64,000 nt of DNA, from assembly GCF_022664535.1 (NCBI RefSeq), contig NZ_JAKUJY010000022.1, positions 1 to 64,000 on the forward strand, given 5' to 3'. Below are positions 1-64,000 of this stretch, one piece after another. The notes under the pieces were generated by a model. It was not told the origin of the DNA. It was given only the letters and a program-made list of their open reading frames with translations, and did not search any database. Each line of letters starts with the position of its first letter. Position 1 is the stretch's first letter. The stretch comes from Sphingobium trunci. Its GTDB lineage: Bacteria; Pseudomonadota; Alphaproteobacteria; Sphingomonadales; Sphingomonadaceae. Made by a program: the position numbers and the translations under genes.

Positions 1-1230
1 CCACTGCCGGCTACGATCGACGCGCTCATGGCGCTGCAGGGAAGCCACCTGCTCGTGCAGGGGCCGCCGGGCACGGGCAAAACCTACACGGCGTCGCAGG
101 CGATCGTCGCGTTGCTTGCGGCGGGCAGGCGCGTTGGCATTGCGTCGAACGGTCACAAGGCGATCAACCAGTTGCTCGGAGAGGTTGAGGCGCTCGCCGC
201 GACCAACGGGCTGCGCTGTCGCGGCATCAAGAAGAGCAGCCGAGAGGACCAGATGCTGGGCACTGGCGGCTGGATCGAGGAGACGCTCGATAACAAGGCC
301 GTGGCGGCCGGATATCAACTCGTCGCAGGCACCGCGTGGCTGTTCGCCCGGCCCGAACACGACCAGGCGTTCGACTATCTTTTCATCGACGAGGCCGGGC
401 AGGTTGGTCTGGCCAACGTCGTCGCGATGGGCGTCGCCGCGCGCAACATCGTACTCGTCGGCGACCAGATGCAGCTCGCTCAGCCGATCCAGGGAACCCA
501 TCCACGCGGCAGCGGCGTGTCCGCCCTCCAGCATCTGCTCGAAGATCACGCGACCGTGCCGCCTGAACGCGGTGTCTTCCTGTCGGAGACGCGGCGCATG
601 CATCCCGACCTCTGCGCGTTCGTGTCGGCAGCTATCTATGAGCGCCGATTGCACTCCGCGCCCGGGACCGAGTTGCAGTGTTTGCTTGCCGATCCCGCTC
701 TCGATCCCGAGGCGATCGCGCCGGCGGGCCTGCGCTTCGTGTTCGTCGACAGCCTTGGCTGCACCCAGCGCTCGCGCCCTGAGGCAGACCGGCTCGATCG
801 GACCTACCGGGCGCTTCTCGGCCAGCGCTGGCGCGACCGGCAGGGCGTCGAGCGGTTGATCGGTGTCGAGGACATCCTGGTGGTCAGCCCGTTCAACATG
901 CAGGTCGAACTCCTGAAGACGACGCTACCCGCAGGCGCCAGGGTCGGCACTGTCGACAAGTTCCAGGGCCAGGAGGCGGCGGTCGTCCTGGTGTCGATGG
1001 CGACCTCGAGCGGGGACGATCTGCCGCGCAACATCGAGTTCCTCTACAGCCGCAACCGCTTGAACGTCGCGATCAGCCGGGCGCGGTGCCTCGCGGTCAT
1101 CTTCGCCAACCCTCGGCTGCTTGAAATTCCGTGCTCGACCATCGCCCAGATGGAGCTGGTCAACGGGCTGTGTTGGGCGCGGCAGTTCGCGTTGGCGCAG
1201 GCGGCGGGCGCCGTCGACCCGACCGCTTAG
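1..1230 (+). CDS. Superfamily 1 DNA/RNA helicase, C-terminal part (5' end outside window)
   Basis: The frame is open from base 1, so the gene starts left of the window. The visible 409 residues form a complete UPF1/Dna2-like superfamily 1 motor. Walker A is GPPGTGKT at about base 61. Walker B is FIDEAGQ at about 379. Motif V is the VDKFQGQEA stretch at about 952, and motif VI is LNVAISRAR at about 1060. In bacteria this motor is commonly fused behind a RecB-like nuclease domain (TM0106-type proteins). That such a domain lies upstream is inference. The role is probably ATP-driven nucleic acid unwinding in repair or defence. It ends tail to tail with the dGTPase gene, overlapping it by 4 bases. 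Confidence 0.85.
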   Translation, partial: PLPATIDALMALQGSHLLVQGPPGTGKTYTASQAIVALLAAGRRVGIASNGHKAINQLLGEVEALAATNGLRCRGIKKSSREDQMLGTGGWIEETLDNKAVAAGYQLVAGTAWLFARPEHDQAFDYLFIDEAGQVGLANVVAMGVAARNIVLVGDQMQLAQPIQGTHPRGSGVSALQHLLEDHATVPPERGVFLSETRRMHPDLCAFVSAAIYERRLHSAPGTELQCLLADPALDPEAIAPAGLRFVFVDSLGCTQRSRPEADRLDRTYRALLGQRWRDRQGVERLIGVEDILVVSPFNMQVELLKTTLPAGARVGTVDKFQGQEAAVVLVSMATSSGDDLPRNIEFLYSRNRLNVAISRARCLAVIFANPRLLEIPCSTIAQMELVNGLCWARQFALAQAAGAVDPTA

Positions 1231-2589
1231 AGCTGATCGAAGACAGAGCCCATGCGCGGGCTGAAGAGGCGCTCGTAGGTGCGGAGCAGGAAGCCGTCGG
1301 TCATTCCGGCGATGTGATCGCAGATCACCCGCATCTTGTCGTCCGCCGCCTCGTAGCGGGCCCGGGTGCTCTCGGGGAGGAGAGACTTAGGGTCGGTCGC
1401 CAGCGCTTCGAACACCGCGACCACCATCTTCTGGCCCTTGAACTCAAGATGCTGGACCGCCGCGCTCCGGATTACCTTCTCCCTCACGGCCTTCTTCAGG
1501 GCCTTGAGGAAGGTGCGCTGGCGCTCGGGCAGGTCGACCCGGTAACGCATCAGCGGCGTGTCGAACGTGCCCTCGGTCCTGATCTCGACCGAGGTGATCA
1601 GGTGCGTCACCATCCGGCCGATGTTTCGCTTGCGCGTGTGCTGGTCGCCGGTGAGCACCCGGACGAAGCCCTCATAGACGTGATTGCCGAAGTTCTCGCG
1701 GCTCTGGAGATATTCGAGGAAGCATTTGCAGGACTCCTCGGGGATCATCGCCGTGATGTCGGCCGCTTCCATCAGCCCCATCGCCAGCGCATCCTCCAGA
1801 TCGTGGACCCCGAATGCGATGTCGTCGGCCAAGTCCATAATGCTGCAGTCGAATGTCTTGTGTTCGGTCTCGCCATGGTCGCCATCGACCGGCTTCCAGG
1901 ACGTGAACAGGTCGCGATCGGCCTGGGGCAAGGGATCGAGCAGCCAGTCCACCACGTCCTTCTCGGTGTCGAGATAGCACTTGGGTGGGCGACATGCCTT
2001 CCGGTTGATTAGGCGCACGACCGACGTGTCGCCGAGCAGGGCGGGTCGCAGCTTTTTCCTCTGCGCTTTGCACCGCGCTCATGGGCGCCGGATATTTGAG
2101 CACGCCGAGGAGCGAGCGGCGCGAGAGGTTGGCGCCGTTGTTGTCGGAGAAGCTCTCGAGCCGGCTGAGGATACGAAGCGTTTGCCCGTTCCCCTCGAAG
2201 CCGCCGTTCTTGCGCATGCTGTAGTGGAGCGCGACCTCGCCGCCGTGCCCGAATGGTGGGTGTCCTAGATCGTGTGTCACGCCAATCGCCTGGATCATGG
2301 TGAGATCGGGAATCCAAGGCGCGGCGTCGTGTCTGGCGAAGTCTTTATTCAGCTGGCGGGCGATGCCACTGGCAATCTGAGCGACCTCGATAGAGTGGGT
2401 GAGCCGATTGCGGTAGAAGTCGCTGTCACCAAGGTTGAGGATCTGGGTCTTGCCCTGCAACCGACGGAATGACGCCGAATGGACAATACGGGCGTAATCG
2501 GTGGCAGCGGCGTCGCGGGCGTCGGACTTGCCGGGCGTCCAGCCCTCGCGGCGTTCGCTCCAAATGTCAGCATTGGGTCCCCTGGTCAT
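1227..2589 (-). pseudogene. dgt: dGTP triphosphohydrolase split by a one-base frameshift
   Basis: This is an HD-domain dGTPase that would hydrolyse dGTP to deoxyguanosine and triphosphate. The N-terminal part (2589 to about 2057) has RRLQGKTQIL, RLTHSIEVAQIA and the metal-binding THDLGHPPFGH motif. The C-terminal part (about 2050 to 1227) resumes in another frame with LINRKACRPPKCYLDTEKDV and the DLADDIAFGVHDLEDA metal site. The frames meet at a T5 run at 2053-2057 on the plus strand (A5 in the gene). Removing one A restores a continuous 453-residue protein reading EEKLRPALLGD across the join. Every other family block is intact, so this is either a very recent mutation or a base-call error. 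If translated as given, the protein stops without its C-terminal half. Confidence 0.85.
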
Positions 2590-2983
2590 TCTGTTTCAAA
2601 CGTCCTTTTTCGTCTGCCGCATGGACCGACCGCAGCGTTTGGGATGTGAGAGCACATTGAGTTGGATCGCACAAGTTTGGTGCAGCGGTGGCGGGCGCTG
2701 TGGCCTAAGTGAAGCTGATACCTGAGATCATGATCGAATAGGCGTCAGAACGTGCCGCGTGAACGAACGGTCGGTTTCCAGGACCAAGTTAAGCGCAACC
2801 AACGTCCGCTCTTGCGGCGGCATCGGCCAAAATGGACATTGAGAGTTGCGGAGTTATCGCGTCCCAAGGACGGTCGAGCCGGTCCGATTGCGAGATGAAA
2901 TGGTTCGTGCGATGAGGACAGGTAGATCCGGCCGCAATCTCCGGTCGGGGTCGATTACGGGCGACGATATGGAGGATCGGATT

Positions 2984-3850
2984 ATGGTCGAGAACAAGCC
3001 GACTGAAGAAGTCGACGTCACGAAAGAGTGGCGCGCCTCACAGGATCAGAAGTCGGGTGCGAAGCGCCTGCGCCTGTTCGCCGCGCTCGCGTGGGTCGTT
3101 GCCATCGGCGGCGAGATCGCGGGGATCGTACTCCTCCGCCAGCACAAGTTCGACCATGGCAATCTTGCGCTCCTGATCGGGATTCTCGTCGGCATAGCTA
3201 TCTTCGCCATCGCCGGCAGCCTGATGTGGAAGGCGGCCAACAAGCACGATCCCGCGCGCGCGTCCGAGCCATTCAAGTTCTTCGTCCAGAACCAGCTCGG
3301 CGCGATCATCACCGTTGTCGCCTTCCTCCCGCTGCTGGCGCTGATCTTCTTCGATAAAAATATGGATCCCAAGAACAAGAAGATCGCTGGCAGTGTCGGC
3401 GTGGTCTTGGCGTTGCTTGCGACGGTAATCGGGATCGACTTCAACCCGCCCTCGGTGGAAAAGTACACGCAGGACATGAATCAGTGCGCGGCGCAGATCA
3501 AGGCGAGCCAGCCTACGACCGCCTGCTCGCCCGAAGTCGCCGAACAGGCCAAGCAGATCGCCGCCGATTCCGAGACAGTCGCGGCGGCGACCAAGGACGA
3601 CGCCCACCCCGCCGGCCAGGACGTAGTCTACTGGATCGCACCGGAGAATGGAGCCAAGACTTCGGCGACGCCGCACGTCTTCCACCTTTGCGAAGCCGTC
3701 AGCCCGCTTCGTGGCAAGACTGTCAACCACGGCTCGGTAACCGAAGCCTACGCCCAGAACGCGAGCCGCATCACCAAGCAGATCGCGATGGAGCAGTCGC
3801 AGTGCGGGTTCAAGAAGGCGGACGCCTCCCCCAGCCCGTCCGCCACCTAG
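2984..3850 (+). CDS. Four-helix inner-membrane protein of unknown function
   Basis: I do not recognise this 288-residue protein. The ATG at 2984 is chosen because GGAGGA ends 7 bases upstream. Longer in-frame starts at 2846 and 2969 add Arg-rich sequence with no better ribosome site. After a charged N-terminus there are four hydrophobic segments, at residues of roughly 28-48, 57-80, 100-118 and 130-148. A largely hydrophilic C-terminal domain of about 140 residues follows, with four Cys in it (NQCAAQ, TACSPE, FHLCEA, QSQCGF). The FHLCEAVSPL stretch and the Ala/Lys/Gln-rich region suggest an extracytoplasmic or cytoplasmic sensor-like domain, but nothing assigns a function. It stands alone in its direction. 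Confidence 0.7.
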   Translation: MVENKPTEEVDVTKEWRASQDQKSGAKRLRLFAALAWVVAIGGEIAGIVLLRQHKFDHGNLALLIGILVGIAIFAIAGSLMWKAANKHDPARASEPFKFFVQNQLGAIITVVAFLPLLALIFFDKNMDPKNKKIAGSVGVVLALLATVIGIDFNPPSVEKYTQDMNQCAAQIKASQPTTACSPEVAEQAKQIAADSETVAAATKDDAHPAGQDVVYWIAPENGAKTSATPHVFHLCEAVSPLRGKTVNHGSVTEAYAQNASRITKQIAMEQSQCGFKKADASPSPSAT

Positions 3851-3979
3851 CCGGATCGTTTATGGCCCCCGTCGTCATCCAGCGTGGGGGTTAGCTGGAT
3901 TATGAGGTTCGGCGTTCCGAGAACCGCCGGCGCCCGCACCACGCCTGCCACTTCGGGAGCATGGCGGAGTTGGTGCTGC

Positions 3980-4252
3980 CTAGAGCCAGCTCGCCACGCC
4001 GCCATGGTGTGAGCAGGTGCCGCGGTGGTTTTGGCTGAAGCTCCATGTACCGTCGCGACATCTCGCCGTCGCGCCGCTCGGCTGGGACTGAGACCGCATC
4101 GGCCGGTGGACCGAGCGTCCGTTCACATTCGTATAGTAATCGGAGCCGTGCGTGGTTCGTGGGGCGGATGTGTGGTGATTTGGGGCCTTCGCGAAACCGG
4201 TCGACGGGAGCGCCGCCAATGCGATGCAAGCAAGGATCATTGCCCTTTTCAT
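3980..4252 (-). CDS. DUF3761-type small secreted protein
   Basis: This 90-residue protein has a Sec signal peptide (MKRAMILACIALAALPSTGFA). The mature part ends in the block ATARCRDGTWSFSQNHRGTC followed by SHHGGVASWL. That arrangement of two Cys with a SxxHRGTCSHHGG motif is what I associate with the DUF3761 family of short exported proteins. The family has no known function. The N-terminal mature region contains YYTNVNGRSVHRP, also typical. The two Cys probably form a disulfide in the periplasm. The gene is monocistronic, and the stretch between 3851 and 3979 contains no other gene. Confidence 0.8.
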   Translation of the reverse strand: MKRAMILACIALAALPSTGFAKAPNHHTSAPRTTHGSDYYTNVNGRSVHRPMRSQSQPSGATARCRDGTWSFSQNHRGTCSHHGGVASWL

Positions 4253-4333
4253 GGTGCCCTCCCGGCCTTGTTGAAAGCTTCTGTTATGTGCTGCGTCGCT
4301 ATGGCGCCTAGGTCCGGTCGGTCGGCGTGACGC

Positions 4334-4555
4334 CTATGCCTGCTCCTGCCTATCCGCTTCGCGGATTTCCCGAAGCTGCGTGATGATGCCCGTCCAAACG
4401 ATCTGGTTGCCTTCGTGCTCTTCGGCGATGGCGTTTGCCAGATTCTCCTGCGCCGTGCGCTCCGCATTCTCGCTGTGCGTGGCGATCAGCATTGTCGCGA
4501 CGCTGCGCAACTCCCACTTGGCGATGACGGGTTCGACATCGAACGGTTTTGTCAT
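4334..4555 (-). CDS. Small hypothetical protein
   Basis: This is a 73-residue, mostly helical and acidic protein that begins MTKPFDVEPVIAKWELRSVA and ends EIREADRQEQA. It has no signal peptide or membrane segment and I do not recognise the family. Support is the coherent amphipathic composition, a purine-rich stretch upstream of the ATG and its orientation with its neighbours. Two other overlapping frames on this stretch have implausible Arg-rich translations. The 180 bases between this gene and the end of the DUF2235 gene show nothing I can interpret. Confidence 0.5.
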   Translation of the reverse strand: MTKPFDVEPVIAKWELRSVATMLIATHSENAERTAQENLANAIAEEHEGNQIVWTGIITQLREIREADRQEQA

Positions 4556-4734
4556 GGATTGCCTGCCCGTTTGTCTCGATCTGGCGTTTTACAGCACATC
4601 GCCTGTCGCAAATCATCAACAATTCACCGTTCTCGATCGATTGGCGATTACGAGACCTTGATGCCTACGCACGATAGATACTGGTGACCCAGCTTTTCGG
4701 TTTGTAAGTGCGCTCCTGATTTGACCGAGAGTGC

Positions 4735-5967
4735 TCAATCGTCGCCAGCGTCCTGCGGCGGCGCGGGTGGCACCCAAAGACCGCGTACATTGATCGGCCG
4801 ATAGGTGGGGTCCTTCCGGATGCGGGCGCTCACCGAGGTATCCACCACGGTGCCTGGCGTAACCAGCCGTGGTTCGGCGAGCGGGAAATAGAGCCCCAGG
4901 AGGGACCGACGCTTCCACTCGAGGTATTTGACCGACTTGGGCAGGACTTCGAGCAACCACCATGCGCCCTTGAGCGAGCTGTGCATCGATCCCGTCTCCG
5001 AAGGCGCGGCGTACTGGTGCTGCGCACCGGCCTCATCGTCGCCGTAGGCCAGATGCCGGTAAGTCGCCTTGGTGATCCGCAGGCCGGCCTTCACGGCTTC
5101 GTCGATCATCCAAATCAGCGGCAGCTTGGAAAGCGCGCTATCCACTTCGGGATAGCCGCCCCCGACGTCGGAATGAACGCCAGCGAACCATCGCTGCTCG
5201 ATATCCTGCGGTTCGCTCTTGCCGGGGCGGAACGGATTGGCAACGTAGGGCTGGGGCGCGTTCCATTTGGCGACACGAAACATGCGCCGCCGCTCGTCAA
5301 GCGCGAGAGCGTGCCGGAACGTACGGACTGAAGGATTGGTCCTGGTGTAGGGCAGGGCCTCGAGGCTCGGAATGTAGAACCGGTCGGCCCGCGGCACGAT
5401 CACCGATCCGACCGTGTCCCAGACCCCGACGAAATGTATCGTCGGTCGGCGCGCGCCAATGGCCCGCGAAAAGTGCCAGGCGAAGGGGAGATCGTCGTTG
5501 CTTGCCGCACGCTTGTACGCGCCGAGTGCGCTGTCGCACATATTGAGCTGCTCGGGCCGAACCAGTCCGATCAGATGGATGAGACCTGCCAGGACACGCG
5601 CGGTCCAAGCACCGCGGCTGAAGCCAAAGAGGAAGATGCGGTCGCCTTCCCGCCAGGTCTCAACGAGAAATTTGTATGCGGAGAGAACGTTGTCATCGAG
5701 CCCGTAGCCAAGCGCCAAGCCGGCGATGTAGGTCACGTTCTGACGCCAGCGATTCCACGGGCTAGGCCTGGCGATCGTGCCGACACCGGGATTGTAGAAG
5801 CATTTCTGCTTCTCGCCTTTTTCGGCGATGCGGAAGAGCTTGAGGACGTTCGACAGGTTCCGGCCGAGTTCGTTGCCCGTTCCGTCGAGCATGATGACAA
5901 GGTTGCGGCCGCTTGGCGGCGTGATGCCGGGCTGCGGCTCATCATGCTCGGCCATCACTGCAACCAT
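4735..5967 (-). CDS. DUF2235 alpha/beta-hydrolase (Tle1-like phospholipase fold)
   Basis: This 410-residue protein begins MVAVMAEHDEPQPG; the GTTG-containing ATG at 5967 has AAGGGG 7 bases upstream. The first beta strand reads NLVIMLDGTGNE, followed by NVLKLFRIAEKG and YNPGVGTI. The nucleophile elbow is GFSRGAW at about residues 145-151, and VGVWDTVGS supplies an acidic residue. A later HSDVGGGY block probably carries the catalytic His. This layout is the DUF2235 domain shared with Tle1 effectors of type VI secretion and other lipases or esterases. There is no signal peptide. It lies 22 bases behind the SH3/MBL gene, so the two are probably one operon. No VgrG, immunity or type VI genes are visible. 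Confidence 0.85.
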   Translation of the reverse strand: MVAVMAEHDEPQPGITPPSGRNLVIMLDGTGNELGRNLSNVLKLFRIAEKGEKQKCFYNPGVGTIARPSPWNRWRQNVTYIAGLALGYGLDDNVLSAYKFLVETWREGDRIFLFGFSRGAWTARVLAGLIHLIGLVRPEQLNMCDSALGAYKRAASNDDLPFAWHFSRAIGARRPTIHFVGVWDTVGSVIVPRADRFYIPSLEALPYTRTNPSVRTFRHALALDERRRMFRVAKWNAPQPYVANPFRPGKSEPQDIEQRWFAGVHSDVGGGYPEVDSALSKLPLIWMIDEAVKAGLRITKATYRHLAYGDDEAGAQHQYAAPSETGSMHSSLKGAWWLLEVLPKSVKYLEWKRRSLLGLYFPLAEPRLVTPGTVVDTSVSARIRKDPTYRPINVRGLWVPPAPPQDAGDD

Positions 5968-5989
5968 TGTCGTGCCCCTTGCTGGCCGC

Positions 5990-7273
5990 TCAGTCCGCCG
6001 ACCGATTGTACTGCGCCGAGATGGCGGAGCCATCGATGCGGATGACGACGTTGTCACAGCCGCCCGGATCCTCGTCGTTGTCCGGCCCGATCTTGTGGGT
6101 GTTGGCGCCGCAGGCATCGTCGTCGATGTCGGTGCGGAACACCTCACCGCGCTGCTTCAGCGCTTGGACGATTTCCTCGTCAGGAAGCCTGACGGAACGA
6201 TAGGGATGCGGACCCGACGAGATCACGAAAATGCGCGCGCCGACCGCGTCGATGAAAGCATTCCGTGATGAGGTGAGACTGCCGTGGTGTCCCACCACGA
6301 GAGCGTCAGCCTTGAGTTCAGCCCTGCAACACCCCAGCAGCGTTCCTTCGATGGAATTCGCGTCTGGCGGCGTCGACGGGCTTTTGCGCTCGCCACCTTC
6401 GGCGTCGCCTGCGAGCAGCACGCGGTTTCCACCAAGGTCCAGTCTGACGACGATGCTGTTGCCGTTGGGATCGGCGAAGTTGCTCGCATTGCGCCATAGC
6501 ATCGACATGCTGGCTCCTATGCCAAGGGCGACCGGCGCGGCGGTCATCTTTTCGCCTTCGTGGAGGACGACCGTGCCGCTACACCCGCTTCCCGAGAAGC
6601 TGACGCTCCGCGTTTGATTGGATGCGATCGCGTCGTGGTAGGTCACGCCAGGTTCGCCGGCGATCGCCTTCAGGAAATGGCAGTAGCCGTCGGTGTTGTT
6701 GACCCGGCCCGAATCCCACACGTTCTTCACGTCGAAGACGCGGAAGACGTCGGGCATCAGTTGCACGTGGTCCTTGTGCGGATGGCTGAGGATCACGTGA
6801 TCGAGACGACGAAGATCCGGTCGGACGGCGTGGATGTAAGCGACCACGCGGTTTTCGTCGCCGTCGTGCAGATCGTCCTGGCTTCCGGCATCGTAGAGCA
6901 GCGCGAAATTCTTGCTCTCGACGAAGACGGCCAGCCCAGTACCGACGTCGATCACATGGATCTTGTAGTTTGACGGTTGGACGAGCGACTCGCCCGCTCC
7001 AGCTTCCGCTACCTCGTTGGTCCAGGTCTTGCTGACATAGCCGTCGGTACCATCTGCCAGTCGCACATGGTACCAGCCCGGCACCTCGTCGATGACCTCC
7101 GCAGCCTCGCCGGGCCGGAGACGAGATAGGACGGCCGTATTCGTGCTCGGGCCTTGACGGACTATCACCGCGGTCGTCACCCGCTCTGTAGGCTTGACCT
7201 CGCGCGCTTCGACAGCCTGCAAGCAGAGAGCTGCAAAAACAAGCGAAAATGAAGTCAAAAACAAACGCTTCAT
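5990..7273 (-). CDS. Exported SH3-domain plus ComEC-like metallo-beta-lactamase hydrolase
   Basis: The protein has 427 residues from the ATG at 7273 (preceded by GGGGGTGG) and starts with a Sec signal (MKRLFLTSFSLVFAALCLQA). A bacterial SH3 domain follows at residues 30-90 (TAVIVRQGPSTNTAVLSRLR, GWYHVRLADGTDGYV). The catalytic MBL fold then carries HPHKDHVQ (the HxHxDH zinc motif), LAGDAEGGE and VVGHHGS. These match ComEC/Rec2-type competence MBL domains and related secreted hydrolases. The substrate is unknown; a nucleic acid or phosphodiester is plausible by family. A longer ORF begins at 7312, but its extra residues precede the signal peptide. It is likely cotranscribed with the DUF2235 gene. 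Confidence 0.85.
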   Translation of the reverse strand: MKRLFLTSFSLVFAALCLQAVEAREVKPTERVTTAVIVRQGPSTNTAVLSRLRPGEAAEVIDEVPGWYHVRLADGTDGYVSKTWTNEVAEAGAGESLVQPSNYKIHVIDVGTGLAVFVESKNFALLYDAGSQDDLHDGDENRVVAYIHAVRPDLRRLDHVILSHPHKDHVQLMPDVFRVFDVKNVWDSGRVNNTDGYCHFLKAIAGEPGVTYHDAIASNQTRSVSFSGSGCSGTVVLHEGEKMTAAPVALGIGASMSMLWRNASNFADPNGNSIVVRLDLGGNRVLLAGDAEGGERKSPSTPPDANSIEGTLLGCCRAELKADALVVGHHGSLTSSRNAFIDAVGARIFVISSGPHPYRSVRLPDEEIVQALKQRGEVFRTDIDDDACGANTHKIGPDNDEDPGGCDNVVIRIDGSAISAQYNRSAD

Positions 7274-7393
7274 AGCCACCCCCCGTCTGGCCGTCGGCTC
7301 AAGTTCGCCCATTCAACCTAAGACATCGCTATGTAATAATGATATTCTCGTCAGCCGATCCTCCTGGAATCAGGTCAGTCTACACCTTATCTA

Positions 7394-7409
7394 CCCGATA
7401 GATATCGGG
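7394..7409. promoter_or_regulatory. Short palindrome in the 7274-7596 intergenic region
   Basis: CCCGAT-AGAT-ATCGGG is an interrupted palindrome with 6-bp arms in the 323-base gap between two divergent genes (the MBL gene on the left, the small secreted protein on the right). The gap is AT-richer than its surroundings. This could be an operator for either direction. No clear -35/-10 pair can be assigned, and nothing coding is visible in the gap. Confidence 0.3.
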
Positions 7410-7596
7410 AATTTAATATCCACCGCGTTTGATCTGACGATTTCATGACCATATCGGAGGATATCCTGCAGGAAACATGCATCTGCTACCATTCGGTCGG
7501 ATCGGCACTACATCTCGCATTTTCCTTGCCAGACTGGATTTGTAATTCGTCGAAATCGAGGGCATCCTGAAAATCCCAGCCGGAGAAGGATTAATC

Positions 7597-7785
7597 ATGC
7601 GCAAACTGGTCATTGCAATCTTCGCCGCAACTTCCCTGTTCGCCGTGCCCGCGAGCGCCGAGGCTGCGCCGTGCAAGGATGCAAAGGGTAGGTTCGTCAA
7701 ATGTCCCCCACCGAAGGCTGCAACGGCACCTTCGAGAAAAGCGCCCTGTCGCGACAGCAAGGGCAAATTCATCAAGTGCAAGTGA
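7597..7785 (+). CDS. Small exported protein with two PC-DxKG-F-KC repeats
   Basis: This 62-residue protein is translated from a good ribosome site (GGAGAAGGATTAATC before the ATG). A signal peptide (MRKLVIAIFAATSLFAVPASA) precedes a mature chain of about 40 residues. That chain is built from two copies of one motif, PCKDAKGRFVKC and PCRDSKGKFIKC, joined by a Pro/Ala/Lys linker. Each copy has two Cys, which could form an intramotif disulfide or bind a ligand. The mature protein is strongly basic. I know this kind of short repeat protein from sphingomonads but not its function. A perfect hairpin follows the gene. Confidence 0.75.
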   Translation: MRKLVIAIFAATSLFAVPASAEAAPCKDAKGRFVKCPPPKAATAPSRKAPCRDSKGKFIKCK

Positions 7786-7812
7786 CGATCAGTTAGCTGA
7801 GACGCCAGGCCG

Positions 7813-7844
7813 TCGAGGATCACGAGCATACTCGTGATCCTCGA
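7813..7844 (+). terminator. Perfect 14-bp stem-loop after the small repeat protein
   Basis: The arms TCGAGGATCACGAG and CTCGTGATCCTCGA are perfectly complementary around a CATA loop, 28 bases after the stop codon at 7785. There is no T-run after the stem, so it may act as a weak or bidirectional terminator or an RNA 3'-end stabiliser. It also separates the gene from the decayed amidohydrolase on the other strand. Confidence 0.6.
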
Positions 7845-8009
7845 TAGGTAGCAGCCTTCATCTGAGTGAAAGTCTGCTTTCGGGAAGCTCGGAGAGCCGG
7901 CCCAACGACCGCAATGCCGGCACCAGCGGACAGCAGGTTTGTTCCCGGGTAATGTCCGGAATCGACGCTGCCGCGCTCCGGAGCTGACCGTCGCGAAAGT
8001 CCCAGTCTT

Positions 8010-8609
8010 TGCCACTCTACGCGCATCGATGCGATCCCGATTGCAGACATTGGTGGGATCAGCTTGATAGTTTGGCCCGCGACGAGCGGGGCGTTCGAAG
8101 CGGGCTTGCCGGCCTGAACACGCTGGGCCTCTTCCAGTAATAGTACGAGAGCGGCATGGCTAGCGGCCAGGTCGGTTTCGGCGCCGCTGAGCATGAGGGA
8201 GCCGGGCGTCAACATCGCGGTCTGTCGTTCGATCTCATCAGCCGCGATGTACGCGAATAGCTCTGGGCTGATGCTTCCATTTTTCCCCGATCCGATGCCC
8301 CAGGGGAGGGGAGGTGCCGGATTTCCTCTTCAGCGGAAATGGCGTTGGTTTTCAGAAGTTCTGCCAGATGGATGAGTACCGGCCATAAAATCTCAAAGCC
8401 TTTCAGATGATCGGGCAGGACGACATAGCGCAGGAAGCCTTCGACCGGCAGATCGGCGGCGTTGAGCAAATGGACATGGGTGTCGCCGACCGGCGGTTTG
8501 TCGGGAATCACGGAACCGAGCCGCGAGACGCGGCAGCATTCCGTGCAACCCGCGACGAGGCTGGCCAGCGCTGCAATCAGTGTTCGCCGGTAAGCATGGC
8601 AGGCATCAT
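8010..8609 (-). pseudogene. Amidohydrolase-like lipoprotein gene, decayed
   Basis: A frame starting at 8609 (ATG overlapping the TGA of the patatin gene as ATGA) encodes MMPAMLT and then stops. One base shift later comes a lipoprotein-type signal, RTLIAALASLVAGC, and VGDTHVHLLNAADLPV, where THVH is the metal-binding start of an amidohydrolase barrel. The frame continues to about LLKTNAISAEEE near 8330. A second shift then moves to SPELFAYIAADEIERQTAML and LVLLLEEAQRVQAGKP, fading out by about 8010. At least two frameshifts and the loss of the catalytic C-terminal half make this a remnant. It would have been translationally coupled to the patatin-like gene, suggesting a former two-gene lipid or ester hydrolase operon. 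Confidence 0.6.
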
Positions 8610-9988
8610 CTGCCCTCCGTTGCTGTCTTGGTTGGTGTTGCGATTTCGCTGAGCCTAATCCAAGGCTGCGGCCAGTCGCCCTTATAACGGCCAAGATCGC
8701 GCAGGCATCCCATGAATTTGGGGTCGAACATCACATCCTTGGGTTTGCGACATTGTCCCGCCCCGTCGGGCGCTGGCCAGGCGGTATAGCCGTCGGCGGT
8801 AGCGAGGAGGATTGGGCCTGTGGGATGGGCCAGACGAAGGGAGGCGATCGATCCGACTTCCAGTTCATTCACGACGATCGATTCCGCCCGAAGCGCTGCT
8901 GTCAGGGCACTCAGCTTCTTGTCTGCGTCCGGGTCGGGCGCGGGCACGCCATCGGGACCCAGGAGCTGCGTTGGCCCATTGCGGATGACATAGAGGATGG
9001 GAGTGGAAACGCTGCTTGCGTGCCCCCCCATTGCGATGGTCTCGGCCTGGGCTTGCCGGACGCCCCGCTCCAGAAGGTCGGCGACGCTTGCTTCGAAAAC
9101 CGACCTGCGAACGCCTCCATCGAAATAGGTTTCATGGTTGATCTTAAGCTGCTGATAGAAGACCGGCATCGCGGCGGACGCCATCGCAACCGCGGTCAGG
9201 CATTGTTGCGCATTGGCGCGGTCGGTCGCCGCCGATCTGGCAATGGCCACCGCGTCGGCATAAAGAAATTCCCCAGTCCGTGCCTGAATGAAGCCGATAT
9301 AGACTTGCCGATCGGCCCGTGCGAGCGCTTCGATCAGCGGACAGCCCAAGGCTGGATTGCCATCGGTGCAAAGGGCCGCCTCGATCCGTCGCCTGAGCGG
9401 TTTGAGTCCGGCCAACGCCCCGGTTATAGCAGCCACCTCCTTCATGCCGGGACGGTTGACGACGTCGCTTTCCTTTTTCGGCGAATAGGCTTTGATAAGC
9501 GCATCGAATGCGCCGCTGTCGTTGATCGCCACGAATAGGGATTGCACGCCACCGGTGCTGACGCCAGTTATGATCCCATAGTCAGTCGCCCCAGCTCCGC
9601 CTTTTTCATGCAGCCTCTGGAGCAGACCCGCGCCGAAAGCGCCCCACTGGCCACCGCCCGAGAGAAGCAACACTGGTTTCGGCGGTGGGTTCAGGAAGGG
9701 CGGCTGGTTCTTGTCGGTCGATCCGCGAGCAAGAGCCACCATGGCCCGTGCCATGGGATCCGCCTCCGCCAATTCAGTGTCGGGAGATCCCGCGACCAGC
9801 GTCTGAGATCCCTCCATTGTCTTGTGGCCGTGTCCAGGCACGTCGCGATGAATATCGCGCTCGAGGCGCGACTGCGGCAGTCTGTGGCTATAGGTCGCGA
9901 AATCATCGCAGGTGATGTCGATCGATCCGCGTGTCGCGCAGCCGCTTAGGGCAAGGCCCAGCGCCGCACATAGCATTGCTCTCATCAT
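8606..9988 (-). CDS. Patatin-like phospholipase, lipoprotein
   Basis: This 460-residue protein has a lipoprotein signal (MMRAMLCAALGLALSGC, lipobox LSGC), so it is probably anchored to a membrane facing the periplasm. The patatin core begins at about residue 104 with VLLLSGGGQWGAFGAGLLQ, the glycine-rich oxyanion loop. It continues with the nucleophile GVSTGG at about residue 142 and the catalytic Asp in YFDGGVRRS at about residue 290. Together these form the Ser-Asp dyad that cleaves acyl esters of phospholipids. A C-terminal domain of about 130 residues has conserved Cys. The ATG at 9985 would serve equally well as start. The gene heads an operon whose second gene, an amidohydrolase, has decayed. 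Confidence 0.88.
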   Translation of the reverse strand: MMRAMLCAALGLALSGCATRGSIDITCDDFATYSHRLPQSRLERDIHRDVPGHGHKTMEGSQTLVAGSPDTELAEADPMARAMVALARGSTDKNQPPFLNPPPKPVLLLSGGGQWGAFGAGLLQRLHEKGGAGATDYGIITGVSTGGVQSLFVAINDSGAFDALIKAYSPKKESDVVNRPGMKEVAAITGALAGLKPLRRRIEAALCTDGNPALGCPLIEALARADRQVYIGFIQARTGEFLYADAVAIARSAATDRANAQQCLTAVAMASAAMPVFYQQLKINHETYFDGGVRRSVFEASVADLLERGVRQAQAETIAMGGHASSVSTPILYVIRNGPTQLLGPDGVPAPDPDADKKLSALTAALRAESIVVNELEVGSIASLRLAHPTGPILLATADGYTAWPAPDGAGQCRKPKDVMFDPKFMGCLRDLGRYKGDWPQPWIRLSEIATPTKTATEGR

Positions 9989-10023
9989 AGCCCCCCACTT
10001 TGAGCTCCATTGGCCTGCACGTT

Positions 10024-11247
10024 TCAGGCGGGAAACACACTGGTCTCCAGATAATTGATAAACTGGTGGCGGATGGCTGCGACGCTTTCATCCGTTGCAC
10101 CCTCCGATCGCGCGCGCTGTGCTCGGTCGATGAACCAGAGCGCACGGGCCGAAGCAGTGACCGGGTCATCGACCAACCGTTGGACCGAACGACAGGCGGG
10201 ATCGATCTTGATGGTCCCGCCTTCTGGCGGATGATCGGCCACGCCGTGCGCATCCGGCACAATATGGCCTTCATCGTCCGGAATAAGGAGGTTCTGTATA
10301 TTATAGTCGTACCAGGCCACAGCGCGCTGGCACATGATCCGGGCGACAAAGGGACCGCGGGCGCGTGGCACGGTATCGCCTAGCGCAACGCGCGCGACAT
10401 GCGCCTGAGAAAAACTGTCCTGTATCAGGTGGACTACAGCACCGCGGGCGGCCATGCGGGCCAGATCGTCGCCAGGTTCCCCTGTCTTTTCCCAGCACCT
10501 GACTTCCTGCAATGGATTGGGGCAGTTCAATGCGAACAGGGTGGCGACCTTCCAGCCTTTTCGTTTCGTCCGGTCGGCACACCAACTATCATCCCGGAAG
10601 GTCAGCGCCTGCTTCAAACCCGGATGCGTGATGCTTTTGACCGCTCCGCAATAGGATTGCCGACGGAAGTTGCGATCCGTGGCCGCGTCGAACGCGAAAC
10701 TTGCCCAGGCAACAGCAAGCGCGCGCGGCTCTTGCGGCCCGCCCGCATCGCTGCTCAGCATCTGGGCATGCATGAACTGCAACCGTCCGAAATGGGAAGA
10801 GCAGAGCAGGCCGACATCATCGATCGCGGGTCCCTTGTGCATCGCCGTCGCGCAGTCGTTCATCAGCTTGATGCCGAAGCGGATCTTCGATGGATCGCGG
10901 TCGAGCATGCGGACGGGATCATCCGGCCAGCGCGCGGCATAGGCTTCCGTGCTCTTGTCCTTGGGTTGCGCCTTGCGGATTTGGCCGAGCACCCAATCGA
11001 GTTTGCCGCTACAATCGGCCGGTTCATTTCCCCCGGCTTCTTCCACGCACTGGCGCGCCGCGAGCGTGAATGTTTCGTGAAGGTCGTAGCTTGCCTTTGC
11101 CTTCGAACCCGAGCCAATTTCAAAGGCGGACGAAGGTACCGAAGCCAATAGGAGTAGGCCAAGAATCGGGATGAGAAGGTTGGTTCTGTTTCGCAATTGG
11201 GCACGCTCCATCCAAGAATAAAGCGACCACTTGGGTCCATCCATCAT
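10024..11247 (-). CDS. Exported protein with a zinc-phospholipase-like His/Asp motif
   Basis: This 407-residue protein has a hydrophobic signal segment (LLIPILGLLLLASVPSSAFE). The ATG at 11211 would place it nearer the start than the one at 11247; neither has a clear ribosome site. The central region contains ARGAVVHLIQDSFSQAHVAR, an HxxxDxxSxxH arrangement. It resembles the metal-binding helix of zinc-dependent phospholipase C and S1/P1 nuclease folds. Several Cys are spread through the mature part (RQCVEE, ADCSGK, LNDCAT, LLCSSH, SYCGAV, SWCADR), consistent with a disulfide-rich periplasmic enzyme. The assignment as a phospholipase is inference from that motif and from the patatin-like neighbour 35 bases downstream in the same direction. 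Confidence 0.6.
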   Translation of the reverse strand: MMDGPKWSLYSWMERAQLRNRTNLLIPILGLLLLASVPSSAFEIGSGSKAKASYDLHETFTLAARQCVEEAGGNEPADCSGKLDWVLGQIRKAQPKDKSTEAYAARWPDDPVRMLDRDPSKIRFGIKLMNDCATAMHKGPAIDDVGLLCSSHFGRLQFMHAQMLSSDAGGPQEPRALAVAWASFAFDAATDRNFRRQSYCGAVKSITHPGLKQALTFRDDSWCADRTKRKGWKVATLFALNCPNPLQEVRCWEKTGEPGDDLARMAARGAVVHLIQDSFSQAHVARVALGDTVPRARGPFVARIMCQRAVAWYDYNIQNLLIPDDEGHIVPDAHGVADHPPEGGTIKIDPACRSVQRLVDDPVTASARALWFIDRAQRARSEGATDESVAAIRHQFINYLETSVFPA

Positions 11248-11471
11248 TCAAATTAACAAGCTTTGCAACCTTCATCGTGAAGGCGTCGGTAACTGAGCTT
11301 ACCCTGGCGCTCCGCGTGCACCCGTTACGTTCCGTTCAATTGAATCTGTCGCCTTCAGGGTAAGGCGGTCGAGATTACGTTTAGTCTGCGGATAGCCGAC
11401 CGCTTGAACCGCTTCCCATGATTGTACTGACGGCGGTAGCGGCTGGATTGGCGCCAGTGAAGGAAATTGAA

Positions 11472-13502
11472 ATGCGAGTGTCCAGGTTGATTCCGGTTTT
11501 GACGTGCATTTGGCTGCTACGGCCCGCGCAAGCCGAGCCGACCGAACTGGCGCGGAATGCGGACAATACGGTGCTTCGATCTTACGGTTTCGATGTTGAG
11601 GGGATGAACCCCGATGTGCGGCCCGGCGACGATTTCTTTCTCTACGCCAATGGGAATTGGATATCGAAAAGCGAGATACCGGCGGACAAGGCGAGTTTCG
11701 GCGTGATCAATGAGCTTGAAGATCTCTCACGCGAACGAAGCCGGGCGATCCTGGATGAGGCACGGCAGGATCCCTCGAGCAAGATAGGCGCGGCGTATCG
11801 CAGCTATATGGACGCGGAAGCTGTCGAGCAGAAGGGGCTTACGCCGATTGCGCCGGCGCTCGCGGAGATTGGCGCAGTGCACAATAAAGTGGAGTTCGTC
11901 TCACTGTTGGCGAAGAGCAATCGCGCGGGCGTTTCAGGTCTGTTCCGCCTCTTCGTCGGTCAGGATGATAGGAACCCTGACGCGTATGTCCTCAAGCTGA
12001 GCCAGGGTGGATTGGGACTCCCGGATCGCGATTACTATCTTGATCGAAGCGAGAAAATGGCCGTGATCCGCAGGGCATATGTTAGCCATCTGACCCGCAT
12101 GCTGGAAATGATCGGTGGGCGCGACGCCGCCGGGCGGGCCGAGGCACTGATGAGGTTCGAGGCGGAGATCGCCAAGGTTCATTGGTCCCGCGTTCAAAGC
12201 CGCGACGCTGATAAGGTCTACAACAAAATGACGGTTGGCGATCTGATGAGAGCCACCCCGGGTTTTGACTTCCGGCGTTATTTCGCGGCGATCGGGATCA
12301 AGCCAATCACGCTGATCGTGTCTCAGCCGAGCGCCATCGCGGGAGAAACGGCGTTGTTCGAAAAGGCGCCGCTGCGTGTTATTCAGGATATGCTGGTCGT
12401 CCGGACGCTCCATGCCTATGCCGATTTCTTGCCCGATCACATCGGCGCGGAGGATTTTGGTTTCTTCAACACGGTATTGATGGGTACGCCCACCCGGCCC
12501 GAACGCTGGAAGCGGGGTGTGGACTTTCTCAAGGGCGCGCTCGGCGAGGAAGTCGGCAAGGCCTATGTCGCCCGGTATTTTCCGCCCGAGACCAAGGCCA
12601 CCGTGGAGGAACTGGTCAGGAATGTGATTGAAGCCATGGGGCAGCGCATCGACAGACTGGCCTGGATGAGCGACGCTGCAAAGGTTCGAGCACCCAGTAA
12701 ACTCGCGGCATTTACCGCCAAGATCGGCTATCCGGACCGGTGGCGGGATTATTCGGGGCTGACGATCAAGGCTGACGACCTCTACGGCAACGCGGTTCGG
12801 GCCAACCAGCTTGCCTTCGACTATAATGTGGGGAAACTCGGCAAGCCGATCTATCGCTGGGAATGGGGCATGACGCCCATGGAGATCAACGCTTATGCCA
12901 ATTTCGGCAAGGTGGAGATCGTGTTTCCGGCCGCGATCCTGCAACCGCCCTTTTTCCATCCCAAGGCGGATCCAGCGGTGAATTATGGCGCGATCGGTGC
13001 TGTGATCGGCCATGAGATCAGCCATCATTTCGATGACCAGGGTTCCAAATATGACGAAACCGGCAAGCTCAACCAGTGGTGGAGCGATGCCGACATCGCG
13101 GCATTCAAGGGACTGGGGGAACGGCTGGTGCGGCAGTTTGACGGCTACGAGCCTTTCCCCGGCGTGCATGTGAAGGGGGCGATGACATTGGGTGAGAATA
13201 TCGGCGACCTCGCGGGATTGGCGGTGGCGCTGGACGCCTATCACGCGTCGTTGAGTGGCAAGCCAGCCCCGGTCATCGATGGCACGACTGGCGACCAGCG
13301 CTTCTTTCTTGGATGGGCACAGGTCTGGCGAATGAAATATCGAGAGGGAGCCCTGCGCCAGCGTCCCGTCACGGACTCCCATTCCCCGGCGCAGTATCGC
13401 GCCTTGACGGTGCGCAACTTCGACGCATGGTACGCTGCGTTTCAGGCCAAGCTAACAGACAGGCTGTACCTGCCGCCTCAAGACCGCGTCAGGATCTGGT
13501 GA
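11472..13502 (+). CDS. M13-family zinc metallopeptidase (neprilysin/PepO type), exported
   Basis: This 676-residue protein starts at the ATG at 11472, which follows GAAGGAAATTGAA. A longer frame from 11418 is less likely, because the signal peptide MRVSRLIPVLTCIWLLRPAQA begins here. The mature part opens with the family signature MNPDVRPGDDFFLYANGNWI. The zinc-binding helix is VIGHEISHHFDDQGSKYDE (HExxH) at about base 13006. The third ligand Glu is in GENIGDLAGLAVALDAY, and the C-terminus ends with the usual aromatic-plus-Arg-Trp pattern. Length and order fit the family. It should cleave peptides of moderate size in the periplasm. There is no operon partner; the gap from 11248 to 11471 holds its promoter but no obvious element. 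Confidence 0.92.
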   Translation: MRVSRLIPVLTCIWLLRPAQAEPTELARNADNTVLRSYGFDVEGMNPDVRPGDDFFLYANGNWISKSEIPADKASFGVINELEDLSRERSRAILDEARQDPSSKIGAAYRSYMDAEAVEQKGLTPIAPALAEIGAVHNKVEFVSLLAKSNRAGVSGLFRLFVGQDDRNPDAYVLKLSQGGLGLPDRDYYLDRSEKMAVIRRAYVSHLTRMLEMIGGRDAAGRAEALMRFEAEIAKVHWSRVQSRDADKVYNKMTVGDLMRATPGFDFRRYFAAIGIKPITLIVSQPSAIAGETALFEKAPLRVIQDMLVVRTLHAYADFLPDHIGAEDFGFFNTVLMGTPTRPERWKRGVDFLKGALGEEVGKAYVARYFPPETKATVEELVRNVIEAMGQRIDRLAWMSDAAKVRAPSKLAAFTAKIGYPDRWRDYSGLTIKADDLYGNAVRANQLAFDYNVGKLGKPIYRWEWGMTPMEINAYANFGKVEIVFPAAILQPPFFHPKADPAVNYGAIGAVIGHEISHHFDDQGSKYDETGKLNQWWSDADIAAFKGLGERLVRQFDGYEPFPGVHVKGAMTLGENIGDLAGLAVALDAYHASLSGKPAPVIDGTTGDQRFFLGWAQVWRMKYREGALRQRPVTDSHSPAQYRALTVRNFDAWYAAFQAKLTDRLYLPPQDRVRIW

Positions 13503-13551
13503 TGATCGGGCTGGACGGTGCGCGTCCCAACCCCGTCCTGCCCGATCTCGC

Positions 13552-14448
13552 TCATTCCGCGAGCCGCTCTTCGCAGATTTCCTTCACCAGGGACTGAAGA
13601 TGACGGAGGCGTTCGCAAATCCAGTCCAGTTCTTCCACGGCGATCTTATAATGGTCTGAATAGCGTGCATTGACATAGGCGCTACGGAGCAGTTCAAAAC
13701 AACGCTGAGCAAAGCGCGTATCGCGTGGCCATGCTGCAATCAGCCGGCTTTCCTGTCCCTCACATTGTGAACGCAGAAAATTCAGCTTGTGAGATTTCGG
13801 TGAATACAGCCTCGCAACCAGAAGAAAGCAGTGATATAGTCTCTCGGTGGCCTGATGCAGAGCGAATGCTGCTTCGTTCGAATGGCCTTCGCTCATGGCA
13901 TGTCGCGCCATGCTCAAAAATCCCACTGAGCTTGGAAACCATTTGTCGAAATATTTATGCGCTTCCTCCCGGACCTCTTCGGGTGGGAGCTTGCTCGGTT
14001 GGTTGAAGGGGTGGTCAGGGGCTTCGTAGAGGACGATCCCGTCTCGGATGATATCGACAAAAAAGGGCCGCCCCTTTTTGAGCTGCGCATTGATGTCGGT
14101 GAGGCTGTGGTAGATCGGATTCACCGGCGTTCTGATCGTTTTGGTGATCGTCTGCGCCCGCATCAGATGATCTTCAGCTTGTGTCCAATATTCGACCGGG
14201 TCAGCCAGTTCCTCGTGGTTGACGACCACCAGGATGTCATAGTCCGAGAAATAGCCGCCAACCGGATCCTCGACCCAGTCGCCGCGCGCGTATGAGCCAA
14301 ATAGGATCACCTTCAATATCTTGCCCGCTTTCCGATGCGGCGCATTGCGGCCGGCCAGCGCATCATCGAACTCGGCAAAGAGGATGCGGACAACCTCTTC
14401 GAGTTCGGCGCGCTTGCGGAGAGGCAGATGATCAAGAGCGGTCTTCAT
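13552..14448 (-). CDS. Nucleotidyltransferase-HEPN fusion protein
   Basis: This 298-residue protein joins two domains usually found as separate toxin-antitoxin proteins. Residues 1-125 form a minimal nucleotidyltransferase, with VILFGSYARGDW and FSDYDILVVV giving the GSxxRGD and DxD-type catalytic site. Residues 150-290 form a HEPN helical domain (AMSEGHSNEAAFALHQATER and LYHCFLLVARLYS), with an RYSDHY motif near the end. In paired systems the nucleotidyltransferase modifies and silences the HEPN RNase. A fused version may instead act as a resistance-type or self-regulated enzyme. The function here is inferred from domains only. It is convergent with the M13 peptidase gene. Confidence 0.85.
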   Translation of the reverse strand: MKTALDHLPLRKRAELEEVVRILFAEFDDALAGRNAPHRKAGKILKVILFGSYARGDWVEDPVGGYFSDYDILVVVNHEELADPVEYWTQAEDHLMRAQTITKTIRTPVNPIYHSLTDINAQLKKGRPFFVDIIRDGIVLYEAPDHPFNQPSKLPPEEVREEAHKYFDKWFPSSVGFLSMARHAMSEGHSNEAAFALHQATERLYHCFLLVARLYSPKSHKLNFLRSQCEGQESRLIAAWPRDTRFAQRCFELLRSAYVNARYSDHYKIAVEELDWICERLRHLQSLVKEICEERLAE

Positions 14449-15139
14449 CGCCCAAGAGTCGTTCCTCGGCGCGGAAAAGCCAAGAAAAATATGCGTCTCC
14501 CTTCAATCGACAGCCTGGAGACCGGCGCGAGCCAAAGGCTCGCTGCTCCCGTGAAGGCAGCAAATTGCCCGGCTTTGGATCACGAATCAGCCTGCGACGG
14601 TGAAAGCGCTTTGCCACAGGTCGGCACTTTTTGGCGAAGCCTCCGCCAAAAAGTGCCGAATCCCGGCGGCTAATTGGCGGCGTTCGCGCAAAAAGCCGCG
14701 GAGACGAGGCCAGGCGACAATTTTTTCTTCCGTTCGTGCCCGCCAGTTAGACAGTCGCTCTGACTGCGCTATGGAGATTAGGTCGGGTGCCGTGAAACAG
14801 GACGTGTGTCCCATGGGCCGGGGGATCGGCGGGCTTTTGGTTCGTCCGGTCGGCAGCGGCGCAACGTCTAAATACCGGGTCCTGGTACAGGATTTCCAAC
14901 ACCCGACCCCTTTTCCCAAGTGCTTGCTACAAGATTCCAGTTGCGGGACTCTCATTCTGCCGTCGGGAGGCCGATGGCGGGGCGTGGAAACCCCTGTACC
15001 GAGATCGCCGACACGGGCGCTTGCGCTTGTGTTCCCGATCCACGCGCGCGCCTTCGGCGCAGCGTACCGGCATGGAGCCCTTCCTTCGCTGCCCGTATTG
15101 GGTGGCGCGCCCGTCGTAATGTGAGGAAAGGCGCGGGTA
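14449..15139. other. 691-base non-coding gap upstream of the lasso regulatory arm
   Basis: No frame in this stretch gives a convincing protein; the translations are Arg/Pro-rich or antisense-like on both strands. It contains one strong stem-loop (14621-14659) and must contain the promoter for the sigma-FecR pair that follows. Local composition shifts several times, as expected for a junction between accessory blocks. Confidence 0.6.
14621..14659. repeat. Perfect 16-bp inverted repeat (stem-loop)
   Basis: TCGGCACTTTTTGGCG and CGCCAAAAAGTGCCGA are perfectly complementary around a 7-base AAGCCTC loop. It lies in non-coding DNA between the nucleotidyltransferase-HEPN gene and the lasso locus. 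The internal T5/A5 tracts make it look like a dispersed palindromic element or a transposon-end remnant rather than a classical terminator. Confidence 0.6.
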
Positions 15140-15667
15140 ATGACCGGCGAGCGAGGAAAAAGGCCGTCGCTGTCAAAGGACGGGCGGCGGGACGGGATGA
15201 TCGATCGGCTTTACCGGAATCATTCCGGCTGGCTGCTGGGAATGCTGCAACGCCGCTTTGCGGGCATGGGCCTTGAACCGGAGGATCTGGTGCACGACAC
15301 CTATATACGGGTCGCGCGTTATGACGAGGAAGCGACGCGGCGCCATCCCCGCGCCCTGCTGCTGCGGATCGGCGTCAATCTGGCGTGGGACCAGATGCGA
15401 TTTAACAAGTTCCGGCCTTCACCGCTCGCGGCCAATGATCCCGATCCGCCCTTGGACACCCCGACTTATGGCGATCAGGAATATCAGCTGGATCTCAAGC
15501 GGGCCATCCTCTCCCTGCCACCGGACCTGCGCCGTGCCTTTATTTTGTCGCGGTTCACGCCCATGACAAACGCAGACATTGCAAAGCGGCTCGGGATTCC
15601 GATCAAGACCGTGGAATGGCGGATTAGCAAGGCACTTGCACATATCGCGCAATGGCTGTCGGACTGA
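15140..15667 (+). CDS. FecI-like ECF sigma factor of the lasso locus
   Basis: This is a 175-residue extracytoplasmic-function sigma factor. Region 2 reads LYRNHSGWLLGMLQRRFAGM and then LEPEDLVHDTYIRVARYD, the core-binding and -10 recognition helices. Region 4 reads LPPDLRRAFILSRF and then MTNADIAKRLGIPIKTVEWR, the helix-turn-helix that reads the -35. The spacing matches FecI-type iron-siderophore sigma factors. The start could also be the ATG at 15197. FecR follows after 8 bases and the STN-type TonB receptor next, so this sigma should switch on the receptor and isopeptidase genes when the receptor binds its ligand. FecI/FecR pairs are a known companion of proteobacterial lasso loci with isopeptidases. 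Confidence 0.9.
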   Translation: MTGERGKRPSLSKDGRRDGMIDRLYRNHSGWLLGMLQRRFAGMGLEPEDLVHDTYIRVARYDEEATRRHPRALLLRIGVNLAWDQMRFNKFRPSPLAANDPDPPLDTPTYGDQEYQLDLKRAILSLPPDLRRAFILSRFTPMTNADIAKRLGIPIKTVEWRISKALAHIAQWLSD

Positions 15668-15675
15668 GGGCATAG

Positions 15676-16659
15676 ATGACCATGGGCAGGGAAGAGGACA
15701 GGAAGATTGAAGAAGAGGCCGCCTATTGGGTGACGCGCTTCAACTCCCGTGTCGCGGACAATGGCGAACTCCAGAAATTCTTCGAATGGAAGAAGGATCC
15801 GCACCATGCGGCGGCCTATGAACGGGCTGACAAGCATTGGCGCGTGTCGCAGGAACTTGGGAAAGATCCGGAAATTGCCCGGCTGATCGACCGGACGCTA
15901 GACGAGACGTCGCCCAGATCGGTTATCAGGCGCCCCGTCTTATGGATGGCGGGCGCGGTCATGGCCGGTGCCGTGGCGCTCGGCGCATTCCTGCTCTGGC
16001 CGCTCTCAATCCATTACGAGACCGGCGTCGGTGAGCAACGACTGGTGCGGTTGGACGACGGCACAAGCCTTCATCTCGATAGCGGTAGCGCGGTCGATGT
16101 GCGCTTTACCGCCGGGCATCGCCGCGTCTCCTTGATCAGTGGCCGCGCCCTTTTCGATGTCGCGCACGACAAGAACCGTCCCTTCGACGTCGATGCGGGA
16201 GCAGCGACTGTGCGCGCGCTTGGCACGCGTTTCGAGATCGATCGACAACGAGCTGACGCGAGGATTCTCCTCATCGAGGGTAAGGTCAAGGTGGATGCCG
16301 CGGAGTGTTCCACCGGGGCTTGCACCGATCATCTGCTTCCCGGTGACATGATGATGGCGAGCGAGGCGGGCCTGGGTGCCAAGGAGCGTGGAAATGTCCA
16401 GGCGATCACATCCTGGACGTCCGGCCGGCTTCAATTTACGGGGCGTGCGCTCGCCGATGCGGTCGATGAGGTCAACCGCTACTGCAAGTTGCCGATCATT
16501 CTAGACGCTCCAACCCTTTCTGACGAGCGCGTCAATGGCGGCTTCGCCCTGGGTGACCGGGATGCCTTCATCCGTGCCGTGACCGCCCTCTATCCTCTGC
16601 GGGCGTTGCATGAGGATAACGGCACCATTCGCCTGGTCCTTGACCCGGCGAGATCCTGA
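15676..16659 (+). CDS. FecR-family transmembrane anti-sigma regulator
   Basis: This 327-residue protein has an N-terminal cytoplasmic DUF4880-like region (EEEAAYWVTRFNS, FFEWKKDPHHAAAYERADKHW) that binds the sigma factor. One membrane helix follows at about residues 90-112 (VLWMAGAVMAGAVALGAFLL). The periplasmic FecR domain comes next, with VRLDDGTSLHLDSGSAVDV and VSLISGRALFDVAHDKNRPF, and then TVRALGTRFEI. The C-terminal STN-interacting part ends FALGDRDAFIRAVTALYPL. The protein should relay the receptor's signal across the inner membrane. It sits 8 bases behind the sigma gene and is clearly cotranscribed with it. Confidence 0.92.
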   Translation: MTMGREEDRKIEEEAAYWVTRFNSRVADNGELQKFFEWKKDPHHAAAYERADKHWRVSQELGKDPEIARLIDRTLDETSPRSVIRRPVLWMAGAVMAGAVALGAFLLWPLSIHYETGVGEQRLVRLDDGTSLHLDSGSAVDVRFTAGHRRVSLISGRALFDVAHDKNRPFDVDAGAATVRALGTRFEIDRQRADARILLIEGKVKVDAAECSTGACTDHLLPGDMMMASEAGLGAKERGNVQAITSWTSGRLQFTGRALADAVDEVNRYCKLPIILDAPTLSDERVNGGFALGDRDAFIRAVTALYPLRALHEDNGTIRLVLDPARS

Positions 16660-16777
16660 AACAAAAATATAACAATCGTCCAGGGTTACCCCCTTTTCCT
16701 CACGTTAAGGGATTAGGCGACGAGGAAAGGCGAAAGCTCGCCCCTCGGTCCGCCGGACCAGCAGGGGAAGGGGAACC
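16660..16777 (+). promoter_or_regulatory. Putative sigma-dependent promoter region before the TonB receptor
   Basis: This 118-base gap separates fecR from the receptor gene and starts with an AT-rich stretch (AACAAAAATATAAC) followed by CGTCCAGGGTTACCCCC. FecI-type systems place the sigma-controlled promoter just before the receptor, so the promoter is expected here. I cannot fix the -35 and -10 boxes by eye. The ribosome site AGGGGAAGGGGAACC precedes the receptor ATG. Confidence 0.4.
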
Positions 16778-19700
16778 ATGAGAATTGAGGTTGTCAATCG
16801 AGCCAAGCGACAGAAGCGCGGGGCAAACAGGGTGCGCCACGTATTGATGACCTGTGCGGCCTGGGCGCTGAGTACCGTCCCCCTCGCGCCTCCCTTAGCC
16901 CATGCCCGGGAGGCCCGGCAGAATTTTGACATTGCCGCGGGATCGCTTGACCAAGCGCTACAGCGCTACATGGCGCTTACCGGACGCCAGATCCTGTATC
17001 GAAGCCAGCTTGTCGAGGGACGCCGCGCCAATGCGGTCGTCGGATCGATGGATGCCGATCAGGCTTTGCGCAAGCTGCTCGGCGGTCAGCCTATTGTCGT
17101 CAGTTTCCAGGGCCGCAACGTCTATGTGCTGTCCCCGCGTTCCGCGCCACCGCCAGCTGCGCGAACTCTTCCTCCTCGTCCAGCGCCCCAACGTCCCGCG
17201 CAAGTGGTGGCGCCGCGCCCGAAGCCGGTACCCGCTCCGGAAATGGTCTCGGAGCGCATCGTTGTCACCGGCACCAACATCCACTCGGCTGCGCCGCCTT
17301 CCTCCACGGTGATCAGCTTGACCGGCACCGAAATCGCCCGTTCGGGCGCTGGCACGGTCGCGGAAGCGCTGGCGTTGCTCCCGCAAAATTTCGGAGGCAT
17401 GGCGAATGAAGACACGAGCCTCACCGGCTCGGACCGGGTCAGCATCAATCCAGGCCTTGGCTCCAGCATCAATCTGCGTGGGCTGGGTTCCGACGCAACG
17501 CTGACCCTGGTCAATGGCCGCCGCACGGCGGGCGCGGGCGGGAAGGGCGATTTTACCGATCTCTCCAGCATTCCGGCGGTCGCGGTTGAACGCGTTGAGG
17601 TGCTGGCTGATGGCGCATCGGCGCTCTACGGCTCCGACGCGATCGGCGGCGTCGTGAATATCCTGCTGCGCAAGGACTTCGAGGGAGCGGAAAGCCGCCT
17701 GCGCCTTGGCACCGTGACGCGTGGCGGCAGCGAGGACATCATCGCCGGCCAGGTGGCCGGCGCGCGCTGGTCGACCGGCCATATCCTCGCCGCTTATGAA
17801 TATCAGCATCGCGGCCGTTTGCCAGGCTCCGCACGCAAATATACGCGCTCGGCGGACCTGCGGCCGCTGGGCGGGCATGACTATCGCCAATATTTCTCGG
17901 TACCCGGCACGATCGTCGCGCTGGACCCGGTCACCCGAACCTATGTCCCGGCCTATGCCATTCCCGATGGCCAGGACGGCACGGATCTCGAGCCCGGCGA
18001 CTTCATTCCCGGAGCGAGCCTCTCCAGCCCGCGCGCCCATGTCGACCTTCTCTCCAAGCAGGACCGCCACAGCCTGTTCGTGAGCGGTGAGCAGGAACTG
18101 ACCGACGGCCTCACCTTCTATGCCGAAGGCCGCTATTCGGATCGCACCTTCGAGGCCAATTCTCAGCCTTCGCTCACCATCATGAGCGTGACCCGCGCCA
18201 ACCCCTGGTTCGTCTCGCCCACTGGCGGTTCGTCGGTGGCCATCGCCTATGATTTCGGTCGGGACATAGGTCCGATCGTCAGCAGTGGCCGGGTGCGCAG
18301 CCACTCGGTGACCGCTGGGGTCCGCGCGGAGCTGGGCGGTGACTGGCAAGTCGACGCCTATATGTCGCACGCACGGCAGGTCGATCGGCAATTGAGCGAT
18401 CACCTGCTGAACAGCACCGCGCTCAACGAAGCGCTCGGCCTCACGGCTGACAATCCTCTGACGCCCTATAGCGCGCAGCGCGACGGCTATTTCAATCCGT
18501 TCGGCGACGGCGGCAGTAACAGCGCGACCATCAATAGGTTCATCGGCAGCGGCTTCATCCGGCAGCGCTACAGCAGCGAATTGCTGAACGGAAGCCTGAT
18601 CGCCGACGGCACGCTGATCGACTTGCCGGGCGGGCCTCTGAAGCTCGCCTTTGGTGCCCAGGCGCGGGAGGAGAATTTCGCCCGCTCGATCCAGACCTAT
18701 GCCTCGGGCATTACCCCGCCCGCGCCGGTGACCGCCAAGGCCAACCGTACCATCGTCGCGGTCTTTGGCGAACTGGCGGTGCCGCTGGTCGGACCTGGGA
18801 ATACGCGCCCCGGCGTGCAGCGCCTCGACCTGTCACTGGCGGTTCGGCATGAGCGCTATTCCGATTTCGGCTCGACCACCAATCCCAAGATCGGGCTGGT
18901 CTGGGAGCCAATGGAAGGTTTGCAGCTGCGGGGTAGCTGGGGTACCTCCTTCCGGGCGCCCGCGCTCCCGGAAATCTTCGATCCCTTCCGTGTCTCCTAC
19001 ACGCAGCTGCCGACGACCGGCGGCGGCAATTTGCCGGTCCTGTCGCTGCGCGGCGGAAACCGCGATCTGGAACCGGAAAAGGCAAAGTCACTGACCGCTG
19101 GGTTCAAGGCGCAGCCCAAGGCGCTGCCGGGCTTCGGTTTCGAGGCGAGCTATTTCCAGACCCGCTTCTCCAATCGCATTGGTCAGCCGGTTACCGAGAA
19201 TATCCTCCAGGCGCTCACAAACCCGATCTACGCCCCCTATGTGACCTTGATCGATCCGGCGCATAATGCCGCTGATCTCGCGCGCGTACTGGCGTTGCTC
19301 GCGGTGCCGGGGTCGAGCGTGCCGACAAGCTTCGCGCCCGAGTCTTTCCGCGCGATCATCGATGGGCGTTACGTTAATTCCGCCCGCGTTGATGTGCGCG
19401 GCGTCGACCTGCTGGTGCGCCAGAGCCTGACCCTCGGTGCGAATCGGTTGACCCTCTCGGTCAACAGCACGATCCTCATCGACTATAAGGATCAGCTGAC
19501 GCCCGCCTCGCCGATGATCGAACGCGTGGGAACGCTAGGCAACCCGGTCGACTTCCGCTTGCGCGGAGTGCTCGACTGGTCACGGGGCGATGTCGGGGCC
19601 ACGCTCTCGCTCAACCATGTCGGTCCCTACACCGACAACATCAGCGTTCCAGTCCGGCCGATCTCGTCCTGGAACGGGGTCGACCTGCAACTGCGCTATG

Positions 19701-19873
19701 AACCGTCAGCGGCGGAGGGCTGGCGCAAGGGCCTCAGCCTCGCGGTTACCGTGCAGAATCTCTTCGACCGGGACCCGCCCTTTGTCGATCGCAATCTCGG
19801 ATTTGCCTATGACCCGGCCAATGCCGATGTGCTCGGCCGCTTCGTCTCCTTGCAGGTGAAAAAGCGATGGTAG
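16778..19873 (+). CDS. STN-domain TonB-dependent outer-membrane receptor, lasso-associated
   Basis: This 1031-residue protein has a signal peptide at about residues 15-45, then an STN signalling domain at about 50-120 (FDIAAGSLDQALQRYMALTG, DQALRKLLGGQPIVVSFQGR). A Pro-rich linker leads to the plug, which starts near residue 158 (SERIVVTGTNI). The plug contains INLRGLGSDATLTLVNGRRT and VEVLADGASALYGSDAIGG. The 22-strand barrel then runs to the terminal aromatic (LQVKKRW). The STN domain passes ligand binding to FecR, so this is a transducing receptor. By position it should recognise and import the lasso peptide made by the convergent genes, or a ligand mimicked by it. That pairing is known for this cluster class but is not proven here. 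Confidence 0.92.
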   Translation: MRIEVVNRAKRQKRGANRVRHVLMTCAAWALSTVPLAPPLAHAREARQNFDIAAGSLDQALQRYMALTGRQILYRSQLVEGRRANAVVGSMDADQALRKLLGGQPIVVSFQGRNVYVLSPRSAPPPAARTLPPRPAPQRPAQVVAPRPKPVPAPEMVSERIVVTGTNIHSAAPPSSTVISLTGTEIARSGAGTVAEALALLPQNFGGMANEDTSLTGSDRVSINPGLGSSINLRGLGSDATLTLVNGRRTAGAGGKGDFTDLSSIPAVAVERVEVLADGASALYGSDAIGGVVNILLRKDFEGAESRLRLGTVTRGGSEDIIAGQVAGARWSTGHILAAYEYQHRGRLPGSARKYTRSADLRPLGGHDYRQYFSVPGTIVALDPVTRTYVPAYAIPDGQDGTDLEPGDFIPGASLSSPRAHVDLLSKQDRHSLFVSGEQELTDGLTFYAEGRYSDRTFEANSQPSLTIMSVTRANPWFVSPTGGSSVAIAYDFGRDIGPIVSSGRVRSHSVTAGVRAELGGDWQVDAYMSHARQVDRQLSDHLLNSTALNEALGLTADNPLTPYSAQRDGYFNPFGDGGSNSATINRFIGSGFIRQRYSSELLNGSLIADGTLIDLPGGPLKLAFGAQAREENFARSIQTYASGITPPAPVTAKANRTIVAVFGELAVPLVGPGNTRPGVQRLDLSLAVRHERYSDFGSTTNPKIGLVWEPMEGLQLRGSWGTSFRAPALPEIFDPFRVSYTQLPTTGGGNLPVLSLRGGNRDLEPEKAKSLTAGFKAQPKALPGFGFEASYFQTRFSNRIGQPVTENILQALTNPIYAPYVTLIDPAHNAADLARVLALLAVPGSSVPTSFAPESFRAIIDGRYVNSARVDVRGVDLLVRQSLTLGANRLTLSVNSTILIDYKDQLTPASPMIERVGTLGNPVDFRLRGVLDWSRGDVGATLSLNHVGPYTDNISVPVRPISSWNGVDLQLRYEPSAAEGWRKGLSLAVTVQNLFDRDPPFVDRNLGFAYDPANADVLGRFVSLQVKKRW

Positions 19874-19877
19874 TGCC

Positions 19878-19894
19878 CGGCGGCTAAGCCGCCG
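19878..19894 (+). other. Short GC stem-loop between receptor and isopeptidase genes
   Basis: CGGCGGC-TAA-GCCGCCG forms a 7-bp stem with a 3-base loop, 5 bases after the receptor stop. With only 55 bases between the two genes and no T-run, it more likely tunes relative expression or protects the upstream message than ends transcription. Confidence 0.4.
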
Positions 19895-19928
19895 ATCTTC
19901 GCTTGTTCCAGACTCAGGACTCTATGAC

Positions 19929-22457
19929 ATGCGCTTCTCATTGCTGGCGGCGCTATGCCTGGCCGCGGCCGGCATCGCCGATGCACGCCCCTATGGCGTG
20001 GACGATATGCTGCGCGTCGAAAGCTACGGACAGGCGCTGGTCGATCCCCATGGCGAATGGGCCGTGATCGATCGCTATCGGCCCTACGACAGCGGCACCA
20101 GCTATCGCTATGATGGCTTCAACCGGCGGGGCCTGGGTGTCGTGATGCGCCTCGCCCTTCAGCATGGCGGCCGATTGGAACCCCTGTTCAACCAGGATGT
20201 CGGCGCGGGCTACTGGATCGCGAGCCTCTCGCCCAGCGCCAAGCGCCTAGCGGTTTTCCGGCTGAAGGACGAGACCCTGTCGCTCGGCATTGTCGACATG
20301 GAAACGCGGGAGGTGGACTGGCTTCCCCAGTATCCCGCGACCTCGCTGCTGCATCCCGCGCCCGACTGGCTGGATGACCGCCGGCTGTTGCTGGTCGAGG
20401 CGAATGGGCCGTCACTGCCTTGGCCTCTCGCGGCCGGCAGCCGCTACCAGGCCGAAGTCACGTCCCTTTGGGCGCGCACGGCGCGAGGGCAGGCGCCTGG
20501 TGTGTCCGTGGTTGGCGGCAAGGGCGAGGCGGCGCCGGCCCCGCGACGCCGCCTGTCGATCGTGGACGTTGAAACGAAGGAAGCGCGGCAGATCGCCGCC
20601 GGGCCAATCGCCGATGTCGCGATCTCGCCCGATCACGCATGGCTGGCACTGCTCCGCGAAGGCCCGGAGACGGCCGTTCCTCCGGACGTCCCGGTGCGGT
20701 CGAGCGACCAGAACCGCCAATACCGCCTGTCGGTTGTCCCGCTACGGGGCGGGCCGGAGCGGCAAGCCTGTGCTGATTGCGATATTCAGCCGGGCTTTCT
20801 CGAATGGGCGCCCAAGGGCGGCCATCTCATGTTCTTCGCGCGCAAGTCGGGTGGAGACTGGGCAAAAGGAGAGTTGCGGTACTTCGACATGCGCTCTGGC
20901 CGCGGCCGGCCAGTTTTGGACGGCGTGACGCCCTTTCTGCCACCTGATGACAGCGGCGTTCGACTTGTTCGCGCCGGTTGGTGGGGGGATATCCCGCTCG
21001 TCTTCGGCAATAGGGGTGGGGGACCGAACCGCTGGACTGGTCCGCGCTCGAAAGCATCGATCGAAAAAGCGCTGGAGCGGTTGCCCTGCCAGCCCTCGGC
21101 GCTGCAGGCGGGGAGTCTCCGACTGCTCCTCGCCTGCCCCAACGGTCTTTGGGCGATGGACCGCATGGGCAAATCAGAGCGGATCGTGGAAGGCGTACCG
21201 GTCCTGATGCCTCGCCCGGCGAGCGAAAGTTTCGATATCGGGATTCGCGCCAACCATCGATCGATCACGCCCATTAGCGACGACGCGCCCATTCTCGTCC
21301 CACGGGGAGCAGAGGCGCAACTGGGCTGGCCGGGAGCGCCGATGCGGCGGATCAATATCGCGGATTATCCTGTCTCGCGTCTGCTAGCCGGCAGCAGGCG
21401 TGGCGGCATTGCGTTGTGGGTCGCGCGCAATGTCCGGGGTGTCGGCCGGCTCATGGCCTCAGGGCCGGCCGGCGTTCGCGAGGTGGATCGGATCAATGCC
21501 CATCTGGCCGATATCGATCTGCCGGCCATGCAGGCACTGCCGAACCGATCGACCGGGCTTGTCGATTGGTTGATCCTGCCATCGGGGATGAAGGATCGGC
21601 CATGGCCCCTGGTCGTGGTTCCCTATCCCGGCACGACCTTCAGCGCGGGCCGTCCGCCGTCGCTTGCGCCCGACATCGTGGCCTCAGCTGTAAATCCGCT
21701 CCTGCTCACGAGCTTGGGCTACGCGGTGCTCATGCCGAGCCTTGCCGATGCACGCGATGGGACGGATCGTGGCGCTAATCTACAATCCCAAGTGGAGCGG
21801 GCGGTCGACCGGGCCATTGCGACGGGTCTTGTCGATGGTGAGCGAATGGCAATCTACGGCCACAGCTTTGGTGGCTATGCGAGCCTCAAGATTGCCACCC
21901 AAAGCCATCGCTTCCGTGCCTATATCGCCAGCGCGGCTCCGGCTGATCTTGCTATCCAGCATGGCGCGCTTCCCCCGCCCGACAGCGTGAAGCTGGACGA
22001 GGGGTTTCCGCTGACCTCGGGGTTCGGCTGGGCGGAAGGCGGGCAGGGGCATATGCTCACCGGACCGCAGGCAGCGCCCGAGCGCTATTGGCGCAGCAGT
22101 CCCTATTACCAGGCCGATGGCATAAGCGATCCGCTGCTGCTCATTCACGGCGATATTGACGCGGTGCTCGCCATCAATTCCGAGCGTATGTTTGCGCGGT
22201 TGCACCGCGCTGGCCGGGACGTCACGCTGCTGCGCTATTGGGGCGAGGCGCATAATCTGCGCAGCCCCGGCAATATTCGCGATATGTGGCGCCAAATAGC
22301 CGCGTGGCTTGGTGATCGGCTGTCCGTCGGCAGGACGGCTACACCCAACGCCGCGCCCATGTTTCCATCGCCACCAGGGTCGCGAGCAGGGAATGGTCGC
22401 CACGCCAGAGCAGCGCTCGCGCATCCAGCATCGGCTCCAGCGCCGCGCGGTCGATAA
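19929..22457 (+). CDS. Lasso peptide isopeptidase, Atxe2-like prolyl oligopeptidase family
   Basis: This 842-residue exported enzyme (signal MRFSLLAALCLAAAGIADA) has an N-terminal beta-propeller to about residue 540 (RPYGVDDMLRVESYGQALVD, ASLSPSAKRLAVFRLKDETL). A C-terminal alpha/beta hydrolase follows. The catalytic Ser is in IYGHSFGGYASLKIATQ at about residue 645. The Asp lies in LLIHGDIDAVLAINSERMF and the His in RYWGEAHNLRSPGNIRDMW; that His region is a hallmark of the lasso isopeptidases. The enzyme cleaves the side-chain amide that closes the lasso ring, linearising the imported peptide. The last 39 or so codons run antisense into the 3' end of the cyclase gene, and this C-terminal tail has no counterpart expected from the family. 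Confidence 0.92.
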   Translation: MRFSLLAALCLAAAGIADARPYGVDDMLRVESYGQALVDPHGEWAVIDRYRPYDSGTSYRYDGFNRRGLGVVMRLALQHGGRLEPLFNQDVGAGYWIASLSPSAKRLAVFRLKDETLSLGIVDMETREVDWLPQYPATSLLHPAPDWLDDRRLLLVEANGPSLPWPLAAGSRYQAEVTSLWARTARGQAPGVSVVGGKGEAAPAPRRRLSIVDVETKEARQIAAGPIADVAISPDHAWLALLREGPETAVPPDVPVRSSDQNRQYRLSVVPLRGGPERQACADCDIQPGFLEWAPKGGHLMFFARKSGGDWAKGELRYFDMRSGRGRPVLDGVTPFLPPDDSGVRLVRAGWWGDIPLVFGNRGGGPNRWTGPRSKASIEKALERLPCQPSALQAGSLRLLLACPNGLWAMDRMGKSERIVEGVPVLMPRPASESFDIGIRANHRSITPISDDAPILVPRGAEAQLGWPGAPMRRINIADYPVSRLLAGSRRGGIALWVARNVRGVGRLMASGPAGVREVDRINAHLADIDLPAMQALPNRSTGLVDWLILPSGMKDRPWPLVVVPYPGTTFSAGRPPSLAPDIVASAVNPLLLTSLGYAVLMPSLADARDGTDRGANLQSQVERAVDRAIATGLVDGERMAIYGHSFGGYASLKIATQSHRFRAYIASAAPADLAIQHGALPPPDSVKLDEGFPLTSGFGWAEGGQGHMLTGPQAAPERYWRSSPYYQADGISDPLLLIHGDIDAVLAINSERMFARLHRAGRDVTLLRYWGEAHNLRSPGNIRDMWRQIAAWLGDRLSVGRTATPNAAPMFPSPPGSRAGNGRHARAALAHPASAPAPRGR

Positions 22458-24102
22458 TTCCCTGGCGGACCAGATGCCCTTCGCGCAGCACGGGCCCAAG
22501 CCGATCAAGTTGAAGGGCGATGGCCCGGCTGTAAAAGCCCGTAGCCTCCCCCTTGGTGCGCCGATTGCGCACGGCGTCAGGCAACCATTGCGCGAGCACG
22601 TCGCGCGCACCGCCCCGGTCCCGCTCGTCGGGAACCAGTTCCCAGGTCGGCACGCGCAGGCAATGTTCGACGACAGGCTGCGACAGCATGGGATGGGCAA
22701 GCCGCAGACCGGCAGCGGTTAGGGTCGGGGCATGGAAGATCTGGCAATTGGCAAGCATGGCGATTTGCAGCCGTTTGCCGGGTGGCAGCCGCCTTGCCTC
22801 CTCCATCCAGGGGTGGAGCGGCAAGCCTGCTTCGAATTGCGCGCGAAGCAGCGGTCCGGCCAACGCGGCTTGAAAATTGGGAGCGGCGCGAGCCGGGGCG
22901 GGGTGTAGCGATCGCCAGAGAACCGACCAGATGGAGCGATCGGTTGACGCGGCGCTCGCGGCAATGAGCCGCCAATAGGCAGGGCCGGGACCTTTGGCCC
23001 GGAGTCGGTCGGCCGCGACATGAGGACCGCGCGGTTGAAAGAGAACAGCGTCACCGCCCTGGCCGCTCAATATGCGGGTCGCGCCAATTTCGTCGGCCAT
23101 GCGTACCGAGATTCGGTCCGCGGTGAGATCGAGGCCATAAACCAAGGGCTGCTCCGGTCGGGATCGCTCCACATGGGATAGATAGTCGATCTCTTCCGGT
23201 TCAATCCCGACTTCTACCAGGGGAATATCCCAGTGCCCGGCCACCGCGCGGGCAAAGCGGCTTTCCCCCCCACCGGCCGAGCGCGGCACGAGATGGAGCG
23301 CCTGGATAGCGGGCCGTTCCTTCCGACTGGCAAGCCCGCCCAGGATCAGCGAGGAATCAAGGCCACCGGACAGCTCGACCGAAATCTGGTTGCTCCCCCG
23401 CGTCCAGCCGCCAATGCAATTGCCCAGGACCCGTGGAAGATCCGAGAGAGACTCCGGCCCGCGTCGAACGATGGCGGCGGGCGACCAGATGGACTCGGTG
23501 GTGATGCCGCTATCGCCGACATGATAGACTCGGCCGGGAAGCGGGATGGTCACGTCCGTGAGCGCGCTGAGGCTACCGGCTCGTTCGGGCAGCGCGGTCA
23601 GCGTCGCGAGCGCGGCCCAGTCAATCGTTGGTCGGACCCCCAGGCTTTCGAGCAATGTGTCGGGCAGGCCTCCGGTGATGAGCGTGAGGCCATCGACCTT
23701 CCAGATGTAGGCGCGCAGCGCGCCGGATGGATCACGCATGAAGCTGGTCTGCTGGCGTTCCGCGTCATGAACGAACGCGACATAGCGGCCCCAACAGAGG
23801 CGCGTGAGGGCGGTCAACGGTTCGAGCGGCGCGATGAAGCTTTCCAGCACCGCTGGCAGGGATTCGGCCGGCAGGCTCCCCGGCAACAAGGTGCCGAGCA
23901 CATGCACGCCATGTTTTCGTGCGCTGCTGAGCCCCCAGTTCGATTGCGGCGGCTGCGCGAGCAACAGAAAGCCGGGATGGTCGGCCTGGGCGATGAGGTC
24001 GGGCAGGCGCGCGCGCAAGGCGCTGGCGATGGTCCGGGCGCGGGCCTCGGTCGAGGAGCCCGATGACGCGAGTAGCGCGCAGAAGCATAAGGGTTCAGAC
24101 AC
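22339..24102 (-). CDS. Lasso peptide cyclase (C protein, asparagine synthetase-like)
   Basis: This 587-residue protein starts at the GTG at 24102, overlapping the end of the B gene by 8 bases (GTGTCTGA), so the two are translationally coupled. A longer frame exists but its extra N-terminus is antisense noise. The N-terminal glutaminase-like domain lacks Cys at position 2. The synthetase domain has ISVELSGGLDSSLILGGLAS (the SGGxDS PP-loop), TRILSGQGGDAVLFQ and later RNRRTKGEATGFYSR. It should adenylate the acidic side chain in the core peptide and join it to the free N-terminus, forming the ring around the threaded tail. It converges with the isopeptidase gene, with a 119-base antisense overlap. 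Confidence 0.92.
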   Translation of the reverse strand: MSEPLCFCALLASSGSSTEARARTIASALRARLPDLIAQADHPGFLLLAQPPQSNWGLSSARKHGVHVLGTLLPGSLPAESLPAVLESFIAPLEPLTALTRLCWGRYVAFVHDAERQQTSFMRDPSGALRAYIWKVDGLTLITGGLPDTLLESLGVRPTIDWAALATLTALPERAGSLSALTDVTIPLPGRVYHVGDSGITTESIWSPAAIVRRGPESLSDLPRVLGNCIGGWTRGSNQISVELSGGLDSSLILGGLASRKERPAIQALHLVPRSAGGGESRFARAVAGHWDIPLVEVGIEPEEIDYLSHVERSRPEQPLVYGLDLTADRISVRMADEIGATRILSGQGGDAVLFQPRGPHVAADRLRAKGPGPAYWRLIAASAASTDRSIWSVLWRSLHPAPARAAPNFQAALAGPLLRAQFEAGLPLHPWMEEARRLPPGKRLQIAMLANCQIFHAPTLTAAGLRLAHPMLSQPVVEHCLRVPTWELVPDERDRGGARDVLAQWLPDAVRNRRTKGEATGFYSRAIALQLDRLGPVLREGHLVRQGIIDRAALEPMLDARALLWRGDHSLLATLVAMETWARRWV

Positions 24103-24727
24103 GGGCAATGGATGCGTACCAGCGGACATGATCAGCCCAATCATTGAGGACACGCCCCTGCCATTCGATCCAGCAATGGGCTTCGAAGGGATAGGTGCGC
24201 ACGCCGAAGATCCATTGCGCGGCGACACCACGTTTACGTAAGGTGCGAAACAGCAGCCAGGACTGGACGAAGCAACGGCCGCTGCGCGGCAGAAGGATAC
24301 GCAATTGCCGGAACCGCTGGACCAACCGCACAACACCGGCGTCATCCAGCCTGCACTGCGTGGCGACGGCGACCGGGCGGCGGAGCAGAGCCTTGCGGCG
24401 GAGCTGATAATGGATGAGCCCCAGGATGACTGTCGGGACGAGCGTCAGGCTCGCGATCGTGCCGCCGCGGGGAGGCATGCCATCCTCCGGTAAGGTTGGG
24501 TCGAGGATGGATGGAATATGGTCATCCACCTCGCGCAGCAGTCCGGCGTCGACCAGTTCTCGGATGATCGGGTTGCCGGTATCATGGTCGTCGCCCTTGA
24601 TGGCGAGAATGACATCTTGTGCATCTTTGCCCGCGAGACAGAGATAACTGTCGTCGGCGAGGTCGAGGAAAATAAGGTCCTTGCCGACATCGGCGACACG
24701 GACATGGGTGGTGGGGGTGAGTGGCAT
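24095..24727 (-). CDS. Lasso leader peptidase (B protein: RRE plus Cys protease)
   Basis: This 210-residue protein fuses two modules. Residues 1-80 form a PqqD-like recognition element that binds the leader (THVRVADVGKDLIFLDLADD, SYLCLAGKDAQDVI). Residues 95-210 form the transglutaminase-like protease. The catalytic Cys is in PRSGRCFVQSWLLF, the His in PFEAHCWIEW and the Asp in RVLNDWADH. It removes the leader after the -1 residue and works with the cyclase. The single-chain form is normal for proteobacterial lasso systems, unlike the split B1/B2 of Gram-positives. It starts 60 bases after the precursor stop, beyond a terminator-like hairpin, and no strong ribosome site is visible. Confidence 0.92.
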   Translation of the reverse strand: MPLTPTTHVRVADVGKDLIFLDLADDSYLCLAGKDAQDVILAIKGDDHDTGNPIIRELVDAGLLREVDDHIPSILDPTLPEDGMPPRGGTIASLTLVPTVILGLIHYQLRRKALLRRPVAVATQCRLDDAGVVRLVQRFRQLRILLPRSGRCFVQSWLLFRTLRKRGVAAQWIFGVRTYPFEAHCWIEWQGRVLNDWADHVRWYASIARV

Positions 24728-24743
24728 CGAGAGCGCAGCCCGT

Positions 24744-24777
24744 AAAAAAGGGAGCGGCGTCCGAGTGGAGCCGCTCC
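24744..24777 (-). terminator. Intrinsic terminator or attenuator between lasso precursor and BC
   Basis: Read on the minus strand, GGAGCGGC and GCCGCTCC pair around an 11-base loop and are followed within one base by TTTTTT. It sits 10 bases after the precursor stop and ends 16 bases before the B start. A partial terminator here would make much more precursor than enzyme message, which fits lasso stoichiometry. Confidence 0.8.
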
Positions 24778-24787
24778 GAGGGGAAAG

Positions 24788-24904
24788 TCAGGGCCAGCAC
24801 AGGACGGGCATGAATTCTTCGCTCTCGCCCATCTGGACGATCGCATGGGTATCGCGCGAGACGCTGCCGAGGCGCCGCAGGGACACGGACTTCACTTTGG
24901 TCAT
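24788..24904 (-). CDS. Lasso peptide precursor A1 (38 residues, Ala1 core)
   Basis: The gene is preceded by AAGGAGG with 6 bases to the ATG. The leader is MTKVKSVSLRRLGSVSRDTH and the core is AIVQMGESEEFMPVLCWP. The leader end LGSVSRDTH matches the LGxxSxxTx pattern before the cleavage site in astexin-type precursors, with Thr at -2. That places the N-terminus of the core at Ala. Ring closure would use Glu9 (9-membered ring) or less likely Glu7. The tail is EFMPVLCWP, with one Cys and a Trp as a possible steric plug. Most proteobacterial cores start with Gly, so the Ala is unusual. It lies directly upstream of the B and C genes. My calculated [M+H]+ for the unmodified lasso is about 2047.93. 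Confidence 0.9.
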   Translation of the reverse strand: MTKVKSVSLRRLGSVSRDTHAIVQMGESEEFMPVLCWP

Positions 24905-25394
24905 CACGAACCTCCTTGGGGTTTGCCGGTCATCGGCCTGGCCATGAGGCGCTGGCGGCGCTCACTATTCAATCGATATTGGCTCTATATTCCTCGGGGA
25001 CAGCGACGAGGCGTCGAGCGGGCGCGGACACCAGTGAATGAACAATCGCGGCGGCCGACGGTGGCTGAAAATATGTCTAAAATATCATATGTCATTTTGA
25101 ACCTGATGCTTGATGAGCACCTCGATGCATTGTTCGCCGGTTGATGGCGGCACCGGGCTTTGGAGCCAAAGGGGAGGGATTCGCGCTACTTGCCCGGGTG
25201 CCGATCGTGGTTGGGGACGAACTGCGTTCGATCCGACTTTTCCGCGGAACGACGGTCGGATGGTCCGGCCCCAGGTCGATGGGTATTGCTCTGTTCCGCG
25301 TCGTGCCGACCTGTCGCGCTCGAAATCGATGAGCCAACGCATCCCGAAGGCGAGTGGTGGATCGACCTCGAGATCGATGGCGGCCCCGTTTACC
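24905..25394. other. 490-base non-coding region upstream of precursor A1
   Basis: It holds the A1 ribosome site and leader (24905-24964), the conserved 25-bp element (24965-24989) and an AT-rich patch at about 25065-25110. The rest, to the end of hipA, contains no convincing coding frame on either strand and may be debris from insertion of the hipBA segment. Confidence 0.5.
24965..24989 (-). promoter_or_regulatory. Conserved upstream element of lasso precursor A1
   Basis: On the minus strand this reads ATAGAGCCAATATC, then GATTGAATAG. The same block, with two internal substitutions, lies 64 bases before the second precursor gene. Here it is 60 bases upstream of the ATG. The flanking DNA is unrelated, so the block is probably the shared promoter or a regulator site. 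Confidence 0.65.
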
Positions 25395-26690
25395 CTATAC
25401 GGTCTGAACCAGTGCCGTGAGATAGGCAGCGCTCTCGCGCAAGCCCGTGAAAGCATACGGATTCAGGAACTGGCGCCGCCACATGAGATTGCGATCGACC
25501 TCGCCGAGTTCGGCCGCATCGCATTCTTCCTGCCAGTGGTCACATATCGCGCGGATCTGGCTTTCGACTTTGGCGATGGCCTGCTTCTCGTCCAGGCGGA
25601 AGTTCGGGGCTGACGCAAGAGCGGTCTCGATGCGGCTGGAGCGATCCTGCCCCACGATCAGCATCGCCTGGCTCGCTTCCTGCCCTGCCCTGGCCTGCGG
25701 GCAGATGTCGTAAGCCGGCGTCAGCGTAAGCGCGCTTCCGTCCCAGAAGGCGGCATGATTGCGGGCGTGGTCGTCGGTGTTCCCGGCGAGGATGTTGAAG
25801 ACGATGCGGCCGAACAGTTCGTGGAGCGTATCTGTCGAGGCCGTGAAGCGATGGCGGACGATCTCGGCGAGATCCTCATAGCTGGCATAGCGGGCCATCA
25901 TTTCATCGAGCCCAGCGAGCGTCAGCGCGGATACCATCGCTCGCCGCGACCATGCCCCATTGGCGGGCAGACGATCGAACCTCTCGACCAGCAGCACATC
26001 GCGTCCTGAAGCATGGACAAGGTGGACCCCGGCAACCTGCAACCCGGCGCGCGCGGCCAGGCGCATTGCCACGAACTCGGCCTTGACGACGCTGTAGACG
26101 TCGCTGGTCGACGAGAATTTTGCGATCAGTTTGCGCTGGCCGTCGGTGATCAAGGCTTTGGGCCGCGCGCCGCCGATAGAGCTGCCGTGGTGCAGCGCCT
26201 GGTCGAGTTCGGGCGAAAGTGGCAGGTTCTGCTCGACCTTTTGCGCGGACGCCATCAATTCGTCGAGCGCGGCCTGCGAGGCGCGGGGTACATAGTCCGT
26301 GGCCGAGGTCTGAAAATCAAGCGCCCCGATCCGATCCGAACCCGATTCCAGAAGAAAGGTCAGTTCATCGAGCTGGCGGTCGTCCAGGTCGTCGCCCTTC
26401 ACTCCGAAAGTGCGGTTCAGAATGACCCGCCGTCCCCACGCGTCTGGCGCGGCGTCGCGGATCGCGCTCGGCATGGAGAGCCCGGCCGGAAGCGGCAGGA
26501 GGCCCGCGCGCAACGGTAACTCCGGATCATAAAGCGATATCGCGCCTGCACGATCCAAATAGGTGCGGCCATAGGCGAATCTTATGCTTGCTCCTCGCCG
26601 GACCAGGCGGCCGGCGATGACGGGTTCGATCTCTCCGGGCAGCCAGGTCCAGACGAAGGCATCGTCGGGATGTGGGATTTCAGAAGGCAT
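25395..26690 (-). CDS. hipA: HipA-family serine/threonine kinase toxin
   Basis: This 431-residue protein starts at the ATG at 26690, inside the end of hipB (11-base overlap); a longer frame to 26759 runs antisense-like over hipB. The N-terminal beta domain (GRTYLDRAGAISLYDPELPL) is followed by the kinase core. The Gly-rich loop is SSIGGARPKALI, the lysine is in KLIAKFSST, the catalytic loop is NILAGNTDDHARNHA and the metal-binding part is LTPAYDICP. HipA kinases phosphorylate a translation factor (glutamyl-tRNA synthetase in the E. coli model), causing growth arrest and persistence. Its partner HipB is encoded immediately upstream. The pair sits between the two lasso precursor genes. Confidence 0.92.
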   Translation of the reverse strand: MPSEIPHPDDAFVWTWLPGEIEPVIAGRLVRRGASIRFAYGRTYLDRAGAISLYDPELPLRAGLLPLPAGLSMPSAIRDAAPDAWGRRVILNRTFGVKGDDLDDRQLDELTFLLESGSDRIGALDFQTSATDYVPRASQAALDELMASAQKVEQNLPLSPELDQALHHGSSIGGARPKALITDGQRKLIAKFSSTSDVYSVVKAEFVAMRLAARAGLQVAGVHLVHASGRDVLLVERFDRLPANGAWSRRAMVSALTLAGLDEMMARYASYEDLAEIVRHRFTASTDTLHELFGRIVFNILAGNTDDHARNHAAFWDGSALTLTPAYDICPQARAGQEASQAMLIVGQDRSSRIETALASAPNFRLDEKQAIAKVESQIRAICDHWQEECDAAELGEVDRNLMWRRQFLNPYAFTGLRESAAYLTALVQTV

Positions 26691-27030
26691 CGTCGACCTC
26701 GTCGTCGCTCTCGCGCACATATTTCGGGAGGACGGCGATCCGATCGCCAGTCCGGTCAATCATGGCGGTGATCCCCTTCAAGTCGGCATCGAAGAGGGCG
26801 ACACCGACGATCGCCGCCGCCTCGAAATAGATGCCGATCTCAACCTTGGGGTCTCCGCGCTCGAGGCGACGCAGCGTTCCACGGGAGATGCCTACGCGTT
26901 CGGCGAGAAGAGCGGCGGTAATGCGCTTTTGCTTACGGCCCAATTCTACCAGGCGACCGAGAAGCGACACCGCCTCGCGGGTATACCGGCCATAGGCGCG
27001 ATCTGTCGGGGTCGGCAATGGGCGCTCCAT
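26680..27030 (-). CDS. hipB: HipB-family antitoxin, XRE helix-turn-helix
   Basis: This 116-residue protein carries an HTH at about residues 38-62 (LLAERVGISRGTLRRLERGD) followed by a short dimerisation part and an acidic tail (ESDDEVDDAF). It should bind HipA, neutralise it and repress the hipBA promoter. The stop overlaps the hipA start, so the two are translationally coupled. AT-rich sequence with partial dyads (TGATGTGATATGG) lies directly upstream of the ATG and is the likely operator, but I cannot define its arms. Confidence 0.88.
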   Translation of the reverse strand: MERPLPTPTDRAYGRYTREAVSLLGRLVELGRKQKRITAALLAERVGISRGTLRRLERGDPKVEIGIYFEAAAIVGVALFDADLKGITAMIDRTGDRIAVLPKYVRESDDEVDDAF

Positions 27031-27492
27031 CGATCATATTGATGTGATATGGTTGCTGCATAGACCATGATCGAGGGAATGGCAATTCAGAATGCCGTAA
27101 ATGATAGCGATAAGGACCATATCTCGGCTATATGGGCCATGGATGTTCCACAGGTCGAGCATGAACGACCGCCTGCTGGCGGCCGCCGCAAAAACGGGAG
27201 GCATCCCATGCGATCGCGAACCCTGGCTCAGGCCCGTCCCGAAGGCTGGAAAGTGAAAATGTGCCGACCACCCGTGGTCGACTTATTTGTGCGCCGCATA
27301 TCATCCGCCGAGGACAGCGCGCGACGATCGAAGTTCAAGAAGGTCATAGGATCGATCTCCCGGAAGCCTCATCTCTTGAACGATCAGTGGGCATGGGCGG
27401 CCGGCCGTCACGGAGTGGATCATGCATGCAATGATGCCGACACCGGCCAGGTGGCCTGGTTCGGGCACAGAAAAGAAAGGTGCGACGAGGAA
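27031..27492. other. Non-coding gap between hipB and the second lasso precursor
   Basis: This 462-base stretch contains the hipBA promoter near its left end and the small dyad CCATAT-CTCGGCT-ATATGG at about 27117-27135. Its forward and reverse frames give no credible protein. It ends at the stem-loop that follows the second precursor gene. Confidence 0.5.
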
Positions 27493-27520
27493 GGAGCGAC
27501 CTTCCCGAGAAGGCCGCTCC
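27493..27520 (-). terminator. Stem-loop after lasso precursor A2
   Basis: On the minus strand GGAGCGGCC pairs with GGTCGCTCC (9 bp with one G-U) around a 10-base loop, 12 bases past the A2 stop codon. It corresponds to the terminator after A1 in position and in its GGAGCG...CGCTCC arms, but the T-run is degraded to TTCCTC. Confidence 0.6.
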
Positions 27521-27532
27521 CGAGTTGTGGGG

Positions 27533-27649
27533 TCAGGCGTAAGACAGGACGGGGATGAATTCCTCCTGCTCGCCCACCTGAACAATCGCCTTGGTGTCAC
27601 GCGAGACACTTCCGAGGCGCCGCAGGGACGCGGATTTCACTTTGGTCAT
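27533..27649 (-). CDS. Second lasso peptide precursor A2 (38 residues, Ala1 core)
   Basis: The leader is MTKVKSASLRRLGSVSRDTK and the core is AIVQVGEQEEFIPVLSYA. It matches A1 at 30 of 38 residues, with changes at positions 7, 20, 25, 28, 32, 36, 37 and 38. Many silent differences show the copies are not brand new. Glu7, Glu9 and Glu10 of the core, the EF-x-PVL tail and an aromatic at core position 17 are all kept. The ribosome site AAGGAGG is identical in placement. No B or C gene is adjacent, so A2 must rely on the enzymes 2.8 kb downstream. It lies behind the GntR gene in the same direction. My calculated [M+H]+ for the unmodified lasso is about 1974.02. Confidence 0.88.
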   Translation of the reverse strand: MTKVKSASLRRLGSVSRDTKAIVQVGEQEEFIPVLSYA

Positions 27650-27713
27650 CACGAACCTCCTTCATTGGAAAGTGCCGAACATCGGCCCCCCTACGAGGCT
27701 CCCGCGAAGTTCT

Positions 27714-27738
27714 CTATTCAACTGATATTGGCTCTATT
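27714..27738 (-). promoter_or_regulatory. Conserved upstream element of lasso precursor A2
   Basis: On the minus strand this reads AATAGAGCCAATATC, then AGTTGAATAG, nearly the same as the element before A1 and 64 bases from the A2 start. Its first bases overlap the stop codon of the GntR gene, so the duplicated unit apparently begins exactly here. Confidence 0.65.
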
Positions 27739-28363
27739 TCCATTCTGTAGCCGATCGCGCGATGGACTCGTGCCGACGGGCGATTTCGAGGGCGGCCTTG
27801 CGCCGGCGGCTGTAATAGGCGTTCGTGAAGCGCTGGAGGAGCCGCCGATCGTTACCGTCCAGCCGCTCCAGAAACTCCGCGGACTCGGCGGCAAGGTCGA
27901 ACATCGATGCCTCCGCCGCGTGGGCGGGCGCGAGCCTGGCATCGAGATTGGTAGCGATCAGGCGGAGGAGTTTGCTCGCGGTCTGGCCGGCCAGCGTTAC
28001 AAGGATCGTGCCGCTGTCGAACATCATCATCTCGGTGCCCTGCGTGGCGACGTTGGCGGGAAGCACGACAGGTTCATTCAATATCGAGGCCGCGGTCGTC
28101 TGGGCAACGGTGTAGAGTTCGGTCAATTCCACCGGGCCAAGGAGGGGTACGAAATAGCCCAGACCCCGCCGTTCCTCGAGCAAGCCCTCGCCGGCGAGCC
28201 GCGCCATGGCCTCTCGGACCGGCGTTGGACTGAAGTTGCAGGTTGCCGCACAACGTGCGACCGAGATATGCCGCCCTTCTGGCCAGTGGCGTTCGCGAAG
28301 AGCCTGACGGATCGCTTTATAGGCTTGTAGATATGCCCTGTCTTCGATGTTGCCCATGAACAT
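27734..28363 (-). CDS. GntR-family transcriptional regulator
   Basis: This 209-residue protein starts at the ATG at 28363, which has GGAAGGGA 7 bases upstream; a frame to 28414 is open but lacks a ribosome site. The winged helix is in residues 10-70: YLQAYKAIRQALRERHWPEG, then NFSPTPVREAMARLAGEGLL and RRGLGYFVP, the classic GntR recognition and wing. The C-terminal 130 residues are helical (FCD/VanR-like size) with no obvious metal His set. The gene ends inside the element controlling precursor A2 and reads in the same direction, so read-through into A2 and regulation of the lasso genes are both plausible. Neither is shown. Confidence 0.85.
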   Translation of the reverse strand: MFMGNIEDRAYLQAYKAIRQALRERHWPEGRHISVARCAATCNFSPTPVREAMARLAGEGLLEERRGLGYFVPLLGPVELTELYTVAQTTAASILNEPVVLPANVATQGTEMMMFDSGTILVTLAGQTASKLLRLIATNLDARLAPAHAAEASMFDLAAESAEFLERLDGNDRRLLQRFTNAYYSRRRKAALEIARRHESIARSATEWK

Positions 28364-28490
28364 GCTGCGTCCCTTCCAAGTCCGAGTCATGGAAGTTGCG
28401 GTGATGCAAGGCATAGGCGAGATAAAAGTGATCGAAATGCGGTCGAATGGCTCAAATTTGTATCAGAGCACTTCAACTCCGCCATTATTT

Positions 28491-28524
28491 GCGTATTTTC
28501 CGCAGCTATTCGCGTATTATCCGC
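28491..28524 (+). promoter_or_regulatory. Two direct repeats 21 bp apart before the XRE gene
   Basis: GCGTATTTTCCGC (28491-28503) and GCGTATTATCCGC (28512-28524) match at 12 of 13 bases. Their starts are 21 bp apart, two helical turns, so proteins bound to both would lie on the same face. They lie between the divergent GntR and XRE genes, about 120 bases before the XRE start, and are likely operators for one of them. Confidence 0.6.
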
Positions 28525-28646
28525 CAAAAAGCGGCGCCAATTCGGCAATAATATGACTCTTTGAAAATCAAGGGTTTATTCGCGCACGATTTTCTGGTTT
28601 CCTTCTGAAACTGACGTTGCCCCCTGTCAGCGTTGGTCCAGCCGAG

Positions 28647-29180
28647 ATGAACGGGAAAGCGGAGATGAGAAGCAAGTCGTCCGAGGAAACCATTGAAGCG
28701 GAAGCGATCGCGCAGGCCATGCGCGCCATCCGCACAGACCGGAGGATGCGCACGTCCGAGGTTGCCAAGAAGATGGAACTTCCCGTCCGTTCCTATGAGC
28801 ATCTGGAGGCAGGAGAAGGGCGTATAAGCTATGAGCGGATCCGTCGATTTGCAGACGCGACCGGCTGCGATCCCGATGCATTATGGTCCATTCCGCAGAT
28901 CGGCTCGCCCGAGTTTGCCGTACGCTGCGCGGACAACAAACTCATGAGCATCATGATTTCCTGCTTTCGCCTGCTGAACGAGGAACTGGGGGACGACATT
29001 GTCTTCCTTGAATCCGGGACTGCCATCGGGGCCATGTCCAAGGTGTGCAAGGAGTTGGTCGAAAATGTCCGCGAGCGGGATACATATGCGGAGAACTGGC
29101 TGAAAGAGCAGAAGACACAATCGCGCAAGTCGGCATCCATGGCGGCTGGTTTGCGGAAACCGCGTCTTGCCAAGAGTTGA
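28647..29180 (+). CDS. XRE-type helix-turn-helix regulator
   Basis: This 177-residue protein carries an HTH in residues 20-75: IAQAMRAIRTDRRMRTSEVA, then MELPVRSYEHLEAGEGRISY and ERIRRFADATGCDPDALW, a typical XRE/Cro arrangement. The C-terminal half (KLMSIMISCFRLLNEELGDD) is helical and unassigned. The ATG at 28647 is preferred; the frame also opens at a TTG at 28617, and a further ATG lies at 28665. It is divergent from the GntR gene and shares the intergenic region holding the direct repeats. Its target is unknown. Confidence 0.75.
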   Translation: MNGKAEMRSKSSEETIEAEAIAQAMRAIRTDRRMRTSEVAKKMELPVRSYEHLEAGEGRISYERIRRFADATGCDPDALWSIPQIGSPEFAVRCADNKLMSIMISCFRLLNEELGDDIVFLESGTAIGAMSKVCKELVENVRERDTYAENWLKEQKTQSRKSASMAAGLRKPRLAKS

Positions 29181-29291
29181 AGGAGCGGCAAGCCTCATTA
29201 CAGCGCGGAATGACGTCTATGTACGATCCTGGATGCGAATTTCAGAGATTTGCCCATTACGCAAACAAGGTCTGGACTATTTGATGAATGA

Positions 29292-29480
29292 CCCATCGAC
29301 GAGTGTCAGGAAGCCTTGCGTAACACTGAACAGCGCCAGGCCCAGCTCAATGAATTGCGCAAGAGGCTCGATGCGTCGATCGTCATTGGCGCAGAACATG
29401 CTGTGGAAGATGTAAGGCGGTATCTCCTGGCCGTGGCAGCAGACCTCGATAGACAAAAGCTCTTCGCGCCATCGCGATAA
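29292..29480 (+). pseudogene. Remnant of a helical protein gene
   Basis: An open frame without a usable start codon encodes a credible helical sequence: ECQEALRNTEQRQAQLNELR, then KRLDASIVIGAEHAVEDVRR and YLLAVAADLDRQKLF, ending at TAA at about 29480. A TGA just before it closes the frame upstream. The heptad-like Glu/Gln/Leu pattern resembles the 3' end of a coiled-coil protein. It may be the stranded end of a longer form of the upstream XRE gene or another gene. The rest of 29181-29532 is non-coding. Confidence 0.4.
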
Positions 29481-29532
29481 TCGAAGCGGCGGCCAAAGTT
29501 GTAGAATTTAAGGAGCTGGAATCAGACATGAA

Positions 29533-29558
29533 GACAGCCCCGCCGAAGCGGGGCTGTC
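29533..29558 (-). terminator. Hairpin terminator of the MucR-like gene
   Basis: On the minus strand GACAGCCCCGC and GCGGGGCTGTC form a perfect 11-bp stem closed by a TTCG tetraloop, 34 bases after the stop codon at 29593. The stable C(UUCG)G loop is typical of intrinsic terminators, though the T-run is weak (TTCATG). Confidence 0.75.
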
Positions 29559-29592
29559 GTGAAAATCAGCGCATTGAAAGGCGGTTGATCGC

Positions 29593-30489
29593 TCAGGCGC
29601 TTGCCGGCGCGGTGTCGGCCTTGGTCTTGGCATCGCCATTCGCAGCCGGAGCAGCCGCCTTCGCAGCCTTGGCCGGCTTCTTGTCAGCGGCTGGCTTCGC
29701 TACCTTCGGTGCGGCTGACGGCTTGGCCGTGGGAACCGCCTTTGCCTTGGGAGCAGCGGCCTTCGCTTCCGGCTTGGCGGCAGCTTCGGCCTTTGCCGCC
29801 GGCTTTTCATCCTTCGGCCCGGAAATCGAAAGGCGCTTGCGTGCTTCCGTCTTGGCCGGCGCCGCCTTGGGCTCGGCGACAGGAGCCGTCTTTGCTGCGG
29901 CAGGCGTCTTGGGAGCGTCCTTGGCGGCGGAGACAGGAGCGGCGGGCTTGACCGACTTCGCCTTGGCGTCGCCATTCACTGCCTTCTTGGGCGCGGCGGC
30001 CTTGGCAGGCGCCTTTGCCTTTGCCGGAGCGGGCGTGCCTGGCGCGGCGGCGGGCTTGGCTTCCGCGGCCGGGGCTGCGGGCGTGACGGGCTTGCGGCCC
30101 AGACCGATCTTGGAAGCGACCGCACGGCGCGCATCCGAATAGCTGGTGGCGACCAGCGGATAGCTCTTGGGCAGATTATAGCGCGAGCGATATTCCTCGG
30201 GCGAGAGTCCATGCGAGGCCAGGTGGCGCTTCAAGGTCTTGTACGGCTTGCCGTCGATGAGGCTCAGAATATGATCAGGCGACGAGAGGCTCTTACGCAC
30301 CGAGACAGCCGGGGTGTAGGTAGGCGCCTCGGGTTCGGCGGGTGCTGGATTGAGTTCGTTGGTCAGCGCGGCGCGTGTCGTCTGGATCAGGCCGGCAAGA
30401 TCGCCGCTCGGCAGGGTGTTGTTGGAAACGAATGCGCTTACCAACTGGACGGTCAGAGCGGTGATGTCAGGAGCATTGTTGTCGGCCAT
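29593..30489 (-). CDS. MucR/Ros-family regulator lacking zinc cysteines, with H1-like tail
   Basis: This 298-residue protein starts at MADNNAPDITALTVQLV (the ATG at 30489). Residues 1-45 match the MucR N-terminal oligomerisation region. The Ros-type finger region reads SLIDGKPYKTLKRHLASHGL and SPEEYRSRYNLP. The two Cys that normally bind zinc (as in CLEDGK-type fingers) are absent, being Ser and Asp, while the His pair remains. From about residue 110 the protein is a 190-residue Ala/Lys/Pro-rich tail (PAKAKAPAKAAAPKKA and similar), like histone H1. MucR proteins act as silencers of horizontally acquired and surface-related genes. The tail should add nonspecific DNA binding. No operon partner is seen. 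Confidence 0.85.
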   Translation of the reverse strand: MADNNAPDITALTVQLVSAFVSNNTLPSGDLAGLIQTTRAALTNELNPAPAEPEAPTYTPAVSVRKSLSSPDHILSLIDGKPYKTLKRHLASHGLSPEEYRSRYNLPKSYPLVATSYSDARRAVASKIGLGRKPVTPAAPAAEAKPAAAPGTPAPAKAKAPAKAAAPKKAVNGDAKAKSVKPAAPVSAAKDAPKTPAAAKTAPVAEPKAAPAKTEARKRLSISGPKDEKPAAKAEAAAKPEAKAAAPKAKAVPTAKPSAAPKVAKPAADKKPAKAAKAAAPAANGDAKTKADTAPASA

Positions 30490-30650
30490 GGTCGCGAACC
30501 CATCTTCGAGGAATGTTCCGCGCCTCATGCGCGCAATGGAGGAAAATGTAAATCACCATTTGCACGTGCCAAGATGAGACTGGTCAACGACTTCGATCCC
30601 GTCATGGTTCCGTGAGGTTATATCCATAATTTTGGTGAATCAGATCAAGG

Positions 30651-31946
30651 TCATGACAGAATGATGTTCATCACCATTGATCCAATTCGTCGGCTGTCCG
30701 CATCCCTTGGTGTCACCGGAAGGACAGGGGCGATCTGCTCCATCCGGGGCAGCATCACGGCTTTCGCCGCGCGATAGCTTTCGTCGTCAAACCCCACCGC
30801 CTCGATGATCAATATTCTGATTTCGCCTGTCTCTCTTGAGCGCGCTTCGACGAGGAAGTCTGGCCTGCACGGCCCCAGGTCCGTCAATCGATCGAAGACC
30901 GGTTTCTCGATCGCGACGTCAATATCCATGGTATGAAGACGGCGCCGCGCTTCGAGAAGCCGTCGCAATACGATACGTTCAAATTCGCCGTCGACCGGAA
31001 CGAAGCGGCGTCCTGAATAGATGGGCTGCGCATAGGCGCGCAGCGGCGCGAAGCCACGAGATTCTGGATATTCGCCGACAACGACGAGGGCAAGATAGGG
31101 ACCTTTGATAAGATTGGTCCGTGTCGATGGCGACTGAACACGGTTGGCGACCCGCACGGGATCGCAGCCCGGTACTTCGATCATACTGCCCTTGAAGGCG
31201 GGCGAGAACAGGGTGAGGAAGGCCTGGGGCGCATGCCCGCGCGGCCATTTCTTGGCGAGGCGCCGGAGTGACGCATAGACCTGCCGACTGTGGAGCGCCT
31301 GCGCGTGGGTCCAAAGCGCATTCGCCAATTCCATTCCGGGCGCGATCTCGATCTTCGCGGCGGCCTGGCCCAGCGCTTTGAATTCATCCTTGATCGAGGA
31401 GGGAATGGGTCGGTCACGAAGGGGAGGTACCCGGTTCAGGTCCGCGGCATCGATCAGGCGCCAGAGCAACCGCGCAAGCCGGGGGATCGACGCCTTGTGC
31501 GCGGGGTCGTCGGTCAGATCCTCTTCGGGCCGCTGCGCTAGATTTTCAGGCGCGGGCCGCGGCACCTCGAAGAAGCCCGCCGGAGGTTCCGCCGGATTGA
31601 GAGGACTGCGGACTTCGGTGACGCGATTGGTCGCCTGGTCGCGAAAGAAGGGACAGTCGCTCCGATGCTCGGGGCGCTTCGCGCTGGTCAGCCGGCGCAG
31701 ATAATAGGTTTCCGCTTCGCTCAAATAAGCGGGCGTCAGTATTGGCGGTGCCTGGCTCTCGTCCAGGCAATCGCAAGCAATCCATTTCTCGCCGATGCGC
31801 GCCCGCTGAACGAGCAGAATTCACGCTTCCTCGTCATGATGATTGCCCACGCCCTCATACCATCGAACGAGTGCCTCGCGCACCAACGGGGGCAGGGCGA
31901 CGCGACGGGCTGCAAGCCCGTCGCTATGACGGTCGATCAACCACAT
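30651..31946 (-). pseudogene. DUF1173-like plasmid protein with an in-frame TGA
   Basis: From the ATG at 31946 (GCGAGG 7 bases upstream) the frame reads MWLIDRHSDGLAARRVAL and so on to NHHDEEA, then a TGA at 31821-31823 (codon 42). It continues in the same frame as ILLVQRARIGEKWIACDCLD and on to the TAA at 30651, 432 codons in all. The C-x-C near the N-terminus, the RSDCPFFRD block and the nuclease-like CRPDFLVEAR near the C-terminus resemble DUF1173 proteins, common on alphaproteobacterial plasmids. Without read-through the product would have to start internally, for example at the TTG at 31724, losing the CxC motif. Function unknown. Confidence 0.55.
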
Positions 31947-32053
31947 GGGAGCCTCGCGGAACCGGCGAGAAGGGGGGGTGAACCCAGGCCCTCGGGATTG
32001 ACAGTCAGGGTCATGCTGACCTCAACTTGGCGTTCACCGCATAGGAGAATGTC

Positions 32054-32983
32054 ATGCGCAGGACCTTTCTGCTCGCCGGGTTGATACTTGCTGGAACGGA
32101 CGCCGTGGAGGGCGCAACGTCCGACAGGATACGAACGGTGCAACTGATCGAGATGGGCGCCGCTATCTCCGCCAGGGAACCAACCGGCAGATCCGGGACG
32201 ACAGGCGCCGTCGTCCAGCAGTTTGGTGTGCCGGTCACGGACGTTGTACTCGCCCGTCGCTCCGACGATCCTTCGACTGCAATTGAGGCGATGGCCCGCT
32301 TCATGGCGGACGGAGCCTTGGGCGAGAAGCCTTGGAGCGGCGCTGATCCCGGTGAACCAGCCAGCTTTTCTTTCCCCGCGAGTGCGACGCCCATTCCTTC
32401 GTGGATGACCGGTGGTCAGGTCCATTCTTCGGCAAGCCCCCGCTGGGTACCGGGTTGCCTGCCCCTTTCCTACCAGCCGGCGGGTTTTCTGACCGCGGAT
32501 GCCGAGACCCGCCGCCAGGCCTATTACGGCCTGATGAGCGAGATCGCCTGCGAATATGGCATTCCGGTCGGCTTGTTCGACGCCATGATCATCCAGGAAA
32601 GCCGCTATCGCCATCATGTCTTCTCGTCCAAAAATGCCTACGGATTGACCCAGCTCATGCCCGGCACGGCAGCGGAACTGGGCGTCGATCGCTATATTGT
32701 TGACCAGAATCTGCGTGGCGGCGCCCGCTATCTGCGCCGGCAACTCGATCGTTTCGGCCAGGTCCACTTAGCGCTCGCCGCCTATAATGCGGGACCGGGC
32801 CGGATACGAAGGGCGATGGTCCCCCGCATCCGACAGACCCGCCTCTATGTCGATGACATATTGCGCAACTGGTCCCGGCTGAGCGGCCTTGCGGTGCCGG
32901 GCGCATGGCCGGAAACGCAGGCAAGTGCGGGCGATCGACAGGACATGGCCCCGTATCGCATGGCACAGGTTTCGACATTTTAG
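32054..32983 (+). CDS. VirB1-like lytic transglycosylase
   Basis: This 309-residue exported protein has a signal MRRTFLLAGLILAGTDAVEG and ribosome site AGGAGAATGTC before the ATG. The SLT domain occupies residues 160-270. The catalytic Glu is in MIIQESRYRHHVFSSKNAYG, followed by LTQLMPGTAAELGVDRYI and ALAAYNAGPGRIRRA, the family motifs. It cuts peptidoglycan glycan strands, opening the wall for the conjugation apparatus. It lies 1.1 kb before the tra operon and in the same direction, consistent with a transfer role. The N-terminal 140 residues are low in recognisable structure. Confidence 0.9.
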   Translation: MRRTFLLAGLILAGTDAVEGATSDRIRTVQLIEMGAAISAREPTGRSGTTGAVVQQFGVPVTDVVLARRSDDPSTAIEAMARFMADGALGEKPWSGADPGEPASFSFPASATPIPSWMTGGQVHSSASPRWVPGCLPLSYQPAGFLTADAETRRQAYYGLMSEIACEYGIPVGLFDAMIIQESRYRHHVFSSKNAYGLTQLMPGTAAELGVDRYIVDQNLRGGARYLRRQLDRFGQVHLALAAYNAGPGRIRRAMVPRIRQTRLYVDDILRNWSRLSGLAVPGAWPETQASAGDRQDMAPYRMAQVSTF

Positions 32984-32990
32984 GAACGGT

Positions 32991-33509
32991 TCAGAAGCGC
33001 AGATCGGTCAGCGCGTTGCGCCGCTCGATGACGCGCATGATCTCATGGGCCATGCGTCTGGCAACGGCGTTGGCGAGCGGCCCCGACCATTCGCGGCGCA
33101 ATTCCGTACCGTCGGCGCCCTCAATCTCGGCCATCGCGGCCAGCAGCTTGCGCGGCAGATCGAGATAGAATTGGGAAAGCAAGGGAAAGAGCCGGTTCAG
33201 CCGATCGTCGCTGTGCGACCCCATATGATGGAGCGCCTCGCCCTTGAGCCAGGCATGGAGGACATGGATATCGAGCGCATCGAGCAACATCTGAAGCTCG
33301 GGCACGGTGAGCGGCGGCCGCTTGGCTTCGTTGCGGTGTAGAACGGCACCGAGCCGACTTTTACCGATACCACTGGCGCCGGCAAGATCCCGGACGCTCA
33401 GTCGCTTGTGCGCCATGGCGTCGAGGATGACGGCGAGAAAGCCCGCCTGCACATCAGCCCGGCCAGTTTTTGAATTGCTGGGATCATCACCATCCGATTG
33501 CCACACCAT
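32991..33509 (-). CDS. Helix-turn-helix regulator
   Basis: This 172-residue protein is chosen from the ATG at 33509, which follows AGGGAGATTTTC; the longer frame to 33599 lacks a ribosome site. Residues 33-65 form an HTH: LSVRDLAGASGIGKSRLGAV, then LHRNEAKRPPLTVPELQM, a Cro/XRE-like pattern. The C-terminal part (LNRLFPLLSQFYLDLPRKLL) is helical. It converges on the lytic transglycosylase gene with 8 bases between stops. Standing beside the start of the transfer region, it may regulate transfer genes, but no operator is identifiable. Confidence 0.7.
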   Translation of the reverse strand: MVWQSDGDDPSNSKTGRADVQAGFLAVILDAMAHKRLSVRDLAGASGIGKSRLGAVLHRNEAKRPPLTVPELQMLLDALDIHVLHAWLKGEALHHMGSHSDDRLNRLFPLLSQFYLDLPRKLLAAMAEIEGADGTELRREWSGPLANAVARRMAHEIMRVIERRNALTDLRF

Positions 33510-34105
33510 GAAAATCTCCCTGTTGGTAATTAGGTGCTTTCCCCCCGGAGAGTGTGCGACGGGTGTCATGAAGCGGGTTGCCTGACCCATCTTCATCACC
33601 CGCGTATGGGAAGCTTTCTGTCATGCTTTCGAGAGACGTACAGGCTTTCCGCGAAGGAACATGCGGCCTCGCGGATTTGATATTCAAACTATTTTCATGT
33701 GATTGAGGGAACCCCTGCCTATTCCACGTCGCGACGCGCTTTTACGAGGCGAATGATCGACAAATAACTGCCATGTCCCGATAATCGTACACCTGCAACC
33801 GCCACAAATTTCCAGTCATTTTGATACGATCTCGCATGACAATAATCGAAGCGCGACTTTCGCGAATCATCTCTCCCGCAATATTCGCCTGTTCGAGATC
33901 ACGGACAGAAATCCATGAAATGGGACAACTGCCCGCGAACACGGGCGGTCTTACGCGCTACCCAGTCGCCAATGTCGATTAAACGCCATTTATTTTATGA
34001 TTTGATGCCCTGTTCGCTCTTCCGCCTTGGTGAAAACGCGCGAACGCACCCAGCCTTTCCTTGGGGCACGGATCACCCGCGCTCAAGAAGACAAGGAAAC
34101 CTCTC
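33510..34105. other. Region upstream of the transfer operon
   Basis: This 596-base stretch has lower GC than its surroundings and must hold the promoter for the tra operon. One possible short gene (33742-33942, minus) is described separately. I searched it for an oriT-like set of inverted repeats and saw none that stand out. Confidence 0.5.
33742..33942 (-). CDS. Possible small protein upstream of tra operon
   Basis: This is a 66-residue frame starting from GTG at 33942. The translation has a natural composition (NIAGEMIRESRASIIVMRDR, NLWRLQVYDYRDMAVICRSF), unlike the shadow frames nearby. No ribosome site is obvious and the family is unknown. The residues look like the C-terminal part of a small soluble helical protein, so a longer ancestral gene is possible. 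Confidence 0.4.
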   Translation of the reverse strand: MFAGSCPISWISVRDLEQANIAGEMIRESRASIIVMRDRIKMTGNLWRLQVYDYRDMAVICRSFAS

Positions 34106-34426
34106 ATGCAGTCTGTTCTGAAACAGGCAGGAAGCGTGGAACTGGCGGTGCTTGGACTCGCCATAGTCGCGTTTGCGCTTCTGCTGCTGGTTGGCCCCGC
34201 CTTTGCCGGCGCCGACACCACTTTCGACACGGCGGAAAATACGTTCACTTCCTTCCTTGAAGGCTCGGGCGGGCGGATCATCACCATCCTCTCGCTTGTG
34301 GGCGGCGTGGTGGGCCTCGCCTCCGGCCGTTTTTCGCTGGGCCAGATCGCTATTCCCGTAGGCGTGGGCGTTGGCGCGGGCACTGGTATCCCGATCGTGA
34401 CCTCCACCGTCACCGCGACGATCTGA
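34106..34426 (+). CDS. traA: TraA/VirB2-like major pilin
   Basis: This 106-residue protein begins the operon; AAGGAAACCTCTC precedes the ATG. It has a long leader with a hydrophobic stretch ending FALLLLVGPAFAG, where signal cleavage is expected before GADTTFDTAENTF. A second hydrophobic region (IITILSLVGGVVGLAS, IAIPVGVGVGAGTGIPIV) follows. This two-helix layout is that of F-type pilins, which polymerise into the conjugative pilus. The S26 peptidase encoded further down may process it. Assignment rests on size, topology and position before traL. Confidence 0.8.
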   Translation: MQSVLKQAGSVELAVLGLAIVAFALLLLVGPAFAGADTTFDTAENTFTSFLEGSGGRIITILSLVGGVVGLASGRFSLGQIAIPVGVGVGAGTGIPIVTSTVTATI

Positions 34427-34481
34427 AGCTTTTTTTGCGGCCCACGGGCTTTGAGCCACCGGGCCGACAAGAGGGTGGTGT

Positions 34482-34772
34482 ATGGCACAGGACAAATATG
34501 TGGTCCCGGCTCATCTGGATGATCCTGAACTGATAGGGCTCTGGACGCTGGATGAGTTCCTGGCGATGGTCATTCCCTTCGCCTGGGGTATCCTGTCTCA
34601 GCATATTCTAATTGGCATAGCGCTTGCGGGCGCGGGCTGGTGGGGTCTGCGGAAAGCAAAGGCAGGACGCGCGGGCTCATGGCTTTTGCACCTCGCCTAT
34701 TGGCATTTGCCGGCCGGCTTTACCGGCCTCAAGGCCACGCCACCTTCCTATCTCCGACTGATGGCGGGCTGA
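34482..34772 (+). CDS. traL: TraL, F-type transfer protein
   Basis: This 96-residue protein reads AQDKYVVPAHLDDPELIGLW, then TLDEFLAMVIPFAWGILSQH with one or two membrane helices, and ends LPAGFTGLKATPPSYLRLMAG. The motif PxxLxDPxxxxxxxxDE and the helix positions match TraL/TrbD/VirB3-like inner-membrane components of the conjugation channel. It starts 55 bases after the pilin gene and ends 1 base before traE. Confidence 0.88.
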   Translation: MAQDKYVVPAHLDDPELIGLWTLDEFLAMVIPFAWGILSQHILIGIALAGAGWWGLRKAKAGRAGSWLLHLAYWHLPAGFTGLKATPPSYLRLMAG

Positions 34773-34773
34773 C

Positions 34774-35340
34774 ATGGATCTTTCCACCCAACATTCGCGT
34801 CACCAGCGGGTTTTGAAGCAGCGCAACCTGCTGTTCGCCGCGACCGGCGCGCTGGGGGTTGCGAGCGTCCTGCTGCTGGGCGTCACGCTCTCGCGAGATC
34901 GCGAAATAGTGTTGCAGCCGGTCCTGCGCTCGTCACTCACTGTCTCGAGCGCGGGCGTCAGCCGGGATTATCTGGAAATGATCACCCGCGATGCCGTGCT
35001 GCTGACCCTCGATCGTAATCCACAAAATCTCGAATATTGGATGGAGAGCGTTCTCGCCATTTCCTCGCCGCGCGCGCAGGGCAGGCTCAGGGCCGATCTC
35101 ATGAAGATTGTCGAGGAACAGCGGGGATCGTCGATCGCGCAATATTTCACGATCCAGTCAATGACCATCGACACCGACCGGCTGACTTCGGAAGTGACGG
35201 GCGAACTCCATACCATTGTTGGCAGCAAGGTGGTTTCCAAGCAACTCCGCACCTTCCGCTACCGCTGGGAATATGCGGGCCTGACCCTGAAGCTCATCGG
35301 CTTTGGCGTGGTCGAGGAAGAAAAAGGGAAGAAGCCATGA
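34774..35340 (+). CDS. traE: TraE, F-type transfer protein (VirB5/8-like)
   Basis: This 188-residue protein has an N-terminal helix (NLLFAATGALGVASVLLLGV) and a periplasmic NTF2-like domain. ISRDYLEMITRDAVLLTLDRN-type sequence (residues 68-90) and VGSKVVSKQLRTFRYRWEYA mark the TraE family. It is a structural component of the inner-membrane and periplasmic part of the F-type secretion channel. The start follows traL by one base and the stop overlaps the traK start (ATGA). Confidence 0.92.
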   Translation: MDLSTQHSRHQRVLKQRNLLFAATGALGVASVLLLGVTLSRDREIVLQPVLRSSLTVSSAGVSRDYLEMITRDAVLLTLDRNPQNLEYWMESVLAISSPRAQGRLRADLMKIVEEQRGSSIAQYFTIQSMTIDTDRLTSEVTGELHTIVGSKVVSKQLRTFRYRWEYAGLTLKLIGFGVVEEEKGKKP

Positions 35341-36146
35341 TGTCGGCGCCCGTCATCGTCATCGTCACCGTCATCGGCAGCGCCGCCTTCGTCAGCCGTG
35401 CGCTGTGCATGACCAGCCGCCTGATCGGCGTCGGACTGTTCGGGATCGCCCTGTTGCTGCTGAGCGCGCCTGCCTTCGCCGACCAGACGATCATGGCCGC
35501 GGACAGCGCGCAGGTCGATTGCCAGGCATCGGCCAAGGATCTGACGCGGATCAGCCTGGTCGAAGATGAGTTCGCTAGCGTGTCAAAAATCGCGTCCGGC
35601 AATCCGGCGGAAGATTTCTCGGTCGTCAATGAACCGGTGCGCGGCGACATCTACCTTTCCGTGCCCGATGGTTTTGCTAAGCCGGCTCTTTCCTTCTTCG
35701 GCACCAGCAAGCGCGGCTATGTCTATAAATTCGTCTGCCGCGTCGGCGGCGATCAGGCGGCACAGATCTTCGTCTCCAATCCCGCGATCGCAAGCGAGAA
35801 AGCGGCGGAGGAAGGACAGCGGCAACGGCCTAGCCCACAGGATGCCGCGGTCGAGTTGATGCAGGCGATGGCCGCCAATGGCAATGTGCAAGGCTATGAG
35901 ATGCGGCAGCGCGCGCTTCGCCCCGTCCAGGTGGGTGATCTCAAGGTCCAGATGATCGCGGAATATCGCGGATCGGACCTCACCGGCAAGGTGCTGCGTA
36001 TCGAAAATAAGGGCGCCAAACCCGTTGACCTCGACGAGACGACGGTCGCGCCCGTCAACACGCTGGCCGCCTCGATCGCGGAGCCGCGTCTTGGCCCGGG
36101 CCAGATCACGACGGCTTATCTGATCTCGCGAAATGGGAGGCCATAA
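35337..36146 (+). CDS. traK: TraK, F-type secretin-like outer-membrane protein
   Basis: This 269-residue protein runs from the ATG at 35337, which overlaps the traE stop; a second ATG at 35409 lies directly before a standard signal peptide (RLIGVGLFGIALLLLSAPAFA) and may be the true start. The mature part has the TraK/VirB9-like beta domains: DLTRISLVEDEFASVSKIAS, DIYLSVPDGFAKP and SKRGYVYKFVCRVGGDQAAQ. The C-terminal half (VQMIAEYRGSDLTGKVLRIE) is the outer-membrane part. It forms the channel core with TraB and TraV. Confidence 0.9.
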   Translation: MMSAPVIVIVTVIGSAAFVSRALCMTSRLIGVGLFGIALLLLSAPAFADQTIMAADSAQVDCQASAKDLTRISLVEDEFASVSKIASGNPAEDFSVVNEPVRGDIYLSVPDGFAKPALSFFGTSKRGYVYKFVCRVGGDQAAQIFVSNPAIASEKAAEEGQRQRPSPQDAAVELMQAMAANGNVQGYEMRQRALRPVQVGDLKVQMIAEYRGSDLTGKVLRIENKGAKPVDLDETTVAPVNTLAASIAEPRLGPGQITTAYLISRNGRP

Positions 36147-37486
36147 TGGTTCTGGCTGATCTCTTCTCGCGCAAGCGCGAAAGCCATGAAAGCAGCGAAG
36201 CGGAAGGCGAGGACGTCTCTCCCGTGAGCGCCGACCTTGCCGGCAATGAAGCGATACGGGCCAAGCAGCGGCTCCTGCTGGCCGGGGCCGCCGGTATTGG
36301 TCTTGTCGCCTCGTCATTCTGGATCTTCGGCGCTGACGAGAAAAAGCCTGATGTCGAGGCCGAGAGCGGCGAGCGGATCGATGTGTCCACCAAGGATCTG
36401 GTGAACCGCAACCTCTCTCAGCAGGAGTGGATGGCGATGTCGGAAAACCAATTCCAGGCACAGGAAAACCAGCTGAAGGCCGTTGGCGGTCAGCAGCGGC
36501 GCATGGACCAGCTGGCGGCGCAGGTCGAGGCCTTGAAAGCCCAGAATCAGGCCATGCAATCCGACGGCCAGCGCGTCCTCACCGCCTATCAGGCCGAGAA
36601 TGAGCAATTGAAGCGCCAGATCTCCGATCGGCGCATCACGCCACCACCCACTCCAGGCCCCTCCGCGCTCTACGGGGCCAATGGCCCGCAAAGCTATCAG
36701 CGCCCCGACGGGCCGGCAGGGACGGGTACGCAGCGGACCGCAGAAGCGCTGCCACGCGGCAACGAGGTCAAGATGGTGAGCTTCACCAGCAGCGATACGG
36801 GTACCGCCTCTAAGATCGTTAAGGGCAGCACTGTCTATACCGACAGCCCCAATTATCTCCCACCCAACAGCTTTGCGCGGGCGCGGGTGATCGTGGGTGT
36901 AGATGCCAGTGCCGGGGTCAATAGCCAGACCGATCCCCTCCCCGTCGTGCTGCGCATCACGGGCCCTGCGCGCTCGGTCTTCGCCAATGGCAAGCTTCTC
37001 ACCACCCGGATCGAGGGCTGCCTCGTCAATGGCGCCGCGCGCGGCGATCTCTCGGCTGAGAAAGTCTATGTGAAACTCCAGAAGATGACCTGCCCGCAGC
37101 CCGGCGGCCGCTATGCGGTTTCGGAGGTGAAGGGCTTCATTGCCTTTGGCGGCAAGACCGGGGTACGCGGCCGCGTGGTGTCCCGCGAAGGATCGCTGGT
37201 GACGCAGGCATTCATGGCGGGCCTCGTCGGTGGGTTCGGCCGTGGATTTTCGGCCAATGCCAACAGCGTGTTCCAGGGCACTAATATCAGCACCAATGGC
37301 AAGCGGGACAATCTTTCGACCGGGGATATCCTGGAAGGGGGCCTCGGCGAAGGCGTCGCCCAGACCGGGGACATGGTGTCCAAATATCTGATCGAGCGCG
37401 CCGAGCAATATCAGCCGGTGATCGAGATGCCGACCGGCATCGATGTCGAAATCATCTTTCTGGAGGGTGTCTATGTCCGCAATTGA
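36146..37486 (+). CDS. traB: TraB, F-type channel protein (VirB10-like)
   Basis: This 446-residue protein starts with ATG sharing its first base with the traK stop. A cytoplasmic N-terminus leads to one membrane helix (LLLAGAAGIGLVASSFWIFG) at about residue 33. A coiled coil follows at residues 90-155 (QLAAQVEALKAQNQAMQSDG). A Pro-rich linker then leads to the periplasmic TrbI/VirB10 domain (LPPNSFARARVIVGVDAS, LTTRIEGCLVNGAARGDLSA). The domain bridges inner and outer membranes. It overlaps the dsbC start by 14 bases. Confidence 0.93.
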   Translation: MVLADLFSRKRESHESSEAEGEDVSPVSADLAGNEAIRAKQRLLLAGAAGIGLVASSFWIFGADEKKPDVEAESGERIDVSTKDLVNRNLSQQEWMAMSENQFQAQENQLKAVGGQQRRMDQLAAQVEALKAQNQAMQSDGQRVLTAYQAENEQLKRQISDRRITPPPTPGPSALYGANGPQSYQRPDGPAGTGTQRTAEALPRGNEVKMVSFTSSDTGTASKIVKGSTVYTDSPNYLPPNSFARARVIVGVDASAGVNSQTDPLPVVLRITGPARSVFANGKLLTTRIEGCLVNGAARGDLSAEKVYVKLQKMTCPQPGGRYAVSEVKGFIAFGGKTGVRGRVVSREGSLVTQAFMAGLVGGFGRGFSANANSVFQGTNISTNGKRDNLSTGDILEGGLGEGVAQTGDMVSKYLIERAEQYQPVIEMPTGIDVEIIFLEGVYVRN

Positions 37487-38363
37487 TTGGGCTCGCCGCG
37501 CGACCGGCGCGATGCGTCCCTCGCGCATTGTCATAGCCGCTTGCTGCTCTGTTGGCCTGGCGAGCCTCGGTCTCGCGGCCGACGTGCCGGAGGCGGACAT
37601 GGCGGTGCGTGACGCGCTGAAAGCCCGTCTGCCGAAAACGCCGGTCGGCGCGATCGATTGCGCGAAGGTGAGGGGCCTTTGCGAAATCACCGCTGGCGCC
37701 AATCTCTTCTATGTCGATCCCGCCGCGCGCTATCTCATCATCGGCCGCATCTACGACATGCAGACGCGCCAGGATCTGACCGCGGCGCGACTGCTGGAAA
37801 TGAACCCGGACATGCTGGTTGGCGCGGCGGCCTCCGCCAATGCAGCGGCGAATGTCACTGGCCAGGACGCGCGGCGGGCGGTTGCCGCGGCCGCCGGCGG
37901 CAAGGCCGATCTCGGGCGGACGCCCGCCGCGCCGGTCCTGCGAAAGCTCTCGCTCGATGGGCTGGGCAAGGAAGGCGCAATCATTTGGGGCGATCCGCGG
38001 GGCCAGGCCGTCACCGTCTTCACCGATTTCCGCTGCGGCTATTGCCGTGCTCTCTCCAATGTCCTGCGTACCATGAAAGTGAAGGTGATCGAGCGGCCGA
38101 TCTCGGTGCTTGGCAGCCGCGATATTGCCGACCGTGTCTATTGCGCCAGGGACCGGGAGCAGGCGGTACATGCCGCCTATGCGGGCGAGCCGATGCGCGG
38201 CGGGTCGACCTGCGATACCACCGGACTCGACGCCAATGAGGCTTTTGCCCAAAGCCATGGTCTCAACGGCACGCCGGTGATCGTGCGGAGCGACGGCGCG
38301 GTGCTCGAAGGCTATCGGCCGCGAGAGTTTCTCGAGCAATGGCTGAAGGAGGGCCGGTCGTGA
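37473..38363 (+). CDS. DsbC-like disulfide isomerase of the transfer operon
   Basis: This 296-residue exported protein starts within the end of traB. The N-terminal dimerisation part (VGAIDCAKVRGLCEITAGAN) and the thioredoxin domain with FTDFRCGYCRALSNVLRTMK (CGYC active site) identify it as DsbC/DsbG-like. The cis-Pro loop is LNGTPVIVRSDG. TraN, TraU, TraV, TraH and TrbC carry many Cys, so a dedicated isomerase makes sense. The end overlaps the traV start as GTGA. Confidence 0.9.
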   Translation: MSAIDWARRATGAMRPSRIVIAACCSVGLASLGLAADVPEADMAVRDALKARLPKTPVGAIDCAKVRGLCEITAGANLFYVDPAARYLIIGRIYDMQTRQDLTAARLLEMNPDMLVGAAASANAAANVTGQDARRAVAAAAGGKADLGRTPAAPVLRKLSLDGLGKEGAIIWGDPRGQAVTVFTDFRCGYCRALSNVLRTMKVKVIERPISVLGSRDIADRVYCARDREQAVHAAYAGEPMRGGSTCDTTGLDANEAFAQSHGLNGTPVIVRSDGAVLEGYRPREFLEQWLKEGRS

Positions 38364-39136
38364 GCCGGACGATCACCGCGCGGATGTGCGTCCGACGCGG
38401 GTGCGGTCTCCTTGGCCTTGTTGTGCTTGGCGGCTGCGCGGGCTTCGGCGGTAACGTCAAGGGCAGCTTCGCCTGCGCCGCGCCTGATGGCATCTGTGCG
38501 CCGAGCGCGCAGATCGATGACCGCGCGCTGGCCATGATCACCGCCGATCCCTCGGCAGAGCCGATGCCGGCTGGCCCCTATCGGGAGCAGAACGGAAAGC
38601 CGCCTCCAACGCGTACCGCCAAAGCCCAGCCCGTGGGCGCACGGGTCACCGCTGACGGAACCCGAACCCGCGAGCGCGTGATGCGGATTGTCTTCTCTGC
38701 TTTTATTGACGAGCGTGGACGCTTGCACGAGGCGAGCGCCATCCACGCCGTCGTCGCGCAAGGAGAGTGGCAAAGCGCGGCGGTGAATGATCCGGCTCCA
38801 ACCCGCAACGCGCTAGCCGCCGCACCGGAAATGCCAAGTCTCGCGGAAGCGGTCGATCCCACCTTGCCAACGCTCGCGGCGGTGGAGGCGGCGAGAGCGC
38901 GCAAGGGCGATCCTGTCGCTACCATCAAATCGGATGTGGCGCGCCGCCTTGCCGCCCCTCGGCGCGATGCGCGGCCTGCGGCGGCGAGCGCCATCGGAAA
39001 AGCGACCGCCACTCCGACGCTGGTCCAGGAGGGGACGGGGACACCCGCCCCGGATGCGAAGCCGCCCCTCGCTACGCCACCCGCGCCCACGATGCGCGCA
39101 GCCGCCTTTCCCGGCGGCGTAGCAAAGGACCAATAA
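38360..39136 (+). CDS. traV: TraV, F-type outer-membrane lipoprotein
   Basis: This 258-residue protein starts at GTG overlapping the dsbC stop. The lipobox LVVLGGC at about residue 24 places a lipid anchor there. Close to it are FACAAPDGICAPSA, with the Cys pair typical of TraV. A long Pro/Ala-rich region follows and the protein ends AFPGGVAKDQ. TraV anchors the TraK/TraB core to the outer membrane. The traC start shares one base with its stop. Confidence 0.87.
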   Translation: MSRTITARMCVRRGCGLLGLVVLGGCAGFGGNVKGSFACAAPDGICAPSAQIDDRALAMITADPSAEPMPAGPYREQNGKPPPTRTAKAQPVGARVTADGTRTRERVMRIVFSAFIDERGRLHEASAIHAVVAQGEWQSAAVNDPAPTRNALAAAPEMPSLAEAVDPTLPTLAAVEAARARKGDPVATIKSDVARRLAAPRRDARPAAASAIGKATATPTLVQEGTGTPAPDAKPPLATPPAPTMRAAAFPGGVAKDQ

Positions 39137-41721
39137 TGGCTAAGTCCGCCTTTCTCGACCGCCTGATGGGCACAATGCTGGGGGATACCAAACAGCCCGA
39201 CACCGCCAGGCCGGATCTTGGCGTGCCGATGCTCGCCCACTGGCTCCCCTATCGCAGCTATGACGCGAAAACCGGGATTTTCTACAACAGCGCCTCGCGC
39301 GGCTTCGTGCTGGAAGTGGCGCCCATGGTGGGCGCGGATGAGCGCGGCGGCGAAATATTGGCCCAATTTCTGTCCGAGGCGATTCCGACGCCGGGCTGCC
39401 TGCAATTCCACCAATGGATGAGCCCGCGCGTGGGCGAACTCCTCTCCAAATGGTATGTGCCGCGATACCAGGCACATGGCATTTATGAGCGCATGGCCAG
39501 GCACCGGGTCGAATGCATGACCGATGGCGTCTGGACCTCGCTCTCGGCCGACGCGCCCTTTTATCTTCGCAATCACCGCGTCGCCATTTCCTATTCCACC
39601 CCTGAATCCTCGCGCGTCTCCAATGAGGAGATTGCAGGCGTGATGGACGGCCTCATCTCCGCGCTCGCCTCGATCAATGTGTCGGCGCGCCGGATGGATC
39701 CCGAAGCGCTCATCGCCTGGATCGACGACATCACCTCGCCGACCACGGCGCCGGGCGAGGATGCCGTCAGCTATAATCCCCTCGACAGCATCGCCGACCA
39801 GGCGATCCGCCGCGACATCGAGATGCGGGTCGAAGCCGATCGCATCTTGCTGCGAACCGAGCGCTTCCGCCCGACTGGGCGCGAGGTCGACGGCACGCCC
39901 GAGATTGGCGAGATCTACCCGGACGTCTTTGACGTACGCTCCTTTTCTGTCCGCAATCTGCCCCAGCGCTGGGCGCCGTGGGATGTCGCACGACTGATTG
40001 GCGACATGTTCACCGACAAGCTGCGCATGCCCTGTCCGGTCGCGACCAATCTGTGCATCGACTTTCCCGACGTGGAAGCGGCCAGCAGCAAGGCGGGCTT
40101 TAAATATATGCGCACGACCAGCCTTGCCGACAGCAGATCGGCCCGCTTTCTACCGCAGCTCAAGGAGCAGAGCCAGGAATGGCGTTATGTGAATGACGAG
40201 ATGAAGCAGGGGAGGAAGCTCGTCCGGCTTTTCTATTCGGTCACCGCCTTTTCGCCCAAGGGCAAGGGAGACATCAATGAGCGGGTCTTGAAATCCGTCT
40301 ATCGCGCGGCCGGCTGGGATCTGCTCGACGATCGCTATCTTCAGGTCATGGGCCTGCTCTGCGCCATGCCCATGACCATGGCGAACGGCCTCGCCCGCGA
40401 TCTGGAGCGCATGAAGCGGATGCGCACCATGTTGACGACGACCGCCGCCAATCTCGCTCCGCTCCAGGGTGAATATCTGGGCGGCTCGATCCCGCATCTG
40501 CTGCTGGTCGGCAGGCGGGGTCAGCCTTTCTTCTGGAGCCCGTTCGAGAACAGCGCGGGCAACCATAATGTCGCGGTGTTCGGTAAATCCGGGTCGGGCA
40601 AATCGGTCGCGCTTCAGGAACTGTGCGCCTCGCTTTGCGGCGCCGGCGCTCGTGTGGTCGTGATCGATGATGGCCGCTCGTTCGAGCATTCGGCCAAGCT
40701 CCAGGCCGGCGCCTTTGTCGAGTTCACCATGGCGTCGGGTTTCTGCCTCAATCCCTTCAGCATGATCGACGCGGATCTCGCTGCGAGCGACCAGGATTAT
40801 CGGCTCGATTGCCTCGCCATGCTCAAGGCCATCGTGAACCAGATGGCGCGCCATATCGATACGCTGAACGACACCGAGCGCGGGCTCATCGACGGCGCGG
40901 TCAATGAGGTCTGGGAGGAGAAGGGTCGGGCTGGCGCCATCGACGATGTGATCGCCGCGCTCGACCAGACCGGCAATGCGTTGGCCGCGGCGCTCGGCAT
41001 CGCCATGCGGCCCTTCTCGTCCCGCGGCACCTTCGGCAGCTTCTTCGTGGGTGAGGTGTCGTTCGAGCTTTCGGCCAATCTGACCGTCTTCGAGCTTTCC
41101 GATCTCTCCTCGCGCGAGGAGTTGCGCAGCGTGGTGCTGACCGCGATCATGTTCATGGCGCAGCAGATGATGCGCAAGCTCGACCGATCCATTCCCAAGG
41201 CGCTGCTGCTGGACGAAGCCTGGCAGATGCTGCGCGGCGGGGCGATGGCGGACTTCATCGAGACCTATGCGCGCACCTGCCGCAAATATGGCGCGTCGCT
41301 GGTCACAGCGACCCAGTCCCTCAACGACTATTATAAGTCTGCCGGTTCGATCGCGGCGCTGGAGAATAGTGACTGGTTCGTCATTCTTCAGCACAAACCG
41401 GAAACCATTGCCGACTTCAAGAAACATGACCGCTTCGAAATGGACGACTATACCGACGCCTTGCTGCGTTCCTTGAAGCGCAACGGCTTTGAATATTCCG
41501 ATATCCTGATCAAGGGCCCGGAGACATTGGCGGTTGGCCGGCTGGTCCTTGATCCCTATTCGGCTACCCTCTTCTCATCGAGCCCCAAGACCTTTGCCGC
41601 GATCGAGCAAATGGTAGGGCGGGGGATGCCGATGAGCCAGGCGATTGGACGGATCGCCTTCCCCGATCGGCCAGACAAATGGACGGCGGGCCCCGGTGAT
41701 CTTGCCGAAACAGCGGAGTGA
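39136..41721 (+). CDS. traC: TraC, F-type secretion ATPase (VirB4-like)
   Basis: This 861-residue protein has Walker A in NHNVAVFGKSGSGKSVALQE at about residue 483 and Walker B in IPKALLLDEAWQMLRGGAMA at about residue 690. ATQSLNDYYKSAGSIAALEN further on matches VirB4/TraC ATPases. The N-terminal half (TraC_F_IV) includes FSVRNLPQRWAPWDVARLIG. It powers pilus assembly and retraction at the inner membrane. It is followed after 5 bases by a small membrane-protein gene. Confidence 0.95.
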   Translation: MAKSAFLDRLMGTMLGDTKQPDTARPDLGVPMLAHWLPYRSYDAKTGIFYNSASRGFVLEVAPMVGADERGGEILAQFLSEAIPTPGCLQFHQWMSPRVGELLSKWYVPRYQAHGIYERMARHRVECMTDGVWTSLSADAPFYLRNHRVAISYSTPESSRVSNEEIAGVMDGLISALASINVSARRMDPEALIAWIDDITSPTTAPGEDAVSYNPLDSIADQAIRRDIEMRVEADRILLRTERFRPTGREVDGTPEIGEIYPDVFDVRSFSVRNLPQRWAPWDVARLIGDMFTDKLRMPCPVATNLCIDFPDVEAASSKAGFKYMRTTSLADSRSARFLPQLKEQSQEWRYVNDEMKQGRKLVRLFYSVTAFSPKGKGDINERVLKSVYRAAGWDLLDDRYLQVMGLLCAMPMTMANGLARDLERMKRMRTMLTTTAANLAPLQGEYLGGSIPHLLLVGRRGQPFFWSPFENSAGNHNVAVFGKSGSGKSVALQELCASLCGAGARVVVIDDGRSFEHSAKLQAGAFVEFTMASGFCLNPFSMIDADLAASDQDYRLDCLAMLKAIVNQMARHIDTLNDTERGLIDGAVNEVWEEKGRAGAIDDVIAALDQTGNALAAALGIAMRPFSSRGTFGSFFVGEVSFELSANLTVFELSDLSSREELRSVVLTAIMFMAQQMMRKLDRSIPKALLLDEAWQMLRGGAMADFIETYARTCRKYGASLVTATQSLNDYYKSAGSIAALENSDWFVILQHKPETIADFKKHDRFEMDDYTDALLRSLKRNGFEYSDILIKGPETLAVGRLVLDPYSATLFSSSPKTFAAIEQMVGRGMPMSQAIGRIAFPDRPDKWTAGPGDLAETAE

Positions 41722-41726
41722 ACGCC

Positions 41727-42092
41727 ATGCAGCTGAGCCCCATAGCCCGTCATGGCCATCCCGCGAGGCACCGGAGACGTCGGCGCCTCGACTGGGCGGC
41801 GATCGCCTATGCCGGCCTGCGCCTCGCCGGCTTTTGCGCGGGCGTCCTGCTCATGAGCTGGGGGATGTTTATCCTCTTCTTCCTGTCGATTGGCGGCTTT
41901 TCGATCGAGGGCATGATGCACCAGCTCGGCAATCTGACCGCCCGCTATCTCGCCGCTGGCCCCGATCGGATCGCCTCCTTCCACCGCGAGCTGCTCGCGG
42001 CCCATGCCTTCATCACCCTTACCATCCTTGTCTTGCGGCGGCACCGCATTCTCCCGGCAACCACGGGGCAGGGGAGCGCGCGCCATGGCTGA
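41727..42092 (+). CDS. Small membrane protein of the transfer operon
   Basis: This 121-residue protein from the ATG at 41727 has GGAGTGA 7 bases upstream; a GTG at 41718 overlapping the traC stop is an alternative. It has a basic N-terminus (HGHPARHRRRRRLDWAAIAY), two membrane helices (GVLLMSWGMFILFFLSIGGF and LLAAHAFITLTILVL) and no known family. It occupies the place between traC and trbI. Its stop overlaps the trbI start by 8 bases, so it is a real operon member, perhaps specific to these plasmids. Confidence 0.7.
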   Translation: MQLSPIARHGHPARHRRRRRLDWAAIAYAGLRLAGFCAGVLLMSWGMFILFFLSIGGFSIEGMMHQLGNLTARYLAAGPDRIASFHRELLAAHAFITLTILVLRRHRILPATTGQGSARHG

Positions 42093-42750
42093 GCAGCAGG
42101 AACTCGATCTCCCCACGCCCCCTTCCTCGCCTCTTCCGGCGACGCCCCGGCGCGCCAGCCTGATTGCCGGCTTCACGCGCGGCCAGCTTGTCGCGGGAGC
42201 CGCCCTCGCGTTGGGCCTCGCCTGGGGGATGTGGGTCACGAAATCGCTGCTGATGCCGGACCATCCCCGCATCGTGTCCGCCCGCCTGTCGGCGATCGTT
42301 GGGGACTATGTGCGGGCGCAGGCCCATAGCGCGTCGCCAAGACCCCAGGTCCAGGTGGAGATGCGTCGCTTCATGGCGGCGCTCGACGGGGAGTTGCAGC
42401 GCCGCTCGCAAAAAGGCGAGATCGTCATGGTGGGCGAGGCGGTGCTGTCGAAGACCGTGCCCGACGTCACCGAGAGCATCAGCCGGGCGGTTTACGCCTC
42501 GGGCATAGCGCGACCCGGAGAGGCCAGCGCGCAGGAGATGCTCTCGCTCCAGCAGCAGGCGATGGGGCCCGTCCAGGCCGCGCCCTTGGCGCCGCCTGAT
42601 GGGACGACCGATCCCATGGCACTGGTGGCGCGCCAGACGAGCGAGGGGACGCGGGCCTTCGCCGGTTGGCCTGATCCCGCTCCGCCGACCCCTTATCCCG
42701 GTGCGTCCGTCTCGACCTTTGGAGGTCCCGATGGCGCAAGCGGTCAGTGA
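42085..42750 (+). CDS. trbI: TrbI, F-type transfer protein
   Basis: This 221-residue protein starts at MAEQQELDLPTPPSSPL. One membrane helix (LVAGAALALGLAWGMWVTKS) and the periplasmic signature IVMVGEAVLSKTVPDVTESI define the F-type TrbI family, which is involved in pilus outgrowth and retraction. The C-terminal 60 residues are a Pro/Ala-rich extension. It overlaps both neighbours (8 bases upstream, 20 bases downstream). Confidence 0.88.
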   Translation: MAEQQELDLPTPPSSPLPATPRRASLIAGFTRGQLVAGAALALGLAWGMWVTKSLLMPDHPRIVSARLSAIVGDYVRAQAHSASPRPQVQVEMRRFMAALDGELQRRSQKGEIVMVGEAVLSKTVPDVTESISRAVYASGIARPGEASAQEMLSLQQQAMGPVQAAPLAPPDGTTDPMALVARQTSEGTRAFAGWPDPAPPTPYPGASVSTFGGPDGASGQ

Positions 42751-43267
42751 GGCGCCCGTGCCGCGTTGGCGTCCGCGCGGGCGGGCCTGGGCGATGCTGG
42801 GTGCCGGGCTGCTCGGATGGGCGGCCCATGGCGCGATCCGCGATTGGCGGGATAGCCATGCCTTTCTCGTCAACCTGACGGACTCGCTGCCTAACTGGGC
42901 CTTCCTGATCCATCGCACTCGTGCGCCGGCACGTGGCGACTATATGTTCTTCAATGCTCCCCGCAATGTGCTCGTGACGCGCCATTTTGGCGCCACGCCG
43001 CCGATGTTCGGCAAGCGAGTCTTCGGCATGCCCGGCGACACGATCACGCATGATGGCCCACTGGTCCGCGTCAATGGCAGGCCGGTCGCGCGGATGAAGC
43101 CGGGCACGCGCTGGGGCGAAATGCTGACCCCTGGACCGACCGGCGTGATCCCGCGGGGGTGCTATTATGTCGGCACGTCGCACAAGGACGGATTCGACAG
43201 CCGCTACGCGGAGATCGGTCTCATTTGCGCCCGGCAGATCATCGGCATCGGGGAGCCGGTGCTATGA
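42731..43267 (+). CDS. S26-family signal peptidase of the transfer operon (TraF-type)
   Basis: This 178-residue inner-membrane protein has an N-terminal helix (AWAMLGAGLLGWAAHGAI). It has TDSLPNWAFLIHR, with the presumed catalytic Ser, and GKRVFGMPGDTITHDGPLVR, with the catalytic Lys. The CYYVGTSHKDGFDSRYAEIG block is the last conserved S26 box. Similar TraF peptidases mature pilins in RP4-type systems, so this may cleave TraA. It starts inside trbI and ends overlapping the traW start (ATGA). Confidence 0.85.
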   Translation: MAQAVSEAPVPRWRPRGRAWAMLGAGLLGWAAHGAIRDWRDSHAFLVNLTDSLPNWAFLIHRTRAPARGDYMFFNAPRNVLVTRHFGATPPMFGKRVFGMPGDTITHDGPLVRVNGRPVARMKPGTRWGEMLTPGPTGVIPRGCYYVGTSHKDGFDSRYAEIGLICARQIIGIGEPVL

Positions 43268-43920
43268 AGGGGGCAGCGGTTGGCGTCCTCGCCGGGATCG
43301 CGCTGGACGCGGTGTTACTCGTCGGCGGTTCGATGCGCGGGGAGGCGAAGGATTATGGCCAGGCTGGTCAGACCTTCCCGGTGATCGAACCCGATCTGCT
43401 CGCGACCATCGAAGCGCGGCTCAGCCAAGCCGAGGCGGGCGGTGAACTGGCCCGCATGAACGCGGCCTTCGCCAGGCGCGTGGAGGCCAAGGTCCGGCGA
43501 CCCGATCCCGTGGCCGGGATTACGCCCGCGCGAGAGGCGCGAAGCTGGCAGTTCGATCCGACTGTCACCGTCGAACAGGATATCCGCGATCCTCAAGGCA
43601 GGCTGATCGCGGCGGCCGGGCAGAAGATCAACCCGCTCGATTTTGTGACCATCCGCCAGGATCTGGTGTTTGTCGACGGTGATGACGCGGAGCAGATGGC
43701 CTGGGCGACCACGCGCTACAGCGACGTGAAAGCGAAGATCATCCTCGTCGGCGGTTCGCCGATCGAGGCAATGACCAGTCGGAAACGTCGCTTTTATTTC
43801 GACCAGGAAGGGCGGCTCACTGGCAAATTCGGAATCCAGCACACTCCGGCCGTGGTGAGTTCGGCCGGCAAGCTTATGCAGGTGAGCGAGCTGGTCATCA
43901 AACCGGGGAGGGCGACCTGA
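43264..43920 (+). CDS. traW: TraW, F-type pilus assembly protein
   Basis: This 218-residue exported protein has a signal peptide (GVLAGIALDAVLLVGGSMRGEA). The body contains TFPVIEPDLLATIEARLSQA, then SWQFDPTVTVEQDIRDPQGR and INPLDFVTIRQDLVFVDGDD, blocks of the TraW family. It works with TrbC and TraU in pilus extension in the periplasm. It is coupled to the preceding and following genes by stop-start overlaps. Confidence 0.9.
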   Translation: MKGAAVGVLAGIALDAVLLVGGSMRGEAKDYGQAGQTFPVIEPDLLATIEARLSQAEAGGELARMNAAFARRVEAKVRRPDPVAGITPAREARSWQFDPTVTVEQDIRDPQGRLIAAAGQKINPLDFVTIRQDLVFVDGDDAEQMAWATTRYSDVKAKIILVGGSPIEAMTSRKRRFYFDQEGRLTGKFGIQHTPAVVSSAGKLMQVSELVIKPGRAT

Positions 43921-44198
43921 TGCCATTCTGGCTCGATCTCCTGTGCACACCCATGGCCGCGTCTGAAACCCGCTTCCTTCGTTTCATGCGCCATGCGTGG
44001 CAGGGCTTGTGCCTGGCGCTTGCCGCGACGATATTGTTGTTCGCGCCGATGCGGGCATCGATCGGTCCGCTCGCGCCGCGGCTTGCCGCCGGCCTTATCC
44101 TGCTGACCGCGGTGCAAACCTGCATCTATTTCCGCGCCAAAGGCCGCGCCGACAATGCCCATCTTGCGGTAATAGGGGAGGGCGAGGATTGCGCCTGA
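43920..44198 (+). CDS. Small membrane protein between traW and traU
   Basis: This 92-residue protein has two hydrophobic segments, at LCLALAATILLFAPMRA and LAPRLAAGLILLTAVQTCIY, and short hydrophilic ends. The start shares a base with the traW stop and the end overlaps traU. The family is unknown. Its place in the operon suggests an inner-membrane accessory of the transfer machine. Coding is supported by tight packing rather than by homology. Confidence 0.65.
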   Translation: MPFWLDLLCTPMAASETRFLRFMRHAWQGLCLALAATILLFAPMRASIGPLAPRLAAGLILLTAVQTCIYFRAKGRADNAHLAVIGEGEDCA

Positions 44199-45211
44199 TC
44201 CGCAGCCTCGCGCTGGCCTGCGTCTGCGCCGTCCTTGCCTTCGCTCTCTTAGCTGAGCGTGCCGAGGCCGCTGGCCCGCCCTGCCACGGCAAATTCGTGA
44301 ACCCGATCACCGACGTCTGCTGGTCCTGCCTGTTCCCTTTATCCGTGGGCGGCCTCAAAATCTGGCCCGGCAACCGGCCCGATCCCGGCAACCCTGCCTC
44401 GCCGATCTGCGCCTGCACTGATCCTCTCCCGCGCATCGGCATCTCGGTCGGTTTCTGGGAACCGGCGCGCCTCGCCGACGTGACGATGAAGCCCTGGTGC
44501 TTCCCCAATCTCGGCGGCATCCGGGTCGCGCCGGGGTTCGACATCGGCCAGGGTTATATCGCAGGCCCGTCCATGGTCGGCGGCCGTTCGCAAAGCACGG
44601 CCAAATGGCATGTTCACTGGTATGTCTATCCGCTGCTCTATTGGATGGAGCTGCTGACCGACTTTGTCTGCTTCGAACAGGCGAGCTTCGACATCGCCTA
44701 TATGACCGAGGTCGATCCGCTTTGGCAGGATGACGCGCTCTCGGGTCTCATCAACCCGGAAGCGATCGTCTTCGCGAACCCGATCGCCCAGGCCGCCTGC
44801 GCGGCGGATTGCGTCGCGGGGACCGCCGACCTGCCGCTCGACCCGCTATTCTGGTGCGCGGGCTGTCAGGGGTCCATGTATCCCATGAACGGGAACATAG
44901 CCTCGTCGATCGGCCATGTGCAGTCCTCACGGCTCGCTTTGTCGCGCTTTGCCTACAAGATGCACCGGCAGGGCCTTGCCTGGGGCACCATGGGCTCCAA
45001 GGGCCTGTGCAGCAAATATCTGATGCCGATCATGCGGAAGCAACAATATCGCTTCCAGATGGTGAACCCTATACCGACCGTGTCGGGGCGCTTCGCCTGC
45101 TCGGCCATCGGCGCATCGACCTTCCCGCCGGACGCGGGCCGCGCCTATCCCGCCGCCGGTGAGGATATGGGTTATCTGGTCTGGCGCAAGCGCAACTGCT
45201 GCGTGTTGTAG
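44189..45211 (+). CDS. traU: TraU, F-type pilus assembly and mating protein
   Basis: This 340-residue protein starts from TTG at 44189, preceded by AGGGGAGGGCGAGGA, and carries a signal peptide (RSLALACVCAVLAFALLAERAEA). The mature protein is rich in Cys (GPPCHGKFVNPITDVCWSCL, PICACTDPLPRIGISVGFWE, WCAGCQGSMYPMNGNIASSI), as in TraU. TraU works in periplasmic DNA transfer and pair formation. No ATG start fits; the other frame reading leftwards from here is a shadow. Confidence 0.92.
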   Translation: MRLIRSLALACVCAVLAFALLAERAEAAGPPCHGKFVNPITDVCWSCLFPLSVGGLKIWPGNRPDPGNPASPICACTDPLPRIGISVGFWEPARLADVTMKPWCFPNLGGIRVAPGFDIGQGYIAGPSMVGGRSQSTAKWHVHWYVYPLLYWMELLTDFVCFEQASFDIAYMTEVDPLWQDDALSGLINPEAIVFANPIAQAACAADCVAGTADLPLDPLFWCAGCQGSMYPMNGNIASSIGHVQSSRLALSRFAYKMHRQGLAWGTMGSKGLCSKYLMPIMRKQQYRFQMVNPIPTVSGRFACSAIGASTFPPDAGRAYPAAGEDMGYLVWRKRNCCVL

Positions 45212-45223
45212 GGCAGGGACAAG

Positions 45224-45967
45224 ATGCGCCTCTCCACATTCGGGCTTGCCCTCATCCTCGCCACTGTCGGCATCTCCGCGCTGATCGCCCAGAATGTCGA
45301 GGGTCTCGACGTCCAGATGATCAAGCAGCGCTCGCTCGCGAGCCAAGCCGAGGCTCAGGCCTTTGTCGACGAGGTCAAGGATCGGGGCCATGCCTTCCGC
45401 GCGGATGCGCTGGAGGCGCATCGGGGCGGGACGGAGAATATGAAGCGCGTCGCCGCGAACGATCCGTCGACAGGTCCCGCCGGGCCGATCGATTTCGACG
45501 CGATCGTTGGAGGCGCCGCGCAAAACCTGGACGCCAAGGCGGGCGAGGCGCCGCAATTCATCGCCTTTGCCAGCCTCTCCATGCCGCCTGCGTCGCTGAA
45601 GCAGATGATCCGCGATACCGCGGCCGCCGGCGGCATCGTCGTGTTCCGGGGTTTCCCCGACAACAGCATGAAGGCCTTCGCTGCCCGGCTTGGCAAATTG
45701 GTGGACGAACAGGACTTCGCCCATATCGGCATCGATCCCCGCCTCTTCCGCGCCTTCGATGTGCAGGCGGCGCCGACCTATGTGGCGGTCTCCTCGGACT
45801 TTGATCTGTGCGCCGGGTTTGACTGCCGGACCCGCGTGCCGCCGCATGACCGCATCACCGGCAATGTCACGGTGCGCTATGCGCTGGAGAGTTTTGTCGA
45901 AGGCCAGGGGCCGGGCGCGCGCGTCGCGGCGGTCGCCCGGTCCAATCTCGACCGGCGCCGGCCATGA
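45224..45967 (+). CDS. trbC: TrbC, F-type pilin assembly protein
   Basis: This 247-residue exported protein has a signal (FGLALILATVGISALIA) and the TrbC thioredoxin-like core: PQFIAFASLSMPPASLKQMI, then AAGGIVVFRGFPDNSMKAFA and FDVQAAPTYVAVSSDFDL, with a disulfide pair DLCAGFDC. F-type TrbC works with TraW in pilus assembly in the periplasm. The stop overlaps the traN start by 4 bases. Confidence 0.9.
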   Translation: MRLSTFGLALILATVGISALIAQNVEGLDVQMIKQRSLASQAEAQAFVDEVKDRGHAFRADALEAHRGGTENMKRVAANDPSTGPAGPIDFDAIVGGAAQNLDAKAGEAPQFIAFASLSMPPASLKQMIRDTAAAGGIVVFRGFPDNSMKAFAARLGKLVDEQDFAHIGIDPRLFRAFDVQAAPTYVAVSSDFDLCAGFDCRTRVPPHDRITGNVTVRYALESFVEGQGPGARVAAVARSNLDRRRP

Positions 45968-48774
45968 GGCGGTTCACCTTCCTTTTCTCGATGGTCGTGC
46001 TGGGCGTGGCGATCCCGACGCCCGCGCAGATGACAAGCCAACAGGCGCGCGAGGAGGGGAAGGCGCTCGGGAATGCGATGCGCGGTGACGACAACTGGGT
46101 GCCCAGGGACGAAGCACAGGCAGCGATCGTACCGGGCTATCAGGGTAGGGAACCGCCCCAGACGGACTATTATGGCGATCCCGACAAGCTGGTCAGCGAC
46201 AGCAATGCGCAAAAAGGGGCGAGTGAGGTCTATCAAATCTCAACCGACGCCAACAAGACCCGGCCGACCTTCTTGAGCGATGAGATCAAGGCGGTCACGG
46301 CCAAAGCCAATGCCATCGAGAATGATCTCTCGACCCAGCTTGGCGGAGAATCGATCAGCGGCGGTAGCGGTGAATGCGAGCCCCTGCCGGCGGAAGATGC
46401 CCAAATCTATCATGATGCCACCTGTGACACGGGCATGGTCGTGCGTTCGGTGCCATCGGAAACCATCCACAGCTGTCCGCCGGGCTGGACGCTGGGCGGT
46501 ACAAGCTGTTCGCTGACCGAGACGATCCCGGCCAGCATCAGCTATGGTTGCGATGCTGGCTGGAACTTGAATGGGTCGAAATGCGCGCAAACCCTGCCTG
46601 CCAATGTGAGCGCCTATAGCTGCCCTGCCGGGTGGGCGCTGAATGGAAGCCGGTGCAGCCGCACCCTGACCCAAGGCGCCGAGCAGACCGGTTTCACCTG
46701 CCCCAACCGCTATAGCCTGGCGGGTTCGGTTTGCCAGACGACGGTAAACGTGGGCGCGACGCCGGTCTATTTCTGCCCGAGCGACTATGCATTGTCGGGA
46801 ACCAGCTGCGTGCGCAATTTCAGCTATACGGCGACGGCGACCGTTTCATGCGAGCCAGGCTGGGCCCTGACCGACATGACCTGCTCGCGCCAGCTGTCGC
46901 AGCCCGCGGCGGAAAACTATGCCTGCCCCCCGGGCTACAGCCTCGGCAACGGCACCTGCTCGCAAAGCGCCAATTACCAGGCGACGGCCACCTATCGCTG
47001 CCCAAGCGGCGCCGCGGTCGAGGGCGACAAATGCGTAACGACCAGCACGACCTCGGCCACGCCCGCCTATGCCTGCCCATATTATTATTACAATCCGGGC
47101 GACATGTTCGGGGGTGGTGGTCCCTATTGCGTCATGCGCAAGGCGGAGTTCGCGAATGGAAAATGCGCGCCCACCGGTACAAATCCGGGCAGTATCGCGT
47201 TTCTCCGGGAGCAAAAATCTTCGGGCGGCACCTTCTGCCTCTATAAGCCGCTCACGACCTACACCTGTCCCAGCGCGGCGTGGAACTTCGACCCGACCTA
47301 TAATCAGTGCGTCTCGAACGTCATTCAGGACGGTGCCGTGACCTATACCTGTCCCGACGGCGGCGATTTGCAAGGCACGACCTGTTATCGAACCAATGTG
47401 ACTGGCTCGAGCCTCACCTATGTCTGCCCCGCGGATCATGCCTTGTCCGGGCAGACATGCGTTACATCGGAATACAGACAAGCCAACGTCCAACACAGCT
47501 GTCCCAGCGGCGGCGCGCTGTCGGGCACGACTTGCACGGTGAATGAGCAGATCGCTGCCTCCGTCAGCTATTCCTGCCCCGACGGATATGACCTGAGTGG
47601 CTCGACCTGTTCCCGCACGGACAACGTTCCAGGCACGCCCGTCCATGCCTGTCCCACCGGCTATTCGCTCGGTGGCACGACCTGCACGAAGACCGAGGAT
47701 CAGGCAGCAACGCCGATCTACGCCTGCCCTACGGGCTTCGTACTTTCAGGAAGGCAATGCACCGCAACCGTGGCTGCGCGGCCCACCTATTATTGTCCAG
47801 CTGATTTCACGCTGTCCAGGCAAGAATGCTCGCGAATCCATGGCCAGCCAGCATCCGCGCGCCAGCAATGTCCGGCGGGTTCGAACAGCAAGCCCGACGG
47901 CACTTGCTACGCCGAAGATCCGCGGAGCGATTGCGGCACGCTCGAAGCCAATCCCCAGTGCAGCTGGAAATATGACAATTGCCTGGACGAAGAACCGTCC
48001 GGCGAGGCCTGCAAGATGACCGAGCGGGTGTTCCGCTGTCCGGTTCCGGAGGGAACGGTGCGGCAACCGTCCAAATATGTGTGCGGTGACGATGTCTATT
48101 GCATCAATGGAGACTGCGAAGCGATCCAGCGCGAGGCGTCGAGCGAATTCAAGGATGCGCTGACGGCGCTGCATGCCATCGACACGGCGGGGAAGGATTT
48201 CGATCCCGACGACATGCATGTGTTTCCTGGGACCCGCGACACCTGCCACAAACCGATCTTCGGCGTCGTCAATTGCTGCGCGGGCAAGGTGTCGGGATTG
48301 CTCCCGCTTGGTATCGGCGGCGCCGCGCTCGCAGGCGCGCTCAACGGCAATGTGGCGGCGCTGGCCGGCGTGGCGACGCAATTCCTCACCACCTTCCTCT
48401 GCTCGACGGGAGAGAAGATGCTCGACGTCAAGGATCGCATGGGCTTCTGCACCTTTGTCGGTAGCTATTGCTCCTCCAGCCTTCTGGGAGTGTGCACGAC
48501 CAAACGGAAGGCCTACTGTTGCTTCGAGAGCAAGCTCTCGCGCATTCTCCAGGAGCAGGGGCGGCCGCAGATCAACAAGCCGTTCGGGAAGCCGAAGCAT
48601 GAGCGATGTGAAGGCTTCACGGTTGACGAGTTTTCGCGCCTCGACCTCTCGGCGATGGATTTCACCGACGTCTATTCCGACTTCATGGACGCGGCCAAAC
48701 TGCCCGACGAGGTGCAGACCGTGGCGGACATCCAGCAGAAGATACAGGCATATTATGATCTTCATGCCCAATGA
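45964..48774 (+). CDS. traN: TraN, mating-pair stabilisation adhesin with expanded Cys repeats
   Basis: This 936-residue outer-membrane protein has a signal (RRFTFLFSMVVLGVAIPTPA). Residues 20-165 match the TraN N-terminus (GKALGNAMRGDDNWVPRD). Residues 169-649 hold about 18 tandem Cys repeats described separately. The conserved C-terminal region contains ECEPLP-like and DTCHKPIFGVVNCCAGKVSG and GFCTFVGSYCSSSLLGVCTT, with many paired Cys. F-plasmid TraN is about 600 residues, so the extra length is due to the repeats. TraN binds recipient outer-membrane receptors, and the repeat domain could set its specificity. Confidence 0.9.
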   Translation: MRRFTFLFSMVVLGVAIPTPAQMTSQQAREEGKALGNAMRGDDNWVPRDEAQAAIVPGYQGREPPQTDYYGDPDKLVSDSNAQKGASEVYQISTDANKTRPTFLSDEIKAVTAKANAIENDLSTQLGGESISGGSGECEPLPAEDAQIYHDATCDTGMVVRSVPSETIHSCPPGWTLGGTSCSLTETIPASISYGCDAGWNLNGSKCAQTLPANVSAYSCPAGWALNGSRCSRTLTQGAEQTGFTCPNRYSLAGSVCQTTVNVGATPVYFCPSDYALSGTSCVRNFSYTATATVSCEPGWALTDMTCSRQLSQPAAENYACPPGYSLGNGTCSQSANYQATATYRCPSGAAVEGDKCVTTSTTSATPAYACPYYYYNPGDMFGGGGPYCVMRKAEFANGKCAPTGTNPGSIAFLREQKSSGGTFCLYKPLTTYTCPSAAWNFDPTYNQCVSNVIQDGAVTYTCPDGGDLQGTTCYRTNVTGSSLTYVCPADHALSGQTCVTSEYRQANVQHSCPSGGALSGTTCTVNEQIAASVSYSCPDGYDLSGSTCSRTDNVPGTPVHACPTGYSLGGTTCTKTEDQAATPIYACPTGFVLSGRQCTATVAARPTYYCPADFTLSRQECSRIHGQPASARQQCPAGSNSKPDGTCYAEDPRSDCGTLEANPQCSWKYDNCLDEEPSGEACKMTERVFRCPVPEGTVRQPSKYVCGDDVYCINGDCEAIQREASSEFKDALTALHAIDTAGKDFDPDDMHVFPGTRDTCHKPIFGVVNCCAGKVSGLLPLGIGGAALAGALNGNVAALAGVATQFLTTFLCSTGEKMLDVKDRMGFCTFVGSYCSSSLLGVCTTKRKAYCCFESKLSRILQEQGRPQINKPFGKPKHERCEGFTVDEFSRLDLSAMDFTDVYSDFMDAAKLPDEVQTVADIQQKIQAYYDLHAQ
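46468..47912 (+). repeat. About 18 tandem YxCPxGYxLxGxxC repeats inside traN
   Basis: The protein consensus is Tyr/His-x-Cys-Pro-x-Gly-Tyr/Trp-x-Leu-x-Gly-x-x-Cys plus a Thr/Ala-rich linker, with a period of about 25 residues. Examples are YSCPAGWALNGSRC, YACPPGYSLGNGTC, YSCPDGYDLSGSTC and HACPTGYSLGGTTC. One unit near 47080 has an expanded loop (YYYYNPGDMFGGGGPYC). The units differ at the DNA level, so this is an old expansion. Confidence 0.85.
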
Positions 48775-49147
48775 GATGGTGGAACCCGGCGGTCCTTTTG
48801 GCTGGGACATGACGGCGTTCGAGCTGGCGATCTTCGTCTGCGTTTTTCGCAGCCACTCGCCGATGCAGGTCGATGAGATCTGTCGCGCCGTTGGCCGTTG
48901 GTTTGAATGCTCGATCCCGCGCGAGATCATGGCCGAGACCATCGGCCACATGATCGGGCGGGGGTGGCTCATCAAGAGCAAGGATCGCATGCGCGCCAGT
49001 GTTCAGGGGCGTGAGGTTGCCCGGCCGCTCATGAACGGCATCATCCGCATGCTCGACCAAGGCACGCGGCTGCTCGACGTCGCGCTGATGATGTCGCTGC
49101 TGCAGCTTACCAGGGGAGAATTGGACAGCGCGCCGGGCGGACACTGA
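48764..49147 (+). CDS. Conserved-position small protein between traN and traF
   Basis: This 127-residue protein is read from the ATG at 48764; ATGs at 48755 and 48776 are equally possible. It overlaps the end of traN. No signal or membrane segment is seen. The sequence MTAFELAIFVCVFRSHSPMQ, then ICRAVGRWFECSIPREIMAE and GRGWLIKSKDRMRA looks like a winged helix followed by a helical dimerisation part, as in PadR-like proteins. A DNA-binding protein inside a tra operon could give feedback control. Function unproven. Confidence 0.6.
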   Translation: MPNEMVEPGGPFGWDMTAFELAIFVCVFRSHSPMQVDEICRAVGRWFECSIPREIMAETIGHMIGRGWLIKSKDRMRASVQGREVARPLMNGIIRMLDQGTRLLDVALMMSLLQLTRGELDSAPGGH

Positions 49148-49184
49148 ACGCTCGGCGCGACCTCATGCGAAAGGAGGAGTTTCG

Positions 49185-50018
49185 ATGGACAAGGTAAGGA
49201 AGCGCCCGATCGCCATGCTCGTGCTCGCCGCTTTGGCGCCGGCGGTCCTGGCTGGGTCGGTATACGCGCGGGAAGCGTCGGCGGGTGCCGTTGGCGGTGA
49301 AGACCAAACGCCAGGCGACGATTTCTATTGCGGCGAGCGCAAGCTCGGAGAGTGGTTCTATTGCACTCGGTCCAAAACCACGCCGCGACCGAACGCCGGC
49401 ATCCCGCGGCCCAGCGCCGCTGAGAAGATGGCTGTGATCACCAGCCAGCTCAAGGAGCTGAAGGCCCGGGCGATCCTGGAGCCGAGCGAAGAGAATATCA
49501 TCGCCTATGTCCGTTTCCAGCGCGAGCAACTGGATCGGGCCTCGACCTTCTCCGATACCTGGCAGCGCGCGCTCTGGCAGAACCCCGATCTTGATTATAC
49601 GCTTCAGCGCCCGGTCAGCACCGTGGGCAAACGCGCCTGGCTCGACAATCGCAAGGCCGATCGCGACGCGGTGCTCGAAAGCCTCAGCCAAAGGTATGGC
49701 CTCTTCTATTTCTACGCCCAGAGCTGCGGCGCGTGCGAGATTTTCGGGCCGATCCTGCGGTCGGTCGCCGACAGCCACGGCATGGCGGTAATGGCCGTTT
49801 CCATGGACGGCGGTCCCAATCGCGATTTCCCAGAATATGTGGTCGATGCCGGGCAGCGCGCGCGCATGGGTGTCCCCGGCAACGAAACACCGGCGCTCGC
49901 CCTATTCGACACCGCGACCCGGCGCACGATCCCGATCGGGTTCGGCATGCTGAGCGCCGACGAGATCATGGATCGCATCTTCACGCTTACCAACACCAGG
50001 GTCGGGAGTGATTATTGA
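49185..50018 (+). CDS. traF: TraF, F-type thioredoxin-like pilus assembly protein
   Basis: This 277-residue exported protein has a strong ribosome site (AAAGGAGGAGTTTCG). Its features include GDDFYCGERKLGEWFYCTRS near the N-terminus and a thioredoxin-like domain with FYFYAQSCGACEIFGPILRS, where CGAC is the active site. VPGNETPALALFDTATR is the cis-Pro loop. The TraF/TrbB family acts in disulfide handling during pilus assembly. It is followed by traH with a one-base overlap. Confidence 0.92.
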   Translation: MDKVRKRPIAMLVLAALAPAVLAGSVYAREASAGAVGGEDQTPGDDFYCGERKLGEWFYCTRSKTTPRPNAGIPRPSAAEKMAVITSQLKELKARAILEPSEENIIAYVRFQREQLDRASTFSDTWQRALWQNPDLDYTLQRPVSTVGKRAWLDNRKADRDAVLESLSQRYGLFYFYAQSCGACEIFGPILRSVADSHGMAVMAVSMDGGPNRDFPEYVVDAGQRARMGVPGNETPALALFDTATRRTIPIGFGMLSADEIMDRIFTLTNTRVGSDY

Positions 50019-51484
50019 TGGAACAGGATTCCCAGCGCGGCCGCCTGCGCGGCCTTTTCCGCTGCGCCGGGTCGAGCGTGACCATGCTCGCGGCCGCGCA
50101 CTTCGCCTTCATCGGCGTTGCCGACGCCAATGTGGCGTCGGAGATGAACAACTTCTTCAGCGAGGCAGGTGGAGCGGCGAATGTGACCGGCCCGTCGGCT
50201 TTCCAGGGTCAGTCCGCTGGCCATTATTCGCTGGGCAATGTCTGGACGCGCTTTCCGCAGAAAAGCGTCTCGCCGTTCAACCTGCAATTGCCGAGCGCCC
50301 GCGCTGGTTGCGGCGGCATCGATCTCTTCTCGGGCTCCTTCTCCTTCATCAACGCCTCGGAGATCGTGGCGATGCTGAAGGCGACCGCCAATAATGCGCT
50401 GGGTTTCGCCTTCAAGCTGGCGATCGATTCTGTTTCCCCGGAGATCGGCAAGGTGATGGACGAGCTCAGCCAGAAAGCGCAGCTCCTAAACCAGATGAAC
50501 ATTTCCAGTTGCGAGACGGCGCAGGCGCTGGTCGGCGGCATCTGGCCCTCGATCGACACGGCGCGCGCGACCATCTGCGAGGCGGTGGGCAACAGTCAGG
50601 GCGTCTTTTCCGACTGGGCCGCCTCTCGCCAGGGCTGCAACAATGGCGGTAGCCGCGACAGCACGATCGCGGGCAATAGCGATGCCGCCATGAAGGACCA
50701 GCTCGTTGGCCAGGACCATAATTATACCTGGGAGGCGCTCCGAAAATCCGCGAAATTCGGCGCGTTCGACCAGGATTTCTCGGAATATATCATGACGCTG
50801 GTCGGCACGATCGTCACCCGCGCGCCCACCGGCTCGAACAATGGCGGGAACGTGGTGATGGTTGGCCCGGCAGAAGAGGCGGTCATCACCGCACTGCTGG
50901 ATGGCACGGCTGATGCGCCACCGGTGAAGGTCCTCAAATGCAATGACAGCGATTGCTACGATCTCGGGGAAGCGACGCTCAGCATTCCGGCGTCGGCGGC
51001 TCTGCGCCCACGCATCCGCGACATGATCAGCGACATGAGCGCGAAGGCCCGCTCCAACAATGCGCTGACCGCCGCCGAGAAGCAGTTGCTCAATCTCGCA
51101 ACCATCCCGCTCTACAAGATACTGACGGTTCAGGCCTTTGCCCATTATTCGTTAACGCAAGGCGAGATCGAGGCGCTGTCCGAGATCGTGGCGGTCGATA
51201 TCCTGAACGCTATGCTCGACAATATCCTCGACAGGGTGGAGCAGGCGAAAGTCCATTATCAGACCGCCGACCAAGCCACCGCCGAGCAGTGGAAAGCGCA
51301 GATATCGGCGACCCGGCAGAAATTTGGCGCGCGCGAGGTCAAGCTCAGCAACAAACTCCAGCTTACCTATCAGGTCATCAACCGCAGCGTCTTCCTGGAA
51401 TCGACCCTGCAAAACTCGATGTCGCCGGGCATGGCGGCAGCCCTCAACTTCTCGCGCGGTCTTGGCGCGCAAGGTCTGAACTAG
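50018..51484 (+). CDS. traH: TraH, F-type pilus assembly protein
   Basis: This 488-residue protein begins at the ATG at 50018, whose first base is the last of the traF stop. It has an N-terminal signal (SSVTMLAAAHFAFIGVADAN). Typical TraH sequences follow: SEMNNFFSEAGGAANVTGPS, then GCGGIDLFSGSFSFINASEI and NISSCETAQALVGGIWPSID. A coiled coil lies near the C-terminus. TraH is needed for pilus assembly and sits in the periplasm and outer membrane. It is followed by traG after 14 bases. Confidence 0.93.
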   Translation: MEQDSQRGRLRGLFRCAGSSVTMLAAAHFAFIGVADANVASEMNNFFSEAGGAANVTGPSAFQGQSAGHYSLGNVWTRFPQKSVSPFNLQLPSARAGCGGIDLFSGSFSFINASEIVAMLKATANNALGFAFKLAIDSVSPEIGKVMDELSQKAQLLNQMNISSCETAQALVGGIWPSIDTARATICEAVGNSQGVFSDWAASRQGCNNGGSRDSTIAGNSDAAMKDQLVGQDHNYTWEALRKSAKFGAFDQDFSEYIMTLVGTIVTRAPTGSNNGGNVVMVGPAEEAVITALLDGTADAPPVKVLKCNDSDCYDLGEATLSIPASAALRPRIRDMISDMSAKARSNNALTAAEKQLLNLATIPLYKILTVQAFAHYSLTQGEIEALSEIVAVDILNAMLDNILDRVEQAKVHYQTADQATAEQWKAQISATRQKFGAREVKLSNKLQLTYQVINRSVFLESTLQNSMSPGMAAALNFSRGLGAQGLN

Positions 51485-51498
51485 AAAGGGCGCCGACG

Positions 51499-54282
51499 AT
51501 GCTGGAGGTGTTTACGGTCGGCGGCGGCGAATATCTCGTCAACAGCTTCAATGCCGTCGCCGCTTGGACCGGGGGAGGGGGTTTTGCCTCCATGATCCGG
51601 GTGGTCATGGTGATGGGCCTCATCTACTCGCTCTTCGTCGTCGCCTTCACCTTGAACTACAAGGCCTGGCTGAACTGGTTTCTCCAGTCGACGCTCATCT
51701 ATATGTGCTTGATGGTGCCGACCGCCGACATCAAGGTGACGGACCGGATCAATCCCAGCCTTGCGCCGGCGACAGTCGCGAACGTGCCGTTAGGGCTCGG
51801 CATTCTCGCCAGCTTTACGACCCAGCTTGGCGACTATCTGACGCGGACGGCGGAAACGGTGTTCGTCATGCCCAACGAACTCAATTACAGCAGCAACGGG
51901 CTCGTCTATGGCGCCCGTCTGTTCGACGCGACGCGCGACTTCATCATCCGTGATGCCGAATTCTCCGCCAATCTCGACCAATATATGAAGCAGTGCGTCT
52001 TTGGCGATATCCTGCTCTATCAGAAATCGCTGACCGATCTCGCGGAAGCCAGGGATCTTTGGGCGGCGATCGCCTCCGACGCCGAGTCCCGGTCGCAGGA
52101 ATATCTGGAGCGCAATGGCGGGAAGGTCACGCCCTACATCGTGACGTGCAAACAGGCCTACGCTTTGATGGACAGCCAATGGACCACGATGATCAATGCC
52201 AACGCCAAGCTGTGGGGGCTGGAACTTTATCCGAGGCTCGGCGACACGCTGGCCGAGGCCAAGCTCCGCAACGATGTTCCCATCGTCAATCAGGCCTTCA
52301 CCCGGTCGAGCGACGACTTTGTCGAAACGATGCGGCAGAGCACCGCCATCAACGCCTTCATGCAGGCCCGCAATAATATGAGCGGTGGCGCTATCGACGC
52401 CTTCGCGCAGACGCGCGCCGATATCCAGGCGCGCAACACCTATAACAGCATCGCCCAGCAGGCGATGACCTGGGTGCCGATCCTGAACGTTGTGCTGACG
52501 GTTGTTTTCTTCGCGATGTTCCCGGTGATTTTTCCACTCTTCCTGATGCCGCAGACAGGCGTGTCGGCGCTCAAAGGCTATGCGACGGGATTTTTCTACC
52601 TCGCCGCTTGGGGACCGCTTTACGTGATCCTGCATATGATCTGCATGACACGGGCCGAGGGGACCGCGACCGGTATCGCGAGGGGCGGAGTCTCGCTCGG
52701 CAGCTATGCCGGGATCGGCGCTGTAAATGCCGAAACCGCGACCATTGCCGGCTTCATGCTGATGAGCGTGCCGTTCCTGGCGGCGGGGCTCGCGAAGGGG
52801 GCGATGTCGATCGCGGGACAGTCCATGTCGATGCTGGCGCCGGCGCAAAATGCGGCCGAAGCCGCGGCGCTGGAGCAGACCACCGGCAATTATGCCTTCG
52901 GCAATGTGAGCTGGGCCAACCAAACATCGAACATGCGGCAGACGGGGCAATGGAGCATGGCACCCAGCTATCAGGACGGAAGCGCATCCTTTGGCTGGCG
53001 ACAGGATAATGGCGCGTCGTTTTCGAGTTTCGGGAACGGCGCCGAGGTGATCGACATGCATCAGGCCATTTCGCGGCTGGATGTCGAACCTCGCGCAACC
53101 ACAGGCTTTGTGTCCGAATTGCGTGAACAGGCGAGCGTGGCGGAGCGGCAGGCGAAAGCATTTGAAGCGGCGGCGTCGGATATTCTCACAAGCACCCACA
53201 CCAATCGCAGTGTGTTCGGCACGTCGAGCGAGCGTAGCTCTGGTTGGGACAGCGGCCGGGGACAAACGTCAGGAACGTCGATTGAGCGATACGACCGTGC
53301 CTCTGCTTCCAGTTCGCAGGGCATTGAGGAAAAATCGTCCACTGGCCAATCGCAAAGCGTGTCGCAGGGCCAGGAACGGTCCGCAAATATAATTGATAAC
53401 GTCAGCGGCAATGCAGGTTTGGGCGCGGGCGGGCCAGTAGGCGGTAGAAATGGTGGCCGTGGTTTTGGTGCGGGTAACCTCGGCATAAGTGTCGGGCGCT
53501 CCGGGCAACAGCAGGATAGGCTCAGCTATGGAACGACGGATCAGCGCACGTCAGATAATAGTAGTTCTTCATCCACCGGCTTCCGTGACGAACATTCTAA
53601 TGGTGTCAACGCAAATGAGACCGATGGCACTTATGACAAAAGCGGTGTTTTTGAACGTGCCGCGGCAACCAATTCTTCGTCGCAGAGCACCGAGGATGCT
53701 CTTTCACGTGCTCAGTCGTACCAGGAGACTGCTCGAAAACTTCATGAGCTTTCAGGGCAGCTCAGTCGGGACGCAAGTTATGCGGAGACCCACGGTATGC
53801 AGCTCAGCGCCAATTTCTCACAGGAATTGGCGGATTGGTATCGCGCGGAAACGGCGCGCAATCCTGGCATGGGTGTGCCGGAGTTGTGGGCAACGACCAT
53901 GACAGACCAGCAGCGAGATGCCAGAAGCGCGATGATCAACACCTGGATGCGGCGCAAGCAGGCCGAAATTGGTAGTGAGGTGCGAAACATGATTGATCGT
54001 CCTGATCTTGTCGACGTGCCGCGCCGCGTGATCGGCGGGTATGACGATGTGCGCTCGACCCATCATCCGCACGGCGTGGCTTCCCTGGTGAGCGCGCCGA
54101 ATTTAGGCGATCCTGATGCCCCGGGGCGGATCATAGATGACGGCAGGGAAGTGATTGAAGCCGATCGCAATGACACCGCGGCGAACCGGAGCTCTGCTGT
54201 TCAAGCTTCTGTTGATGTCCAGTCCGTTGTGAATGCTGGCTTAGACAAAGGGTTTTTCCACGACCCGGATTTGCGGAAGTAG
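51499..54282 (+). CDS. traG: TraG, F-type mating-pair stabilisation and entry-exclusion protein
   Basis: This 927-residue protein starts at MLEVFTVGGGEYLVNSFNAV. Membrane helices lie near residues 35-60, 65-75, 330-355 (LNVVLTVVFFAMFPVIFPLF), 365-385 and 415-435, as in TraG-N. The periplasmic C-terminal half from about residue 470 is Ser/Gly/Gln-rich and poorly conserved (SFGNGAEVIDMHQAISRLDV, then low-complexity sequence), ending FFHDPDLRK. The longer open frame to the left is a shadow over traH. It is the last gene of the operon. Base composition is clearly lower in GC from about 53.2 kb on. Confidence 0.92.
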   Translation: MLEVFTVGGGEYLVNSFNAVAAWTGGGGFASMIRVVMVMGLIYSLFVVAFTLNYKAWLNWFLQSTLIYMCLMVPTADIKVTDRINPSLAPATVANVPLGLGILASFTTQLGDYLTRTAETVFVMPNELNYSSNGLVYGARLFDATRDFIIRDAEFSANLDQYMKQCVFGDILLYQKSLTDLAEARDLWAAIASDAESRSQEYLERNGGKVTPYIVTCKQAYALMDSQWTTMINANAKLWGLELYPRLGDTLAEAKLRNDVPIVNQAFTRSSDDFVETMRQSTAINAFMQARNNMSGGAIDAFAQTRADIQARNTYNSIAQQAMTWVPILNVVLTVVFFAMFPVIFPLFLMPQTGVSALKGYATGFFYLAAWGPLYVILHMICMTRAEGTATGIARGGVSLGSYAGIGAVNAETATIAGFMLMSVPFLAAGLAKGAMSIAGQSMSMLAPAQNAAEAAALEQTTGNYAFGNVSWANQTSNMRQTGQWSMAPSYQDGSASFGWRQDNGASFSSFGNGAEVIDMHQAISRLDVEPRATTGFVSELREQASVAERQAKAFEAAASDILTSTHTNRSVFGTSSERSSGWDSGRGQTSGTSIERYDRASASSSQGIEEKSSTGQSQSVSQGQERSANIIDNVSGNAGLGAGGPVGGRNGGRGFGAGNLGISVGRSGQQQDRLSYGTTDQRTSDNSSSSSTGFRDEHSNGVNANETDGTYDKSGVFERAAATNSSSQSTEDALSRAQSYQETARKLHELSGQLSRDASYAETHGMQLSANFSQELADWYRAETARNPGMGVPELWATTMTDQQRDARSAMINTWMRRKQAEIGSEVRNMIDRPDLVDVPRRVIGGYDDVRSTHHPHGVASLVSAPNLGDPDAPGRIIDDGREVIEADRNDTAANRSSAVQASVDVQSVVNAGLDKGFFHDPDLRK

Positions 54283-54289
54283 GCGCGCT

Positions 54290-54427
54290 TCAGATCGCGA
54301 GCGTCAGATAGACGAACAGCCCAGCGACTGCGAGGAGGGTGAAGGTATAGCTGATCGCGCCCGCAAGGGGCACATCTCCATTTTCGTCGATAGGAAAAGA
54401 CATGGGTTCGATGCCATCATCGGACAT
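54290..54427 (-). CDS. Short single-helix membrane protein
   Basis: This 45-residue frame reads MSDDGIEPMSFPIDENGDVP, then a hydrophobic helix AGAISYTFTLLAVAGLFVYL and TLAI. The acidic N-terminus with one C-terminal helix is a natural small membrane protein. It converges on traG with 7 bases between stops. No clear ribosome site; the ATG at 54403 is an alternative. Family unknown. Confidence 0.5.
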   Translation of the reverse strand: MSDDGIEPMSFPIDENGDVPLAGAISYTFTLLAVAGLFVYLTLAI

Positions 54428-54432
54428 ATTGG

Positions 54433-54804
54433 ATGATGGGGCCGCCGGGCTGGTCATTCGTCAGCCTGTTGTTGCAGGCGATTACCGGAATGATCCTGGT
54501 TTTTCGGGATGAGCTTCAGCCCATCATCCATCCCGCGTTGCGCGTCACGACGAGGCCACGGGCCGTTCCGGTGCAGGCGATACTCGATTCGATCGCGGCG
54601 CGTCATCCCGATGCCGCGATCACCCGCGCGGAGCTGGGCAGTCCTGATCCGAACGGCCGCCAACTGGACGGCATGGGCGAGGGCATTTCTTCCCTTTCCA
54701 AGATCGCGATTGTCGGTCCGTCCACGCACCCCGCGGGACACGACCCAAAGTCAGGCGACTTGAGCCTTGGACTGATCTTGCGAGCGTTCATCTATAGGGA
54801 ATGA
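54433..54804 (+). pseudogene. Fragment of a PepSY-domain membrane protein gene
   Basis: The frame from 54433 gives LLLQAITGMILVFRDELQPI followed by IHPALRVTTRPRAVPVQAIL, which matches the start of PepSY-associated iron-uptake proteins (first helix, then the PepSY domain). Family members have about 350-500 residues with four helices. Here homology ends near 54640 and the rest is unrelated. The upstream end shows a frame break before the first helix. It is a non-functional remnant. Confidence 0.6.
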
Positions 54805-54809
54805 TCCGC

Positions 54810-55109
54810 TCAACCATCTCCGTCGTTTGTCTCCTGCGGCCACATGCGCGCGCCATGAATGACGCGGAGCAAGCGCACCGTGTCCCCGACGATCTGGTAA
54901 GGAACGACATAGGGGGTCCGGGCCACCATGAGTTCCCTCGTGCCTTCGACCCGGCCAGGGCGGCCACTGTCCGGAAAGTCGATGAGCCGGCGTGCCGCAT
55001 CCTCCAGTCGGTCATCGACAAGCGCGGCCGCTCGTGGATCGTCTTGCGCGATCCAGGCAAAAATGGCCAGGCGGTCGGCGGCCGCGTGACGCGACCAGAC
55101 CAGTTTCAT
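54810..55109 (-). CDS. ParE/RelE-family toxin
   Basis: This 99-residue toxin reads KLVWSRHAAADRLAIFAWIA, then LEDAARRLIDFPDSGRPGRV, and RTPYVVPYQIVGDTVRLLRV followed by IHGARMWP, the ParE/RelE fold with the usual C-terminal Arg/His. ParE types block gyrase and RelE types cleave mRNA at the ribosome; sequence alone does not settle which this is. Its start overlaps the antitoxin stop by 4 bases. Confidence 0.88.
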   Translation of the reverse strand: MKLVWSRHAAADRLAIFAWIAQDDPRAAALVDDRLEDAARRLIDFPDSGRPGRVEGTRELMVARTPYVVPYQIVGDTVRLLRVIHGARMWPQETNDGDG

Positions 55110-55408
55110 TGCGGGGGAAGGCCCTTGCGCCCCTTTTCCCGGAGCGCGGCGAATGTCGCCGAGATTTCTTCATCGGGAATGTCGGGCCGATCATCGTCCA
55201 GCGCTTCCTGTACCCGTGCCCTGAACCATTCGTCATAGGCTTGCTTCTCCACGAGCAGTTCCATGGGAACGATGCCCTCGCGGGCCGTCCGGGTGAGCAG
55301 GATACGGACGGCGTCGGACACGGTCAGCCCCATCTTTTCAAAGACGGCGGCGGCTTGCTCCTTCACGTCCGCGTCGATTCGCGTCTGGATCAGCGCGTTA
55401 TGGGCCAT
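55106..55408 (-). CDS. RelB/DinJ-family antitoxin
   Basis: This 100-residue protein starts at MAHNALIQTRIDADVKEQAA, preceded by GAAGGAGTGTGCCC, and has the ribbon-helix-helix of the RelB/DinJ family (FEKMGLTVSDAVRILLTRTA). The C-terminal half (DEEISATFAALREKGRKGLP) should wrap the toxin. The longer open frame to 55600 has no signal or ribosome site. The pair makes a plasmid-stabilising type II system. Confidence 0.9.
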   Translation of the reverse strand: MAHNALIQTRIDADVKEQAAAVFEKMGLTVSDAVRILLTRTAREGIVPMELLVEKQAYDEWFRARVQEALDDDRPDIPDEEISATFAALREKGRKGLPPQ

Positions 55409-55440
55409 GGGCACACTCCTTCGCCTGCAATGTAATGCAA

Positions 55441-55757
55441 TCGCATGACGATTGCCACCGAGAAGCGGTGGAGGACGAGCCATCGGGCGGCACTTCAGTG
55501 CCGCCCCTTGCGAGCCAGGATCGTTTGACGCAGGCTGATGATTGGCGGGCAGACCTTCGTAATTTGGAGGAATTGCCATGAACGAATCGACCTGAATCAT
55601 GCGCCTAATCGCTTAACAGTCTGCGGAAAAAGGCATGGCAGAGCTCGGCATTGGCCCAGCTTTCGCCGCTTTCTGGCCCACGGCGTCAGTCATTCTGGCA
55701 GGCGACCTTTCCAAAGCCGGTCGTTTTTGACCGGCTCGGGCGCCGTGAGGCGCAGGC
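55441..55757. other. Non-coding scar region upstream of the IS5 remnant
   Basis: Contains the antitoxin promoter, a strong ribosome site (GGAGGAATTGCC) before an aborted five-codon frame MNEST-stop at 55578-55595, and a 7-bp stem-loop GCCGGTC-GTTTTT-GACCGGC at 55716-55735. The aborted frame may be the severed start of a gene lost at the insertion. Confidence 0.45.
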
Positions 55758-56105
55758 CTATGCCGCAGCCAGCAGTTTTGGCAGCCTGACGAGGTTGTAG
55801 GCGGCGGCGGTCACGTGAAGGACCACCCGACGCGCTGCTGTCCGCGGTGGCGGGTCTTGCGCATGGTGCCGCAGGTCTTTGCCCATCCGAACACTTCCTC
55901 GATCCGCTTGCGGATTTCCGCGAGAGGCCTTAGCCGGGATGGCGCGTCGTGCGCCCATCGATTGCCGAGCGCCGGTTGGTGTTGTTTTGGGCGACGTGCG
56001 GAGTGACATCGATCTCGCGCAAGGCCGCGACGAAGGCGGCGATATCATGGTTCTTGTCGGCCCCCAGTGTGATCCGGTGGCGCCCCTCCATGCGCTCCTT
56101 AGCTT
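55758..56105 (-). mobile_element. IS5-family transposase remnant
   Basis: The minus strand gives pieces of the C-terminal half of an IS5-type DDE transposase in shifting frames: HRITLGADKNHDIAAFVAAL, VTPHVAQNNTNRRSAIDGRT and TRHPG, then RKRIEEVFGWAKTCGTMRKT and VTAAAYNLVRLPKLLAAA. The Glu of the DDE triad lies in RIEEVFGW. At least two frame breaks, and the 5' half is missing. One end abuts the truncated aldehyde dehydrogenase. Confidence 0.8.
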
Positions 56106-56871
56106 CACCGGCAGCACGGCGGCCGGAAAGGCCGTGGCCCGGGCATGCATCGAGCGAATGGCTCGGTTCACGCTTGAACTTGGCGGAAAGTCTGCCGCGA
56201 TACTTCTCGACGACGTGCGGCTGGACAAGGCTCTGCTGGCTCTGGCGCCCTTTACCATGCCGATGTCCGGCCAGATCTGCTTTGCCCAGACCCGCATCCT
56301 GGCGCCGCGTTCCCGCGTCGACGAAGTGGCGCATGCCTATTCCGCGGTCATGGCGGGCCTCACCGTTGGCGATCCGTGGCAGGAAACGACGCATCTGGGC
56401 CCTGTCGCCAATGCGCGTCAGCTTGGTCGTGTCACGGACTATGTGGAAATCGCCAAGGCGGAGGGTGCGCGGCTGACCACGGGCGGCGCCCGTCCGGCGG
56501 AACGTAACAAGGGCTTCTTCTTCGAACCGACAGTCTTCGTCGACGTGACGCCGGACATGCGCATCGCGCGGGAAGAAGTGTTCGGCCCCGTCGTGGCGGT
56601 GATGGCCTATGACGACATTGACGATGCCGTGCGGATCGCCAACGCGACCGACTTTGGCCTCAGCGGCAGCGTCTTCACCGAAGATGTCGAGCGCGGCGGC
56701 GCGGTCGCCCGTCGCATCAACACCGGTAACATGACGGTCAATGGTCTGGAAGTCGTGCCCAATGTTCCATTCGGCGGCACCAAAATGTCCGGGATCGGGC
56801 GCGAGGGCGGGCCGGAGGGACTGGAAGCCTTTTTGGAATCGAAGGCCGTCTACATGCCGGCGGCGGGCTGA
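56096..56871 (+). pseudogene. Aldehyde dehydrogenase, 5' half missing
   Basis: The frame gives the C-terminal 260 or so residues of an ALDH: SFTGSTAAGKAVARACIERM, LELGGKSAAILLDDVRL, GQICFAQTRI with the catalytic Cys, FFFEPTVFVDVTPDMRIARE, EEVFGPVVAVMAY and PFGGTKMSGIGREGGPEGLE. The NAD-binding N-terminal half (about 220 residues) is replaced by the IS5 remnant. Without that half the protein cannot fold as an active enzyme. It is different from the intact ALDH at 60983. Confidence 0.85.
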
Positions 56872-56905
56872 GCGGCCATGGCCGACGGTGAACCGACGGC
56901 GCTGC

Positions 56906-57031
56906 GGACTTGGCGAGGCTGAAGAAGGGCCGCTCCATCATCTCGCGCTGGTCGCGCAGCGGCATGTCCGCGATATAGGGCAGGAACAGTTCGAACTGGT
57001 CGCTGGTCCCGGTCTGGGTGGCGCGCGTCAT
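56906..57031 (-). pseudogene. repA: Truncated plasmid replication initiator repA
   Basis: From the ATG at 57031 the frame reads TRATQTGTSDQFELFLPYIA, then DMPLRDQREMMERPFFSLAK, which matches the N-terminus of RepA initiators of sphingomonad plasmids. After the Lys the match ends abruptly at about 56906 and the frame runs antisense through the aldehyde dehydrogenase fragment. Initiators of this kind are several hundred residues long, so only about 42 remain. The DNA-binding domains are gone. Confidence 0.75.
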
Positions 57032-57060
57032 GGACGGATCCTCAGGATGATCGGCACGCC

Positions 57061-57102
57061 GTTTCCCCGGGGAAACAGCGGACTGCGTTTCCCCGGGGAA
57101 AC
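57061..57102. repeat. parS: Two copies of a 16-bp parS-like palindrome
   Basis: GTTTCCCCGGGGAAAC occurs perfectly at 57061-57076 and 57087-57102, 26 bp apart, just past the 3' end of parB. It has the GTTTC...GAAAC outer arms of the chromosomal parS consensus with a different centre (CCCCGGGG). It is the likely ParB-binding centromere of this replicon. Confidence 0.8.
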
Positions 57103-57197
57103 ATGCTGTCCCAGCACCGCCGAACAGGGGGGCGGCGTCACCCGCCGCTTCTCGCGTTCCGCCATGGCCTTGCCCCCATTTCGCCCCCCGGCCTGCA

Positions 57198-58319
57198 TCA
57201 GCGTTGCAATCCCATGCCCTGCCGCTCCAGATGTTCGAGCGCGTCGCGCAGGGCCTGCGTCAGCATCTCCGTGTCCGCGCCCGATCCGGCATGCAGGCGA
57301 ATGGTGACGCCCTGCCGGTTCACCGACTGAACGGTCAGGGCAGGGCGGCCATACCGGGTATTCCAGCTATAGGGCTCGGCCTTGGGTGCGGCCTGCGCCA
57401 GACGGGGCGCATCGAGCAGGCGCTTCAGCACATCGCTCGCGCCGATGGGGGAGGCGCCCGCCGCCCGCAACGTCCGCTGTTCGGAAATGATGCGGCCGGC
57501 CTCGGTGCGGATCGCCGGGGCCAGCTTGCCGTCGTCCAGTGCCTGCGTCAGCGCATAGGCGGGCTTCAGCAGCACGTCGGCCGGCGAGGCGAAGGCGTCG
57601 ATGATATCCTCGGGGATGCCCGCGACCTTGATCATCTTCGACAGCCAGCCCTTGGACAGTTTGAGCCGTTCGGCCATGCGGGTCAGGTGGCTGCCATAAT
57701 GGGCCTTGAGCGCCTCGGCATAGTTGCGCGCCCGCTCCAGGTCCGACACATCCTTGCGCGCCCGGTTTTCCAGGTCGGCCAGCCGGAAGGCCGCCTCGTC
57801 GTCCAGTTGCGCCACCTGCGCCACGAACATCATCTCGGGATAGCTGTGCGCGCGCAGCCAGCTGATCGACCAGTGGCGGCGCGTGCCCGCAATCACTTCA
57901 TAGTCATGGTCCGGGTCGCCCTCGATCCGGCGGACCACCGCGGGCACCTTCTGGCCGCCCTCGGCGATGATCGAATCGATGAGCTCGCGGCAATTCTCCT
58001 CATTCAGCAACGCCTGATGCCGGGCATTGCCGGTCCAGATGCGCACCTTGGCCGGATCGAGCAGCAATTGCGTGACCTGCCGCACCTCCCCCGAAGCGAG
58101 ACGGGCGAGTGCGGACTCGCGGCCCAGCAGGGTGGTGCCGCGTGCCCGATCGGCGCGGGATGCCGGGGCTGGGGCTGGGGCTGGGGCCGGGGCTGGGGCG
58201 GGGCCGGAAGCGGCACCCTGTTCCGCAGCCTTGGTCTCTTCCCGGGCGGGAGCGGAGGACGCCGTTTCCGCCTCGTCCGAAAGCAGGGCTGCCAGATAAT
58301 CCGATTGTTTGCGTGCCAT
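57198..58319 (-). CDS. parB: ParB, plasmid partition DNA-binding CTPase
   Basis: This 373-residue protein starts at MARKQSDYLAALLSDEAETA. An N-terminal Pro/Ala-rich stretch is followed by the ParB/Srx domain (IRTGNARHQA-like), with EEYEVIAGTRRHWSISWLRA, the GxRR CTP-binding motif as AGTRRHW. The HTH follows: HLTRMAERLKLSKGWLSKMI. A C-terminal dimer part completes it. ParB binds parS and spreads, loading the ParA gradient system. It is followed by the parS-like sites and the repA remnant, and preceded by parA, 84 bases away. Confidence 0.93.
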   Translation of the reverse strand: MARKQSDYLAALLSDEAETASSAPAREETKAAEQGAASGPAPAPAPAPAPAPASRADRARGTTLLGRESALARLASGEVRQVTQLLLDPAKVRIWTGNARHQALLNEENCRELIDSIIAEGGQKVPAVVRRIEGDPDHDYEVIAGTRRHWSISWLRAHSYPEMMFVAQVAQLDDEAAFRLADLENRARKDVSDLERARNYAEALKAHYGSHLTRMAERLKLSKGWLSKMIKVAGIPEDIIDAFASPADVLLKPAYALTQALDDGKLAPAIRTEAGRIISEQRTLRAAGASPIGASDVLKRLLDAPRLAQAAPKAEPYSWNTRYGRPALTVQSVNRQGVTIRLHAGSGADTEMLTQALRDALEHLERQGMGLQR

Positions 58320-58403
58320 CACATATCCCCCTTGACTTGGCCAGATATGGAACATATAGTGAACATACGTATGTAGGAAAGGCTTCTCTGCCGCATCGGC
58401 CGA

Positions 58404-59597
58404 TCATGCATTGACGACATCCTCTTCCCGCGCCGGGGCGACCCGGCCCCAGCCCTGCCGGACCAGCGCCTCGATCTGGCCCATCGCTTCGTCCAGATTG
58501 GCGCGGCAGCGCTTATGGGTGCGGGGCGTGCCGATCGGCTTTTCCAGCTCATAGACCGTCATCATCCGCAGCGCGGCATGGCTGATCTCCGCGCTGTCGA
58601 GGATGGGGATGGGCAGCAGCGCCGGGCCGAAGCTCTGCTCCATGACCGCGCGCACCATCGAATGGCTCGGATCATTGCTGTCGAACTTGGAGCAGAGCAG
58701 CCGCACGAACTGATAATCGACCTCGATCCCCGCCTGCTGCAGCTGGCCGATCACCTGGTCCATCATCGAGAGGAACTGGACGGTCGAGCAGAAGTCGGGC
58801 GTGGTCGCGGCCAGCGGCACCAGCAGCGCATTGGCCGCCTGCATCACCGCCAGGCTGATCGTGCCCAGCGCCGGCGGCGGGTCCAGCAGCACCACGTCAT
58901 AATGGCGGGCCAGGTCCATCAGCCCCTGTTTCAGCTTGCGGAAACGTGCCGCCAGCACCGACCCGCCGTCGCTGCCCGCCGCCGCCAGCTCATATTCGAC
59001 GTCGAACAGTTCCAGGTTGGACGGGATCAGGTCGACATTGGGCCAGGCGGTATGCTTGACCGCATAGAGCAGGTCGACCTGCGTCGGGTCGATCGACAGA
59101 TAGGGATAGAGCGTCTCTTCCCGCCGGATGTTGAAATGCGGGTTGAAGCCGAACAGGGTCGTGGTCGTCGCCTGGCTGTCGCAATCGACCACCAGCACGC
59201 GATAGCCCTGAATGCCGAAATAATGGGCGAGATGGGTGGTGACGGTCGACTTGCCGACGCCGCCCTTGAAATTCTGGACCGCGATGATGGCGGGAATGTC
59301 GAGCGGCGCGCGTTCGGGCGAGGCGCCCAGCACCTGCCGCATGTTCAGCAGCTCCTCCAGATTATAGCCGGGGCGGCGGCCATTTTCGGTCGGCGGGGCA
59401 GGGGGCAGGCGGCCATCCTCCTCCGCCATGCGAATCCGATTCGTCGAACAGCCCAGCAGTTGCGCCGCCTCGGCAATGCCGAAACGCACGTTGAGCTCCT
59501 TGCGGCTTTCCGGCAGAAAAGCCTTGCGCCGCAGGCGTTCGACCATCTTCTCGCCGGCCTCCGCCAGATCGCCAATCTGGGTCACCACTGCGTTCAT
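58404..59597 (-). CDS. parA: ParA, plasmid partition ATPase with N-terminal HTH
   Basis: This 397-residue type Ia ParA has an N-terminal HTH of about 100 residues (RFGIAEAAQLLGCSTNRIRM), which lets it repress its own promoter. The ATPase follows: AVQNFKGGVGKSTVTTHLAH (deviant Walker A KGGVGKST), VLVVDCDSQATTTTLFGFNP and VVLLDPPPALGTISLAVMQ. The ATG at 59597 is preceded by GAGGGCAGGA; a GTG lies 12 bases earlier. It sits head to tail with parB and is the motor for plasmid segregation. Confidence 0.95.
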   Translation of the reverse strand: MNAVVTQIGDLAEAGEKMVERLRRKAFLPESRKELNVRFGIAEAAQLLGCSTNRIRMAEEDGRLPPAPPTENGRRPGYNLEELLNMRQVLGASPERAPLDIPAIIAVQNFKGGVGKSTVTTHLAHYFGIQGYRVLVVDCDSQATTTTLFGFNPHFNIRREETLYPYLSIDPTQVDLLYAVKHTAWPNVDLIPSNLELFDVEYELAAAGSDGGSVLAARFRKLKQGLMDLARHYDVVLLDPPPALGTISLAVMQAANALLVPLAATTPDFCSTVQFLSMMDQVIGQLQQAGIEVDYQFVRLLCSKFDSNDPSHSMVRAVMEQSFGPALLPIPILDSAEISHAALRMMTVYELEKPIGTPRTHKRCRANLDEAMGQIEALVRQGWGRVAPAREEDVVNA

Positions 59598-59629
59598 TCC
59601 TGCCCTCACCCGCGAAGTTGAAGCTTAAG

Positions 59630-59645
59630 TGGCGCAGATGTGCCA
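59630..59645. promoter_or_regulatory. Imperfect palindrome upstream of parA
   Basis: TGGCGCA-GA-TGTGCCA is a near-perfect inverted repeat 33 bases before the parA start, within the parAB promoter region. Type Ia ParA proteins repress their own promoter through such dyads, so this is the candidate operator. Confidence 0.45.
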
Positions 59646-59757
59646 TAAATCCTTCAAATTGGCAAATGAATGCCCGCCATGATGCGGAAGAGGGCTGGAA
59701 GGGGTGATTGAATCCCGCGCGCGGCGATCGTCATGCCGCACAGCGCCGTAAGGACGG

Positions 59758-59782
59758 AAAAACGCGGGCCGCAATCCCCGCG
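59758..59782 (-). terminator. Intrinsic terminator of the diguanylate cyclase gene
   Basis: On the minus strand CGCGGG and CCCGCG pair around an 8-base loop and are followed directly by TTTTT, 18 bases after the stop at 59800. A standard rho-independent terminator. Confidence 0.75.
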
Positions 59783-59799
59783 CGCGCCGTTGCGCCATG

Positions 59800-60792
59800 T
59801 CAGGCGCGAAGGACCATGTTCCGTCCCTGCCCCTTGGCGCGGTAGAGCGCCGCGTCGGCGCTGTCGAGCGCGCTGCTCCATTCGGCCGCGCCGGCGCTCA
59901 CCACGGCCAGCCCGGCCGAGAAGGTGATCGCGCCCATCGGTTCGTCGCTCTCGCGCAGCTTGAACGCGCGCTGCCCCAGGTCGCGCCGGGCGCCGTCGAC
60001 CAGATGCTCGGCCTCGTCGGGCGCCAGTCCCTGCAGGACCAGAAGAAACTCCTCGCCGCCCCAGCGGCCCACCATCTGGCCGCCGCAACTCTCGACCAGC
60101 GACGCCGCGACCGTCTTGAGAACCCGGTCCCCGACGGCATGGCCGTAGCGGTCATTGACCCGCTTGAAATGATCGACGTCGCAGATCGCGACCAGGAAGG
60201 GGCGCTTCTCGTCCCGCAGCCGGTCCATCGCCGTCTCCAGCGCGCGGCGGTTGGGCAGGCCGGTCAGCGCGTCGAGGTTCGCGTCATGCCGGGCGGTGTC
60301 GAGTTCCTGCCGCAACGCCTCCACCTCGCGCGCCGCCGCGGCCAGGTCCTGCTCCGCGCGCAGCGATCGCTCCACCATGTCGGAGATGATGAGATCTATT
60401 TCGGGCAGGCCCTTGTCGGCCAGCTTCTCGTAACCGGCGCTCAGCTCCCGGTTGAAGTCGCCGGTGCGCTCCGCCGCATGGGTGGCGACCTCGGCCATCC
60501 GCAGCAACTGGTGCCGGGTCTGGTTGCGCAGAAGGTCGGCGGCATTGCCCCCGCCCGCGTCGCCCAACGACCCGATGCAGCGCGTGAAAATCTCGTCGGC
60601 CTGCTTCTGGCTCATCCTGATGCCGCCGTCGGTGGCATCGTTGACCGCGCTGGCGAGCGACTGATTCGTCCCGCTTTTCAGCACATAGCCGAGCGCATAA
60701 TTTTGCGGTGAAGGGGCAAGGCTTTGAAGTTGAAGAAATTTCAGCGCCTCGCGCGCAACCGCCTGCTCTTCACGCACCGCCCATTCCCCCAT
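59800..60792 (-). CDS. GGDEF diguanylate cyclase
   Basis: This 330-residue protein starts at [20 protein letters not shown] (ATG at 60792; a TTG at 60819 is also open). A helical N-terminal region and coiled coil (residues 120-165, [20 protein letters not shown]) lead into the GGDEF domain: [20 protein letters not shown], then [20 protein letters not shown] and [14 protein letters not shown]. The GGEEF active site is intact, so it should make cyclic di-GMP. There are no membrane helices. A putative I-site RxxD is not obvious. Confidence 0.92.
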
Positions 60793-60982
60793 TGGAATCA
60801 CGCCGTTTCCGGCCGTCAACTACCCCAGGCGACGGGGCAGGACAATGACGGGGTACGACAATGATCGGGGGAAAACCGCCATTCCCGGCCCGATCCGGCG
60901 CACCGACCCAAGGTCCAATTGTCCCCGCCGCGCAAAGCTCCATCCTCTTCGCCAGGTTCCAGACGAGTCCGGGAGAGGATGG

Positions 60983-62503
60983 ATGTTACAGCAGGCAATG
61001 GCGAAATTCGCGGGGCACACATTGATCCGCGAGAAATATGAGAATTTCATCGGCGGCCAGTGGATGGCGCCCGTCCGGGGCGACTATTTCGACAATATCT
61101 CCCCCGTGACCGGCCAGAGCGTGTGCCGGGTCGCCCGCTCCACCGCCGAGGATATCGAGCTGGCGCTCGACGCCGCGCATCGGGCGAAAGAGGGCTGGGG
61201 CCGGCGCTCCGTCACCGAACGCGCCAATATCCTCAACAGGATCGCCCAGCGGATGGAGGATAATCTCGACCTGCTGGCCATGGCGGAGACGATCGACAAC
61301 GGCAAGCCGATCCGCGAGACGACCGCCGCCGACATTCCGCTCGCCATCGATCATTTCCGCTATTTCGCTGCCTGCGTGCGCGCCCAGGAAGGCTCGATCG
61401 CGGAGATCGACCATGACACCGTCGCCTATCATTTCCACGAGCCGCTGGGCGTCGTCGGCCAGATCATCCCCTGGAACTTCCCGATCCTGATGGCGGCGTG
61501 GAAGCTGGCGCCCGCGCTGGCGGCGGGCAATTGCGTGGTGCTCAAGCCCGCCGAGCAGACGCCGATGTCGATCATGGTGCTGATGGACCTGGTCGGCGAC
61601 CTGATCCCCGAAGGCGTGCTGAACGTCGTCAACGGCTTCGGCGTGGAGGCGGGCAAGCCGCTCGCCACCAGCAAGCGGATCAGCAAGATCGCCTTCACCG
61701 GGGAAACCACCACCGGCCGCCTCATCATGCAATATGCGTCTGAGAATCTGATCCCGGTAACGCTGGAACTGGGCGGCAAGTCGCCCAACATCTTCTTCGC
61801 CGACGTGATGGACGCGGACGACGATTATTTCGACAAGGCGCTGGAAGGCTTCGCGATGTTCGCGCTCAACCAGGGCGAGGTCTGCACCTGCCCCAGCCGC
61901 GCGCTGGTGCAGGAATCGATCTACGAAAAGTTCATCGAACGCGCCGTCGCCCGCGTGCGCAAGATCGTGCAGGGCAGCCCGCTCGATCCCGCGACGATGA
62001 TCGGCGCGCAGGCCTCCAACGACCAGCTCGAAAAGATCCTCTCCTATATCGACATCGGCAGGGATGAGGGCGCGAAGGTGCTGACCGGCGGCGGCCGCGC
62101 CCATCTGGGCGGCGAACTGGCGGACGGCTATTATGTGACGCCCACCGTGCTGGAAGGGCATAACCGGATGCGCATCTTCCAGGAGGAGATTTTCGGCCCC
62201 GTCCTGTCGGTCACGACCTTCCGGGACGAGGCGGACGCGCTCGCCATCGCCAACGACACGCTCTACGGCCTGGGCGCGGGCGTGTGGAGCCGCAACGGCA
62301 ACACCGCCTATCGCATGGGCCGCGCCATCCAGGCCGGACGCGTCTGGACCAATTGCTACCATGCCTATCCGGCCCATGCGGCCTTTGGCGGCTACAAGCA
62401 GTCGGGCATTGGCCGCGAGACCCACAGGATGATGCTGGACCATTATCAGCAGACGAAGAATCTGCTGGTCAGCTATTCGACCAAGGCTCTCGGCTTTTTC
62501 TGA
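60983..62503 (+). CDS. Aldehyde dehydrogenase, NAD-dependent
   Basis: This 506-residue enzyme starts at [20 protein letters not shown], preceded by GGGAGAGGATGG. Key blocks are [20 protein letters not shown] (NAD binding), [18 protein letters not shown] [16 protein letters not shown] with the general-base Glu, and [20 protein letters not shown] with the catalytic Cys. [13 protein letters not shown] and [20 protein letters not shown] complete it. The 506-residue length and CTCPSR variant match the acetaldehyde/alcohol-oxidation ALDH subgroup. The DUF779 gene follows, a known neighbour of such dehydrogenases. Confidence 0.95.
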
Positions 62504-62557
62504 AGCGGGTCGCGATGCCGGGGGCAAGCCTCTCCTCTTTTGCGCCTTCGGCTTATC

Positions 62558-62593
62558 GGCGGGCACCTCTTTCGGGGGAGTGCCCGCCTTTTT
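62558..62593 (+). terminator. Intrinsic terminator after the aldehyde dehydrogenase
   Basis: GGCGGGCAC and GTGCCCGCC form a 9-bp stem around a 13-base loop and are followed by TTTTT. It lies 54 bases past the ALDH stop and just before a parS-like palindrome and the DUF779 gene, so the latter is probably only partly read from the ALDH promoter. Confidence 0.8.
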
Positions 62594-62595
62594 CC

Positions 62596-62611
62596 GTTTC
62601 CCCGGGGAAAG
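62596..62611. promoter_or_regulatory. parS: Third parS-like palindrome, 15 of 16 match
   Basis: GTTTCCCCGGGGAAAG matches the 16-bp palindrome at 57061 and 57087 except for the last base. It lies 7 bases before the DUF779 start, overlapping the position of its ribosome site. It may be an extra ParB site 5.5 kb from the main pair. Confidence 0.6.
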
Positions 62612-62618
62612 CTGACCG

Positions 62619-63011
62619 ATGGTTGACGCTCCGCCAAGAATCCTCGCCACGCCGCGGGCGCAAGCACTGATCGCCCGCCTCACGCAGCGGCACGGCCCGC
62701 TCATGTTCCACCAGTCGGGCGGCTGCTGCGACGGGTCCGCCCCCATGTGCTTCCCCCGCGGCGAGTTCAAGACGGGCGGGCAGGACGTGCTGCTCGGCCA
62801 TGTCTTGGGCGACGTGCCGGTGTGGATCGGCGCGGCGCAATTCGCCTATTGGCGCCATACGCAGGTCACCATCGACGTCGTGCCGGGGCGCGGCGCGGGC
62901 CTGTCGCTGGAAAGCCCGGAAGGGATGCGCTTCATCGTGCGCTCCCGCGTCTTCACCGATCGGGAGAATGCGGCGCTGGAGGCGGCGGGCGAGCCGTTGC
63001 GCGGCGGCTGA
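62619..63011 (+). CDS. DUF779-family protein
   Basis: This 130-residue protein reads LIARLTQRHGPLMFHQSGGC, then CDGSAPMCFPRGEFKTGGQD and WIGAAQFAYWRHTQVTIDVV, the DUF779 pattern with a HQSGGCCDGS Cys cluster. Proteins of this family are found beside aldehyde dehydrogenases and are suspected to bind metal or help the oxidation of the product, but the role is unknown. No signal peptide. The ALDH gene lies 115 bases upstream. Confidence 0.9.
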   Translation: MVDAPPRILATPRAQALIARLTQRHGPLMFHQSGGCCDGSAPMCFPRGEFKTGGQDVLLGHVLGDVPVWIGAAQFAYWRHTQVTIDVVPGRGAGLSLESPEGMRFIVRSRVFTDRENAALEAAGEPLRGG

Positions 63012-63050
63012 CGCCCTCTATAACAGGGAGGAAAAGCGGGGAGAGGAACC

Positions 63051-64000
63051 ATGAGGGTGCTGGCATCGGAAATCGCCTTTGCGTCGAGCCATGCGGGCGA
63101 CCCGGCCATGGCCATGGCGGATGTCGCCGCCCGGATCGGCGGGGAGCCGCTGGCCGGGATGCTGCTCTTCTGCTCGCACCGTTTCGACCGGGATACGCTG
63201 GCCCGCGCCGTCAATCGGCAGAAGGAGCGGATGGGCGGGGAGCGCGTGGTGGCGATCGGCTGCACCAGTTCGGGCGAACTGACCGAAAGCGGCTATGACG
63301 AGGACAGCCTCAGCGTCATCGGCTTTCCCGCCTCCGCCTTCCATATGGTGTCGCTCTGCTTCGACGATATCGACAGCTTCGATCCCGCCGCCGCGCGGGA
63401 GGCGGTGCGCGCGCTCGCCGCGCGGGCGGATCGGGAAAGCCGCCATCTGGGCGGGAAGGTCAATCATGTCGCCCTGTTCCTGGTCGACGGCCTGTCGCAC
63501 CGGGAAGAGCTGCTGACCATGACGATCCAGGACGCGCTGGGCGACATCGCGCTGATCGGCGGCTCATCGGGCGACGGCATGGTCTTTCGCGAGACGGCGA
63601 TCTTCGAGGGCGGGCGTTTCCGCGCCCATGCGGCGGTGGTGGCGATCCTCTCCACCCCGCGTCCCCTGCATGTGTTCAAGGCGCAGCATTACCGGCCGAG
63701 CGCGGCGAAGATGGTGGTCACCGCCGCCATCCCGCAGGACCGCATCGTGACGGAGATCAATGCGGAACCCGCCGCGCAGGAATATCTGCGGCTGGCGGGC
63801 CATGCGGGCGAGGCGCTGGGCGTCGCCTTCTACGCCGCGCATCCGCTGATGGTGCGGGCGGGAGGTGATTATCATGTGCGGTCGATCCAGAGCGCGAACC
63901 CCGACGGCAGCCTCACCTTCTATTGCGCCATCGACGAGGGGATCGTGATGACGGTGGGCGAACCGGTGGACCGGATCGCGGGCATGGAGGCGGTGTTCGC
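63051..64000 (+). CDS. FIST-domain sensory protein, 3' end outside window
   Basis: The ATG at 63051 is preceded by GGGGAGAGGAACC. The visible 316 residues contain the FIST-N domain (MLLFCSHRFDRDTLARAVNR, VVAIGCTSSGELTESGYDED, HVALFLVDGLSHREELLTMT and LIGGSSGDGMVFRETAIFEG) and the start of FIST-C (YAAHPLMVRAGGDYHVRSIQ). FIST proteins bind small molecules such as amino acids and feed signalling systems, often two-component or cyclic di-GMP. The frame stays open at base 64000. Genes for histidine kinases commonly follow such genes. Confidence 0.88.
   Translation, partial: MRVLASEIAFASSHAGDPAMAMADVAARIGGEPLAGMLLFCSHRFDRDTLARAVNRQKERMGGERVVAIGCTSSGELTESGYDEDSLSVIGFPASAFHMVSLCFDDIDSFDPAAAREAVRALAARADRESRHLGGKVNHVALFLVDGLSHREELLTMTIQDALGDIALIGGSSGDGMVFRETAIFEGGRFRAHAAVVAILSTPRPLHVFKAQHYRPSAAKMVVTAAIPQDRIVTEINAEPAAQEYLRLAGHAGEALGVAFYAAHPLMVRAGGDYHVRSIQSANPDGSLTFYCAIDEGIVMTVGEPVDRIAGMEAVF

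Follow-up and report, generated by a model that had tools for sequence, protein, structure and literature searches.

The window analysed here, a stretch of 64,000 nt (64 kb) from a Sphingobium-like bacterium, contains a lasso peptide locus with the following genes and putative regulatory elements.

15140–15667, plus strand: FecI-like ECF sigma factor (PF08281, 48.7 bits, cut-off 25.7)
15676–16659, plus strand: FecR-like anti-sigma regulator (PF04773, 83.1 bits, cut-off 24)
16778–19873, plus strand: TonB-dependent receptor with an N-terminal STN signalling domain (PF00593, PF07715 and PF07660, above cut-off)
19929–22457, plus strand: E, long S9-family serine peptidase of 842 aa, proposed lasso isopeptidase (PF00326, 81.2 bits, cut-off 22.6)
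22339–24129, minus strand: C, Asn-synthetase-like lasso cyclase, 596 aa from the ATG at 24129 (PF00733, 95.4 bits, cut-off 21)
24095–24727, minus strand: B, leader peptidase of 210 aa (NF033537, 63.7 bits, cut-off 33)
24788–24904, minus strand: A1, precursor of 38 residues, read directly as MTKVKSVSLRRLGSVSRDTH followed by the predicted core AIVQMGESEEFMPVLCWP
24966–24980, minus strand: putative operator/promoter element AATATCGATTGAATA upstream of A1 (pattern AATATNNNTTGARTA)
25395–26759, minus strand: HipA-like kinase toxin between A1 and A2, a bystander (PF07804, 169 bits)
26680–27030, minus strand: HipB-like antitoxin, a bystander (PF01381, 28.2 bits, cut-off 23)
27533–27649, minus strand: A2, precursor of 38 residues, read directly as MTKVKSASLRRLGSVSRDTK followed by the predicted core AIVQVGEQEEFIPVLSYA
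27715–27729, minus strand: putative operator/promoter element AATATCAGTTGAATA upstream of A2 (pattern AATATNNNTTGARTA)
27734–28414, minus strand: GntR-family regulator (PF00392, 45 bits, cut-off 27)

The fecI/fecR pair (15140–16659), the receptor and E thus occupy the plus strand, and all genes from C to GntR the minus strand. C and E are convergent, and their 3′ ends overlap by 119 bp. No ABC transporter gene was found among the examined genes adjoining B and C. The sequence-only reading had described a lasso locus with two diverged precursors at 22339–27738, and this was borne out by the domain and family matches and by the occurrence of the precursor pair in relatives; most of E lies beyond that range, and the hipBA pair (25395–27030) between A1 and A2 was missing from that account.

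Both precursor sequences were read exactly as they had been given before, and the recomputed masses of the dehydrated cores ([M+H]+ 2047.933 for A1 and 1974.022 for A2) agree with the earlier values. Each precursor shows the lasso pattern of Thr at −2 and Asp/Glu at core positions 7–9, and each gene has the sequence AAGGAGG 6 bases ahead of its ATG. The A1 and A2 units are imperfect direct repeats of each other, matching at 84% along 131 nt with a spacing of 2745–2749 nt, and a further 76 nt adjoining them upstream match at 72%.

A search of the precursors against sphingomonad genomes, as had been proposed earlier, found the pair in 5 of the 94 genomes of the genus, the source genome included (A1 as query), and the architecture in eight genomes that belong to other genera of the family, from which a sample of 397 genomes was drawn. 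In all five carriers the A1 copies end in CWP and the A2 copies in SYA. A second genus has the SY of the A2 tail as well; four of its genomes (L034–L037) each have one precursor, with AIVTAGQQEEFLPILSYN or a similar core, and more distant precursors were found in L038–L041. In this comparison the CWP tail of A1, with its conserved Cys, looks derived. Codon differences between ortholog cores, summed over pairs, are mostly synonymous: per pair, A1 cores differ by 1–4 synonymous and 0–2 nonsynonymous codons, and A2 cores by 0–6 and 0–2, respectively, compared with 3–5 synonymous and 6–8 nonsynonymous differences between the A1 and A2 cores inside one genome. These counts are small numbers, but they are as would be expected if each paralog is constrained and the two have diversified from each other. 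The occurrence of the pair in 5 of 94 genomes and the mostly synonymous core differences together indicate that A1 and A2 are more than chance open reading frames.

The GntR-A-B-C order with E and a TonB receptor was present in 9 of the 11 family loci fetched. A GntR match lies upstream of the precursor gene in all nine lasso loci of this set, and the receptor adjoins E in 9 of the 11, the exceptions being L042 and L043, two lasso candidates that were rejected after their stretches proved to hold no lasso genes. FecI has counterparts in place in L033 and L044 (73–79% identical), and FecR was found in L033, L044 and L045, with a partial match in L037. In a plasmid collection no precursor match was found; 23 records carried a relative of C, all below 60% identity, and two of these were inspected.

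The toxin–antitoxin pair between the precursors was rejected as a component of the system, as no HipA match was found in the fetched stretches of the four other pair carriers (L033, L044, L153 and L154). The AATATNNNTTGARTA pattern occurs twice in the 64 kb and in none of 100 shuffles, an estimate that is not independent since the pattern was derived from the same regions. The putative operator motif upstream of A2 is also present in L033, L152, L153 and L154. In the source genome A1 has a copy of its own, and four relatives have none ahead of A1. A relaxed form of the motif was found in these same four loci and in L034, L035, L036, L039, L041, L045 and L053, was not found in L037, L038, L040, L147 or L155, and occurred in 1 of 42 stretches from the Caulobacter search (L167, L168, L198–L237). 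On this distribution the putative operator is a branch-local element. The restriction of hipBA to the source genome, among the five carriers, could mean that its insertion uncoupled the precursors and left the locus decaying or silent, with no product. Such decay is highly improbable, as every frame is intact, the genes keep their ribosome-binding sites and the conserved residues of catalysis, and A1 has its own putative operator copy, which the four relatives lack at that position.

The frames of B and C are open and carry their own family domains. In alignments of ten sequences, residues C152, H184 and D196 of B are invariant, as is the LSGGLDS motif of C except for Leu257. B is a leader peptidase of the B2 type, probably with a fused leader-binding region. 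Pfam detected no PqqD/RRE domain in any of ten B proteins, although their N-terminal part is large enough for one. The B profile found no match among the sequences of solved structures. With the NCBIfam lasso-cyclase models, C stays far short of the cut-offs (83.2 bits of 300, and 21.7 of 525).

The frame of E is likewise intact, and Ser646, Asp744 and His775, the presumed S9 catalytic triad, are invariant in 16 sequences. E scored 53.7 bits with the AtxE2 model NF033523, under the family cut-off of 400. All five long-E proteins tested (that of the source genome and four others) fell under the cut-off at 46–76 bits, whereas the S9 enzymes of Gly1 loci reached 500–799 bits in six of six tested. 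On these profile scores E is of a different S9 lineage from AtxE2. The fold of E is that of S9 peptidases, with best matches to S9 carboxypeptidase, acylaminoacyl peptidase and DPP4 structures, and its profile matched only other peptidases among solved-structure sequences. AtxE2 and SpI-IsoP were not among the matches listed in two fold searches, an observation that carries no exclusion. Both the profile scores and the closest folds would suit an E that acts as another kind of peptidase, for example a trimmer of lasso tails or a degrader of imported peptides. This is possible but doubtful, since E occupies the same cluster position as AtxE2-type isopeptidases, beside the TonB receptor and convergent with C (PMC9266682). 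A likely role for E is that of an isopeptidase opening the ring. The statement that B, C and the isopeptidase are intact thus holds for the reading frames, and the isopeptidase function of E would be that of an S9 lineage other than AtxE2.

For placement of the locus, an alignment of ten C proteins was used to collect 47 loci from a named genome collection, of which the first 24 listed (L044–L067) were used and L068–L090 left out, and further loci came from searches of the class, the order and the genera Caulobacter and Brevundimonas. In the class, order and genus searches at most 7–13 candidates were scored per genome, so that their counts are lower bounds. The Caulobacter-genus search contributed 42 of its 45 matches, and these loci were selected by E and are not a random lasso sample. 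The long-E gene was found in at least 30 of 75 Caulobacter genomes (the genus of L048; E-values up to 1e-100) and in at least 62 of 131 Brevundimonas genomes (the genus of L053; up to 1e-150). The long S9 peptidase beside C in such clusters has roughly 740–940 aa, mostly 780–860, and the E of the source locus fits this range. In a FastTree reconstruction from B and C of 83 loci, a single clade with a support of 1.0 (unrooted splits) takes in 56 of the 58 long-E loci, and its sphingomonad part comprises 13 loci (support 0.992). L049 and L063, both from Hyphomonas, do not group with it, so that the 58 loci together are not one clade. The clade includes L215, with cores identical to caulosegnins I–III, and L208, with a core identical to caulonodin VI, all as tabulated in PMC12427821. 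An earlier remark that no named lasso family is resembled is contradicted by this placement of B and C.

First residues were tallied with a precursor pattern in which that residue was left free. The pattern gave 134 sense matches in 87 loci against 7 chance matches on the opposite strand, and at least one sense match (L209, SPAWLGAEN...) also looks like chance. A2 lies outside the 1 kb limit of the tally, and L152 was left out, being taken as the same genome as L044. The long-E loci yielded 101 candidate precursors near B in 57 loci (none was found in L049 and L211), with 95 distinct predicted cores that begin with Ala in 39 cases, Gly in 37, Ser in 15, and Thr and Asp in two each. The sphingomonad branch accounts for 13 distinct Ala1 cores and one Ser1 core, and the remaining 81 long-E cores begin with Gly (37), Ala (26), Ser (14), Thr (2) or Asp (2), so that Ala exceeds Gly in the clade overall only because of the sphingomonad branch. 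In loci without a long E, 33 precursors from 24 loci gave 31 distinct cores, every one with Gly1. The generalisation that most proteobacterial cores begin with Gly is thus upheld for loci without the long E and fails for the long-E clade. Neither is Ala1 exceptional, as it had been taken to be, since Ala and Gly are about equally common in the clade and caulonodin VI already begins with Ala. Zimmermann et al. in 2014 reportedly spoke, in the title of their paper, of unprecedented N-terminal residues.

Cleavage and ring closure were compared over 19 cores of the sphingomonad branch (two each from the source genome, L033, L041, L044, L153 and L154, four from L034–L037 and three from L038–L040). 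Glu9 is present in all 19 cores and Thr at −2 in all 19 precursors, and 18 cores begin with Ala, that of L039 with Ser. The conservation of Thr at −2 and of Ala1 supports the earlier proposal of a cut after Thr-x, ahead of Ala1. An acid at position 7 is found in 10 of the 19. The best reading of the predicted cores is a 9-residue ring from Ala1 to Glu9, because Glu9 is universal in the branch and an acid at position 7 is not. In xanthomonins, which have short cores, Glu7 closes a 7-residue ring, and Glu7 occurs in A1 and A2 as well. A ring of that kind would be in keeping with the Glu or Asp at position 7 of all ten Sphingobium cores. It was rejected as the main reading and is very unlikely, given that position 7 varies across the branch of A1 and A2 (Gln, Ala, Val or Arg in the other nine cores), that Glu9 is kept in all 19, and that the published cores with identical matches here have Glu at position 8 or 9. 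Of the two ring sizes proposed earlier, the 9-membered ring is therefore favoured and the 7-membered ring less likely.

Among the nearest known systems, the caulosegnin I–III locus (L215) shares with the source locus the B/C clade, the long S9 peptidase, a GntR match and a leader of the form LG......T-x, whereas its cores begin with Gly and, beyond the ring-closing Glu, are unrelated to those of A1 and A2. According to PMC13352647, the same enzyme set converts three caulosegnin precursors to products with 8- and 9-residue rings. The caulonodin VI locus (L208) also has the clade and the long S9 enzyme in common with the source locus and differs in core sequence. Caulonodin VI is given in a table of PMC12427821 as AGTGVLLPETNQIKRYDPA, with Ala1 and Glu9. 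In that table caulonodins IV–VII have Ala1 or Ser1, Glu9 and 17–19 residues, and none of the four contains the Cys seen in the A1 tail. Caulonodins IV and V had no exact core match among the loci compared, and caulonodin VII as printed (SGIGDVF...) is two positions off the corresponding core of L208 (SGIGVLF...). Astexins, benenodins, sphingopyxins and sphingocin share with the source locus the GntR-A-B-C order, the convergent S9 gene, the TonB receptor, FecI/FecR and Thr at −2. In these AtxE2-type clusters the leaders are acidic, all 31 distinct cores examined begin with Gly, 26 of the 31 carry an acid at one of the two final positions, and the isopeptidase is of the AtxE2 family in six of six tested; A1 and A2, in contrast, have Ala1 and a basic leader, and their E scores below the AtxE2-family cut-off.

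Published work describes the sphingocin system of Sphingomonas BPH as a Gly1 system tied to phenanthrene use (PMC11006600), treats exceptions to Thr at −2 (PMC10368454) and records lasso peptides that begin with Gly, Cys, Ser or Ala (the metanodin paper, PMC12670498). Clusters with GntR, a TonB receptor, a sigma/anti-sigma pair and an isopeptidase have been reviewed, with their biological role described as enigmatic (PMC9266682). No paper in the open-licence PMC full text contained the A1 or A2 core, one ortholog core, two partial cores or one leader string.

Outside the 64-kb window, relatives were seen to carry multi-unit precursors, which may perhaps be the most novel observation of this work. 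Twenty loci among the best-scoring Brevundimonas-genus matches were examined together with L045, L053 and L198. A detectable B was present in 17 of these 23 loci, and in 13 of the 17 a single precursor frame holds two or three in-frame leader-core units, a proportion that comes from best-scoring loci and is not a genus rate. Two units are found in 11 loci (L272 is counted here by reading, the automatic count being three) and three in L045 and L266. Every unit has the T-R/A junction and Glu9, so that the register T-R/A.......E recurs two or three times per frame, which speaks for the lasso reading of the source locus. Twelve of the 13 loci are from Brevundimonas, and L198 is from the Caulobacter-genus search. 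The C gene is split in L053 but complete in L267, the precursor of which is nearly identical. A literature search, mainly of titles, met no title on multi-unit lasso precursors, and a term search of PMC13352647 gave no match for multicore terms; engineered graspetide repeats are covered in a part of PMC13003496.

The genes, their conservation, their clade membership and the conserved residues are established by the comparisons above, and the locus is very probably a functional lasso system of the caulosegnin/caulonodin VI type. From this we infer how the peptides are cut, closed to a ring and threaded, where E is located and what it does, what part the receptor plays and that GntR exerts control, in the following way. 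B would bind the basic leader and cut A1 and A2 between −1 and Ala1, using Thr at −2, and C would form the bond between the amine of Ala1 and the side chain of Glu9, so that two lassos of 18 residues result, each with a 9-residue ring. Both peptides would exit the cell, and the TonB receptor would sense or import them and signal through FecR/FecI. E, probably periplasmic, would be the likely isopeptidase that opens the ring, and GntR would control the precursor promoters.

A wider reading, held at even odds, places the locus in a second, large class of isopeptidase-type lasso systems found in Caulobacterales and sphingomonads. This class would use its own S9 lineage instead of AtxE2. It would accept a first residue of Ala, Ser or Gly, perhaps also Thr or Asp, for ring formation, and its Brevundimonas members would have precursors fused into chains of two or three leader-core units; the Sphingobium pair would represent core diversification within it. 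If this is true, the SYA tail would be as in the neighbouring genus, and the CWP tail with its conserved Cys derived.

The kind of locus is already known, and its product sequences are new. The cores of A1 and A2 are new predicted products for which the Ala1–Glu9 ring, the masses and the conserved tails are firmly predicted. Ala1 is common rather than odd in the caulosegnin/caulonodin VI branch, and the S9 enzyme of the members tested is not AtxE2. Loci such as this one may make approachable both the isopeptidase activity of the long E and the role of these peptides, which the review cited describes as enigmatic (PMC9266682).

Upstream of the FecI-like sigma factor gene (fecI), the window carries two genes whose position is common to the window and L033, one of the other genomes with the A1/A2 pair:

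Window 11418-14448: M13 metallopeptidase gene and nucleotidyltransferase-HEPN gene

The genes for the long S9 peptidase (E) and the cyclase (C) lie on opposite strands, and their 3′ ends overlap by 119 bp (window 22339-22457), a length that is the same in L033. E/C 3′ overlaps were also found in L152 and L041. Both lasso precursors of the window flank a HipA/HipB toxin-antitoxin module (25395-27030), which was absent from the examined stretches of all four other carriers of the precursor pair. Repeat comparison of the window showed only weak and short repeats around this module, the precursor repeat itself excepted. Another family member, L041, also has two lasso precursors, and these flank its GntR gene, one on each side:

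L041 (G129) 7746-7853: lasso precursor
L041 (G129) 6603-6683: lasso precursor

Besides the locus in the window, this genome has another lasso cluster. It is of the conventional type, with Gly as first core residue, and its precursor terminates in ELTR/GNSLDGGDDNAGVMRKPIGLSPDE (slash, cleavage point):

G000:C28:37396-38010 (L148 8379-9020): second lasso cluster, at a contig end

In 13 loci, mainly from Brevundimonas, the lasso precursor is a single reading frame holding two or three leader-core units, and every unit has the Thr-Arg/Ala junction and Glu9. L198 came from the search of the genus Caulobacter, the others being Brevundimonas. A literature search, mostly at title level, found no paper title on such fused precursors.

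L045 8633-9085: fused-unit precursor
L053 8707-9015: fused-unit precursor
L198 3745-4032: fused-unit precursor
L266, L267, L269, L270, L272, L274, L276, L277, L279 and L282: further fused-unit precursors

Among the Caulobacter loci L228, L229 and L223, predicted cores begin with Asp (DATGTILPEMFTSERYNPA, DGSGILVPEVFQPDAYSGI) or Thr (TGGGWMLLEDNFVLKYDPL, TGGGGVDYEDNFILRYDQA), and the leader end before them is the usual LTQ.

Two Hyphomonas loci encode the long S9 enzyme, yet their B (leader peptidase) and C fall outside the long-E clade, the B+C tree group that holds the window:

L049 11492-14056: long S9 enzyme
L063 11493-14192: long S9 enzyme

The L063 precursor has an acidic leader and a core starting with Gly, and a precursor search of L049 gave none. 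Exchange of the E gene is possible in these Hyphomonas loci.
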